Source of the DNA: Albula goreensis
Lineage: Eukaryota > Chordata > Actinopteri > Albuliformes > Albulidae
Length of the DNA: 64,000 nt
NCBI GenBank assembly: GCA_022829145.1
Contig: CM040760.1
Coordinates: 25,519,602 to 25,583,601 of the forward strand
Direction of reading: 5' to 3'
In this document: piece after piece, positions 1 through 64,000 of the stretch
Layout of the letters: every line of letters starts with the position of its first letter
How positions within the stretch are numbered: position 1 is the stretch's first letter
Made by a program: the position numbers and the translations under genes
Notes under the pieces: model-generated
Told to the model about the DNA's origin: nothing
Database searches by the model: none
Seen by the model: only the letters and a program-made list of their open reading frames with translations

Positions 1-2095
1 AGAGGCATCAGAAAGAATGACTAAAATAATATGGGATAATTAAGGCACTTATTTTCTGAGACCTGAAAATGGGTGTGTTGATTTTTTAGACCATTTTAAT
101 TGTCTGTTTCTTGTACTTCAAATCAAATAAAATCGCCGAGCACAGAGCTCTTCAACGATAGCCAAGATGAGAAGTTCTTGCCAGAACCACTTTGCCACCC
201 CTGGAGAGAAAAACAGCCAACAGCAGCGCACAATCCACAGTGACCCTGTGAATGTGCGGCTGTACAGCACCGTGGCTCAGTCACACCTGCACTGAGATCC
301 TTTTCAAATATGTCTCTTACTTCTGCTGAAAGCCAAAACTGGACAAAAACATAAAAAGACAAGGACAGCCAAAAGTTAATTCCAAAATTTTATTTCCCGT
401 TATGGTTTTACAGATTAGCCCAAACCTTCACAGGTAAAGCCACAATCACACATGGTATCAGCCAAGTATTCCAGAGACACAGGTTATTCAAATGGGACGA
501 ACAAGCAAGTAACGTTCTAATTATGCCTTATTCATTTCAAACCCTGATGAAAAAGGTTGAATTTTAAACTCAAATTCTGTCATGCTCAATTGTCCAACAA
601 TGTGAAATACAATCAATTGACAAACTGGACCAATGAGGGGAGACTAAATGCAATGAATGATAGATCATCTAAACATTGGTTGTGCTAATCTGAATGTCAA
701 GGCAAATGGCTGGGTATCCTGCAAGGGTGGAAAACAGCTGGTCACAGTTATAAAAAAAAGTGAATGAAGCTAACTAAACTGTGAATATCCAGCTCTTATC
801 TTTATTACCTATTAAGTGTACTTACAGGTCCTCTGTTGTTCAGTTTATACACTTCTCTGAGTTCTCTTCCAGGACTGTTAGAATGTATCTTCACAATTTC
901 TTGTTTTTTCTGTATTACTTTTTAAGGTGACACCAACTACAGTGATTCATTGATTATCATCAATAGTGCTTTAATCAGAAAAAAATAGATTTCAAAATAC
1001 TGAGAAAAATATTAAATCAGTGTAAAATTACCAGCTGAAATTGTTGCACACAAAAAAGTAGCAAAATCATAAATCCATCATTTTCAACATCAGGAATTTT
1101 TAGTTGAGCCTCTTGATGCAATAAAGCAAGCATAATGTTAAACATAGCTGGTGTTTTGTCACTCAAGTTAAAGGGATACTCCAACATTTTGGCCGTTTGG
1201 TTACTTACCAAAAGCATATTATACAGAATATATTCTTTTGCTCACGCTTATATCGAAAGTGACTTATAGTTGATAGACTAACCAGGGGCTTAATCAGCCC
1301 CTCCAGCACCATTTTAATTTGTTTATTGCAGAGAATAATTCCTGTGAACAATTCTGGAGACAGGACTAAGGCAATTTATAAGGCATTGATCAAACTGGAT
1401 GAAAGTAGATGGGCTGTGCTCTGGAATCCAACTTAGCTCCAGAAGCTAAATCTTCCTGCAAGACCACAAAACTTCAACAGCTTTTATTAATGTTTTCTTT
1501 TTCCCTCAACAGGTCATCCATAGGGTTCAGCCCTTCTAACCCTACTGGCACTTGAGACTTGTACCCTTCCCTAGCACTTTAATAATCTTGTTCCCAAAGA
1601 AATGCACTTTGTGTTGTAAGTCGCTCTGGATAAGAGCGTCTGCCAAATGCCTGTAATGTAATGTAATGTAACAGCTGGCTAGCTGCTCCAGTAGTAAACC
1701 AAAAAAAAAGACAATTTCCTTGCTCTGGAACTGTCATACCGGACACTGTGAGACATCATCACTGTGAGACATCGTAGTTGTTAATCTTGTGGCCTTGTTG
1801 GAAGATTTCACCTCTGATTGGAGCTACACTGGAGGATTTTGCTCTTCATTAGGGTTAGGTTGTAGCCCCAAAGACTTTCATTCAATCTGATAACTGCCAA
1901 ATGTAGTCCAGGGTATTCCCCTGATATTCTCCTGATGAAAGGGCATAATTTCAGAATCAACCACAATGTTAGAGTATCCCTGTGACCATTATTCATGACT
2001 GAGAGAGCCCACATTATTTGACACTTGAGCCGTACAGTTGAGGTATTTAGACATGAAAAAAAATTCCCAGAATAGTTTGCTAGAACAGTACATTT
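1..2095. other. 3' flank of GBP gene, no supported gene
   Basis: No convincing gene is visible. Positions 1610-1671 hold the 3' tail of a tRNA-derived SINE (GTAAGTCGCTCTGGATAAGAGCGTCTGC followed in pieces by TAATG repeats), and about 1250-1305 looks like a reverse-oriented fragment of a similar tail. Positions about 137-240 contain a short protein-like plus-strand frame after an AG that could be the last exon of a neighbouring gene; this is weak. Confidence 0.4.
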
Positions 2096-2101
2096 TTTAT
2101 T
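2096..2101 (-). terminator. Candidate polyadenylation signal of GBP gene 1
   Basis: AATAAA on the minus strand, about 130 nt downstream of the stop codon at 2228-2230. This is the first good hexamer after the stop. No cleavage site can be read directly. Confidence 0.5.
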
Positions 2102-2227
2102 CCTTTTTAAATAGGTTTTAAAAATTCCAGAAATACATTACCAAGCACTGAAGCTTGCAGTAGCGCACTGGATGCTGGGTCTAGCCCTTAGCTGAGGAGC
2201 ATACACTCCGAAAGGATTTTACTCATA

Positions 2228-5200
2228 TCACTTTCGGAACATAAGATTCTTCGCAGCCTTGTACTGGAAAATGTTGGATGCTAATTCCATTCCTTGGCTG
2301 AGCACCGGCAGGATGGTTTTGGTGAAGAAGTTTCCGGAGTTTTCGGACTTGCTGTTCTTGTCCTTGAGGAGCTGGATCTCCTGAGACATGAGGTCGGCCT
2401 TGTCCTTGAAGCCCTTCTCCAGGAGGTCCCTCTGCTCCTGGAGCTTGCACTCCATCGCCTTCTCGGCCTCAGCCCGCTGGCACCTGGCGGCCTCCTCCAT
2501 CTTCTCTGCCATCATGTGGAGCTTCTCCTCCTGGCTCCTCCGCTCCTCCTGCAGGGTCCTCTCCATCTCCAGCCTCTTCTCCTCCTCTGCCTGCCTCTGC
2601 TGCTCCAGCAGGGCCGCCCTCGTCTCCTCCTCTGTTCCGCAGACACCCAGAGGACATGACGGCGGGGGAGGGAGGGGGAAGGGGGTGGGGCGGGGGCAGA
2701 GAGAAGAAGGTCTTGTTTACAATGGCGAACACATCTCACTTTTTCATCATAGGTATGAGAGATCTTGTTTGGAGTGTAAGCCGAAGGGTCAGGATTCCTG
2801 GTGACACTCCACATCACCCCCGGACGTAGAGTTTAAGAGATCGGCGAGTCGAGGTTTGCAAACACAATCTGTCAACAAGTATGTTCTCTCTACTACAGCT
2901 TCCTGCACGCACGTGCCAGGCCAACCCGGCAAGCCCATCCTTTCACCAACAGAGCATCTGCACAGCAGAGTCAACCCTGCAGAAAAAGCTAGATGCCAAT
3001 GCCATTCTCCTGAAGGCCCCACACAAAGTCACCACAGTGACGGTGCAAGAGGAGACACCTGGAGAATCTCTCTGAAGAAATGACCCAGCTATAATAATGA
3101 ACTGATGTGGTTAATAAACAAATACTTTAAAATCCTTTTGATTTAAAATGAAAAATACATAAAGACAAGAGCGTGACTAAGGATCTTTTTTAAAACTCCC
3201 ATGTGACTACTGCCAACAGGGAAAAAAATGGGTAATTTTTATAATGACCTGATTGCACAACTTACTGTTCTGACAACTTCAGCCAATGTCAGGCTGTTCA
3301 ATACACCAGCCGGGAGTCAAACCAGCGTGATTCTGGCCTTAGTTCTAGTAACTCACTTTGTTAGAGTAAAACACCCTCCACTCTCTCTCTGCCTCTCTCT
3401 CTCTCTCTCTCTCTCTCAAAAAAAAAAATCAAAGTGCTTTATTGGCATGACAAAATTTTCATTTGTATTGCCAAAGCATGGCAAAAAATACATTGAACAT
3501 TAATAATTTAAAAAACATAGTAATAACAGAATAATGTGCACATAAACCTATATGTATATACATGTATAAAAACAGTAGTAACAATAACAGCCACAATAAG
3601 AACAGTTATATGCATGTGTGAGTGCATGTGTTTGTGTAGGTGCATGGGTGTATGCATGCATATGTGATTGTGTATGTGCATGGGTGTGTGTATGCATATG
3701 TGTTTGTGTATGTGCATGGGTGTATGTATGCATATGTGTTTGTGTATGTGCATGGGTGTATGCATGCATATGTGATTGTGTATGTGCATGGGTGTATGTA
3801 TGCATATGTGTTTGTGTATGTGCATGGGTGTGTGTATGCATATGTGATTGTGTATGTGCATGGGTGTGTGCATGCATGTGTTTTGTGTATGTGCATGGGT
3901 GTGTGCATGCATATGTGTTTGTGTAGGTGCATGGGTGTATGCATGCATATGTGTTTGTGTATGTGCATGGGTGTGTGCATGCATATGTGTTTGTGTATGT
4001 GCATGGGTGTGTGCATGCATATGTGATTGTGTATGTGCATGGGTGTGTGCATGCATATGTGTTTGTGTATGTGCATGGGTGTATGTATGCATATGTGTTT
4101 GTGTATGTGCATGGGTGAGTGCATGCATATGTGATTGTGTATGTGCATGGGTGTATGTATGCATGTGTTTGTGTATGTGCATGGGTGTATGCATGCATAT
4201 GTGTTTGTGTATGTGCATGGGTGTATGTATGCATATGTGATTGTGTATGTTCATGGGTGTATGTATGCATATGTGTTTGTGTATGTGCATGGGTGTATGC
4301 ATGCATATGTGTTTGTGTATGTGCATGGGTGTATGTATGCATATGTGTTTGTGTATGTGCATGGGTGTGTGCATGCATATGTGATTGTGTATGTGCATGG
4401 GTGTGTGTATGCATATGTGTTTGTGTATGTGCATGGGTGTATGTATGCATATGTGTTTGTGTATGTGTATGGGTGTGTGTATGCATATGTGTTTGTGTAT
4501 GTGCATGGGTGTGTGCATGCATATGTGTTTGTGTATGTGCATAGGTGTATGTATGCATATGTGTTTGTGTATGTGCATGGGTGTATGCATGCATATGTGT
4601 TTGTGTATGTGCATGGGTGTATGCATGCATATGTGTTTGTGTATGTGCATGGGTGTATGCATGCATATATGTTTGTGTATGTGCATGGGTGTATGTCTGC
4701 ATATGTGTTTGTGTATGTGCATGGGTGTATGCATGCATATGTGTTTGTGTATGTGCATGGGTGTATGTATGCATATGTGATTGTGTATGTGCATGGGTGT
4801 ATGCATGCATATGTGATTGTGTATGTGCATGGGTGTGTGCATGCATATGTGTTTGTGTATGTGCATAGGTGTATGTATGCATATGTGATTGTGTATGTGC
4901 ATGGGTGTATGCATGCATATGTGTTTGTGTATGTGCATGGGTGTATGCATGCATATATGTTTGTGTATGTGCATGGGTGTGTGCATGCATATGTGTTTGT
5001 GTATGTGCATGGGTGTATGCATGCATATGTGATTGTGTATGTGCATGGGTGTATGCATGCATATGTGATTGTGTATGTGCATGGGTGTATGTATTTGGGA
5101 AATTGAGGATATGCTTTTGAAATTTCTTTAAATATTTCTCCCTTATTTTGTCACATTTTTGGCATTTTACAATTCACGGATCGTTTTTTGGCATTCTCTC

Positions 5201-8200
5201 TCTCTCCTATTTAATTCTCTCTCCTGTTTAAGTATCATGGAATCAGGAGTTGGATCACACAATAATCACCTCAGTGATTTTCTTCACCTGACTCTTAACG
5301 AGGTAGGCCGACCTAGAACTCAGCTCTGCTCTGCTGTGATGACCTGGTGAATCGCAGCGGACCAGGGTTTGAGGTGACTACGAGAGCAGTCTGCTGCAGG
5401 GGTCGGCTGTTTGGGCAGACGTTGACAGAGGGGAATTCTGAAGGGGCGGGCCTTAGCGGGCTTACCGTGAATCTTTTTCTCCTGCTCCGTCAGTTTATTG
5501 TCGGCTTGAAGGATGGCGTTGGATTCTATGCTTTTTGCCTGAAGGAACTGCTCCAGGACTTCCTCTGCCTGTGAAACGCACAAATACATATTTCAAAACA
5601 GGATTTCTTTTGGGTTTTTTTAGCTGGTGCATTCAGCAGAGCTGCATGTTTGTGAGTCAGTTGTGCCTGCTGTAGGATAATAACTGCCTACAACCTGAGG
5701 TCCACATTGGCCCTGCCTCACCATGACAAACAGTGGGCATAGCTGGTTAAACTCTGTCTGCTTACTCTCTGCTGACCCCTGCTGGTCAGCTGCGAGCCTG
5801 CAGGTTCCTGAACATATAACACCAGATTCCACTCTCCTCAGACAGTAAAGGTAAAAGCAACTGGTGAATCTTTAACAGCAAAGGCTGGTTGCTAAGTGAA
5901 TCAGAGGAGTCATCATCCAATGAGGGCAAGGGGAGATGGAGGGAGGGGCTGGCAATTGTCAAATGACAATTCAGCGATGTCATCAACATGCAAATTGGGA
6001 GTAATCTCGTGACTTTCTGTGCAGCAAATGAGATTTGTCAAGGAGCTTCGCCAGTACTCACCCTGACCCCTTTGTTCAGCGTGTTGCGGAACTGGGCCAC
6101 TACGCGGTCCCTGTCACTGCAGTAGAGCTCATAGCCTCCTGGTTTGGCATAGAAACCCTGCTGCAGCTTTTCGCCCATCGGGGAGGACAGGTCCGCCAGC
6201 AGCTTGCTGCAGAGCTCCTCGGATGCATCCTCATTCTGCCCGAGGAGCTCAGCGTAGTGCTTAGCCACAGCCTCCTGAAAATGCCACGGAAACAGCAGAA
6301 TTCAACACATAACAACATTATAACAACACATTACATTATAACAACATTATAACAACACAGCACATTACATTATAACAGCATTATAACAACACATTACATT
6401 ACATTATAACAACATTATAACAACACATTACATTACATTATAATGACATTATAACAACACATCACATTATAGCTACATTATAACAACACATCACATTACA
6501 TTATAACAACATTATTTTATTGAGAGAAACTTCATGCTTGATCTCAGTATTGTAAATAACGAGGACACCAAGGGTCGCTAGTGTTAATCTGACTGCACAA
6601 CGTAAACCATGCTGACGCAGCACACTGTGTGTACTCAGTAACACTCAAATTAGGCCCCCGCTAAAATGCATATAACATAGTGTTTTAATCAGTAATAATC
6701 TATTTTTTTTTACGCATGATGCACAACTTGCTGCCGTATTTGAGAACATTTGTAAATGGCACTGCCTATGGTTTGAGATCACAACTGGTTCCTGCTGGAG
6801 TTTTGTCATGCTTTGTAGTACCCAGACCAAAGTGTTGAGAGGACTACAGAATGACATCAAATCAATACCCACCAATCAAGTCCCACAAACCTGTAAAACG
6901 ATTTTTGCAGATGTGTCTGTATTTGTGCAAATGTTTTTTTTTTTTTAAATCATTCACAAATTTTGTCATACACATTACTGAACATTTGTGTGGGTTTGTG
7001 ATACACATTTTTCTGAACATCATTTGCAAGTTTTCACGATTAACGCCGGACTGGATCCTGTACATTTTTTAAGTGACATCACAAACAGAGGCGTGGAAGA
7101 GCCTCACCGCCAGGGCTTTCAGGTACTCGCCGCTGTCGTCCTTAAAGGAACGGGTCATGAAGGTGCGGGTGGCCAGGGTGTCCCACTGCCGGTGCTGGAT
7201 GGACAGCTCCTCGATGCCAAGGGGAAAGCAAAGCTGCCCCATGCCAGCCTGGTACTCTGCCAGGGCCTCTTTGACCGCCGCCTCATTCTCGATCTGCGCC
7301 ATGGCCAGCACGGCATTCTCCAGGCATGGGACGTCGCCCCTGGCTATGGTGTCCACATAAGTTTTCGCCAAGTGCCCGAGCACTGCAAAGCATAAAATGA
7401 TAAGAATTAAAAACAATAAGAAATACATTACTTTTACCTGACAATAACCCAATGCCCTCCCCACCCCTCCAAAAGAAATGCGTCCTGGGTGGAAATGTCT
7501 TTCTTTAGTCTGTATTTGGGAGAGACCCATTTTCCACAGACTCTCTGAAGTCTCAAACATGAGGCAGTGCTGACACACTGGGAAACTGGGCTTCCGCTGC
7601 TACAGATGGCAGGTAAGTACCGAGCCGAACTGCTGTTACTATATGTTCTTCAGTGGTTCTCTACCCTGGTTCTGGAATTCTCCTCCCAAAACTTTTCATG
7701 GAAAACGAAGACTTTAAAACTGGGGCAGCCTGTCGTCTAGTGGCTAAGATACATGACTGGGACTAGGTTGGTCATTCAAGCCCCAGCCTAGCCACAGCAA
7801 GAACACCATTGCTGTTGGGTCCCTGAGCAAGGCCCTTAACCCCACATTGTTGACTGGCTAGCCTGATCAGCTGTAAGTCACCTTGGATAAAAGCATCCAC
7901 AAAATGACTGTAATGTATAATGTATAAAGACAAAGCGAAATGCAGAGATGAGCCAGACTCTGCACTGTGTTAAAATCTTTCGCATCTGTTTCACCTTAAA
8001 ATTATGGAACATACATACAGAGCCGCCTGTATGAAGGAGCGAAAGCCAGCACATACACAAGGGGAGCTTCAGCACCAGGGGGGGGAGACACCAGTATGAG
8101 ATAAAGGGGAAGCGAGGGCAGGAAGGCTGGGGAGGGAGACTCACTTCGCCCGGTGACTGGCAGCCCTCCCTTGACCTTCTTCACCATGCTCTCCTGAAAG

Positions 8201-11200
8201 ATGTACTGGCAGAAGCTGGAGGTGACCTCCAGGAACTGGGGGCTGAGATGCTGCTCCTCCAGGGTCTCCAGTCGGGACATCCTCTCTGGGGTGGTGGGGC
8301 TGATGAACACAAAGCACCGCCTCGATGGGAAGTAGTTCCGGATGCACTCCCGAGGAAGGTTGTACTCGTTAGTCTTCCTGTCCTTGCCTTGGCGAAAACA
8401 AACAAATCCTCACATTTCAACGATGCGTTTTCTGGATCACCCTAATCCTTTATTGTTCTATGACCTTAAGCACTTCATGCGCGTTCTCCCAAATTAACGT
8501 TTGTAAATTCTAACAAGAATTTCCTTCACAGGAATTCACAATTTCTAATTTCAATAATACTGAAGTAATTTAGGGAATATCTAATTTTGCAATGTAATTT
8601 ATTAATTGGAATATCTCAAATGTATTACGTTATTTATTACATCTCCTGAACTTGACTTGTTTTGAAGTGTTTTCAGCTGACATATCTTCCAGTTTGACGA
8701 TGGTGTTTCAGAATCATTGAAGTCTGAAATATTGACGTTTTAATCGGATTAAAGCACCTTTCTTAAGGGACAGGGCATGCTCCAGGTACTCGTCGGGTGT
8801 CACAGCCCTGCTGTTGATCTCGAGCTCCAGGGTGAAGTCTCGCACCGTCCAGATGAAGTTGGGGAAGAACTGCACAAACATTGCATCTGCGCCCTCGTCC
8901 TCATCATCCTCGGAGGATGAAGCACCGCTAGCAGGGGATTTGACCTTGATCCTCTCGGTCAGCTCTGTGACGTATCTGTCACTGTTAAGGAACGACTACC
9001 CAAAACCCTTCTAAAAGAAGAGCCACGACTACCCAAAACCCTTCTAAAAGAAGAGCCACGACTACCCAAAACCCTTCTAAAAGAAGAGCCACGACTACCC
9101 AAAACCCTTCTAAAAGCAGAGCCACGACTCCAGAGGTTTAAACAAGTCCAAACAAATCCACTTAGTCTCTTTGAGCATGAAGTATGAGGTGCTTTGCAGG
9201 TGGCAGAGGGGTCTAAACTGTACAATATTAAAAATGATAAACCCATATTAAATATGAAATTATAGATATATTTCACATATAATACACACTGTCCTTCAGA
9301 GGGAGCCATTCTATAAGGAGTCCTGACTCAGAAGTGGAATCTAACAGGGTCCTTATCACTAGCCAATCAGATCTCTTCTCTGTGGATTCTCCTCTGAGTG
9401 TTAACAGAAGGATACTGAAGGTTCTCCACTGCCTGGTTGTCGATGGTTCCTCGGCTGTTGTAGACCAAAGTGCTGCTCAGAAGGATGGCCAGAGAGAAGA
9501 TCCAGGCATCATTCTTCTGATCTCCCTGAAACGAAACGCCCCCCGCCCCCACCACCCCCGTCATCACCAAGACTCTGAGACCTGGGTCTTAAAGGTTGTA
9601 ATTTTGACTTCAGAAATATTGTAGTGAAAAAAAAACAATTGGTTATGTCATCATTGTGAAGCATTCTGTAAATAATGCTTAAATGACACCTTCATTTATT
9701 TAATTCATGAGAGGGGAAGGTTTTATGTTTCAATACATCATAATACCAATTCACTTAATCATTAAAGGCGAAGGTTTTATGTTTCAATAATTTCAATAAA
9801 GTATCATCATTTCATATGTTTTTCTGCAGATACAGATGAAATATTTGGTTTTGACACATGGACCATAGGTTCTCCTTCCTCCAGTTGTTGCCTCACCAAT
9901 GCAGACCTCCGGCCTTGTCTGGAAATGGTGAGGCTGGGATTTGAGACAAGGTTTTTCTACATACAAAACTCAAAAAAATTTGTTTGGTTTTAATATGCTT
10001 TAATACGTTTTTTTTTTTTTTAAATCACTGCTGGTAATACCGTGGAACAATATTCTGTGGTTGGTTTCATAGGAGCAGACTTGGCACAGGGTGACTAATC
10101 TCCTGATACAACAGTCATAAATACAGCCGCCGAGTGTTATCAGAGGAGGTTATCATACGCAAAGTCCTTGGCTCATAATGACTGACCCAGCTGCCATATC
10201 TCCCAAACCACAGTCTGTGTGCAATAAATCATTTGCGGTCAGCACAAAGTGTGTGTCTAACGGGATGTGGAGGCAGACCAAGGTGACTGGCCCATTATGG
10301 CTGGATTAAGGATTCTTAACCAGTGGGGTCAGAGACATGGAAATACGGACAGTGAATGCTAGAGATCTCACACCAGAGATGTCACGGTGATGGTTTTTTA
10401 AACAAACGTACATAATTTCAGTTTTGTTTTAAGTGGATCTTCCCTCACAAAAAGCACTTGTGTGCGTCTATTTTCTGTAAAAGAGTGCAGAGAAACTGCA
10501 CTACCCTCTGCTTCAGGCTATCAATCCTCTTTCTCTCTCTCCCGTACCCCTCTTCCGTCTTTCAAGACAAAAGCTGTAGCCTTCTAGCTGGTGGTACTTT
10601 GGGAGTTTACGGGGTGTGGGAGAGTGTGGAACTAGTGACGGAGTTCATCACGAGGACATAATTTTGAAAGGGAAAGTAGTTCATCAAATATTTTTATAGT
10701 GCTTACGAAGTTAAAACAACTGGACCCGCAGTTTTTATGACACCATTAATCACAGTAACCAGGCTTACAGTTACCATTGAACACACGTTTCACAATCATG
10801 GCAGACATCATCCCTGCAAGTGAAAGTAAAAGTGAGGAGAGGTTTCCCGTAACTGAAAGCGCCTCACCTTCTCAACGTCCCCCAGGCCCTCTGTGTCCAG
10901 CAGCACCAGGGTTTGACCTCGTCTGGTGGGGTGCGGCAGCGCCCACATCCAGATTCCCTTGGTCTTAGACTGGATGGTGGCTCCCAGGGCGAACCCTACA
11001 ACAACCATTAAAGCAACGATGGGACAAATACACATAAAACTCAGAGAGCAGCCCAAGAGAGGCAACTTTACCTGAATTAAGTTTTTGTCTTGCAAAGCGC
11101 TTTTTACAATACCACTGTCAAAAAGCAGCTCCACTGGAAAGAGTGGGGAGAAGAGGAGACGCTCCATGCCGAGCAGCAAGAGACCTTAAGCTGAACCCAG

Positions 11201-11976
11201 TTCAGAGGGGGAGCTCAGCTGCTCCCGGCTGGCACCAGACAGGTAAGGTATTTTGGAATGTGGTCAAGTGACATTGCAATATAAATAGGAACTACATGCC
11301 CGGTCAGTGCGGTTGGCAGAGAGCTGTGGTTTCTGGCAAAGGGCAGCAGGAGGGCTGAACATACCAACAGTGATTGATCAGCACTGTAGATAGGCTTGTT
11401 TTACAGCAGCCATGACAGCACATTTCAGAGACAAGAATCTGACAAGAATCAGAGACAAGCAGGATTTGTGCTTTGTCAGAGACCTGTCTTAATCATGGGT
11501 AAACACACCTTTCCCCCGGCTGTATGGTGCATGTCTTCTCGGAAACACAGTCACTTATAGACATTGTCTGAGGGAGGGCTGTTTCGTGTGTTAGTCGCTC
11601 TGGGTAAGAGCTTCTGCGAAATGTGTACATGTAAATGTAATGTAATGTATGCAGTACAAAAGTCGATATGGGTAAACCCCAACGACATGCACATATCCTT
11701 GCCTGTGCAACGCACTGGACAGGACTGGACCGTACTTCATGGCATCCTCAGCAGAATCTTTTTAAATGTATTCATTTGGAACAGAATGTCAGCGCTGGTC
11801 TCACCCTGCTGCTTCCCGGCCAGCTTGTTCATGAGGTAGGATTTCCCTGTGCGGTACAGCCCCACCACCCCCACCACCACCACCGGCTGGTTGATGTCCT
11901 GGAGGATCGTGAGCGCCCCCGGACACACAGTCAGCTTCCCGTCCACGTTTTCGATCAGGCACACAGGGGCGTCCAT
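2228..11976 (-). CDS. gbp: Guanylate-binding protein, GBP gene 1 (9 coding exons)
   Basis: Interferon-type dynamin-family GTPase that hydrolyses GTP and assembles on pathogen membranes. Coding exons (minus strand, 5' to 3'): 11976-11805, 10995-10868, 9525-9416, 8975-8758, 8387-8145, 7382-7108, 6274-6062, 5568-5466, 2631-2228. They sum to 1866 nt, an exact 622 codons (621 aa), and phases join throughout. Visible motifs: P-loop GLYRTGKS at residues 39-46, the switch region with SKTKGIW, G3 motif DTEGLGD, and the guanine-specificity motif TVRDF. The large G domain covers roughly residues 1-305, followed by a helical stalk and a charged coiled-coil GTPase-effector helix. The protein ends in FRK, with no CaaX prenylation box. 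Its last exon is a single 404-nt exon where the paralogue has two. The start at 11976 gives [10 protein letters not shown], matching the usual GBP N-terminus. Human GBP1 is 592 aa, so this protein is slightly longer because of its C-terminal tail. Confidence 0.93.
2857..3560. repeat. Intronic sequence with a short CT microsatellite
   Basis: This is part of the large last intron of GBP gene 1 (2632-5465). Positions about 3383-3418 are a TC-rich microsatellite followed by an A run. Nothing coding is supported here. Confidence 0.5.
3604..5094. repeat. 36-bp minisatellite array (~41 copies)
   Basis: A tandem array of a 36-bp unit, approximately GTGCATGGGTGTATGCATGC plus ATATGTGTTTGTGTAT, fills about 1.5 kb of the last intron of GBP gene 1. 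Units differ by a few C/T, A/T and G/A substitutions and rare indels. Because 36 is divisible by three and the unit lacks stops in several frames, it opens reading frames of up to about 520 codons on both strands; these are artefacts. The sequence is rich in alternating purine-pyrimidine (TGTGTATGTGCATG), which is prone to non-B DNA. Confidence 0.95.
6295..6515. repeat. AT-rich tandem repeat (ATTATAACAACA type)
   Basis: Imperfect repeats of ACATTATAACAACACATTAC lie in the GBP gene 1 intron immediately upstream (in transcript sense) of the exon starting at 6274. The array ends within about 25 bp of that acceptor. Confidence 0.8.
7722..7925 (+). mobile_element. tRNA-derived SINE copy
   Basis: Begins GGGGCAGCCTGTCGTCTAGT with a tRNA A-box-like TAGTGGCTAAGATACATGA and a degenerate B-box-like GGTCATTCAAGCC, then the shared body (CACCATTGCTGTTGGG, TGAGCAAGGCCCTTAACCCC) and the tail GTAAGTCACCTTGGATAAAA ending in TGTAATGTATAATG. 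It is intronic in GBP gene 1. The same family recurs at 28748-28974 and 40278-40517. Confidence 0.8.
8975..9415 (-). other. U12-type intron of GBP gene 1
   Basis: The intron between coding exons 3 and 4 starts with GTATCCTTC (9415-9407) and has TTCCTTAAC (complement of 8984-8992) with its branch A about 10 nt before the acceptor. Both match the minor-spliceosome consensus ([G/A]TATCCTT and TTCCTTRAY). Splicing CA to A gives LQYVTEL, in line with the GBP family. The equivalent intron of GBP gene 2 has the same signals. Positions 8976-9415 are the intron proper. Confidence 0.8.
8993..9128. repeat. 33-bp tandem repeat, ~4 copies
   Basis: The unit CGACTACCCAAAACCCTTCT plus AAAAGAAGAGCCA is repeated four times, with one A-to-C change in the last copy. 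It abuts the branch-point motif of the U12-type intron in GBP gene 1. Confidence 0.9.
11586..11652 (+). mobile_element. SINE tail fragment
   Basis: TTAGTCGCTCTGGGTAAGAG followed by CTTCTGCGAAATG and TGTAATGTAATGTA resembles the 3' tail of the tRNA-derived SINE family seen elsewhere in the window. The head is missing. It is intronic in GBP gene 1. Confidence 0.6.
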
Positions 11977-13100
11977 GGTTCTGCTCTCAACACACTGAGG
12001 GATTTGGGAGAATACCACACAGACAGTGATACACAAAAATGATATGGAAATTCACTTATGAAAATAAGTGAAGATCTGAAACTCTGTAGAGGTACCTGGG
12101 AATGAATCATCAGGTCATGGAACTTTATAATATCTGATTTTTTCACACAGCAGACCTCTACTAATATTAATAATAATAATGATGATAATCATAATAATAA
12201 GAAAGTTTATTCATAACGTATTAAAGTTATTCATAACTTCATGAAAAGCAGGGATCCGTTTCTTCCTCACTATTTTAGGGGCTACAGCCTAAGAACTGCC
12301 AGACATTCAAAATGAATGAGGACAGACCGGACAATGCACGTCCGTCGCGGGAACGTGCAGTACGAGCACGAGCGTCATAGCCCTACGAAAAAAACGTATA
12401 GCGATTCAGTCTCGCAATGCGGTTTGTCCTTAGATATCGAACGGCGCATACCCAACCTTTAAGTATCAGTTAAACATTTACTTTGCACATTGCGGGTGAA
12501 GCCTGAGAAGCAGAACAAGTGAGCTGAACAATGTAAGTGTTTTCATTATGAGTTTATTTTTAGACACCGCTCTCCGATTCGAAATATATTAGCTTAGTGT
12601 GATTATTTGGCCGTGTTTCTCGTGGGAAGTTGCCAAGTCAATATTATCTTAAGTTTAATACAGCTATCCGCTGCATTACTATGTAAAACCGAAAACAGAT
12701 TATAAGGACCGAGTCATTACGAAATTGACAGTGAAGGCTAACTTTAAAATTCCAGACCTTAGAAACGTATTTGTAAAAACAAAATCTATTCTACATTGTG
12801 AATGTGTGATCAATTTTAACGGCAACAGTACATCCCATATCAGCTGTTTTAATTTGGTTATCCTACTATTGTACCGGCTTGTTTGATGAGGGTTTTACAT
12901 CTCTGTTATTTGTTTGAAGCTCTGTTTCAAACAAACGAGCTAACCCAAGAGCTAACTGAACTTTTGACAGGAAGAACGCCTCGATTCTCCAGTAGACTTA
13001 CATAAAACATGGTATATTTTTATTAAAGCAGAAACTCACCAGTCGACGTTTAAAGGAGCTAAGTTGTAAACGGATCACCGACTTCCTTGCGTGTTGTTTT
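11977..13100 (-). other. 5' UTR exons of GBP gene 1
   Basis: The start-codon exon probably begins at 11994 after CCCTCAG. An upstream noncoding exon is suggested by the donor CGACTG|GTGAGTTTC, with its last exon base at 13040, placing transcription start near 13.1 kb, just below the ISRE at 13131-13147. This is inferred from splice motifs only. Within the intron, 12330-12535 is CpG-rich and ends in a plus-strand donor-like AACAAT|GTAAGTG. Confidence 0.5.
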
Positions 13101-13130
13101 CTGCTCTGAAAGCCGCCGGTTTTCTGCTCT

Positions 13131-13147
13131 GAAAGCGAAACTGAAAG
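13131..13147 (-). promoter_or_regulatory. ISRE / IRF element of GBP gene 1
   Basis: The plus-strand bases read GAAAGCGAAACTGAAAG; the minus-strand view contains AGTTTCGCTTTC, a perfect match to the ISRE core AGTTTCNNTTTC. It lies about 90 bp upstream of the inferred first-exon donor of GBP gene 1. GBP promoters are classically interferon-responsive through ISRE/GAS elements, so control by IRF/STAT complexes is a sound inference. Confidence 0.7.
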
Positions 13148-13544
13148 TAACCTCGCTGTTACCACGCCCAGGGCTGTTCCTCTCTGGCAAGACTCCCTGC
13201 GGCAGCTTGTCGACGTTAGCGGCGGAAAATGGGCTTGGCGAATGAAAATAAATGATACAAATAAGTGTGATGTAATGTAGGCGTTAACGCTATCCTGTGT
13301 CGTTCAAGTAAAATGATCGAGCTTTCATACAGTAGCAAACTGCGTGCCTTTTCGCCCTCAGTGACTGCATTAGCTAATGCATTAGGTTCTCAGGTTCAGT
13401 CCTGGGGGCTTAGAGACGTTAACTGTGCCTGCAATCAGGAAGGAACTGATTTAAGTGAAAGATTAAAGTTTCGTAAGGGTAGTGCTTCTATTTTGCATTC
13501 TTTTACAACTTAATACAATTGTTTAATTACAAATGATATTACCA

Positions 13545-14290
13545 ATTTGAGTGAGAGGTATCTTTAAAAAAATGTACATACATTTCAAGAATGTCTTAGT
13601 TTCAGTATGACCCCTTTGCTTTAATGACAGGGTGCACTAGGACTGGCATGGACCCCACAAATTTGAGCAAAACCTGATGATCCATGTTATCACATGGCCT
13701 TTAAGTGCCCCAATAAATGTTTGATGGGGTTTGACCTTTTCTACAAAGGGATTGACAGGGTCAGTGTCACAGATTTGACCTAGACATTGTGCAGAATCTT
13801 TTATATTTACATTAAATTACATTAAGGGCATTTGTTACATGCTCTTATCCAGAGAGACGTACAAGGCAAAGTGCATAAGAATGGTACAAAAAGTGCAAAG
13901 ATAACCCTAGAGAGGGGTAAAGTCCCAAGGGCCAAAGGTGACAGAATAGATCAGGACTCCCCTACCGAATATCTAAAGAGAAAACTAACAACAACAACAA
14001 CCTAGGTTAAAACAAATCACAGTTAAAAACAATGTGCAGATGAGTGCAGAGACATTACAAAGAGCAAGGGAGGGGAGGGGAGGGGAGAGGTGCAGCCTGA
14101 AGAGGTGAGTCTTCAGTCTGCGCTTGAAGGTGGCCAGATTTTCTTCTTCATTTTAGATGTCATAGCTTTTCTTTTTTAAAAATGTTTCAAAATCCTAAAA
14201 CTTTCTGATTATTTCCAGGTTTACATGAAAAAGGTTTGGAAAAGAAAGTGTTCAATGTGGTCTCAGACTTTTGGACCCCACTGTGTATAT
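13545..14290. mobile_element. Degraded DNA-transposon-like repeat with nested repeat
   Basis: The right edge GGTCTCAGACTTTTGGACCC followed by CACTGTGTATAT is typical of non-autonomous Tc1/mariner-like fish repeats. The interior (about 13800-14140, beginning ACATTAAGGGCATTTGTTAC and ending in GAAGAGGTGAGTCTTCAGTC) looks like a second interspersed repeat inserted into it. No coding capacity is seen and family placement is uncertain. Confidence 0.45.
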
Positions 14291-15990
14291 AAGATATAAC
14301 AGAAAGAATTAAATGTGATAAGAATAAACTGTACCTCTAAGTACAGCGAAATATATGTGATTGGCGCAAACAGAAGTGAGAAGCAGACACTGGTTCAAAT
14401 AAGTCATTTATCTACAGCATGCTGTTGACTTCCTTTCCAACAGAAGTTGAAAGTAAAAGTTGCCATCAAGCTTGCAGTAAGCCAATGGATACGTTTGTGG
14501 TAGTTTTAAATGCAAAAGCATATTTGGACAGAATGAGCTGAGCTGGCCTTGTTTAAAAAGATCTCACAGATATTAAAGAAAAGCATTTTCTAAATTTATT
14601 TTTAATTTTGTATCTTATACATATGAAGAAGCTAGCTTTAATTTTATATTATTTTCTTAATATTTTTTAAAGCGTTTACAAGTACATATGCGAATAAAAT
14701 GACCTGTAGTTCAGTGGAAGTGGATTGCGCGAGGTTTAATTTTGAGATTGGCAGCCAGGGTTGAACTTCAGTCTTTTTCATTAGACAGCACTTGGTCTCT
14801 TGTCAGCATTTTTGCTTTGTGGTTGTGTTTTCCTTCCCCCTTCTGTAAAATCAAATTAAGTGTATTGAATGCATGCCAAAAAAACATTTACCACAGTGTA
14901 CTCAATCACTGACTTTTTCAAAAATCAAACCGAGTGTGAAAGTGGAAAGAAAACTTGGAGTCTGCTGGTTTTTGGAGTGTTTCAGCACTTAATTCATTAA
15001 CTGAAGTCACTGATTAGTTAGGCAGTCCACACACTGTATAGTATGTACTGAACATGAATACTGTGAATCGTGTGCACAAGCCTCTTAATTTTAAAATTCT
15101 TGTTTAATCTGATGACATGTAATCCAGTTCTAACGGAAATAGTTTTGGTTGGAAAGGCGCTTTGGAATAGCATGTGTGATGTTGAAATTGATGTGGAAAA
15201 AGCAATACTTCAGTACATGATTGTGAGCAATAAACAGCAATACACCCTGTCCTCAGCACACTGAACAATAACCAACATATATACATTCCGGTAGAATTTA
15301 GAGAAGTCAAGTGGAGCTCAGAACTGACGCACGAAATTGAGCTTTACCAGAGACGGGAGGGAGAGGGTGTTCTGCAGCCTTTTCATGTCGGACCATATAT
15401 GAACAGTAGGATGTTATTCTGTGCTCTTCCTTTCCGGGAAATGAGCCGTTTCTTTGCAAGCAGTGCAGCAAGGAATGGCACATTGAATCGCGAGCAGAGC
15501 GCCCCAAGTGTGGAGTCACGTGGGCGATTTAGCTGCACATTGAAGAGCGTCTCGTGGGTACAAGGCACAGACCTTACAAGAATTACAATCTCTAATTACA
15601 CTACTGACATTTCACGTCTTTAGATGCATTAATTTGTCAGTTGATGATTTTATGTTTAATGTCGCACTCTGTTATAATACCTCTTGGATGAACTAAGACG
15701 TTATGTTCAATAATTTCCAAAACTATTTCTATTTTCGTTTGATCACGACCATGGAAAATAAAACATCAAACGCGCCTAACTAAAACCAATAAAATGTGTT
15801 GCTGTAAGGGGTCTCTAGCATTTGTGCCTAGCAGTGTCTCATAAGTAGGTGTGCTTTGGCCACTTAACTGGCAGGTGAGTAGGCTACAGTTATTATTCTC
15901 GTTGAACGCAGAACCCAATTAAAAATAAAAAAGCTGTCCATGTAAACATCTTTTGGCGTGAAGCTATTTTTAAATACAAAAGACACAAAA
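14291..15990. other. Intergenic region between the divergent GBP genes
   Basis: AT-rich over most of its length. Positions about 15300-15600 are more GC- and CpG-rich but have no gene structure I can support. Confidence 0.4.
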
Positions 15991-15993
15991 ACC

Positions 15994-16005
15994 AAAAGTG
16001 AAACT
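15994..16005 (+). promoter_or_regulatory. ISRE-like element of GBP gene 2
   Basis: AAAAGTGAAACT matches the ISRE core GAAANNGAAACT with one mismatch. It lies about 130 bp upstream of a good first-exon donor (AACG|GTAAGA, last exon base 16134), so a noncoding first exon of GBP gene 2 near 16.05-16.134 kb is likely. The arrangement mirrors that of GBP gene 1. Confidence 0.55.
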
Positions 16006-16039
16006 AACCCTGGCGTGGCACGCGCTTTCGCTCTCAGTT

Positions 16040-16134
16040 TGGTCGCTCAGCCGCTGTACCATTCCATTCGCTCTGCGTGGTCTGCAAGACGGTCGCAAAT
16101 TTATTGACTGCTAGTGAAAACCGTCAGCTTAACG
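16040..16134 (+). other. Probable noncoding first exon of GBP gene 2
   Basis: The CpG-rich stretch downstream of the ISRE-like site ends in the donor AACG|GTAAGAAATG. The next acceptor used would be TGTCCGCAG before 17604, six bases ahead of the ATG. The transcription start is not visible. Confidence 0.4.
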
Positions 16135-17609
16135 GTAAGAAATGAAACTTTATCCAACGCTAATTTCACCGTGAACGACTATGATTGTCGTCTTCTTTGT
16201 ACAGGTGATGTACATAGAATAAGTACATATTACATCGTACTACTGTGTATTATTACAATGAAGTACATAGCACATAGTGTAAGTACATAGCATAAGTTGG
16301 TGATATTGTTATTGATTGACGGTTTATGTAAATGAATGCTTTGGTAGTAATATGCTAATGTTTGCGCATGCCTTTGAAGCTCGTTAGAATTTGTATCGGA
16401 TCGATTACCGTGTACAGTTGAGGCGAAAAACAGGCTTGAATGTGGTCGCCACAGGGTCTCTGGACCCTCAGGAAATTAAACATTTCATACTGTGCTCGTT
16501 ACCGACTTTTATACCGACGTTAATATTTAAGGCATTAAATTCACAATTAGATAGATAAATAAGTAAAAATAAATAAAAATAGATTGGTAAGCAGAGGGAC
16601 TTCAACAACAGTTCAATCGGCTGTACGCAAACACAAATGTAGTAATATCTGCCTGTATGAGTCCATCTACCTTAAAAACAGAATGCTCTGTTCCACTATA
16701 TTCAGTTTGCATGGTTTTATTTGTTTCCGTGAGGAAAATAGATAAAACGGACACACACCGAATCCTACCAAAACGTTACGTAACCAGAGGCCCCCTTAGG
16801 GGAAACTGCCGGAAGCAGGACCAGCCCGAGTTCGCGATAAGACCCTTCAACAAATTCTTTTCCCTACAAAAGCTAGACAATAGTCAGTGTGGTCCGGGAT
16901 ATGCGTTATCTAAGCCTTTGCACGATTACAATATTGTTAAAGACTAAGTCAGTCTTTATTAAAAAAAAAAGAAAGTCTAACAGTAGTGGCACACAAAATT
17001 TAAAAAGCAATGACTTTAACTTCATAAATAAAAACGTATTCATGCATAATAGAAAATATGTATTATGTCATGATGAACATGTCTTTGTGTAATAGATAAA
17101 ATAGTCAGTTTAGCCTCACTATTGCAAAAAAAAATAAATAAAATGTTTTGAGTGGTGTTGAACTGGTGTGTAAGTTCTTTCATGCCTCCCCCCTCAAATT
17201 TATCAACATATTTGGCATATTTTCATGGAATTTGTCCCCCACCTCCAACGTAATGAATGAAAATGTAATCACTTTATATACAGTATTTGTGCACAAATAT
17301 TATGACCTAAAGCAAAGTGAACAAGGATAAAAGCAAAAAAAAAAAAAAAACAGCTTGTCAAAAACAAGGCTTGTCACCTGATGAATTTCGGGAGTCACGT
17401 GACTGACCACTTCCTCGGTGGAGTATACTCAGGGTCTGTGGGACTGATGGGATGTGTCAGTTTGGGGGTGGGGGGGGGCAGTCAGAAGCGTACTGCAGTG
17501 CACCTGTCTCCCCTGTATCCCTGTGGTGACGGGCCAGGTCTGTCACCGGGCCTGTCACTGTGTCTGTCACCGGGCCTGTCACTGGATCTGTGTGTGTCCG
17601 CAGAGCACC

Positions 17610-19185
17610 ATGTCGCGCCTCACTGTGTCAATGCCTGAGCCTGTGTGTCTCATCGATAACGACGCGCACGGGAATCTGCGCGTCGTCCCGGAGGCTCTGG
17701 ACATCCTGAGACGGATCGACCAGCTGGTGGTGGTGGTGGGGGTGGTGGGGCTGTACCGCACGGGGAAATCCTACCTCATGAACAAGCTGGCCGGGGCTAA
17801 TAAGGGTGAGCCTGGCTCTGCTCCGTGGAAAAACAGTGTTAAAGGCTTAATACAGCCTGATAGATCTCTTCACTTAACTCACAGCAGTATGCAGTAAACC
17901 AAGCTTTCTCATTTGCTCCTCACAAACAGGATAGCTGTGCTGCATCTGTGACATGTAACACAGGAAACCATTTTAGGTGTCAGAAAATAGAGTTTTATGA
18001 CTGTAAAGCACCTACTTTCTTCAACATGTCAGCATTGATAACAGAAGTAAGTCAGAAGTTGGATAACTGGACTAGGGGATGAGATGGATCAGCCTGTTAG
18101 AGCATTTTGTAGTTGCTGTAGGTGAGAGATATCAGCTGAACATGCTAACGTCAATGCAATGTTTCCCCCTTCTAAGGGTTCGCCCTGGGAGCCACCATCC
18201 AGTCTAAGACCAAGGGAATCTGGATGTGGGCGCTGCCGCACCCCACCAAAGCTGACCACACCCTGGTGCTGCTTGACACTGAGGGCCTGGGGGATGTTGA
18301 GAAGGTGAGGCGCTTTCAGTTACGGGAAACCTGCTCAGTTAAAAGCAACGAGAAAAGGAAACATCCTCTCCTCACTTTTACTTTCACTTGCAGGGACGAT
18401 GTCTTCCATGATTGTGAAACGTGAGCTAAATGATAACTGCAAGGCTGGTTACCATGATTAGCTGTGTCATAAAAACTGGGGACAGGCTGTTTTTACTACT
18501 TAAGCATCATAAAAACATTCAATGGACTACTAAGGACTTTCTCCTTATTTTACCTGAGGGTTGGGGAATTCAACAGTTCAGTTCTATCTGGCAAGAATAA
18601 AGAAATATCCTTTAGTTCCTGTGTATATGTTGCTAGAACAGATCATGAATCCAGGTGTTTGTTTTTCTGCAGCTTGGGTAGAGGTATGATATTTATTTGA
18701 ATACGACCATAAGAAATAAGAGTAAACAATGACAAAACCAGGCCATTCACCAAACCTGGACTAGAACACTCCATGCCTTAGCGGCTTAGCCAGTCAAGGT
18801 TTTACAGATAGATACTTTAACCAGTAATGGTTGGACAGATCCATACTTTATCCAGTAAAGCTATTAGAAGAAAATGATATTCTGAAAAGGAAAGGAAAAG
18901 GGTGCTCTGTTTATTATTCTGAATATTTATGCGTTTGTATGTACAGCTCATCAGTACTGTATCACTGTGGTGTGCGCACCTTACTCTCCTGTACATGCAG
19001 CTAGTCACTGGCCCCTCCCGCAGTCAGTCCTTATGGCGGGTGTTTTCCATTTGTGTGTAACCAGGGAGACGAGAAGAACGACAACTGGATATTCTCTCTG
19101 GCCGTCCTGCTGAGCTGCACCCTGGTGTACAACAGCAAAGGAACCATTGATAATGATGCCCTGCAGAGACTGCAGTATCCTTCCC

Positions 19186-19231
<46 letters not shown>

Positions 19232-22200
19232 CTTGTAAGACAGTACAAATACAAGCTTATTTATGTATAGTCAATGTATATAATTAGATGTGAACAATAT
19301 GAGCAGTTAGCAGCAGTGCATAGCCCTTATGTGGAGATGTAGAGTCTTCATTTATTTGCCTTTATTTAACCAGGAAGTCTCATTGAAATTTGGAATCTCT
19401 TTGGCAAGAGAGACCTGGCCAAGGTAGCAGCCAACAAAATTTCAATGTGAAACAACACAATGCATATAACATATAAAACATACAGTTTTAGAAATCACAC
19501 AAGAAAATTTGGTACAGCAGCTTCACAAAAAGCAATTCCATGATTTAGTTACAATGTTTTCTGTAGTGCATTTAAAGTCAGCCATAGACTAATTTGAGCT
19601 CCTTTTGTAAATAGTTCCATGACCAAGGTGCATAATAACTAAAGACAGATTGTCCAAGAGCTGAAAATGCCCTAGGAACATTGAGACACAATCTGATTAT
19701 CGCAGCTGATAACTCCTAGTGCGACAAAGGAGAGGACTGAGATAAACAGGGAGTTTGAGTAAAATTACTTTGTATATAAAAACATACCAGAGTCTTATGA
19801 ATGCTACATACGTCTTATGAGCAGTTACTATTGATTATGAACAGTGCATAGCTCGTGTGTGCAGTAAGCAGTAGTAAGAGCCAAAATGGCCGCAGGTGCA
19901 GGTGTTCTTCCTTGATAGGCTTTACCTGTAGCTATGTGTCTGAGCTGACGGAGCACATCAAGGTGAAGTCCACGACCGGGTCGGAGGACGAGGACGAGTC
20001 CTCCGAGTTCATGAGATTCTTCCCCTCCTTCGTGTGGGCCGTGCGGGATTTTACCCTGACGCTAGAGCTGGATGGGAAACCTGTCAGCTCTGACGAGTAC
20101 CTGGAAAACGCCCTGAAGCTGAAACCAGGTGAACATCACAGCACTGAGCATCCACTGTCAGACTGAGTATCGCTGTGAATATAGGAAGATACAAGATAAT
20201 CACTTCACCTGAGTGTCTGCATTGTAGTTAAATAATTAACACTGATAAAAGTACATCATGTATGTCTGTTAGAAAGCAATGAGGTCTTATTTCACAAGCG
20301 TAGACAAGATTGAAAAGCTTTTTTTTTGTTTGTTTGTTTTTTTTTTTAAAAAAAAAAAAACCAGGCCATGGAAAGCAGGCCATGGCCTACAACATGCCTC
20401 GAAACTGTCTCCGTAACTACTTCCCGACCCGGAAGTGCTTTGTGTTCGACTGTCCCGCCAGTGCGGAGAAGATGAAGGTCTTGGACGATTTGACCGATGG
20501 CGACCTGGAGCCCTCCTTTGTAAGGCAAACCAACGCCTTCTGTGATTATGTATTCAAGAACACCGAGGTTAAAACCATGAAAGGAGGCTACAGAGTGACA
20601 GGCAAAAGTGAGTACTCACCAATCCTGCTCTCCACTCCTGTTCTCTTTCCACTGTGGCAGTTTCAAAACATGCTGTTCTTACAAACCTGCTTGATGGTCT
20701 TGACACTTCTAAAAAGGAGGAAAATAAACTGTCCTAGCTTTATATTTACCTCAAAATATCCTCATCTCCAGGTCCATAAGAAATTGAGGTTTTTAATCAG
20801 TCTAATTTCAAGTAGCGTTGACCTTTTTGAGTTGAGAAATTGCTGAAACTAAATGTGACATTTTAAAACGTTGAGGATGACGGGGGAAAGACCCTCTGTG
20901 ATACTGAAGAAAGCCTTTCTCACAGTGATTCAGTCCAGTGTTATTATCAAAGGGCATTTTATAAGCGCTTCATCGCAAAGCAGCTCTGCCCAGGCTGGAG
21001 GCTCCCCTCAAACAGAGCTCAGTGGCTACCGAGAAGAAACCTTAAACATGAATACATCACAGCTATTTGGCAGATGCTCTCATTCAGAGCAACTCACAGT
21101 GCATTAGTCAGGGATGAGAGAGGTAGAAGTGGGGTAAAAGACGCAAGTGCCAGGGGGGACAACATAAGCATAGACTGTAACCCTGTGAAGGACCTGTTGA
21201 GTGAAAAAAACAACCATCAGCAACAATAATCATAATAATAACTACAAAAGCAGCAGCAAAATTAGCAGAAAAATGAGCGTGTTCAGGGAGACCATCTGCT
21301 TGTGGCCAGACGTGGACAGTGTTAGTACGTCCTGTAGAGTGTGTGAGGAATCTTGGCCCTGTTAGAGGAAGATGACAGGCACATCTCTGTTTTTTGTAGT
21401 GCTGGGGAACCTTGCGAAGATGTACGTGGATGCGATCTCCAGCGGTCAGATCCCCTGCCTGGACAACGCTGTCCAGGCTCTGGCCCAAATCGAGAACACC
21501 AATGCAGTGGCCAAGGCTTTGGCGTCCTACAGGGAGTTCATGGCGGGATTCGTCAGCCTCCCGACCGAGACCCAGGACGAGCTGTCGGACATTCATGGCC
21601 AAGCGGAGAAAGGCGCCGTCAAGATCTTCATGGAGTCTTGCTTCAAGGACGAGGATCAGAAATTCCAACTTGAGCTCATGGTAAAAGGCCTTCAAAAGGG
21701 TAGCTGATGAAGATCCTCTGGGATTTTAACGTAGTCTGTTTCACAAAATACGGGTTTGCATTGGAGTAAAATCATCTCAGGTGTTTTTGAGCTTTCATTG
21801 CTTTTGTTTAGTGAAAATTAGCCCTCCGAAAATTCTAAGATGAATAAGTTGCACCCTCTAGCAATAGTAGAAGGAAGTTTCATGAACATCCAAAATGGGT
21901 GGAGCTAAACCAGGCTGTCAATCACTGACTTGTTGAAACCAATCAAAAAACTCCTCTCTTCAGAAAATCAGTGATTGGTTGTAATCTACATTTCACTGGT
22001 GACTTATGGTAACTGCTTTTGGTTGCAGTGCAACTCAACGTCCCAACTCTCTCGTCCTTTGATTTTAGAAACAACTGGAGGCAGAGTACACGGCCATCTG
22101 TGAAAAGAATGTTGCAGAATCTAAAAAGGCCTGCCAGGCCATCATCAGACGCATATTCAAGCCCCTGGAGGAGCATATCGAGTCTGGGTGCTATGCAGAA

Positions 22201-24613
22201 GCTGGAGGCTATCTCAAGTACTCTGGCGATCTAAAGACGTTCGTCTCTCAGTACAAAGCCGCAGAAGGGAAAGGAATAAAGGTATGGAGACAATCGACGA
22301 CACTGAACCTAAAAGGGGCAAAAAAACAAAAAAAACATGAATGCAGGAAAGATAGCGACTCTGTGTTTGGACTGACCCGTGACATTTTCTTCTGCTGTGA
22401 TTAACTATAATCCTCACAGGGCGAGGAAACTCTGAATGAGTACCTGGCTACGAAAGAGTCCATTGGTCAGGCCATTCTGGCTGCTGACAAATCTCTCAGC
22501 GAAGCACAACGGAGGGAGGAAGGTGATGTCGCACCCCAGCTCCCTAACCATTACACTACACTGTAACCTCTGAGCTACAAGCCCATCTCCCTAACCATTA
22601 CACTACACTGTAACCTCTGAGCTACAAGCCCAGCTCCCTAACCATTATACTACACTGTAACCTCTGAGCTACAAGCCCAGCTCCCTAACCATTACACTAC
22701 ACTGTAACCTCTGAGCTACAAGCCCAGCTCCCTAACCATTATACTACACTGTAACCTCTGAGCTACAAGCCCAGCTCCCTAACCATTACACTACACTGTA
22801 ACCTCTGAGCTACAAGCCCAGCTCCCTAACCATTATACTACACTGTAACCTCTGAGCTACAAGCCCAGCTCCCTAACCATTACACTACACTGTAACCTCT
22901 GAGCTACAAGCCCAGCTCCCTAACCATTATACTACACTGTAACCTCTGAGCTACAAGCCCAGCTCCCTAACCATTACTACACTGTAACCTCTGAGCTACA
23001 AGCCCAGCTCCCTAACCATTACGCTACACTGTAACCTCTGAGCTACAAGCCCAGCTCCCTAACCATTATGCTACACTGTAACCTCTGAGCTACAAGCCCA
23101 GCTCCCTAACCATTACGCTACACTGTAACCTCTGAGCTACAAGCCCAGCTCCCTAACCATTACACTACACTGTAACCTCTGAGCTACAAGCCCAGCTCCC
23201 TAACCATTATGCTACACTGTAACCTCTGAGCAAGCCCAGCTCCCTAACCATTACACACACTGTAACCTCTGAGCTACAAGCCCAGCTCCCTAACCATTAC
23301 ACTACACTGTAACCTCTGAGCTACAAGCCCAGCTCCCTAACCATTACACTACACTGTAACCTCTGAGCTACAAGCCCAGCTCCCTAACCGTTATACTACA
23401 CTGTAACCTCTGAGCTACAAGCCCAGCTCCCTAACCGTTATACTACACTGTAACCTCTGAGCTACAAGCCCAGCTCCCTAGCCATTACACTACACTGTAA
23501 CCTCTGAGCTACAAGCCCAGCTCCATGACCATTACACTACACTGTAACCTCTGAGCTACAGGCCCAGCTCCCTAACCATTATACTACACTGTAACCTCTG
23601 AGCTACAAGCCCAGCTCCCTAACCATTACACTACACTGTAACCTCTGAGCTACAAGCCCAGCTCCCTAACCATTACACTACACTGTAACCTCTGAGCTAC
23701 AGGCCCAGCTCCCTAGCCATTATAGAGTGAATGACTGTTATTGATCGCTGTACAAAACTGAAAGAGCCTTTGTGTCCTCCTTCCCCCAGTGAATAAGGCA
23801 AGAATGGAGGCCTTGGAGCAGGAGAGAAAGGCTTCGGAGGAGCAGAGGAAGATCATGGAGCAGCGGATTTTGGACCAGGAGCGGTCCTACAAAGAGAACA
23901 TGGAACAGATGCTCCGCAAGATGGAGGAGGACAGGAAACATGCTGATGCAGAGTACCAGAGGGTTCTGAATGCCAAACTGGAGGTAGCTCTCCTCTCCTC
24001 AGCCATCACCTGAATTGAACTTACCATCTACTTGCCTTACAACAGAGACCACCGACCACCTTCCACAGACTTTGGAAGCGTGTGATTCACAAGCTTGCTC
24101 CTTTTTCTCATGTCACCAGTTACCAATCATGTACTGTTTTCTGCCTTGGTGTTCTTGAATCGGGTGAATATGAGGTCAGAAAATCCTTGGTTCACATACT
24201 TTGGCTGTATCCCAATACTCAAAAAATGTTTCCTTCTTTCCTACGCCACCATCTTGTCTCCTCCCTCTTTCCAATATCTCAGTGATGGAGGGAGTGAGGA
24301 GATGAGGACACATTTTTCGAGTATTGGGACAACGCTTTAAAAACACTTTACTCATAAAATTGTGTGTTTTGGTTGCTTGTTTCAGGAGCAGGCAGCCCTT
24401 TTCAAGGAAGGTTTCGATAAGAAGGCTCGGCTCATGCAGGACGAGATCGATTCCCTCAACGCACAGAAGGCCGAAAATCAGAACACCGGGTCCCGCGGGT
24501 TTCTCTCCACTGCCTTGGATACCGTGGGAACAGCAGCAGCGATGTTTCTGCCAGGGATTATCCCAAAGGTGGCAGGAATGGGACTATCTCTAGTGTCTCG
24601 CTTTTTTAAATAA
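17610..24613 (+). CDS. gbp: Guanylate-binding protein, GBP gene 2 (10 coding exons)
   Basis: Second large GTPase of the GBP family, divergent from GBP gene 1. Coding exons: 17610-17805, 18177-18304, 19065-19174, 19932-20128, 20365-20607, 21400-21680, 22069-22281, 22420-22522, 23790-23983, 24386-24613, totalling 1893 nt (630 aa), with every junction in phase. Exons 2, 3, 5, 7 and 8 have exactly the same lengths as in gene 1. Motifs: P-loop GLYRTGKS at residues 47-54, SKTKGIW, DTEGLGD, AVRDF. The stalk carries a long charged coiled coil ([13 protein letters not shown]). The C-terminus is a glycine- and hydrophobic-rich tail of about 38 residues ending SRFFK, with no CaaX box, so membrane contact may use this tail instead of a prenyl group. 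The intron after exon 3 is U12-type. The ATG at 17610 follows an acceptor by six bases; a second in-frame ATG lies eight codons on. Confidence 0.93.
19175..19931 (+). other. U12-type intron of GBP gene 2
   Basis: The donor GTATCCTTC starts at 19175 and TTCCTTGAT sits at 19908-19916, 17 nt from the acceptor to the branch A. Both fit the U12 consensus. An (AAT)n microsatellite (about 19187-19230) follows directly after the donor. A dispersed repeat beginning TTTATTTAACCAGGAAGTCT fills about 19350-19800. Confidence 0.8.
19350..19800. mobile_element. Interspersed repeat remnant
   Basis: The sequence TTTATTTAACCAGGAAGTCT, CTCTTTGGCAAGAGAGACCT, GGCCAAGGTAGCAGCC belongs to a widespread fish repeat type; a related fragment occurs at about 61590-61640 (ACCAGGAGACCCCATTGAGA). 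The family (LINE 3' end or DNA element) cannot be settled by eye. Confidence 0.4.
22534..23724. repeat. 47-bp minisatellite in GBP gene 2 (~25 copies)
   Basis: The unit, approximately CAGCTCCCTAACCATTACAC plus TACACTGTAACCTCTGAGCT plus ACAAGCC, is tandemly repeated through nearly all of the intron after coding exon 8, starting about a dozen bases past the donor. On the minus strand the unit reads as the tRNA-like head of a SINE, with an A-box-like TAGTGTAATGGTTAGG. The same unit forms arrays at 44288-44580 and 56873-57395. Confidence 0.95.
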
Positions 24614-26966
24614 ATGCGTTAAGGAGAGACTCTATGCTAGAGGAGCAGAACTCCTCATTGATAGTGCAGTGTAATGGCGAGGGAGCTGGGATTGTGAGGA
24701 GGGCACTGTTGGTCCGTTGAGCAACGTATTTCACCTGAATTGCTTCAGTAAAGTTCTGGTTGTATGAGGGGATACCATGAGAAAGCGAAACCTGTAGACG
24801 TGCAAAATGCCAATAATTAGGGTCTCATCACAAAGTTGCTGATACATAAGCAGACAGCGTGTGGGTTTGGATGGGTGGCTTTGCTAACTCCTGGTGGGGC
24901 TTGCATTAAAATGCTTAATTTAAGAGTTTGTGCTTCTTTTTGCATTGCATTAGCCTGGTGCTGACTGAAAACAAACTACAGAACCCATAATGCACTCTGG
25001 CCCTGGAGGACCGGAGTTTTGCACCACTCAGCTGGGGGACGTAGGTCTGGTCAGACAGCAGCAGATCATTGGGAAAATCCTCCGTTGTTGCATCTGCCAA
25101 AAACTCAGTGCTGATTAACATGTGGCCTATTCCACATGTTTAATGTACAAGCGCATTCTTTCCATTTTCCGTTTATGCATTCTGACGTTGTCCAGATATG
25201 TGAGTGCCTGCATCGCTCTTCTCCAAACATCATTCCTGAAACTGTGACCATGCATTCGTGATGGGATCTCTGGGTGTCTGGGCTTTGTATATTTCATGTG
25301 TCGTAAAGAAAAATTAACAGACACACTTTGGGGGGAAAAGACAAAAGCGCAACGGGACTGCAGGATTTAATTTGTTTTTATTGTGTGGATAGACTAGAGA
25401 CAAACAACATGTACACAACTGATTGTGATCCGATGCAAGAGGTGAAAAGATGTCACAAGGTAGACAGAACACAAGCCCTAATGCAGGTCTCAGTGTCTAA
25501 ATGACATGTCATACTATCCTCTACCACATGGGGGTGCCAACTCCCTCACCCTGGGTGACCCTCTTGTTTGATGGCATTCATTCTAACCATTGTTTGCATT
25601 AATTTTGTTGAAAATATGTTTCACTTCGACAACTACAAAGACTCACGTTCATGAAATTCGAATTCAGTGCAGTTTTGTCTCAGCATTTTATTTGTCTTCG
25701 AGCTCTTTTGTTTAATTTCTTCATGAAAAGTATAAATCATTCCTAATGAGTCATCAACATTAATTAATTAAGAAAACAATGATCAGCTCAGAGTCCAGAC
25801 TCCAGCACACACTGGGGTCCCCTAGAACCAGGGCGTGGAACCCCAACTCTATGACCGAGCTGAACACTGTAGACCAGAGCTTTTCACCAGGGTCATGTGA
25901 ATATAACATCATACATTATCCAGAGTATAGAATAATATAAGTGACACACATGTGCCAAGCACTACTGTACTGCTTATTATTATTTATTTTTAAGCTTCAC
26001 TGGACAAAGTGTTCCAATACGCGCAGACATTTAAGGGTTTCAATTAGGAGTGTTTCAGGACACATCCAGACTGAATTTATGCCGAATGTGAACATTGTGG
26101 AATGGGAAAGTCCGACTTCCCAAAATCCCTGTGTTACCTTGCTTCTCACCTTGGACATTGGAATGCCTACGAAGTCTAAATCGACACAACCACCACAAAT
26201 AACAAAATTTTGCATATCAACAAAAAGGTACAAATTACAAAAATGCTTCTATATACTGTTTAGCATGTCAAAAACATGACCAGTTATATCTTTGTGGGCA
26301 GTTCTGATATCCTGCCATCCAGCGGAAGGATTTAGGAACTGTTACATCTATGGGTTATTTACCTTAAGCATACGGACAATACACACATATGTGCATTTAT
26401 GAGACTAGGTTCAACAAAAACCAACTTTGGTCTCTTTGATGGCATATACCAAAGACAATTCAATGCATTAATTGACAGGATGATACTGAAATATGAGGGG
26501 GACAGAATTCATGAGCATGAATAAAAATGCACCACGGTGACTTTATGCACTGAGGTATAGCGTAAACAGTTAGGCATAAATGCCAGCAGGTAAGGTGAGA
26601 ATCCCTGCAGTACGGAATGTTAACAGGCAAGAAGGGTAGATTTCTAGCTGAACGGAAATGTAAAAAGCGGGAAAATTTGAACTGTTTAATTCGTTCAATC
26701 CTAGTAGTCATCATGCTGTGATGCACATTCTTGTGTACATTACAAATGTGACAAAGCTATTCTGTGTGCAGAGTTACTGAGTAAATAGCTGGAAAATGTC
26801 TTTTCTTGCAACATCACTGCTTTCTGCTTCCATATTTTTTTGTTGATTTTTTTTTTTTTTCAACAAAACCAGGAGGTAAAACTGAGTGGAGGGGGGGGGG
26901 GACTTTAAGGGGAAAAACAAAAGCAGCACATGGCTGCTGTTCAGCAGCCTCAGGGTTGGCCAGCCC
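24614..26966. other. Intergenic region
   Basis: Holds the 3' UTR of GBP gene 2 (an ATTAAA near 24905 is a candidate poly(A) signal) and a degraded SINE-like stretch (about 24665-24770). The distal part may include the 3' UTR of the Ly6-like gene on the opposite strand. I see no supported coding exon. Confidence 0.4.
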
Positions 26967-29900
26967 CTAGCCGAAGTGGGTGCGGTCTTCATGCAATGAG
27001 CTGAAACACCAGCAGGGGAAGCACCAACAGAGGCAGCAGATTGCCGTGGCGCCATTCCTGGCTCCGTTGCAGAGGTTGCCTTCGCAGCAGAACACCTGTC
27101 CCGTCATAACTGGGCCCAGCAGGTTCAAGGCCTTCTCCCCCTGCTTGCACATACTCTTGCTGGCACAACCTTTGCTCCACATGACGTTCCCAGCAACTAT
27201 ATCTGCACAGAGAGCAAACACGCGACAAATCATTACACTGCACTGCGGGAGATTAGCATGCTACTAGCAAAAGTAACTCACACCGATTGTATTTTCACAC
27301 ACTATGCATTTATAGTCACAAAAACATATATTTTTATTTAGATTATTTGTTGGGATTTTTCCACTTTATTTGACAGTTACAGTGGAGAGACAGACAGGAA
27401 ATGCAGGGGGGGAGAGAGGGGAGGACATGCAGCAAAGGGCCCAGGCTGGATTCAAACCCAGGGTGTATGCTGTAAGGCCTTGGCCTTACGTAGCATGTGC
27501 GCTACTGGTTGAGCTACCGGGATGCGCCACGAAAGCTTATTTTAAAGATTGCTGTTTTCCAGTGGCTTTGTGTGGATGATCTGGTCTCAATATGGTATCT
27601 TATTGTTAGACCTATTGATGGGTCTGCAAGTGACCACTGCAGGAGAGGGACACATTTACTCTGTGTTTGAGGCCCAGCCAAGCCATTATTGGCAGTGGCC
27701 AGAGGCAGGAGTCAGCTCAGCCTTGCCATGAACATACAGGGGCTGAGCTGGGGGTGCAGTCTCGTCGCTCTCTAGCGGCCTCTCCTGGACAGGAGGGTAA
27801 CTGCAAGCACACGAGCCGAGTGCACTTGCTGACTTTGTGCTCCACCAATGGCATCGGCAGAGTGTCATTAGTGACACATCCGCGGTGTGGAAGGCGGTGA
27901 GGGCCAGTCGTTATCCGGATTGGATGCGGAGGAATAATCAGCTTCCCTCTCCTCACCCAATGGGATAAGGGGGCTACAGTGGCGCAACAGTTGAGCTCAG
28001 GGTGAGAAAAAGGCGGGAAAACATAGCTCGCTCACCCACAACCTTGATGCACCTGTCCTCCGCCCCACGGCAGTCCACCGTTTTCTTGCACTCCGACGGT
28101 GCGGCGATGCAGCCAAAGCACTTGACATGGTTAAGCTCCGCCTCCCCGCTGACTTCAACTATCAGGAGAGAAGATCACCAATGACCCTTTTCAACTTGAC
28201 AATTACAGGAAAATTCCAGCAATGCAGCCCTTTTCCCTGCTTAGCGAGAGTAGAGCAGCTCACTCATACTCATTTAATCCCTACTCAAGCCTTACAGTGA
28301 AGTATCCTAGTGTCCTAATGTTTATATATTGCAGTGTTTTTCCTTTGCATCACATTCACTATATACACCCGGCCTGATTAAGTACAATACTTACTGCAGA
28401 TGGGATTCTCCCAAGAATAACTGCATAATTAATTATTGATAGTTTATGACACAGAATCCAAAACATGGATTGGCCTACCTTCGTCCTTGTCGCATGCAGT
28501 TGTTATCTTCCAGTTTGCATATTTGAAGTTAAATGAAAATTCTGACCCGCAAAGAGCAGAATCAATACATTTTCTGCCAACTTTCTTGGTAACTTGCTTC
28601 TTTTTGTTTACATCTGTTGGAAGTTAAAATATATATATATAACATGTAAACCCAAACACATTTTCTTGTAAAAAGAAATATTTCAACAAACAATTAACCT
28701 TTTATTTTTGAACCCCACTCCCAGCGATGGCTGTGTTTACATGCACAACATTACATTGCATTACTGTCATTTAGCTGACGCTTTTATCCAGAGCGACTTA
28801 CAGTTGATTAGGCTAACCAAGGGCCAATCCCCCCTGGGAGCAATGGGGGGGTTAAGGGCCTTGCTCAAGGGCCCAACAGCAAGGATGATTTTGATGTGAC
28901 TGGACTGGGGCTTGAACCACCAAGCTCTGGGGTCCCAGTCGTTTTACCTTAGCCACTAGACTACCAGCTGCCTAAGTATGCTTATGAGTTATGAAGTGAC
29001 TCAAATATACACCCTAGTCCATTTGGAATACTCAAAATAAGCCCTTAATATCTGATAAACTACGTAAGGCACGCTGGATTTGCCTACATTATTTGGAATG
29101 TGGACAATGGTAAACACATTGTTTTGTGTCCACTGTAAACTGCGATTTGCGTATGCTCTGCCTGAGTAGGCATTAGCTCAGAACTTCGTAACCGCTGGAC
29201 CTTTACAAAAATGTTCTGAATAAATTGATAAATACGAGACACAAGAAGCGTGACACGAGAAGTGCTTGTAGATAGCATATTGTTTAACTTCTCAATGAGC
29301 CCGTTCGCAATACGGACCATACTCATGATAGCAACGCGTATGCTGTAGTCAATCCGCCTCCAATTGGCACGCACCTTCGGTCAGAACATATGCGGCCGAT
29401 GCGCACTCTTGCCCTTCGCTGCATGTCGTTTCACTCCCGATGCAGCCACGCCAGTCTTGTGCAGTGCAAATACTGCAATTCATTATGTCCTCTGAAAAAG
29501 AAGAGAATGATGAACAAAAACCGAAATGGATCAAAGTGGAGGAATAAAAACACAACAGACTGGGTTTACACGAACTTGCTTAGTCTCTTTTAGGGCATAT
29601 ACTATTCAATCAAAACAAACTTTATGAGTGTACGTCATTCTACTTTAAAATGAAAAGAACCCATGCTAAAGGGCATATTTGCTTCCCTCCACTAAAATAT
29701 TACAGACTCAAAGAAACAGTGAGTTGCAATGTAATGTCTCTCTGCTGAAAGAAAACCAGCATAGGCCAGGTTGAAATGGTTGGCGGTTTCAGCGGGCCTT
29801 AGCTGGTGTTAGGCTGGTTTAGTTGGTTGGCCAGGCTGAACAAGCTGGTCTTGCTGGTTAAGAAAATGAATGAATATACGAATAATTCTTAGAGGACACA

Positions 29901-30265
29901 GGCTGCATGTGCAGAGGAAAAATAAGACTCAGGCACAAGTCATACATGAGGTCGCAGTAAACAATGCCATCTGTGGGTCAAAACTGTGAGTATGCAGAAA
30001 TTAGGATGGAAGGACAACCATATGCAAACTGTATTTTCACTGTGCACTGACTGGGCAAGGTTCGCTAGCCTAGTATTGTTTCACTAGCTTAGCTCCCAGC
30101 ATTCTAGTTATTGCGGTTGCCTGCTGGCATTGTGTTTTCAAATGGGTTTGGAGTGCCAAGAAAGATTGCTGTCATGCCATATGCTGCTGTGTGTGAACGT
30201 ATATTTAACTAGTATTTTGCTTGTTAATTATATATATAATAATGTGGGTGCACTTTAGTCTTAAC

Positions 30266-30340
<75 letters not shown>

Positions 30341-31059
30341 GTGCCTGTGTGTGTACATTTTATGGTGTCATTGTGTTTAACTTATTTTTGGTAGTACTGT
30401 TAGCAAGTGCGTGTTCATTTCTATTCCTATATTTGGTGATTTTTGCCTGTATTCCATTTTCTGTGTATTTGTATTTTGTTGTGTAGCGCGGTCACGGTCT
30501 GTATAAACTTGCAGCTGTCGAACCAAGCCCTAGTCTATTTCCGTTGTACAAGGTTGCTTACTGACACCGGCTGCTGTAACCACCCTTTTCCGGGCAACTT
30601 TTAAAATGAATGTTGAGCTCGTTCCTGCAATAAAATGGAAGCTAGCCTTGTAGGTCGTTGTTCATTTGGAAAATGATACGTGTCCGATTTGATTAGAACA
30701 TTGCAAATTATAGGGATCCAAAACCTACCTTAAGGTTAAACGAAAAGGTCGAACATTTGATGACTTATTCGCAATTCATTAAACAGTGTATAGTATCCTA
30801 ATGTACAACTATAAAAAAAAACTTAAAAATCAGAACAAATAAAATTGGGTTCCATGAGCTGCTTGGACCGCTAATTGCCTCCATTCGACTTCATCCCATC
30901 ACGCTGTATACATCGCCATTGTTGTTGCAACAAGCAGCTTTTTTTAAGTGAGCTCACTGGAACAAAGTTTCGGTAGCCCTTAACTAACTTTGTGAGAAAT
31001 CAAAATCTCTTACCAGTCGTGACTGCCACATGAAGGGCGAGTAGCATCACCAAAAACAT
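26967..31059 (-). CDS. Two-domain Ly6/uPAR (three-finger) protein
   Basis: Cysteine-rich secreted or surface protein of the Ly6/uPAR superfamily, closest in layout to fish proteins annotated as uPAR-like or phospholipase A2 inhibitor gamma-like. Exons (minus, 5' to 3'): 31059-31014, 29491-29375, 28613-28479, 28158-28036, 27202-26967. They sum to 657 nt (218 aa) and all introns are phase 1, as usual for this family. Exon 1 encodes a signal peptide (MFLVMLLALHVAVTTG). Domain 1 (exons 2-3) starts with CSICTAQDWRGC but ends ITTACDKDE and lacks the usual CC..D.CN close. Domain 2 (exons 4-5) starts VKCFGCIAAPSEC and closes correctly with FCCEGNLCN. After it comes a short cysteine- and tryptophan-rich segment (AICCLCWCFPCWCF) and a polar end, unlike a standard GPI signal. 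The ligand is not predictable. Confidence 0.85.
27340..27532 (-). mobile_element. tRNA-derived SINE, second family
   Basis: Minus-strand copy: its plus-strand view ends GTGCGCTACTGGTTGAGCTA followed by CCGGGATGCGCC (tRNA head) and carries GGATTCAAACCCAGG (B box). A plus-strand copy with the same body (CATGTCCTCTCC, CTGCATTTCCTGTC) and an A-rich tail is at 40617-40812. Intronic in the Ly6-like gene. Confidence 0.75.
28748..28974 (-). mobile_element. tRNA-derived SINE copy
   Basis: Reverse-oriented full-length-looking copy of the family at 7722 and 40278, with tail CATTTAGCTGACGCTTTTAT, body GGGCCTTGCTCAAGGGCCCA and tRNA-like head at the right end (CTTAGCCACTAGACTACC). It lies in an intron of the Ly6-like gene. 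Confidence 0.8.
30269..30350. repeat. (GT)n microsatellite
   Basis: About 75 bp of almost pure GT dinucleotides with a few C interruptions at the right end, in the first intron of the Ly6-like gene. Confidence 0.95.
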
Positions 31060-32826
31060 GATGTTCCAAACGGGCGATTGCTTGATTACCAATCTTGGAG
31101 ACAGTGAGCCTCTTACTTATGAGCTGCTCGACCGCAAAATGACGGCGTTTTCCTTAGTGACTGCCCATTTCCTGGCAACGCCTGTTGATCATCATACCAA
31201 GGTCTCACTGTTATGATACAGCCAGTGATAAGAGAAATATCCAGTAAATGTAGCAAGCATGTGAAAGCAACGAAAAAGTGGATGGCAGAATAGAATGTAT
31301 GCACTGTTGCGCATGTAACTAAGGAGGATGTGTGGAAATATCCCATGCGTTAGAACACATGTTGCACATAATTTTAACCACAATTCCCTTTAACCGTCAT
31401 CTGGATTACGGCGTGAATGCTTTCAAATATAATTGGTTACATTTGTTTATTTAACATGTTTGGTAAACAAGTTCTCACCTTCTTGGCATGATAGGGTTAT
31501 GGGGTGGTGTGGCTGCTTAGCTTCAGCAGCGTGACAAGAGAAGGGTACAAATGTACAAAAACAATGTAAAAAACGAATATTCTTGACTCAGAATAGATAT
31601 GGTGTTATATTTTATTCCGACAGAACATTTGCATCCTATACAAATTGTGTGCACCTGCACCATTTGATTTATTTGATCTTTCATGAACACACCGAGACTT
31701 TCTTCACTTCCTCTTTACAGGAGAGAGGTGGCCAACAGCAGACATTAAAAACATGACGTTTCATTTATTACATTAAACATGAAAATAAACAACAGCATGT
31801 TATCAATCAGCCCATGCTGTCTACAGTCACACTAATCCAGAGCAGAATTTTGAAGCACAGAGTTTTGAAGAAAGTGAAGGGCACTGGTGCATCCAGCTGA
31901 AGTGAACTTTGTTGGAAAACGGCTGGAAAATAGTCTCACAGAGGCCAGATTCCTGTTTCTGTCACATCACTGTGCTGTTTAAGACCAACAGCTACATGTT
32001 TCCGTAAATATCACCACCATCCTGCAGAATCGTTTAAATACAAAAACAAAAGAGCAAAAAGATGAGTAGCAGAAGTAAATCATCGTTCTCATTTCTTGCT
32101 AAATACCTGAATGTGCAAAGAAATGCCCTTAAAAGGGCAAAACCAGCTTCAAACATCACAAACACACCTGTACCCATCACACACACCACATCATACACAC
32201 TGTGAAACACACCCCAACACACACTCCACATCATACACACTGTGAAACACACATCACACACACCCCTCATCACAAGCCTAGCTAGTGCTGCATAGTTAAT
32301 TGTAATTTGCAGTTTTTGTTTTTGCAGTTAATTGAGAGAGACTGCATTCACTGCATTGCATTGAATGCACAATATTTAGCAAAGACACTGCCTCAAATCA
32401 AGCATTAATAGCTGCTGTATTCATTACACACTCACTGTGAAGACTACTGAATATATGAAAAACTGCTGTCAATTCTGTGACATTCTTTCATTGATTTATA
32501 GGTGCTCAAAAGTCAATGAGAAACATTTGGGGATTATCTTGTTTTTTTTGTACACAATTTTCATTAAAATGTATCGAAACCTTGAGTCTCTGGTTCATGT
32601 TGCCGATATTATAAATAATTGCAAGCAAACTGTAAGCAAAGGGATGGCTGTTAGCATTTTTTTTCTGTCACGCTGCCTCGCCATTGGCGCTTTGAAGTCC
32701 ACACAGCTCTGTAAGACCCATAGCTATTGGCCACTCACATCATTTCTGCACTTTGCCGGATATGGAGGACGCAGGTTGCTAGAGAAGGAAAAAAAACAGG
32801 CTAAAGTTCTTCTCCAGTACACACAC
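31060..32826. other. Intergenic region
   Basis: No supported gene. A frame of about 150 codons on the plus strand (32437-32895) has no recognisable motif and biased, repeat-like composition. Positions 32150-32270 contain short CACACACC/CATCATACACAC repeats. Confidence 0.4.
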
Positions 32827-32832
32827 TTTATT
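32827..32832 (-). terminator. Candidate polyadenylation signal of Siglec-like gene B
   Basis: AATAAA on the minus strand about 430 nt past the inferred stop at 33262. It is the first good hexamer I noticed; usage is unproven. Confidence 0.3.
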
Positions 32833-33261
32833 GTCTCTTTAATCTGTTATACTTTTTACAGCTCAGTTCTGATTGATGTCATAAAAGCTGATTAAGATCA
32901 TGATTAAACTGCAGAGACAATACCAAGATATAACATTTACTTAGCAGAAACACTGATCTGGGTTTTACATCAATATCTGAGTAACATAAAAATGTCATTA
33001 AAACACATCTCACTTCTGTTGGCATAAGGAAACACTTCCAGTCAGGGAGTGGCTAGCTCTCCATTTGATAAGCTTGCAGAGAGGAACTTTTCAGGATGTT
33101 CCGCAGAATTCATTTTCAGACCACATTTGATGCTTTTCAAACAAATGCATTTTGATGTGGTAAGTTGTACATCAGAGAGATATTTGATCTTGGGCTTGGA
33201 GTCCGAGGAGGAAAGTGTTACGCCTCACTATTTTGGGTGAGGTGTATCGCCCCCCAGACCT

Positions 33262-36200
33262 CTAGAAGAGAAGGTGAAGTACAGAAGAAAGGGCAGTGGA
33301 CATAAAGGTGGAGATGGGGAGGGATGCTGAAGCTGAGAGCATGATGGGACAGAAAGTACGTGCCAAGTTAATACCCGCATAGAAAACCGGATCAGACAGA
33401 TTGGGGTATGTGAGTGAGGGGTTGTCTGAAAATACTTCCCCCAAACTTCTGTTTTAACAAACTCCAATTAGTGAAGTATTATGGTTCAGGAGCAGGCCAT
33501 ATTATTCAAAGGTTGCAGGTTCAATTTTCAGGCATGGCACAGCCATTGTGCCCTTACCTGAACGGCTTTAGTCAATATTCAGATATATAAATGTACAGAG
33601 AAATAAAAGATTTAAACTGCGCTGTTTGCTTGGAGTGAAGGTGTCAGCTTAAATGCCACCTGGTTCTTACACAGTGATGACATTTTTTTTCACGTTGGGT
33701 ATGCTTTAAACACATGTTAATGATTTTAAAGAGTACAAACTACAAGTAACAGAACAAATGCGTAAGCCATATGATATTAAAATCATATTTAAAAACCAGG
33801 AAAACTTACATTTTAGGAGGTGGGAGGCAGGGTTTTGAGACGCCATGGCTGTTGCTTGATAAGTTCTCATTATTAGCCCTGTGAGAATGAAACGTTTCGG
33901 CATGTAAGCCCGATGGTGAAAGCCATTTCCTCAGAAACAGTGTGAGCGCTGGTTTACACTTCCACAGTTTATTCTGGCTTATTTTTATAGCCAGCAGACC
34001 ACACTGCACAAAGTTTTGATTCAATCTTGTGTCCGTTTGCAGCAAAAAAAAACTGATGACACATTTTCACTAGAGTTTTAACTGCAGCTGCAGTTCATGA
34101 CTGTATCACACCTGTCAGCTGAAATTAATTCCTGGTCTTAGTAAAGAAGAGGCATAGCGCTGGGTGGTATGACTTTAAAATCACATTGTGATTTTTTTTA
34201 GGTAGAATGACAATACAATATATGACATATCTCAATACAGCTTATATAATTCTGTTTAAGGTCTTAACCACATGGAAAGCCACACATTGAAGTCTCAAGC
34301 ATGTATTGCCTGAAATCAAGCTCAGTTTTTTTTTAACCCTCCTATGATGTTCAGGTCAAATCTGACCGATTTACAACTTCATTAGGTCATTAAAATTTTT
34401 TATTTTTTTCCTGATTACCCCACGGCCTGATGATATCCTCCATACTAGATAGTTGAACATATAAAATTTCTGATCACCACATTCTCTGAATTTCCAGTAG
34501 TTTAATCAACTTTGTAGCACCTGTGGTGTTCCCGGTCAAAAGTGACCGGCATAGATAATGCATGGGTAATACTAGATTATTTTCATTTCTTTCCATCCAC
34601 ACCAACAAATAGACACACACACACATACACACACACATATCCATGTGAATCACACATTTCAGATTTAAGAATTAGGTGTCATTTATGGGAACCTGTCTCT
34701 TTTCACGCTTATGTGACCATCCTTCCACAGGTGCCCAATTTTGCTACACTAAATAATTATATATTTCCAAACTAAACAATTAGGTGATTGTTATGGCAAC
34801 CTGTCTCTTTCCCATGCTTTTGTGCCCTATCCCCTCACATAAACCACTTCACAGAATAAACTGTGTATCAGATCTTCTCACAGACACCCTATATAAACCT
34901 TTATTTGTGCCTTGCTCTCATTTTACTCTGTGACCACAATGAGCAGGAAATTTACAGTCAGAGAGGCTCTGGACCTAATTATTGAGCCAGAGGAAGAGAA
35001 GATCAAAGTTGAACCGGAGATAGAGGAGGATGTGTCAGAACGTGAGGACAACGATCCTGATTTTGATCCAGACCTTTATGATACTCACCAGTCAACTGAT
35101 GATGAAGCCCCTGAGGAAGAGGTACGTGGAGAAGAGGTACCTGGAGAAGAGGCCCCTGAGGTGACATTCCAGTCAAAGGATGGCAGCTTGGTCTGGCATT
35201 CTTCCTCCCAGGACAGAGGAGGCAGGACAAGAGTGGAAAATATTCCAAGGATGACACCGGGGCCAACACGTTATGCAATATCTCGTGTGGATGACGTCAA
35301 GTCCAGCTTTCAACTCTTTGTACCAGAGTCCATGGACGAAATTATAGTGGACATGACAAACTTGGAGGGGAGGCGTGTGTTTGGGGATGCGTGGAGAGCA
35401 CTGGACAAGGTAGACCTCCAAGCCTACTTTGGTCTGTTGATTCTATCGGGTGTATATCGATCAAACAAGGAGGCTACCCACAGTCTGTGGGATGCAGAGC
35501 CTGGGAGGCCTATATTCCGGTCAAATATGTCCTTACAACAGTTTCATGTTCTCTCAAGAATTATCCGATTCGATAACAGAGAAACGCGACCTGTCCGCTG
35601 GCAAAATGACAAACTGGCTGCCATCAGGAACATATGGGACAGGTGGGTGGAGCGCCTCCCACTGATGTACAATCCAGGTGCTGAAGTGACAGTCGACCAA
35701 CGCCTGGTCCCTTTCAGAGGCCGCTGCCCCTTCAAGCAGTACATGCCAATCAAACCAGGCAAGTATGGGATGAAAATCTGGGCAGCATGTGATGCCAGGA
35801 ACAGCTATGCCTGGAATATGCAGGTCTACACAGGGAGACCTACTGATGGAAGGCCAGAAAAACCCATGGCATGCGTGTTGTGCTGGACATGACAGTTGGT
35901 CTTAAAAGGCATAATGTTACATGTGACAACTTTTTCACATCATATGGACTTGGTCAGGAGCTGCTGAAACGAAAGCTCACCATGGTGGGGACAGTGAGAA
36001 GAAACAGGCCTGAGCTTCCGCTGGCGTTGGTGTTGACCAGAGGTAGAGAGGCACTCTTGTCTAATTTGCTTTCACTGACACACACATTCTTGTGTCGTAT
36101 GTTCCCACGAAGAATAGAAATGCCATCTGGATGAGCACACTGAACAAAGACAATGCTGTCAGCACCACGGAACACAGAAAGCCCCATATCATCCAGGACT

Positions 36201-39200
36201 ACAACAGCAACAAAGGAGGTGTTGACATCTCTATTCTTCTAATTTCTATTGTTTCTAATTTCTTATTTATTGTTTCTGTCAGGGCGCAGTATGAACTCAA
36301 GTGCAGACAGGGATGAGATGAACCAGAGTTTATTAAGAGGGGCAAATCCAAAAACAGAGTCAAAAACAGGCACAGGGTCAAACCAGAAGAGCACAGTGTC
36401 AGGGCCAAAAACAGAATCCAAAGCAGTAGTCGAAAACAGGCAAAGTTCGAACCAGGTAAACACAGCAATCAGGCAGAGACACAATCCAAAATCAGAAATC
36501 GGGGAAAACAGGCAAGAATCAAAACAGGCAGGTAGAACAGGAAAAGGCTCGTAGCGCAACTGATCACAGGGAATACAGAGACGAACTCGCACAGAACAAA
36601 CACAAGACAGGGTTTAAATGCATAGACTAACGAGCCAACGAGACACAGGTGCACAATAGGGCAGGTGAAACAAATGGGTAATCAACTGGGAAGGTAACAA
36701 GGAGGGCGGGGCAGACACAAGGGGAAATGAAAACAAAAGCACATGGACAGGGAACACAAAAACAAAAACACAGCATCAGACAGCATTACTGACAGTTTCT
36801 TTCATCGCAGCTTACAGGTACATACACCTGCGAGTGAATGACAGCACGTTGGCCTGTGGCGGTATTCCACAACATCCTGGATGTGCCTGCGTATAATGCA
36901 TATGAGGTGAGGATGGTGAGCAACCCAGCCTGGAATCAGGGGAAATGCTTCAAGAGAAGTCTCTTCCTGGAAGAGCTCGGGAAAGCTTTAGTGACACCGC
37001 TCATTCAGCAACAACAGCACCTTCCCCGCACTCCAGCCTCCTTTAGTCTGGTTAGGAGTGTACAAGCCCCAGCCATTGCCCCAGGCCCCCCCTCTCCCCC
37101 CATCAAAGATAGGGGCAAAAGAGAAAGAGATGCCAGCTCTGTGCCCCAAGAGACAATAAAACAAGTCTCACCTGCTACAAATGTGGTGCCTTTGTTTGCA
37201 AGGCACACTCCAACCTGATTGTCCAATGCCACTCCTGTGTGTGAACACATACACACACGCACACACGCACACACACACACCTGTTCATGTTGATTTTCTG
37301 AATATAGTCTCCATTTTGATAGTTATTATAGTTTTTTATGTTGACTTTTTGCATGTTTATTGGAGTTTTTCATTTTCATCACTAGTTGGACATCTTGTTT
37401 ACAGCATTAAAATGTGCTGAATAAAATTTGAAGATGTTTATGTTTGAATTATGTTTTTGTTTTAATGTAAGAACAGTTAAACCAGACCGGTCCAATTTGA
37501 CTGGGAACACCAAAGTAAGGGGGAAAAACGAACATAAAACAAGGACAGAGGAGGCAGAACAAGAATGTTCTCAATACAAGGGTTAAATAATAAGTCTGAT
37601 TGTTTGAATCCAAAGTTTCTTTGGATAAAAATGAGCTCCTTAAAATGACATGTCTTCTCCATGTTTGTGTACTATAAAGCCTGCACTGGAGCTGTACATG
37701 ATGAACATACAAATGATACCATTTGGACCAAGTGTTGTTGGTGGTAAAAATAAAATACACAAAAATAAAACATTGACAAAGATACACTGAATATCTTGCA
37801 ATGGCCTTTCATATTGTTAATTAGAATTATATCTGTCATATCAGCAACTCAATATATCGTCCAGCCCTAAGTTGGCATAAAATCCTGAAACAGAAACTCA
37901 TTTTTCACCTGTGCTTCCACTGTAGCCATGGAGACAGTATCACACTCACTCACCTGTACTCCACTCTGAGGGCAGCTGGCTGCTCCTGTGGCCTGCTGTA
38001 AACACACAGGTATTGCATTCATTATTTACAGCTTAATATATATATGTAACCCTACACTGACATTCAGGAAAGAAAGTGTGGAACAGTATTTAAGGATTTT
38101 GACTTGAAGCCAAAAAGGTTTAAAACCCTAGCCTGCACAGTGCTGTTGCAGTCTTAAGCCAGGTATATTTCTGTAACAGCTTCAGCAAAATGCCATTCTG
38201 TACAAACAGGTAAAATAAATAACTGTGTGTGTATGAATTATAATCTGGAGAAGGCACCAGAAAGAAGTAATGTTAATATGAACCATGGCAAGTTTTTCCT
38301 CAGCTTACCGAGAAAATCTGCTCCAAATGGACCGCCTATTAAAGTCATGAACAGAAATACATGTTATTTTTCCTCATAAATCCCAGAAGTGATTATCTCC
38401 AGGCCATATGCAATCAGCTTCAACTCAATGGCCATAGGCAATCAAATCAAAACATATCTTACACTGTCATAAATTTCTCTTTGAGCATGTTAAATTTGAT
38501 GAAACGTGTCCTGTTCAATGTGCTGTCCTCATTTAAGTTTGAGTTTTAAGGGAATTTAACTAAATTTGTTCTAAAACAGAATAACTGCTGGATTGAATCC
38601 AGCCCTTCATTATTTTTATTATTGTTATTATTATCATTAATATTATTATGAGTAGTAGTATTAGTCGTAGTAGGAGTAGTATTATTGTAAATGAGGTAAC
38701 GGTTTTGGTTATGTGCATACCTTTTATCTGGGCGCGGTGGTCTGTCTGGACAGTCACTGGCTTGTCCCCTACAGGTGCCCAAAAATCAGAACATGATCAA
38801 TGGGAAGAACATGGATGGGGCTCCCATGCTTACTCTCCAGCCAGATTTACATCCTTATTTTCTAAAAGGTGTAAAACCCTGATGTATGCTCATACTCTAG
38901 AGGCCTTTGTCATTGATGTAGCCAGCAAGATATTCAGCCACATAGCATTTAAAACATGCTTGCTAAAGTACACCCAACTGTAAAACTCGTTATTGTAACA
39001 ACTTATGTGACACCATGCACTGTACCTTTTGTCTGGGCGAGGTGGTCTGGATGGAAAATCATTGGGTTGCCTTCTGTGGATGGTGTAAAACAACACGACA
39101 TAAATGAAAAATACATTGCAGTTTTTTTTTGTGGGTGAGTGTGGTAAGAGGTTTTCATACACTTGTTGTTCAGGAATTCCTAACGTTACATATCACAAAA

Positions 39201-42200
39201 TCCCAGCTGAGGTATTGATTTGCTACAAAAATGAACTCAGCAGGCCTTTATTAGAGACAGGCTTCTGTTGGAGATGGGGTTTTATTCAATCTGACACAAC
39301 TGCACATCACACTGAAAGAATGGCCAAGCTGAATGCTGTACACTCTAAACACACAGGTATGACATGCACCCACCAAATCTCTAATATCTATGTCAAAGCA
39401 TACAAACAGGGCACAAAAAAACCACAGAAACTTCACAAATGCTTACCTGGAAAATCTACTCCATAGAGAGGCCCTGTTTATGAAATCATGAAGAACAAAT
39501 TATATATGATATGATTTACATCATGCCTCTGCTAGAATGCATCATTTTTGAGGTCGCTTTTTGATACCTTGAAGTAATTTATTAGTGGGGAGCATACCTT
39601 TTGTCTGGGCGTGGTGGTCTGCTTTGAAAGTCACCAGGAGGATCTCTGTGAATTTCATAGTGTGAGACATGGACAAAGAAAATAAGTTGCAGCATTGACA
39701 GTACAGACAGCTGCTGGGCCCTTGAGCAAGGCTATTTGCCCCACGTTGGCCCTGGGGGAATTGGCCCCTGGTTAGTCTGATCAGCTGTAGGTCGCTCAAT
39801 TGACTGTAATTTGAATTCATAATCACTTACCTGTGACCAACGTTTCCAAAATTCAGCCAGCTGGTTCTGTCCCCCTCAGGTCTCCTGCAAAAGGCCAGAC
39901 AACACACTTTACCCTCACATAAACAAGGGATCTAACTCAATAAATGACCAATTCTAAATCCATGAAACCAACAAAAATGATTTATAACATGCAACACTTC
40001 CATATAATCATGCTATTATTTTATTATTATCATATTATAACCATATTATACATTTCATTATACAGCATGAATGTTCAGGCATATGGTAAATGAATAAAAT
40101 TTTCTTGACATGATATACAGTGTGCAGCTGTGTTATAATAAGCCATTTCTGTAATGAATAATATCTACTTAATATATTAGCAAATAGAAGCAAAGATGCT
40201 TCGGCTTACATGGAAAATCTGTTCCATAGTGACCTCCTGCTTGAAAGACAGAAAGAGAAAGATTATTATTAGATTATGGGCAGCCTATTGCCTAGTGGCT
40301 AAGGCTAAGGTACATGACTGGGATCCCTGAGGTTGGTGGTTCAAGTCCCAGTCCAGCCACAGCAAGAACACCATTGCTGTTGGGCCCTTGAGCAAGGCCT
40401 TTAACCCCACATTGCCCCCAGGGGAGATTGGCCCTTGGTTAGTCTAATCAACTGTAAGTCACTTTGGATAAAAGCATCAGCTAAATGACAGTGTAGTGTA
40501 ATGTAATGTAATGTAATTATTCCAACAATGAAGTGACTTTGCAAACATCAGGCTTCCCCAGGCCCTTCCATTCAGTTTACAGCCCATTTATTACATTAAG
40601 TTACATGTAATAACATTTGGCTCAGCTGGTAGAGCACATGCCACACAAGGCCTTGGCCTTGCCACAACAGCCCAGGTTGAATCCGGCCTGGGCCCTTTGC
40701 TGCATGTCCTCTCCCCTCTCTCTCTCCTGCATTTCCTGTCTACCTCTCTACTGTAAGTGTCAAATAAAGTGGAGAAATCCCAAAAAAATATCTTTAAAAA
40801 AAAAAAAAAAAGTTACATGCATTAATATACTCACCTTTTTCCATCTGGCACCAGACTCCCCTGTCTGTCATCAGTGTGTTTCCTGTGGGTGTCAGAGGGA
40901 TGTATTTTGGTGAACGAGTTTCTAATACAGGAAATCAAATCGCTCCCACATTTACCAAGCTTTTCTTGATATATACAGATAATACAAACATAGGTAGGAT
41001 ATATGTGTAAATTATGACTAAAATATCATATGATGAAAAGCATAGTTTCACAATGTGGACAGTCCTGAGGTGAACCATGTTTAAATAAACTGTGTTGTGT
41101 GATGTAGGTAAATTTGCATGCCCTGGTAAATTCTCTCATTGGTGCTTGGAAAGCAAAATACTCCTTAGATATCTTTGCTTGGGGGTCAAAACAGAACCAT
41201 GTAATTCTTTTTGCTAAACTTTGCTGAGTGCACTTTTATTTCAGTGCAGCACTAAAGCTGTGAAAAAGCAAGACATTTTGAGAAGCTGACATCAATTAAA
41301 GCAGAGATGCTAACATTGGTGTATGGTAGCACTTCAATTATTTAGATTTGTTTCTTGATTCAAGGGGATTTTATTTGCAGAACCACATGAAAAATTACTT
41401 AAGTAGTTAAAAGACTTCAGTGATGTGCGTGTTGACCCTCTTCTCGATATTTGGCAGTCCAGATGTCCTCTTTTTGGGAAGTGAACTATCCTCCGGGTAT
41501 GATTTGTAAATTCCTAAAAATGCCCGGGATTTTGCTTTGCTCTTTCCATAGACTATATATAAACAATCTAATAAAAAGTAAAGGAATAAACTACTTGTTC
41601 CATGGCCCAGATCCAATCCGTGTATCTGTCGTGCAGAGCAGCGATGTTCGAGCTAGGGGGCGTGCTCAGCATTTCGCCAAAGGCAAGCTCTGTGTCACGC
41701 TCCGGAACACTATCATAGTGACGTAGTGCTCGTGAAAGGTCGTCTTGAAAGTAAACCGTTAACGTCTGAAACGTTAGACCAGCAGCCAAAGTTTTCGGCA
41801 AATTAATAAAACTAAAGACTTCAACTTGTTGTACCTTTGACAGCATCGCCTGTAAGTTGAACATGTTTCGTTAGAAATTAATTGTATAATTACTTGTAAT
41901 ATTTTATGTACAGACCGTGTATGTCATTTACATACTTCAGTTCTTAATTTCGCTAATCGCTAGCGTGATGCTAACCTGTGTTTTTCCGTACACAGTTTAG
42001 GTGTAGTTCATTTACAAAATGCATTTTAGTATGTACTATTCTTGTTAGTCAAATAACTTACGCTTTATCCATCTGATGTGCATTCGTTTGTGTAAAACCT
42101 GTTTGTATTTCTTTTCGCAGTTTTACTCCATCTCCAAATATTACAAATGTATTTAGCTTGGACACTAAATCTTGCCTCCCGTGCCGTTGTTTGAAAGGAG

Positions 42201-45200
42201 TTTGGCTGGATGTCAAACTGCAACCTCAGAATGGTGAGTGCGATTCAACAACAGGGAAGCTGAGAAATGATCATTTTACCTGCACCTGATAGCCCATACT
42301 ACCACACCCACAAAAAGGACCAAGACCACTGGGGATGCAACTGAGACTGGCAGAATGAAGGGAGCGAAGAAATTCTTCTTTCCTAAGCAGAGCGACAGCA
42401 CAGCAACGTCAACAGCTATCACAGTTCAGCAACACTCTCTTCTCTTCTGAGTTTAGCCATGGGGGAAATATTTCCTCCTTCCAGGGCTGAATTCTTCCAG
42501 TATGTTTCCTAACTAATAATACATTCATGTTTTGTTACTTGTTATAATTAGTTAATGATCATTATCCTTGCTGTTCACAAATACAAGAACACATTACATT
42601 TAATGAGTCATGAATTGATTACGAATGATTAAGAACGTACTCATTACTGGTTTGTATGTAGTTTTTGCAGGACCCAAAATGTTAAAAATAACCTTTTTCC
42701 TTAACTTTTAATTTACACGGGTTAGTTGGTTAATGACTGTACTGTAAAATCTGTAACATCTGGTAACATGAACAGATAAACAGGTTAATACATTACAAAC
42801 ACATTGGGCATGTTAGCCATTTATTTGTGTGAAAAAAAAAAATGTCAGGACATATATTACTCTGTTTGAAAATGAAAAGCATACCCTCCAAAGGATGCAT
42901 TTGCTTGTCTCCAATCAAATATTTAAGGACTCTAAAAATGATCTTGTAATGTACAGTCTGTTTTGACTGAATTTCTTACACCCTTAAAGAACGTAAGTGC
43001 ATTTGACTATATTTGGTACTTACTTTTTACATTGAGAGGAGCTGAACTCTCCTGCGTCTTTTTCCCCCAGAAGGTGGCGCTGCAGGTTAGTACGTCCTCA
43101 TAATTGTCCCCTGAGGGAGTGAACATCAGCGTGGAGGCGGTTTCCCACTCGCCGTTGTTTCCCTGCGTATTGTTGGTGGTGGTTTTTGCATCCTTGACAT
43201 TCCAGCTGAATGCTGGTGGGTGTGTGGGACAGGTGTGTTTGACTGAGCAGGTGACAAAGACCGTTGATCCTTCATCAATCTCCGCTGGAAGAGTGGTCAT
43301 TAGGGGTATGTTTGGAGAAGCTAAAAAAAATAAAGAAGTTACTCACAAAGGCACATATGAATATGAACAAACATTAACATACGTACATGTACATGCTCAC
43401 TCATTCACAAATACACATATGTACCTTCATACAAGCACGCAGCCACAGATACATACACAAACACAGATATGCAAATGCATATGTGAACATAGACACACAA
43501 ATACATGCACACAAAAATAATCACAAATACATGTACACACAAACACAGATATACAAATGCTGCATATTGACACACATGTACTCAAAGCCACACACAAATG
43601 TGTATGCACTCAAAAACGGATACACACACTCAGACTTACACATTAGGGACCTACAGTCAAACATACCTTTCATAATAAGAAACACACAGCTGTTGTTGAA
43701 ACGGTATTCGTCATTCCCGTTCACTGCCCGGAAACAGAACGGGCCGTTGTCAAATGCCTTGACCTGGTCGATCTCCAGGGTGCAGTTTTGCTGGCTCACC
43801 ATGCCCAGCAGCTTGGTGCGCTCTTTGAAATGATCCTTGACTCTGCTCAGGGCGTTGTGGTAGACAAACCCACCGTCCCTCGCCACCCACATCCCACTGA
43901 GCGAAGCGATGAGCTCAGGCCTGTCCTCCTGGAGGAGGCAGGGGATGACCACGCAGGACCCCGTCAGCGCACTGATCCGGGGGGACACGTTAGCAGCCCA
44001 GACGTGAACGGTTTCTAGGACAGATATCAAACATGATTTGAACATAAGAACATATAGTGATGAAAACTGGTCATTCGACACAGCTAAGCTTTCAATTCAC
44101 CTACAGTATTTTCTGAGGATATTAACAGATTTTTTATTTAATAATTTAACTTCCTTTAGAAAAAGAGTCATTATTTTAATACATTTACATATTTAGCAGA
44201 CATTCTCATCCAGAGCAAATTGCACATCTTGCATCTTTACAAACTATTCATTTATACAGCTGGATATTTACTGAAGCTGAGGAACAGTACTCACTGTAAC
44301 CTCTGAGCTAAAAGCCCAGCTCCCTAACCATTATACTACACTGTAACCTCTGAGCCACAAGCCCAGCTCCCTAACCATTACACTACACTGTAACCTCTGA
44401 GCTACAAGCCCAGCTCCCTAACCATTACACTACACTGTAACCTCTGAGCTTCAAGCCCAGATCCCTAACCATTATACTACACTGTAACCTCTGAGCTGCA
44501 CGCCCAGCTCCTAACCATTACACTACACTGTAACCTCTGAGCTACACGCCCAGCTCCCTAACCATTACACTACACTGCCACGCCTTCACATATTGACTCT
44601 GTTAAAGGTATACTCACTGCTCATGGTTTCTCTGTCTGGTTCATCAATAGGCTTCTCAGATTCTGGAGGCTCGTACTCTGTGAGGTAAAGGCATGAACAG
44701 GTTTATATCAATTTATTTGTGTTCAGAGTACAATGAGGAAATAGTATACCAAACTCACTTTTCACATGTAAATTGACAGATTTCTTTAAGTTTTTCCCGT
44801 CAGGAAATTCAGCAGTGCAGGTCAGAGATTTGTCATTGTCATCCATAGATGCAATAAACATGACACTGGACACAGTTGTCCATGCTGTCGGGCTGGTCCT
44901 CACAGTGATGCTGGAGGCGTGCATGTCCTTGTAGTTCCAGGTGAGAATGGGCCGTTTCTTTGAACAGATGTGGGACACAGAGCAGGTGATGTTTTCCACC
45001 ACCCTCCAGGAACTGTTCTGGTGTGGGACCAATACTGATCTCCCCAGCAGGGCCTAAAGAGATTTGCAAGATACCAAGCAAAGTGATGCTCATGCATTAT
45101 TACAATGAAAATAATTGACTCAGAGCTAATGAAATGCACTTAGTCTCTTTAAGGCTGGCTAGGACCCAATCAAATAAACTTATCAATAAGGCTGTCTGGG

Positions 45201-48200
45201 AGCCAATCAAATGCAGTTGCTCTGTTTTAGGCTTGCTGGGATCCAATCAAATGCAGTTCCTCTCTTTCAGGCTGGCTGGGATCCAATCAAACTCCTTACA
45301 TTCTGGATGGATGGCAAGGCCTGCTTCAGCCTGCTTGCCCCCTGGATGTTTTACGCGACAAGTCACAGTTTGGTGGTCTTCCTCAATCACCCAAGTCTGC
45401 ACCAAAGTGGTTTTCCACTTGCCGTCCTGCACTTCGGTTTCAGTAGCCTTGCCTGTCCCAGGAAGGCCAACCAGACTAAGTGTTGGAGGCGCGGCTGGGC
45501 AGGTATGGTAAGCAGTGCACTGAACGCTGATTGTTTCTCCCACCCTAGGTATGTTGCTAATCACTATTTCTGGTTTATCCACTCTATCTGTAAGAAATGA
45601 AAAGAAGAAATGGGGGTTAAGAAGTCAATCTCCAGTTGTTGAGAGCGCTAAGCGCTCAGCTGAGAACACGGCCAGCTCAGAGTGTATGGAAGCTCAACTG
45701 ATTTTTTTTCCACTTGTTGCTATGGTTTGGTCAGTAAGATCGCTCATGAGATAGCTGGCTATGTATAATTAGCTATGCTAGGTTATATTCTTAATGTAAG
45801 GCAGATTGTGGTTATTAGAGGTCATAAGAAGGTACAAAGATGATAACTGTTATGAGACTGAATATTTTCTAGATAGTGAAGTAGCGGGTGGATATGGTAA
45901 GTATATCAGCTTACCAAGTATTGCTATGATACCATGGGTTACATTGTATATCATACTAGTGATAATTATACATAGCCAGATGGCATACAAGCGATCTGAC
46001 CAGCTAACTTGTCAATTAGGAAATTATCATGTTTGCCAGCTATTTTAAAATTGTTGAGTATGTTAATGAGGAAGCCACATATGACCATGTTTGGATGTAT
46101 GCATTGATATGATGTTAGCGTTAGACACAGGAATAGCTAGCCTATGTTGCTATCTATCGTTAATCAGTTAATCAATGCCTAGCCAGAAGCCAAAAAAGTC
46201 AAGCATTTTACTACAAAAAAAAGGTAACTATGGATGCATTTATTAGGCAAAAACAGAAGGAACAGCCTTGCACTGTATGTACTTCTTCAAAAATGTATTG
46301 CAACCTGGTTAACTATGTAAACATTTTTCAACTCAGCAACTGCAAAAAACAGGTTGCTTCTGTATACTCAGCACTGAAAATATGCTCAGCTCCTGATACT
46401 TTCACAGCGTATTTTTTGGGCAATGCTTAGTTCCTATTGAAAAGAATGGGAAAACTACGCTGGCTAAAAAAAAATCAGCTTTGGTGGACACAACCCCTTA
46501 GACTAATAACAGACTTCACCTAATTTCCTTTGATAAAGTCTTGCTGTTTAAGTGGAAGGCAAGGTTGTGCTGTGCAAATCAATGTAAAATATGGAAGAGG
46601 GATGGGCTTTTCTCACCAGTCACATGGAGCTGCACAGTCTTGTCCTGATAGTTTTGTCTGTGATAGGAGGAGATGGGATTGGGGTCCACCCAGGTGTATA
46701 GCCTCAGGCCACTGTGTTTGTCCTCGAGAGGAGAGATTTTCAGGCTGCAATTCCTATCACGTGCCAATTTGTACAGAGATGTTTTCCCCTTGAAAATGGG
46801 GATGACATCATCCTGTTCGCTCTCGTCATAGACCACAGGGTACTGTCCGGGTTCGTATTTGTACCATTTAACTCTAAGGTTGGAGGGGAGGTTATTGGAA
46901 TACTCGAATCTGCAGGGGATCACCAGACAGGAGCCCCTCAGGCCAGTGATGTAGCCTGGCATCAAGAAGCTCCATCCCAAGGAAAACATGCCCCCTTTAA
47001 ACACAAAATGGCAGCCAGTTAGACGCCATGGAAACATTCTGTGATTTTGGGAGCATGAATTTTCATTGTGTCATGCAGACCCTGTAGTTATTAGCCAGAC
47101 AGTTACCTCTGAATTCTTTTAATGAAACAGAAAATTGGGTTGTCTTCTCTTTCATCACTGCATTATCTATATAACTTTATAGATTGAAATGTAAATAAAT
47201 ACACCATGAAATATTCTGAAACACTTTGCATGAAATTGCATGAAAGCCTGAAATATGCACAGATATGTCAGACTGACTCAGTGTTAATGGTCCAGACTCA
47301 AGGTTCAATGGTCAGTATGGAGGACATTACTGTGAGTCTGCTGTCGTGATTATCTCAAAACCATGTAGTGTGGAAAACCTGACTCTCTTTTTGAAACTCA
47401 CTTTTCACCTGCAGAATGATTGTCCCAGTTTGAGTCTGGCCACTTGGAAACCGGGCTGTGCAGGTGAGGGGTCTCGAATGGTCGTCAGCTCCCGCCTTGA
47501 ATGTTAAAATGGACTGGGTTCGCCAGCTTCCTGTGCCCAGTTTGGTAGGTCCAGAGCTTTCAGTTCTCATGTTTCCATAACTCCAAGTCAGATGTGGATG
47601 ATCCTTTGGGCAGGTGTATGACACCGAGCAACTCACTCTTTTCTCAACACCCTCAAGGAACTCTTTGGATGTTGGACTCAAAGTGACCGGCATGAATGAA
47701 CCTAAGAGAGACAGAGGGTTAGTATTTGACTATGTGTGTTAAAGTTTGAGTGTGTGCACTGTAAATCCAAATGTTTAATTTCAGAACATATGCTAAAAAC
47801 GTCTCTGACGCACTTTCTAAATGTGTCCCAACATTTATCTTTTTAATTAGAACAAGTTGCACAAAACACATACACATGTTTATAGGACATGTGACATCTT
47901 TACAAAACTAACACCAGTGTGTAAAGACCTAAACCTAACCACACAAACACAGTAAATGTGTATGGAGGTACTCACATGCTGCCTTTACATTGGTATTTGC
48001 AGAAGCCTTCTGGCCTCCGGGATGCTGGACTGTACAGGAGATAGGTTGGTGCTCATTCTCCACAGTCCAAGACTGTTCCAAGGTGATCTTCCACCTGTCA
48101 TTCTCCATTGTGTTACTGATCTTGGGCATCCCATGCTGGGGTGAGAGGGTCAGAGTTGGGAGGCGATCTGGACATCTGTGGTACGTGCTGCACTTGACAG

Positions 48201-50719
48201 TGATTCTTTCTCCCACCCTTCGAGATCCAATGACCTCAATCTGTGGTGGAGTTGCTTTACCTTTAAAAAAATAAATGTCAAAAATGAATACAAAGCATAT
48301 AAAAAGTAAAACAATGCAAAAAGTGCAAAGAACAACAATTATGTTATTATGAGATTTGAAAGCTATGAAAAAACATTCAAGACACTATTCTAGTCAGGCT
48401 ACCAAAGGTGTTGATTGAGGCTTTTCAATTCATAAAACAAGGTTTAACAAGGTCAAGCATAATAGATTTTTGAGGGTGAGTTTGGTCAGCAGAACAAGAG
48501 AGCTCAGATGGAATTTAGGTGAGGGTAAAACCTACACTAACATCAAAAAGTATGGTGTTACACAGAGTCATTGCCAGGAACGGTTTGCCATATCATGCAG
48601 TAGAGAGAACCATGGACTGTTTAGGTCCAGGTTTGATGCATTGCTGGTTACTTGACAAATTGCAGGTGAATGGAAAGACTACTTAGACTAAACGGTTGCT
48701 AAATAATGTTTTTATTATTTTTTATGATTTAATGTGTGCATGCTTATACTTCTAAGGTAATATGTTGAATAGTGCTTGAAAAAAGTTACACCCATCATTT
48801 CAAAGTAATTAGGTACATTTTCAGTGTGATTCAGAAAGAAAACTAAATAATAAACAGGTAAAACTTTGAATGCAAGCTACTCACCCTGCACAATGATTTT
48901 GGCAGTTTCATCATAAAAGGGGAAATAGCGGTAAGTAACATAGTCTGGGTCGACCCAGGGGTAGATCTTCTCCCCATGGTGGTCCCAAATCAGTGGATTG
49001 ATCTTCAGGCTGCAGTCCCCAGTGTAGGGATTTCCATTCAAAGATGTTTTCCATCTGAATTTGTCGATTTCGTAATCTCGGTTTTTTGGGTCATACACGA
49101 GAGGGTATCCTCTACTGACATGCTGGTACCATACCACTCTGCTCTTGTCCTTGGGAGGGTAATCTGTGTAAGAAAATCTGCAGGGGATGACTAGGCAGGA
49201 GCCCTCCATGCCCTCAATCTCTCTGGGCACTGTGACACTCCATGCACCCAAAACCGCAAGGATGAAACCTTCAGGAAAATGTCAACATTTTGACAAAACA
49301 TAAGATATAGCATATAAGATATTTCTTACTTGTTGTATCATAATGCATAATCTGAGCAGGAGATTAATTGAGTTAGTACAGGTTGAGTATCCCTTATCTG
49401 AAATGCCTAGGTCCAGAAGTGTTTCGGATTTTGGATTTTTTTTCCAGAATTTGGAATATTTGCATACACGTAAGTGTTTCCCACTCATAGGCTTTACTTG
49501 GGCGAGTCGCCAAGGTATATTAACGGCCATCCAGTTATATCTGGTGACCCATTTTAACAGTTTTATATTTTTTATCCGTCAGAAAACGACGCCATTTGGA
49601 GTTGATTAACTAGTCATCTCCCCTCTCGCCCCTGTTGGTTCTGCTTGTGCAAGAAGTGTAGCCTACACAATCGCACATGCTATGCTGTGAAACAGAGAGG
49701 TGGAGATGCAGACACAGGCTGGATTTTTTTTTTTTTGCAAAAGTAAAGCTTTTTTTCTTTTCTGCTTATTGTTTAATTATTCTCTGCCTTTGGTAGTTGC
49801 TTGGAATTCTATGAAGTGAGGCATTGCCACAACAGTCGATAAAGCTCAATCGTAACATTTCCAATACTAACACACAGCAAAGTTGTCGTGGCAACTCATC
49901 AGAGATTAGAATTTGTTTTCTCTTCAGGCTATCACAGTTAGACAGACTTAGGTTTAGCTAAGGCAGATAACCTTCCTGAGTTGTGTAATATGTGTAAAAT
50001 ATTTAAAACAAATAAAAAAGTGTTTTTAAGGTCACCTGTGGACCAGTTTGTATTTAGTTTCTTATATGTGTTTAATATATGTAATAGACCATACAGGGCG
50101 TGTCATGTCGTAGCTCAAAAAGTTTCAGATTTTGGAGCATTTCAGATTTTCGGATTAGGGATGCTCAACCTGTATAATGTTATGTCTAAATTAGACTTTG
50201 GCAGACGGTTGCAAAGTCAAATCCCACTTTACAATCATTAAAAAACCCCTTTAAATGTTGTTTAAATAGCAACACGTATTCCACATCACCAAAATCAAAA
50301 ACTTATTTTGTACAAAGTTTGGTGACGCGTATGCAAAATATTTGAAAATGTGCTCCAGTTCTTATATGTGCATGCATTAGCTAGGTTGTGGGTATGTGTA
50401 TTTATGAGTGTACATGTATGTGTGCATTTATGCATCTGTGTGTGATTGTACTGAACTTGAAATGGTAGCTCTGTGTTTACTTTCTTTAGACTCAAACCTC
50501 ATTGCACTAGTACAGATCCATTTGTGAGAACAAATGTTATGTGCATTCTTCCTAGTTCTTTAATGCAATAACAAGTTTTTGCACTGTGATTAGGCTTTGA
50601 TGGTAATCAGTTAAAACAATTAAAAATATCCATCAAAAAAAACCCAAAAATAATAAGACAGCAAAAAACTAACCTTGAAGACATAACCCAGTCAGACACA
50701 GCTGTGAGAACTGAACCAT
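33262..50719 (-). CDS. Siglec-like receptor gene B (frame broken in one Ig exon)
   Basis: Sialic-acid-lectin-type Ig receptor, tandem paralogue of gene A. Exons (minus): signal 50719-50674; V1 49268-48885; C2 48260-47976; C2 47701-47402; V2 46994-46617; C2 45587-45300; C2 45053-44759; linker 44677-44618; V3 44014-43667; C2 43320-43024; TM 42382-42280; tail 40882-40835, 40236-40210, 39884-39831, 39645-39598, 39473-39447, 39073-39026, 38768-38721, 38335-38309, 37992-37954, 33848-33810 (tentative), 33448-33262. Ectodomain introns are phase 1 and tail introns phase 2. Siglec hallmarks are the GSCLVIPC/GSCVVIPC B strands and a second C2 cysteine (HRCP, YTCP, HTCP). The last exon holds LTYPNL and VFYAGI, both ITIM-like. 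The C2 exon 45053-44759 is 295 nt against 297 in gene A: two bases are missing near 45000, shifting the frame. Without that deficit the total would be 1126 codons. The gene may be a recent pseudogene, may skip this symmetric exon, or the deficit may be a sequence error. Confidence 0.72.
33470..33650 (+). mobile_element. Degraded tRNA-derived SINE
   Basis: GGTTCAGGAGCAGG, then AAAGGTTGCAGGTTCAATTT (B-box-like), then TGCCCTTACCTGAACGGCTT and ATATATAAATGTA match the body order of the SINE family whose head makes up the 47-bp minisatellites. It lies just upstream, in transcript sense, of the last exon of Siglec-like gene B. Confidence 0.55.
34939..37244 (+). pseudogene. piggyBac transposase relic
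   Basis: The N-terminal part is open for about 318 codons from the ATG at 34939 (MSRKFTVREALDL) with an acidic N-terminus and the first catalytic aspartate in VTVDQRLVPFRG. Later segments lie in other frames: TCDNFFTSYGLG (second aspartate) near 35920, NSNKGGVD (third aspartate) near 36210-36225, then WPVAVFHNILDV near 36850. The C-terminal zinc-binding cysteine motif (CYKCGAFVCKAH ... CHSCV) ends at 37244. At least two frame changes, a stop near 36838 and the LTR insertion disable it. No intact transposase remains. Confidence 0.85.
36277..36794 (-). mobile_element. Solo LTR nested in the piggyBac element
   Basis: A 518-bp block with TGTCAG...CTGACA ends and a perfect 5-bp target duplication GTTTC on both sides (36272-36276 and 36795-36799). 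Read on the minus strand it begins TGTCAGTAATGC and has AATAAA near its downstream end, as expected of a long terminal repeat. No internal retroelement coding sequence is present, so it is a solo LTR, probably of a Ty3/Gypsy-like or related retrotransposon. The intact duplication suggests a fairly young insertion, later than that of the piggyBac host. Confidence 0.65.
39705..39815 (+). mobile_element. SINE fragment
   Basis: CTGCTGGGCCCTTGAGCAAG to GTTAGTCTGATCAGCTGTAG and GTCGCTC matches the body and tail of the SINE at 40278. The head is missing. It lies between two tail exons of Siglec-like gene B, 16 bases from one donor. Confidence 0.7.
40278..40517 (+). mobile_element. tRNA-derived SINE copy (full length)
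   Basis: Starts GGGCAGCCTATTGCCTAGTG (A box), has GGTGGTTCAAGTCCC (B box), the body CACCATTGCTGTTGGGCCCT, then TGTAAGTCACTTTGGATAAA and a TAATG-repeat tail. It is the best-preserved copy of this family in the window. Confidence 0.85.
40617..40812 (+). mobile_element. tRNA-derived SINE, second family, with poly(A)
   Basis: GGCTCAGCTGGTAGAGCACA (A box), AGGTTGAATCCGGCC (B box), then CTGCATGTCCTCTCC and an A-rich end. Same family as 27340-27532. Confidence 0.8.
41568..41864 (-). other. Unassigned 98-codon frame at a CpG-rich spot
   Basis: A frame with several in-frame ATGs (MFNLQAM...) and a composition that looks protein-like (LPKTLAAGLTFQ, ALHDRYTDWIWAMEQ). I do not recognise it. It is not in phase with the Siglec tail exons around it. 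It overlaps a CpG-rich patch with a CRE-like TGACGTAG and a good plus-strand donor (GCCT|GTAAGTT, last exon base 41851), so it may simply be the reverse of a plus-strand promoter and first exon. Confidence 0.25.
42121..42233 (+). other. Candidate plus-strand (antisense) exon
   Basis: Flanked by a strong acceptor (TTTCTTTTCGCAG before 42121) and donor (AATG|GTGAGTG). With the donor at 41851 it would make a two-exon start of a plus-strand transcript within the Siglec-like gene B tail region. An ATG at 42210 stays open to the donor. No downstream coding exon is evident. Confidence 0.3.
44181..44580. repeat. SINE body plus 47-bp minisatellite, gene B
   Basis: Positions about 44181-44287 look like a SINE body (TTTAGCAGACATTCTCATCC, CAGCTGGATATTTACTGAAG) and run straight into about six copies of the 47-bp unit (44288-44580). 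This is the only one of the three arrays still joined to SINE body sequence, and it suggests the unit arose by tandem amplification of the SINE's tRNA-like head. It lies in the intron between the linker exon and the V3 exon. Confidence 0.85.
49379..50172. mobile_element. Tigger/pogo-like non-autonomous DNA element
   Basis: Left end CAGGTTGAGTATCCCTTATC; right end, read inward, CAGGTTGAGCATCCCTAATC: about 25-bp terminal inverted repeats flanked by TA target duplications (49377-49378 and 50173-50174). Adjacent motifs GTTTCGGATTTTGGA and TTTCAGATTTTGGAGCATTT resemble Tigger-class repeats known from mammals. At 794 bp with no transposase it is a non-autonomous derivative. It sits in the first intron of Siglec-like gene B and is absent from the matching intron of gene A. 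Confidence 0.8.
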
Positions 50720-53214
50720 AGTTGTTGAATGAATTACTTGAATAGCTGTAAAATACATTATAAAGATGGTTATACATTTTTTGATTGTGTAAGACTTGCG
50801 ATTACTTTTTCTGTTCATGAATAGTTCATGAATAGTTATCAACTCTAGTGACCATTTCACGAAAATCCAGAGACAACACACCCCCTCCCCCCACTGCCAA
50901 AGCATGAAATCGTTGAATCTACTGGTCATATTTTTAAATGTGCTGCTGTCATTTGAATAAATGCGGTCCAGTGCTCTTGTGTTGCTTGCCTTCAACATTT
51001 ACATGCTTTTACTGAATCAATGGAGCATGTCATCTGTTTTTCTTATCTCACCGTGCTCAAACACGGATTCCGTAGCACCCACTGGAGGCAAAAGTGTCGC
51101 AGGGCGACTCACGTCTTTGTGAAGACTAGTTTTAGGATCACAGCTTCTGAAAACTGTTATAAAGTGTATGTAAAATAAATATCTGTCCCGGGATCAAGGA
51201 GCACTGATGAGTCAATATAAAAATTCAGTAAAAAAGCATCATAAATGAGTAAATAGCAGCATGTTGTGCAGACTTGCTAGTGTGCCCTTCAAAATGAGAT
51301 TTATTCATAACCTCTGCATTGCTATCAATAATTGCATGTAATATGAACACTTACACACGCACGCTTGTTTTATTGACCCACCACACCCCTGTATTGTATG
51401 TATATTCATTTGGGTTACCTGTATTCAATATATCTCAATTTGCGATTTTTGTCCTGCTAATTTGGTAGGATGAACATGTGTACTGTGAAAACTAAAGCCT
51501 TGCTTCATGTATTAAAAAGATTAAGTTATGCATTTACATTATGTAAACTATGAATCATTGTTTATTGCTGAAAAAGCTTTAAGTTGACTAGCAATGGAGT
51601 AATCAAGGTTCAAAAAAGGATATAAATTTCACTGCCTAAAAAAGAGACTAATTTGAAGGTACTCTTTTGCGTTCAGAGGGACATGATACGGAAGATTTTA
51701 ATTCTTGGATCTAGTTCGCGTTCATTAGCTTTCATTAAATAAAACTGGTAACCATGCCATGCAAATAAAGAGTTTTCTGAGAGGAATTCTTACCGTATGT
51801 TCATCCAGTCAAACTCGCATCATATCATTCATGACAGCTTGGGAGAGCATCCGTCACACTAAAGATGTGAGCTGTAAACATGGCTTCCATCTTCACTTAT
51901 AGTTTTGCATAGTATACACCCCCATCTGCTTATAATGATTAAAGTGAACCAAAAATCCTCAATACACTTATTTGCATCAGCATCTGGTGTTTTGACTCGC
52001 ATGGATGCATTTTAGGCTGGGTGCTACTGTGCTCATCTGTGTAGAAGCAACCTGTTCTGGATCAATGGCTTGAGGCAAGAACACACGGTTTGAACACTCA
52101 AGCCCTTAACCTGGTTAAATTCTTACACTCTCCCAATTTAAACAGTGGGATGTACAGCTTCTTAGTGAAGAAACTCAGACTAGTAGATTGATCAAGGGTA
52201 CAGCGGCAGTGTCCCTACCAGGGAAATGATCCTGCAACCTCTGCCTTACCCCAAGCTGCTTCAGTCAAATGACCTCTTTCAATCATTTAACACTTTCAGA
52301 AAAGCATTAACAGATCTACACTGGCTACAGAGTAATGTTTTTAACACCGATGGAGTGCTTGAACTGTGTTGTGGTGTAGAAAGGAATCCCTTATGTTGTA
52401 GAAGTCTGACTCCTCTTAAGTGTAGAATTGTCTCAGATAATGTGAGTGCAGTTATTGCAATCCTCCTCTTTGAACCACAGATGGTCACAGGCCTGGTCAC
52501 TAAACACATAATTCATTGTAAGGCCACTCATAACCCACTAAACTAGCAACAAATACACACAACATGCACATCTATTACTTATGTCTCTCTGAATGCCGGG
52601 TATCCTGGAAATACTGTTAATGGGGTAAAACATACAGTAGCCTGTATTGATTACTAAAGCATAGGTTTTATTTTCTAGAAGTTCAAGGGAACTGAATGGC
52701 ATGGTATTTATTCATTTATTATTTATGAAAATTGTACATGTAACTTAAGTCTGAAAATACACATGAAATGTGGTTTCATGAACATTTGCCGAGCTGAAAT
52801 AAAATCTAAGCTGAAATCACATTTCTGTTTAAAGAGCCCTGGAAAGTGTGAAATGATATGTAGTATAAAAAATAAAAATAGTTGAAGGCACAATTTTCGG
52901 TACCTTGAATAGTATGTCCATGTGCATGTATCACATAAACAGAGCTGAAGTTTTGCAAAAGTGAAAAAAATTGAAATTTTACAAGCAGTCTGAACTTTGC
53001 TCCAATTATGATGTCACAAGTCATCTTAATTGGAATATCCCACCCTCATTGACTTGCATAGACTTTTGTGTGAGTTAAAGCTGTTCCTTTCTGCAGAAAG
53101 AACTCCTGTCATTTTAGACACACTCATGTACTTGTTATGAAAGGGTCATGCAGCAGCTGTTCGGCTACAATTGGCACAAACTGGGAGACAACAAGCTTGA
53201 TTTGACAGTGATTA
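50720..53214. other. Spacer between the two Siglec-like genes
   Basis: Contains the promoter side of gene B (its first 60 bases upstream of the signal exon resemble those of gene A at 62081 and beyond) and the 3' flank of gene A. A SINE-like stretch at about 52195-52250 (GGTACAGCGGCAGTGTCCCT) is visible. No supported gene. Confidence 0.5.
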
Positions 53215-53220
53215 TTTATT
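53215..53220 (-). terminator. Candidate polyadenylation signal of Siglec-like gene A
   Basis: AATAAA on the minus strand about 345 nt past the stop at 53564-53566. Confidence 0.45.
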
Positions 53221-53563
53221 GCACATGTATAAAATTTTTGGAAGCAAAGAATTTACAAGCAAAAATGGTACTGTCAGCCACACAGACCGAGGTTAGGATG
53301 GTTGTGTGATAAACACAGTCTTACAGTCTTCAGCAGGTGTTGGTAATCTCGTAATCAATGAAATTCCTCTAGCCACTGCCACTACCACACCTGGAATCCA
53401 CAAGAAAATAAACACTGCCAGTAGGACATACAGGGAAGCAAACATACTGAGACATCAGAGTTAATCGCTGTGTTAGTAAGAAAAGACGAGGACATAACTG
53501 TAAATAACCAGAAACTCCTGGGTGATATCTTCCCTTCTTTTCTTGGTCATGTGTTGTCCTCAG

Positions 53564-56500
53564 CTACACATTTCCATACACTTTGCCATTGTCAGCACAG
53601 TTGAAGTAATCATTCTGAAAAGGTTTTTTTTTTTTTTGGAAGAAATAACAGATTAATATGACATGACATTAAAGATATACGTAGGAGCTATTTTAAACAA
53701 TAACGTGCCCATTTAAGTAGGCTGCAGTCTGGGGCAGGAGGCTAATCAGATGAGCTTAGTCAATTTATGCACATATGCTACTTAATCAAAACAGACTTTA
53801 GTCTCTTTACAGCCATAAGCTGCTCAATAAGAACAGACTTTAGTCTCTTTACGGCCATAAGAATCTTAGTCAAAGCAGTCTATTTAAGGGCATGTGCTGT
53901 TCTATTTTAAAATAAAAACAACCAATTTCAAAGGACATGCTGTCTTGTCTCTGGTAAAATATAAAATATTGAAAGACACTTAATGAACTGCAAATGTCCT
54001 TAAGTTGATAAAGTGAGTTTGCTTGGGTCCTCTAGCCAATCAGTAATAATCTGAATTACCTGGACTCCAAAAGTGGGATTTGTTGCAGACAGCACAAAAA
54101 CATTACTTCCGGTCTCATTGTTGGCCCTGTGGGATAGGGGGCATTATTTGTCACTGTTTAAGATTGTTTAAGATCACACTGCTTCTTTATTGGTGCTGAA
54201 AATCTACTCTGGAAATACAAGAAAAGTACCTGTAACCAACATCCAGGTTGCTGTAGTTTCCTTGTGGTCTCCTGCAAACACAGATAATACATTTGGCATT
54301 CTAGAAACCATACATAAGATGGATAAAGAGTACAGTTGATCATCTCGCTTTAGAAAATTACTGGGTCAATTTGCTAACATGATTATTTCAGTCCTGAAAA
54401 AGGTCTACTTTTGGCAGTGTATAAATTAGTGGTAAACATAGCAGTAATTGAGAGAGTTTCTAAGATGAAAGTAAACACACAATCCCTCATTGAGATATTT
54501 TTTAAATAATGACTCTTAGTTGATCACTAATAAAGAATAAAAATTACTTTGGGTGTGCCTACAAAATAACCCATTATTAGTTATCTTGGTAATTTGACCC
54601 CTAGGTTTTGAGATGTGACGATCCATATATCCATTCTCCAACTAAACAATAGTTAATGTGACTTACTTGCACTTACTCCTCACAGACAGTAGCAGCATCC
54701 CATAGACAGCCGCTATTACCACTGCAGAGATGACTAGATTAAAGACGCAGAGTCTGTTTCCTGAGATAAAAGCCAAGCTGAATTAGATGTGCACTGACTT
54801 CGGTACTTTAGACATCAGTAACTGCTGGAGAGCTGTAAACAGAGAAGGCAAAAATCTTCCCTTTCAACCTATCCATAACCTTCAATCTGCTTCCCTTTAT
54901 CCTCCTTTGATTAAGTAAAAAAAATACCTAACAAAATAACCAACTGAGGTAAACAGTGTAAATTAGGTCTTTGAGCTAAACTTTATTGTGCGCTTCAATC
55001 AAAACTGATGTAATATTCAGATTAAAAAAAGATATTGTTCCCCTGAAGTGAAAGGATTATTCCAGGCAGTAATTCAAATCAATTTAACTAAATTTTGTTG
55101 TGTTTTACATTTTCTATTCTATAACATGAGAAAGCTACACAGTGAGATACAGTTAAGAGAAAGCGATGGGATTACTTTCCTGTTAACTACTCAAATACTT
55201 GCCATATTTGTTAATTAAACAATCTCACATTGTAGCTTTCACAACAGCACACAAACGTCAGTCAGCACAGTTCTGTGAGAATTTAAAGGGCAGAACCTTG
55301 CATGTCACTGATTTAGGACTAAGAGCAAAGAGTACAAAAATCTAAAAATGACAATAACATTTGGATAAAACAAATGCTACACAGGTTAGTTAAAATTAAA
55401 AAGCATTAAAAAGTGTATTATAGCATCTGCTAAGTGCTCAGTGCATGTAGTATAATATGTGAAGTTGTTTTGGCACTGAAAGCTGAGCTTACGTTTTACA
55501 TAAAGACGGACGCTCTTCGTTACAGGATCTATCCCATGATACTCCACTGTACAGGTGAGATTAGTGTGGTCATCCTCTTCTTTTGGGATGAAAGTGAGGA
55601 TAGACATGATCTCCCACTTTCCTTGGCCAATGTCTCTCTGCTGTATGACGGACTCCTGTTCAGTCCTACCGCTCCAGGTGAGTTTGGGAAGGTGCGACGG
55701 ACAGGTGTGATAGATGGTACAGGTAACGATGTGGGGCCTTCCCTCAACAGGATCACCGTGATGATTAACTTTGGGTTCAGGTACTTCCTCTGTGAGGAGA
55801 GAAAACACAAATGGAAGACAAAAGCCCAATCCTACGCACACTCATACACAGATAGGGACCTAAGCACCTGACAGAACACCATGTAAATGGTAAACAAAAA
55901 AAAAGGTGGGATAAAAGTGGGTAATGACTAATGTCCTTCAGTCCTGAGTATCATGGTGACAGACAGAATTGCATGCAGGTGGAATGCCTGGACATACCAA
56001 ACGTGGTGACCGTTGTACAGCTATGTTTGTAGAACTGATCATGTTCGTGAATTTTGGTCCTGAAGCAATACTCCTGGCTGTCGTTGTGTTTAACCTTGTC
56101 AATCTCCATGGAGCAGTTTTTTTCCCCAAGCCTCCCCACCAATCTTGTGCGACCTCTAAAACCTTCCTCCACCCGAGATTGATCATCATTATAGATGAAG
56201 GTTTGGGGATCTTGCTCTCTGAACCACGTTCCCCTCAGTTGTGAGTCGGCCCTTTGGATTCCCGGGTAGGTGAAAGTGCAGGGTATGACCACACAGGAGC
56301 CGGTCAGAGCTTTAATTTCAGAGACTACATCGGCCATCCATTCCTCACAGATCGCTGGATCACAATGCCCTTGGGGGAGAGGAAGGAGATTTAAGAGCAG
56401 AATTGCTACACACATGAGGAACACCTTTTCTTAAAACAATGGCTTGTGGCTGGAGGAAACTTCAAAAGCAAAACTTTCAAACTATGCTTTACTGGTACAA

Positions 56501-59500
56501 ACGTAATGGCTAGATCAAGGTTGCTTGGTTCTTGGTGAAAATAGAGCATATTACTTTGAGCAATTTATGTTGTGATTTGCTAAAAACTATGTACAGTCAT
56601 TTTTTTTTGTTTGGGGGTGGGGTGATAAGAAAAATGAGACAGATAGCAGAGTAATGTACCTGTTGTGGAAATGGACTTGTAGCTGAAATTTCAGGTTTGA
56701 TTCTCAAGTGTGACACTACCGTCGCACCTTGGTGCAACTAATCGTAATCATTTGCATTACGCTATTCTGTGCATGATGATATAGATGAGTACAAAACAAA
56801 CATAAATTTAACTGCTGCAAAGTATATTTCAAAACGATATAGCAGCAAGGTAATCAACAATGAAAAATGTGTCACACACTGTAACCTCTGAGCTACAAGG
56901 CCAACTCCCTAACCATTATACTACACTGTAACCTCTGAGCTACAAACCCAACTCCCTAACCATTATACTACACTGTAACCTCTGAGCTACAAGCCCAACT
57001 CCCTAACCATTACACTACACTGTAACCTCTGAGCTTCAAGCCCAGCTCCCTAACCATTATACTACACTGTAACCTCTGAGCTACAAGCCCAGCTCCCTAA
57101 CCATTACACTACACTGTAACCTCTGAGCTACAAGCCCAGCTCCCTAACCATTACACTACACTGTAACCTCTAAGCTACAAGTCCAGCTCCCTAACCATTA
57201 TACTACACTGTAACCTCTGAGCTACAAGCCCAGCTCCCTAACCATTACACTACACTGTAACCTCTGAGCTACAAGCCCAGCTCCCTAACCATTATACTAC
57301 ACTGTAACCTCTGAGCTACAAGCCCAGCTCCCTAACCATTACACTACACTGTAACCTCTGAGCTACAAGCCCAGCTCCCTAACCGTTACACTACACTGCC
57401 ATGCCTTCACATATTGACTCTGTTAAAGATATACTTACTGTTCATGTTTTCTCTGTCTGGTTCATCAATAGGCTTCTCAGATTCTGGAGGCTCGTACTCT
57501 GTGAGGTAAAGGCATGAACAGGTTTATATCAATTTATTTGTGTTCAGAGTACAATGAGGAAATAGTATACCAAACTCACTTTTCACATGTAAATTGACAG
57601 ATTTCTTTAAGTTTTTCCCGTCAGGAAATTCAGCATTGCAGGTCAGAGCTTTGTCGTTGTCATCCATAGATGCAATAAACATGACACTGGACACAGTTGT
57701 CCATGCTGTCGGGCTGGTCCTCACAGTGGTGCTGGAGGCGTGCATGTCCTTGTAGTTCCAGGTGAGAATGGGCCGTTTCTTTGAACAGATGTGGGACACA
57801 GAGCAGGTGATGTTTTCCACCACGCCCTCCAGGAACTGTTCTGGTGTGGGACCAATACTGATCTCCCCAGCAGGGCCTAAAGAGGAGATTTGCAAGATAC
57901 CATGCAAAGTGATGCTCATGCTTTAGTACAATGAAAATAATTAACTCAGAGCCAATCAAATGCAGTTAGTCTCTTTCAGGCTGGCTAGGACCCAATCAAA
58001 CTCCTTACATTCTGGATAGATGGCAAGGCCTGCTTCAGCCTGCTGGCCTCCTGGATGCTTTACGCAACAAGTCACAGTTTGGTGGTCTTCCTCAATCACC
58101 CAAGTCTGCACCAAAGTGGTTTTCCACTTGCCGTCCTGCACTTCGGTTTCAGTAGCCTTGCCTGTCCCAGGAAGGCCAACCAGACTAAGTGTTGGAGGCG
58201 CGGCTGGGCAGGTATGGTAAGCAGTGCACTGAACGCTGATTGTTTCTCCCACCCTAGGTATGTTGCTAATCACTATTTCTGGTTTGTCCACTCTATCTGT
58301 AAGAAATGAAAAGAAGAAATGGGGGTTAAGAACTCAATCTCCAGTTGTTGAGGGCCTCAACGTCTCCAGGTTTAACTCCCGTACTGGAGGGCCACAGCGT
58401 CTGCAGGTTTGCAGTCCTGGAGGACCACAGTGTCTATAGATAAGGCTTCCTTTCAATCAATTAATTCAAGCCTCGGAGTAATGATGTACGGAGACCAATA
58501 ACTGACTTCACCTAATTTCCTTTGATAAAGTCTTGCTGTTTAAGTGGAGGGCAAGGTTGTGCTGTGCAAATCAATGTCAAATATGGAAGAGGGATGGGCT
58601 TTTCTCACCAGTCACATGGAGCTGCACAGTCTTGTCCTGATAGTTTTGTCTGTGATAGGAGGAGATGGGATTGGGGTCCACCCAGGTGTATAGCCTCAGG
58701 CCACTGTGTTTGTCCTCGAGAGAAGAGATTTTCAGGCTGCACTTCCTGTCACGTGCTGATCCGTACAGAGATGTTTTCCCCCTGAAGATGGGGATGACAT
58801 CACCCGGGTGATGGTCGTCATAGACCACAGGGTACTGTCCAGGTTCGTATTTGTACCATTTAACTCTAAGGTCGGAGGGGAGGCTATTGGAGTACTCGAA
58901 TCTGCAGGGGATCACCAGACAGGAGCCCCTCAGGCCAGTGATGTAGCCTGGCATCGAGAAGCTCCATCCCAAGGAAAACATGCCCCCTTTAAACACAAAA
59001 TGGCAGCCAGTTAGACGCCATGGAAACATTCTGTGATTGGGGAGCATGAATTTTCATTGTGTCATGCAGACCCTGTAGTTATTAGCCAGACAGTTACCTC
59101 TGAATTATTTTAATGAAATAGAAAATTCGGTTATCGTCTCTTTCATCACTGCATTATCTATATAAGTTTATAGATTGAAATGTAAATAAATACACCATGA
59201 AATATTCTGAAACACTTTGCATGAAATTGGGGGCATGTGAAACCCTGAAATATGCACAAATATGTCAGACTGACTCAGTGTTAATGGTCCAGACTCAAGG
59301 TTCAATGGTCAGTATGGAGGACATTACTGTGAGTCACTGCTGTCGTGATTATCTCAAAACCATGTCGTGCGGAAAATCTGACTCTCTTTTTGAAACTCAC
59401 TTTGCACCTGTAGAATGATTGTCCCAGTTTGAGTCTGGCCACTTGGAAACCGGGCTGTGCAGGTGAGGGGTCTCCCATGGTCTTTAGCTCCCGCCTTGAA

Positions 59501-61681
59501 CATTAAAATGGACTGGGTTCGCCAGCTTCCTGTGCCCAGTTTGGTAGGTCCAGAGCTTTCAGTTCTCATGTTCCCATAATTCCAAGTCAGATGTGGATGA
59601 TCCTTTGGGCAGGTGTAGGACACCGAGCAATTCACTCTTTTCTCAACACCCTCAAGGAACTCTTCGGATGTGGGAGTCAAAATGACCGGCATGAATGAGC
59701 CTAAGAGAGGTACATAGTACACAATTAATACTTGCCCCCATGAAAAAAAACTATTAGACTGTTAGACATGACTATAACTAAAGCTATAGTTATTTCAAAC
59801 AGTGAAATGTGAGTTTGAGAATATTTCCTTTCTGTACTTACAAATTATGTTTCATCAGAGTAATTACAACATTATCATCTTTACAATTAACATTACATTC
59901 AAAACTGAGCAGCAAACGTTCAAAGTTAATTGTTGTTATTGTTAGTAGATTGCCCGTAGTGACTGCCACATATTCACAGGCGCTCAGGAAAAGGAACTTC
60001 TGTCAGATGTGTGGAGGTACTCACATGCTGCCTTTACATCTGTATTTGCAGAAGCCGTCTGGCCTCCGGGATGCTGGACTGTACAGGAGATAGCTTGGTG
60101 CTCGTTCTCCACAGTCCAAGACTGTTCCAAGGTGATCTTCCACCTGTCATTCTCAGTTGTCTTAATGATCTTGGACGTCCCAAGCTGGGGTGAGAGGGTC
60201 AGAATTGGGAGGCGATCTGGACATCTGTGGTACGTGCTGCACTTGACTGTGATTCTTTCTCCGAATTTTACAGGTCCAATAACTTTAATTTGTGGTGGAA
60301 TTGCTTTGCCTTTTAAAAAATAAAATTATATTTCCAAAATTAAATGCCAAAAAAATGTAATGGTAGAATGTTATGTGTAGAGAAGGGCAACTAAATCTTA
60401 TCCTGGTTTTAAAGCTGTAGGGAAAGAATCAAATCTTTTAAACTGCTCAAGCTACAAAGGGCAGATTTACCTTAGTTTTTTTTTAATTCATGAAAGGGTT
60501 TAACAAGGTCAAGCACAACAGATTTTTGAGGGTGAGTTTGGTCAGCAGAACAAGAGAGCACAGATGGAAATTAGGTGAGGGTAAAACCTACACTAACATC
60601 AAAAAGTATGATGTTTCACAGAGTCATTGCCAGGAACGGTTTGCCATATCATGCAGTTGAGAGAACCATGGACTGTTAAGGTCCAGGTCTGATGCATTAC
60701 TGGATACTTGACAAATTACAGGTAAATTGAAAGACTACTTAGACTAAACGGTTGCTAAATAATGTTTTTAATATTATTTGTATGTTCTGATGTGTGTGTG
60801 CTTGTATTTCAAGGCAATATATTGAATAGTGCTTCTAAAAAATCCTCAGCTTGAGTCAGCTAGAAAACCGTAAATAAAAAAAACTGAAGCAGAACTCAGT
60901 GTTCAAGCTGAGCTGAAGGTTCTCACCCCGCACAGCGATCTTTGCAGTTTCATCATAAAAGGGGAAATAGCGGTAGGTAACATAGTCAGGGTCGACCCAG
61001 GGGTAGATCTTCTGATGGCTGTGATCCCACCTCAGTGGATTGATCTTCAGGCTGCAGTCCCCTGCGTTGGGATCTCCATACAAAGATGTTGTCCACCTGA
61101 ATAGTTTGATCACGTCATTTTGGTTTTTCCGGTCATACACGAGAGGGTATCCTCTACTGGCATACTGGTACCACACCACTCTGCTCTTGTCGTTGGGAGG
61201 GTAATCGGTGTAAGAAAATCTGCAGGGGATGACTAGGCAGGAGCCCTCCATGCCCTCAATCTCTCTGGGCACTGTGACACTCCATGCACCCAAAACCGCA
61301 AGGATGACACCTACAGGACAATTTCCCAAAAAATGTTTTAACCTGCTCTATCCTATGGCATCATCTGAACAATATATATATTGAGTTATTACTCTGTAAT
61401 AGTTAAGTTACACTGTGACACACAAAAGTATTCAGTCCCAGTTTTTTTTTATCATTTTAAGCTTGCTGTGAGTATTTTCCTATGCCAGGAAAAGTTCAGG
61501 CCTTTTATTTGTTTAAATAGAAACATGTGTGTGGACATTCGTTTATGATGTGTATATAATGTGATTATATGTATATTTTGTTTAATTTATCCGTTGTTTT
61601 ACCAGGAGACCCCATTGAGAATGTATCTCTTTTTCAGGGACGACCTGATAGTGAAGGTACATATCGGTACAATTTTTAGGC

Positions 61682-61776
<95 letters not shown>

Positions 61777-62080
61777 GGGAGGGACAGGGGGGTTGCAGTG
61801 TGTGTATTTAGGTGTGTGTGTGAGTCTTTAGACCCAAACCTCTAGTACAGATCCTTGTGAAAATGATTCATGTGTGCTTTTTTTTTTCCTTTACCATATT
61901 TAACAAGTTTTAGGCACTGTAATTATTTTTTGATGTAAATAAACAAATTACTAAATGAGAGAAGGCAAAATAACTAGATTGAAAATATTGGCCAAAGAAA
62001 GAAAGAGCATACCGGGGTAAAGAAAACAAACCTTGAAGGCACAACCCAGATAGACAGAGTTGTGCAAACCGATCCATCAT
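53564..62080 (-). CDS. Siglec-like receptor gene A (14 exons, intact)
   Basis: Type I membrane receptor of the Siglec/CD22/MAG kind, expected on leukocytes. Exons (minus): signal 62080-62032; V1 61310-60927; C2 60309-60025; C2 59700-59401; V2 58986-58609; C2 58296-58009; C2 57876-57580; linker 57498-57439; V3 56369-55998; C2 55789-55493; TM 54760-54667; tail 54271-54230, 54126-54060, 53614-53564. Total 2964 nt, 987 aa, with all phases joining. Order is V-C2-C2-V-C2-C2-linker-V-C2-TM. V domains carry the extra Siglec B-strand cysteine (GSCLVIPC, GSCVVIPC), paired with a second cysteine in C2 domains. Only V3 keeps the F-strand arginine (YCFR) that binds sialic acid in MAG/sialoadhesin; V1 and V2 have IYPWVD and LYTWVD. 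The tail has NYSNL, DYFNC and VYGNV, each with a YxN (Grb2-type) core. An in-frame methionine in V3's upstream sequence allows a shorter V3-C2-TM product, which is less likely. Confidence 0.85.
56873..57395. repeat. 47-bp minisatellite in gene A (~11 copies)
   Basis: Same unit as at 22534-23724 and 44288-44580, in the intron between the linker and V3 exons. It ends in TACACTGCCATGCCTTCACA, the same right flank as the gene B array, but its left flank is different and lacks the SINE body. Confidence 0.93.
61683..61775. repeat. (GT)n microsatellite
   Basis: About 90 bp of GT dinucleotides with one A interruption, in the first intron of Siglec-like gene A. Confidence 0.95.
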
Positions 62081-64000
62081 TGTTGAATAGAATGCTGGTT
62101 TTGAATAGCTGTAAAATATATTGATATAAAATAACTTGGTTAAACATTTTTGGATGACACAACTCTTTATGTGACTGGGTCTGTTAACAAATAGAACTTA
62201 AAAAGTTATAATCTATTTACTGATCATCAAAGCAAGACCCGCAGAAATAAAACCCACAGATGTTAATGATGACATCGTTCTGGATAAAACGTGGGTTTTC
62301 ACACAGGAATGCTCTCGTGAGCTTGCACCGGCGCTTCTAATTAATTACATTACGCAATATCCTCGGATTTGTCCGCAGGTCCATAACGATTTCAATATTG
62401 TGTCTGTGTGGTCTTAGAAGCTCAAGCACATGAAGACTGAAAATATTTTTTCCAAAGTACACATTTATATCAATTCACCAAAAAATACCTATGATGGAAT
62501 AGACGAACGGATGCACAACCAGTCCCCAAAACCAGTGCTCAGGGAGACAAACCAAAGACAGAGAAGACATTTACAGATAAAGAAAACCTAAAAGAAAATA
62601 GCATTACATCATACCAACAGCACCACCTGTACAGCAATATTGAATTCACTTGCTCTGGCATTTTGACCTTAATTAGAGTACCGTGTGCTTAATGCCATTT
62701 TCACATCAACTACAGAGTCCCTGAAAAACATCTTGTTGACAGTCTCATCTGTGGGGTACTCGAAAAACAAGCCCAGCTTACCTGGATGATGTTATGCAAG
62801 ATGCAATTGAACAATTCCACAAGCACAGGTACTTGTGCAAGGACTAGGATCTGCTGGAATGTGGGTGTGTCTCACTTTAGAGGCCAATGAAGAAAATAAT
62901 AATAATAATAATAATGATAATACACTCCTTCCACAGTAGTTTCATTACCATTTAGAAGAATGCAGATAAAGACAAGAAGTCTCCAAAAAAGTTTCACCTT
63001 TTCCGTAATCAGCGTGTTAGGAACAACTGTGTCCTCATTTTTAACAGTCCATCGCTGTAAAAGGAAGTAAGTGTCCAAATATTTTCCTTAGCTGTTGCAG
63101 TTATAAACTGTGCTCAGTACTAACTTCTGTCCTGTCCTTCCAGACAGTTCCACTCTCTCAGCAAAATGTTGCTCTCGTTTATCATCAACTCCTCCCTCTT
63201 TCGCTCCTGCAGCATGCTTGTCTACAAAGTGGTGTGTACAGTAAAAAAAACGCAGAGAATAAAATAATAAAGTACTAGCTGCGTTGCATCTGCACCAGTG
63301 GTTAAACTCTCTGGCTTCCATCAAGATATGTGGTGTGCACATTCAGCAGTTCTTATGCTTGCTACCTTCATCTCCCATAATCACTGGAATTTATGGAAGA
63401 GCCATATATATCCTATGAAGTGTCATAGTGAGGAAGAGTTAAAGTCTTAGCTGCATTAGCCGGTGCGTTGCTTAATATACCTCACATATCAGAGAGTCAT
63501 TGATTGCTACTTCTCAAGCGTTGTATCATTTAAAAGAGTCATAGCTTATTTTCACTGTCAGCTACATTTCCAGGATTGAGGTGCTCGTGTTGGCATGGAG
63601 TTCACCTTCATCACCAGGGAAGGGAGTTTCCAAACAGGAAAGCAATCATTTGAAGTGCCCACTGGAAGTCTTACTGGGACGAGCTTCACATTACTGAGGG
63701 TTTCCCTAAAATTCCTCAGAATCTTTTGTTGCCTGTATTTGTCTCAACTTTTCATGTTTTTTTATTTCCCTAAATGTCTTTGTATTTAGGTCCGCAACAA
63801 ACATGTACAGACTTTTCCATTTTTGCTTGTGGAGGTAGGCTAAGGCTAAGCAGGTTTCCCATCATTTAAAGCCACATATTGCCAGTAATTCAATAGGAAA
63901 ATGCAACATGTTAAACAGTTTCCTCACCCTACCTCTTTAATCTGGTGGGGAAAAGGGCGTAGTGGCCCTGTAGATTTCACTGTTTCCACCAAGGCATGCT
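62081..64000. other. Upstream flank of Siglec-like gene A
   Basis: Contains the presumed promoter. No clear TATA box or other motif can be assigned. A short (AAT)n tract lies near 62895-62925. No coding exon is supported. Confidence 0.4.

What the first reader, a model, noticed from the sequence alone, without database searches (positions are those of the whole stretch)
37954..40882. Cytoplasmic tail built from an amplified array of frame-neutral mini-exons
Three 48-nt exons encoding RPPRPDKR modules and three 27-nt exons encoding SLWxRFS modules are interspersed, all phase 2/2 with good splice sites. The proline module fits PxxxPR (CIN85/CD2AP) and class II SH3 ligands. Alternative inclusion could tune the number of SH3 docking sites on an ITIM receptor. 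Gene A has none, so the array probably grew after the duplication. I know of no described Siglec with such a tail.
Basis: partly seen in the sequence, partly recalled or inferred. Interest (0 to 1): 0.75.

Follow-up and report, generated by a model that had tools for sequence, protein, structure and literature searches.

The report
Siglec-like receptor's modular mini-exon tail
In what looks like a fish genome, a receptor gene related to the sialic-acid-binding Siglec family appears to build its inner tail from nine tiny exons that can each be left out without breaking the reading frame, repeating two short motifs that might act as docking sites; it is an unusual gene layout, but no transcript or binding has been tested.

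Summary
Gene B (minus strand, about 50.7-32.0 kb) has nine phase 2/2 mini-exons between its transmembrane exon and the tail end: P0, S1, X54, P1, S2, P2, P3, S3, X42. P and S copies are 67-77% identical while flanking introns are not. In pattern searches of the 932-Mb genome both motifs were found as exons only in this gene cluster. Neighbouring gene C, outside the window, has an S exon (22/27 identical to B's S3), so the S array is most simply older than the B/C split and lost from gene A, against 'grew after the duplication'.

The ITIM reading is not favoured: exons aligned with genes C and A lead to DIYGNM*, a YxN/YxxM site like DAP10's YINM, and the assembled 168-residue tail has no ITIM. 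But splice scores alone do not decide this. PxxxPR fits only P2 and P3; PxxPxK and PxPxxR fit all three P modules. P exons and S3 have the weakest splice scores.

Best reading: a docking tail ahead of a Grb2/PI3K-type tyrosine. SH3 binding and alternative splicing are inferred. Caveat: gene B has a frameshift in one Ig exon, itself skippable in frame.

The parts
50674..50719 (-). gene B probable signal-peptide exon (MVQFSQLCLTGLCLQ...)
   Evidence: read by eye; the region aligns to gene A's 62023-62155 at 74%; inference
48885..49268 (-). gene B V-set Ig domain 1
   Evidence: second-ranked exon, chosen by homology to gene A, whose copy matches sialoadhesin
44759..45053 (-). gene B sixth Ig domain exon, with a 2-nt deletion relative to gene A (frameshift)
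   Evidence: no good rescuing acceptor
44618..44677 (-). gene B spacer exon between the sixth Ig domain and V3
   Evidence: by eye
43667..44014 (-). gene B membrane-proximal V-set domain (V3), Siglec-like, keeps the F-strand Arg
   Evidence: acceptor, donor by eye; homology
43024..43320 (-). gene B last C2-type Ig domain
42280..42382 (-). gene B transmembrane exon, ends phase 2
40835..40882 (-). P0, 48 nt, KHTDDRQGSLVPDGK(R); relation to P1-P3 uncertain
   Evidence: 19-23 of 48 nt identical to P1-P3
40210..40236 (-). S1, 27 nt, RSLWNRFS(M)
39831..39884 (-). X54, 54 nt, RPEGDRTSWLNFGNVGH(R)
39598..39645 (-). P1, 48 nt, DPPGDFQSRPPRPDK(R)
39447..39473 (-). S2, 27 nt, ASLWSRFS(R)
39026..39073 (-). 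P2, 48 nt, RQPNDFPSRPPRPDK(R); lowest splice score of the nine
38721..38768 (-). P3, 48 nt, GQASDCPDRPPRPDK(R)
38309..38335 (-). S3, 27 nt, RSIWSRFS(R); closest to gene C's 27-nt S exon (22/27)
37954..37995 (-). X42, 42 nt, RPQEQPAALRVEY(R), counterpart of A's 54230-54271 and C's RPQGTPSNLGVGYR
33810..33878 (-). ANN exon (ANNENLSSNSHGVSKPCLPPPK), phase 2/2
32739..32778 (-). penultimate tail exon (NLRPPYPAKCRND), phase 2 to 0, counterpart of gene C's NIKSSYPSKC exon
   Evidence: tblastn E 0.029; acceptor score 7.8, top 0.2%
31992..32021 (-). last coding exon, DGGDIYGNM and stop
   Evidence: string shared with gene A's last exon and gene C's; acceptor only 0.4
54230..54271 (-). gene A tail exon RPQGNYSNLDVGY(R); no S or P exon found in gene A's tail
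54060..54126 (-). gene A ANN exon

Best explanation
Gene B is a Siglec-like receptor gene whose cytoplasmic tail is assembled from nine symmetric (phase 2/2) mini-exons placed before a C-terminal tyrosine module. The mini-exons alternate a tryptophan/serine module (S: PhiWxRFSR) with polar or proline-rich modules, of which three carry RPPRPDKR. Shown from sequence: the exons, their phase, the likeness between copies, and a colinear array with S exons in gene C. Inferred: the P modules dock SH3 domains (class II or CIN85/CD2AP type). They are repeated to raise avidity. Because the P exons have weak splice scores, their number varies between isoforms. The effector is a phosphorylated YGNM (Grb2 and/or PI3K), not an ITIM. 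The S modules, found in both B and C, are probably basophilic-kinase or membrane/protein-contact motifs; their role is the least certain step.
For: P copies are 71-77% and S copies 67-74% identical, while 120-nt flanks are 23-38% identical in register; of 18 flank comparisons 1 is in the top 5% of shuffles and 3 more in the top 8%. The RPPRPDK half differs only at synonymous sites. S3 of B and the 27-nt S exon of C match at 22/27 although the V3+C5 domains of B and C are 36% identical. The gene C exon was found with a model built from B alone, E 2e-7 in 11.8 kb. The last exons share a string in A, B and C. All 512 exon subsets stay in frame. PxxPx[KR] occurs 6 times, reached by 1 of 5000 shuffles, and PxPxxR 3 times, reached by 86 of 5000 (the copies are not independent). 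DAP10's YINM binds PI3K p85, and DAP10 binds Grb2 (PMC5852076, passages).
Against: There are no transcripts, and no second species was available. Gene B has a frameshift in its sixth Ig exon, so the full-length form may be dead unless that symmetric exon is skipped. The P modules were not found in gene C. The arginine ending RPPRPDKR is split across the exon junction and would become Ser if P3 were spliced to X42 (junction bases). The strict Px[PAV]xPR consensus has 0 matches. PxxxPR is not above composition chance (551 of 5000 shuffles reach it). The acceptors of the last exons score low: B 0.4, A -2.4, C -8.2. For whole P exons pN is not far below pS (0.17-0.27 against 0.36-0.40).
Confidence: 0.5

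Rival explanations
1. The mini-exons are genuine and conserved but constitutively spliced. The tail is simply long, and its number of modules is fixed. The repeats then serve as spacers or a static multivalent site.
For: Symmetric exons also occur in the Ig part of the gene (phase 1/1), so symmetry alone does not argue for alternative splicing. P0, X54 and X42 have strong splice scores.
Against: The P exons and S3 have weaker summed scores (1.8-5.1) than P0, X54 and X42 (10.4-14.9). The score is a rough recalled matrix.
Confidence: 0.3
2. Gene B is a recently inactivated gene. The array is the remains of a formerly selected tail and is no longer used.
For: 2-nt deletion in the sixth Ig exon relative to gene A, with no good rescuing acceptor. 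Transposase pieces lie in the X42-ANN intron.
Against: The seven other Ig exons of gene B can be read open (V3 with a donor read by eye). A/B dN/dS over V1-C3, which leaves out the frameshifted exon, is 0.64. The frameshifted exon is phase 1/1 in gene A and can be skipped. An allele or assembly error is possible.
Confidence: 0.15
3. ITIM receptor with SH3-tunable tail.
For: An LTYPNL string exists near 33.4 kb. Its in-frame acceptor 33448 scores -0.9, not far below the 0.4 of the 32021 acceptor; for this reason its odds were raised from 0.05 to 0.08.
Against: Exons aligned with genes C and A lie elsewhere and contain no ITIM. The 32778 acceptor that leads to them is in the top 0.2%. No LTYPNL-like exon of A or C was seen.
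Confidence: 0.08

Closest known systems
Teleost Siglecs / CD22-like receptors
   Same: V-set domain matching sialoadhesin, MAG and CD33 with the F-strand Arg aligned; C2-type Ig domains; tyrosine motif at the tail end
   Different: Eight Ig domains with three V-sets in A and B, and a mini-exon array in the tail of B. PMC7226832 (passages) reports ITIMs in trout CD22 and fish MAG; PMC12837193 (passages) reports eight exons in all for tilapia CD22. Gene B's assembled tail has no ITIM and more exons in the tail alone.
PECAM-1 cytoplasmic domain
   Same: Ig-family receptor with a tail of many exons; PMC5664058 (passages) states eight alternatively spliced exons and loss of SHP-2 binding without exon 14
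   Different: The passages read do not describe PECAM-1's exons as repeated copies of two modules; here they are, and no ITIM is seen.
DAP10 / CD28 YxNM tails
   Same: C-terminal YGNM is both YxN and YxxM, like YINM and YMNM (PMC5852076, passages). CD28 also has proline motifs (recalled).
   Different: Siglec-like ectodomain; proline motifs repeated by exons; no evidence of T-cell or NK function.
CIN85/CD2AP SH3 ligands; p22phox-type PPPRP ligands
   Same: PRPDKR fits PxPxxR; RPPRP resembles SNPPPRPPA of p22phox (PMC3805583, PMC12730246, passages)
   Different: The strict Px[PAV]xPR consensus is not met; an Asp follows the core.

Membership tests
Siglec | V-set domain homologous to known Siglecs | tested here: met
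   gene A V3 to sialoadhesin E 1.4e-15; gene B V3 to MAG E 9.6e-9
Siglec | Conserved F-strand arginine for sialic acid (recalled as the key residue) | tested here: met
   aligned in V3 of A and B; the two other V-sets of A and B read YPW / YTW there by eye
Siglec | Sialic acid binding | not testable with these tools
   needs a binding assay
ITIM receptor | [IVLS]xYxx[ILV] in the tail | tested here: not met
   0 matches in the assembled 202-residue TM and tail; depends on the exon choice at the 3' end
CIN85/CD2AP ligand | PxxxPR in each module | tested here: not met
   2 of 3 P modules
CIN85/CD2AP ligand | strict Px[PAV]xPR | tested here: not met
   0 matches
class II SH3 ligand | PxxPx[KR] | tested here: met
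   all 3 P modules; 6 matches in the tail; binding not tested
YxNM (DAP10/CD28-like) tail | YxN and YxxM on one tyrosine | tested here: met
   YGNM in B and C; gene A has YGNV, so only YxN
PECAM-1-like spliced tail | alternative inclusion of tail exons in transcripts | not testable with these tools
   no RNA data held

The most novel reading that the evidence does not exclude
A Siglec-like receptor uses splice-tunable exon repetition to set how many SH3-docking and S modules precede a single Grb2/PI3K-type tyrosine. It would be an activating or costimulatory-type Siglec tail whose signalling strength is set by exon count, arising from an old S array that gene B expanded with P modules and gene A discarded.
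Probability: 0.25. Interest if true: 0.75.

Novelty: new variant of a known kind. Interest (0 to 1): 0.52.

Why it matters
It suggests a receptor tail evolving by repeating mini-exons that each carry one linear motif, with neighbouring paralogs in three states: long array (B), shorter array (C) and none found (A). If the exons are spliced variably, one gene could tune the avidity of a signalling tail. It also suggests that some Siglec-like receptors end in a YxNM-type site rather than an ITIM, which bears on whether they inhibit or activate.

Tried and rejected
The 'ITIM exon' at 33.4 kb: set aside after finding end exons aligned with genes C and A; splice scores alone do not exclude it. Genome matches to the P pattern with two mismatches (C1, C8, two on C15): the C15 pair spells PPPLPDK, but the one read (L007) shows no Ig context by eye; the other three were not read. 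The one exact S match elsewhere (C10:23.77 Mb) lacks an acceptor at the right distance; two S matches with one mismatch (C2, C7) were not read. P0 as a fourth P exon: only 19-23 of 48 nt identical to P1-P3, left open. Deriving X54 and P1 from one ancestor by the shared PxGD: by eye, not tested. Viral contigs for the gene A V3 domain: nothing. Solved structures for the tail: nothing up to E 10. Eight 10-kb stretches downstream of Ig matches (seven on C10, one on C16; one search lists 23 matches there) gave no S or R match up to E 1 and one weak P match at E 0.4. In 144 kb of C20 the next-best S and P matches outside the exons of B and C are at E 0.11 and above. The tails of genes E and F were scanned but not read through; gene D's was read by eye and looks ordinary. 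No Siglec with such a tail turned up in paper searches; those listings were seen, and only the papers cited in the report were opened, as passages.
Full report
What is there. On the minus strand are two Siglec-like genes. A runs from about 62.1 to 53.5 kb and B from about 50.7 to 32.0 kb. Each has eight Ig-type exons in the order V-C-C-V-C-C-V-C, and a spacer exon (44618-44677 in B) before the third V-set. The membrane-proximal V domains match sialoadhesin (A, E 1.4e-15) and MAG (B, E 9.6e-9), with the F-strand Arg aligned. The gene models rest on sequence, homology and splice scores from a recalled matrix; there are no transcripts.

The array. Between B's transmembrane exon (42280-42382) and the tail end are nine exons, all phase 2/2: P0 48, S1 27, X54 54, P1 48, S2 27, P2 48, P3 48, S3 27 and X42 42 nt. 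Each of the 512 subsets keeps the frame to the stop. The stretch 37.9-41.0 kb holds 8 candidate phase 2/2 mini-exons at score >=7; 17 other 3.1-kb stretches average 0.5, maximum 3. The 8 are five of the nine exons, two variants of them and one extra; P1, P2, P3 and S3 fall below 7. P and S patterns are far above shuffles. In the whole genome the P pattern (up to 2 mismatches) has 7 matches, of which the 3 exact ones are these exons; the reversed control has 20. The S pattern (up to 1 mismatch) has 7: 5 exact, of which 3 in B, 1 in gene C and 1 elsewhere without a fitting acceptor; the control has 4. The tool scores best candidates only, so these are not exhaustive.

Selection. P1-P3 are 71-77% identical and S1-S3 67-74%, but the 120 bases on either side are only 23-38% identical in register. 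Of 18 flank comparisons (P0 pairs included), 1 is in the top 5% of shuffles (5 of 200) and 3 more in the top 8% (12, 13, 15 of 200). In P1-P3 the last 23 bases match at 21-22 of 23 and differ only at synonymous sites; the first 25 match at 13-16. For S, pS is 0.48-0.91 and pN 0.11-0.18; for whole P exons the contrast is weaker, pS 0.36-0.40 and pN 0.17-0.27. These exons are short, so the numbers are coarse.

Relatives. The cluster continues beyond the window with genes C (minus), D (plus), E (minus) and F (plus). An S model built from B alone finds an exon in C (E 2e-7 in 11.8 kb; 4.8e-6 in 144 kb). Gene C reads SP-V-C2-TM, then KRISELQSRGDNG, IWSRLSRMTR, NRPAGHRDELSPSD, RAFWSRFS, RPQGTPSNLGVGY, ANNETANISKPRCPSPD, NIKSSYPSKCGSNAG and NYADDNVYGNM* (read by eye; phases checked). 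This is colinear with B if B's P1-S2-P2-P3 is an insertion. B's S3 is closer to C's 27-nt S (22/27) than to B's own S1 (19) or S2 (18). On the V3+C5 tree A and C are sisters (99/99, 70% identical). B joins them at 88/97, below the tool's mark for firm support, with a long branch that the tool flags as unsure (34-36% identical); D-F lie outside. So the S array most simply predates the B/C split and A lost it; the P modules are known from B only. Gene conversion cannot be excluded. The recent A/B tract (83-97% identical) covers only the upstream Ig exons (V1-C3: dS 0.10, dN/dS 0.64), while V3 and C5 are near saturation.

The tail end. The finding's ITIM near 33.4 kb can be joined in frame to the ANN exon through acceptors 33448 (-0.9) or 33445 (-7.0). 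Instead, a C-like penultimate exon lies at 32739-32778, with an acceptor in the top 0.2%. Its tblastn E of 0.029 is of a size that also arises by chance in that search; order, phase and acceptor add to it. A last exon ending DIYGNM* lies at 31992-32021. Its TAYGGAAAYRTGTAGCTG string occurs in this window only there and in gene A's last exon, expected 0.01, and gene C's last exon has it too. The acceptors of these last exons are low: B 0.4, A -2.4, C -8.2, so homology carries the case. The assembled tail is 168 residues with 35 K/R and 19 D/E. It has no ITIM, one YGNM, six PxxPx[KR], three PxPxxR and two PxxxPR.

Mechanism. Most likely a docking tail: P modules as SH3 ligands in tandem, S modules of unknown contact or phosphorylation role, and a YxNM site as effector. 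CIN85 SH3 domains bind PxxxPR and, in the lysyl oxidase propeptide, PxpxxRh (PMC3805583, passages). Another paper gives Px[PAV]xPR and the p22phox peptide SNPPPRPPA (PMC12730246, passages). DAP10's YINM binds PI3K p85, and DAP10 binds Grb2 (PMC5852076, passages). PECAM-1 variants lacking one tail exon lose SHP-2 binding (PMC5664058, passages). Against shuffled tails, PxxPx[KR] is high (1 of 5000 reach it), PxPxxR fairly high (86 of 5000) and PxxxPR not (551 of 5000). P exons having weak splice scores fits variable inclusion but does not show it. The last Arg of RPPRPDKR is completed by the next exon's first base: Arg before S2, P3 and S3, but Ser if P3 joined X42.

Against. Gene B's sixth Ig exon lacks two bases present in gene A's copy, breaking the frame. 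The exon is symmetric in gene A and could be skipped, the deletion may be an allele or an assembly error, or the gene may be newly inactive. The P modules fail the strict CIN85 consensus. No second species could be searched; one scan of viral contigs found nothing.

Verdict.

Noticed in passing
window 44759-45053 vs 57580-57876: Gene B's sixth Ig exon has a 2-nt deletion relative to gene A, a frameshift in an otherwise nearly identical exon.
   Followed up: partly
window 44292-44577, 56876-57398, 22535-23722: The same 47-nt minisatellite occurs at three places; in genes A and B it sits at the edge of the recently duplicated tract, which may mark a conversion or duplication boundary.
   Followed up: no
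window 34912-36131: Transposase pieces (Pfam DDE_Tnp_1_7, piggyBac-type by recall) in the X42-ANN intron of gene B, on the opposite strand, in two frames; a further open stretch at 36838-37215 gave no match.
   Followed up: partly
window 60859-61347 and 58580-59053 (gene A), 48885-49268 and 46617-46994 (gene B): The two membrane-distal V-set domains of A and B seem by eye to lack the sialic-acid Arg (YPW / YTW), which the third V-set keeps.
   Followed up: no
window 54198-54209 and L009 about 4530-4560: The intron after the 42-nt exon in genes A and C holds AGTAGATTTTC, possibly a relic of an S exon.
   Followed up: no
G000:C10:32.55-32.87 Mb: A second cluster on another chromosome: 21 of the 33 listed matches to gene B's last Ig exon lie there.
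   Followed up: partly
window 17448-17894: Guanylate-binding protein (GBP) sequence in the same window as the Siglec-like genes.
   Followed up: no
window 3626-5091: A 36-nt minisatellite of about 41 copies, open in several frames.
   Followed up: no
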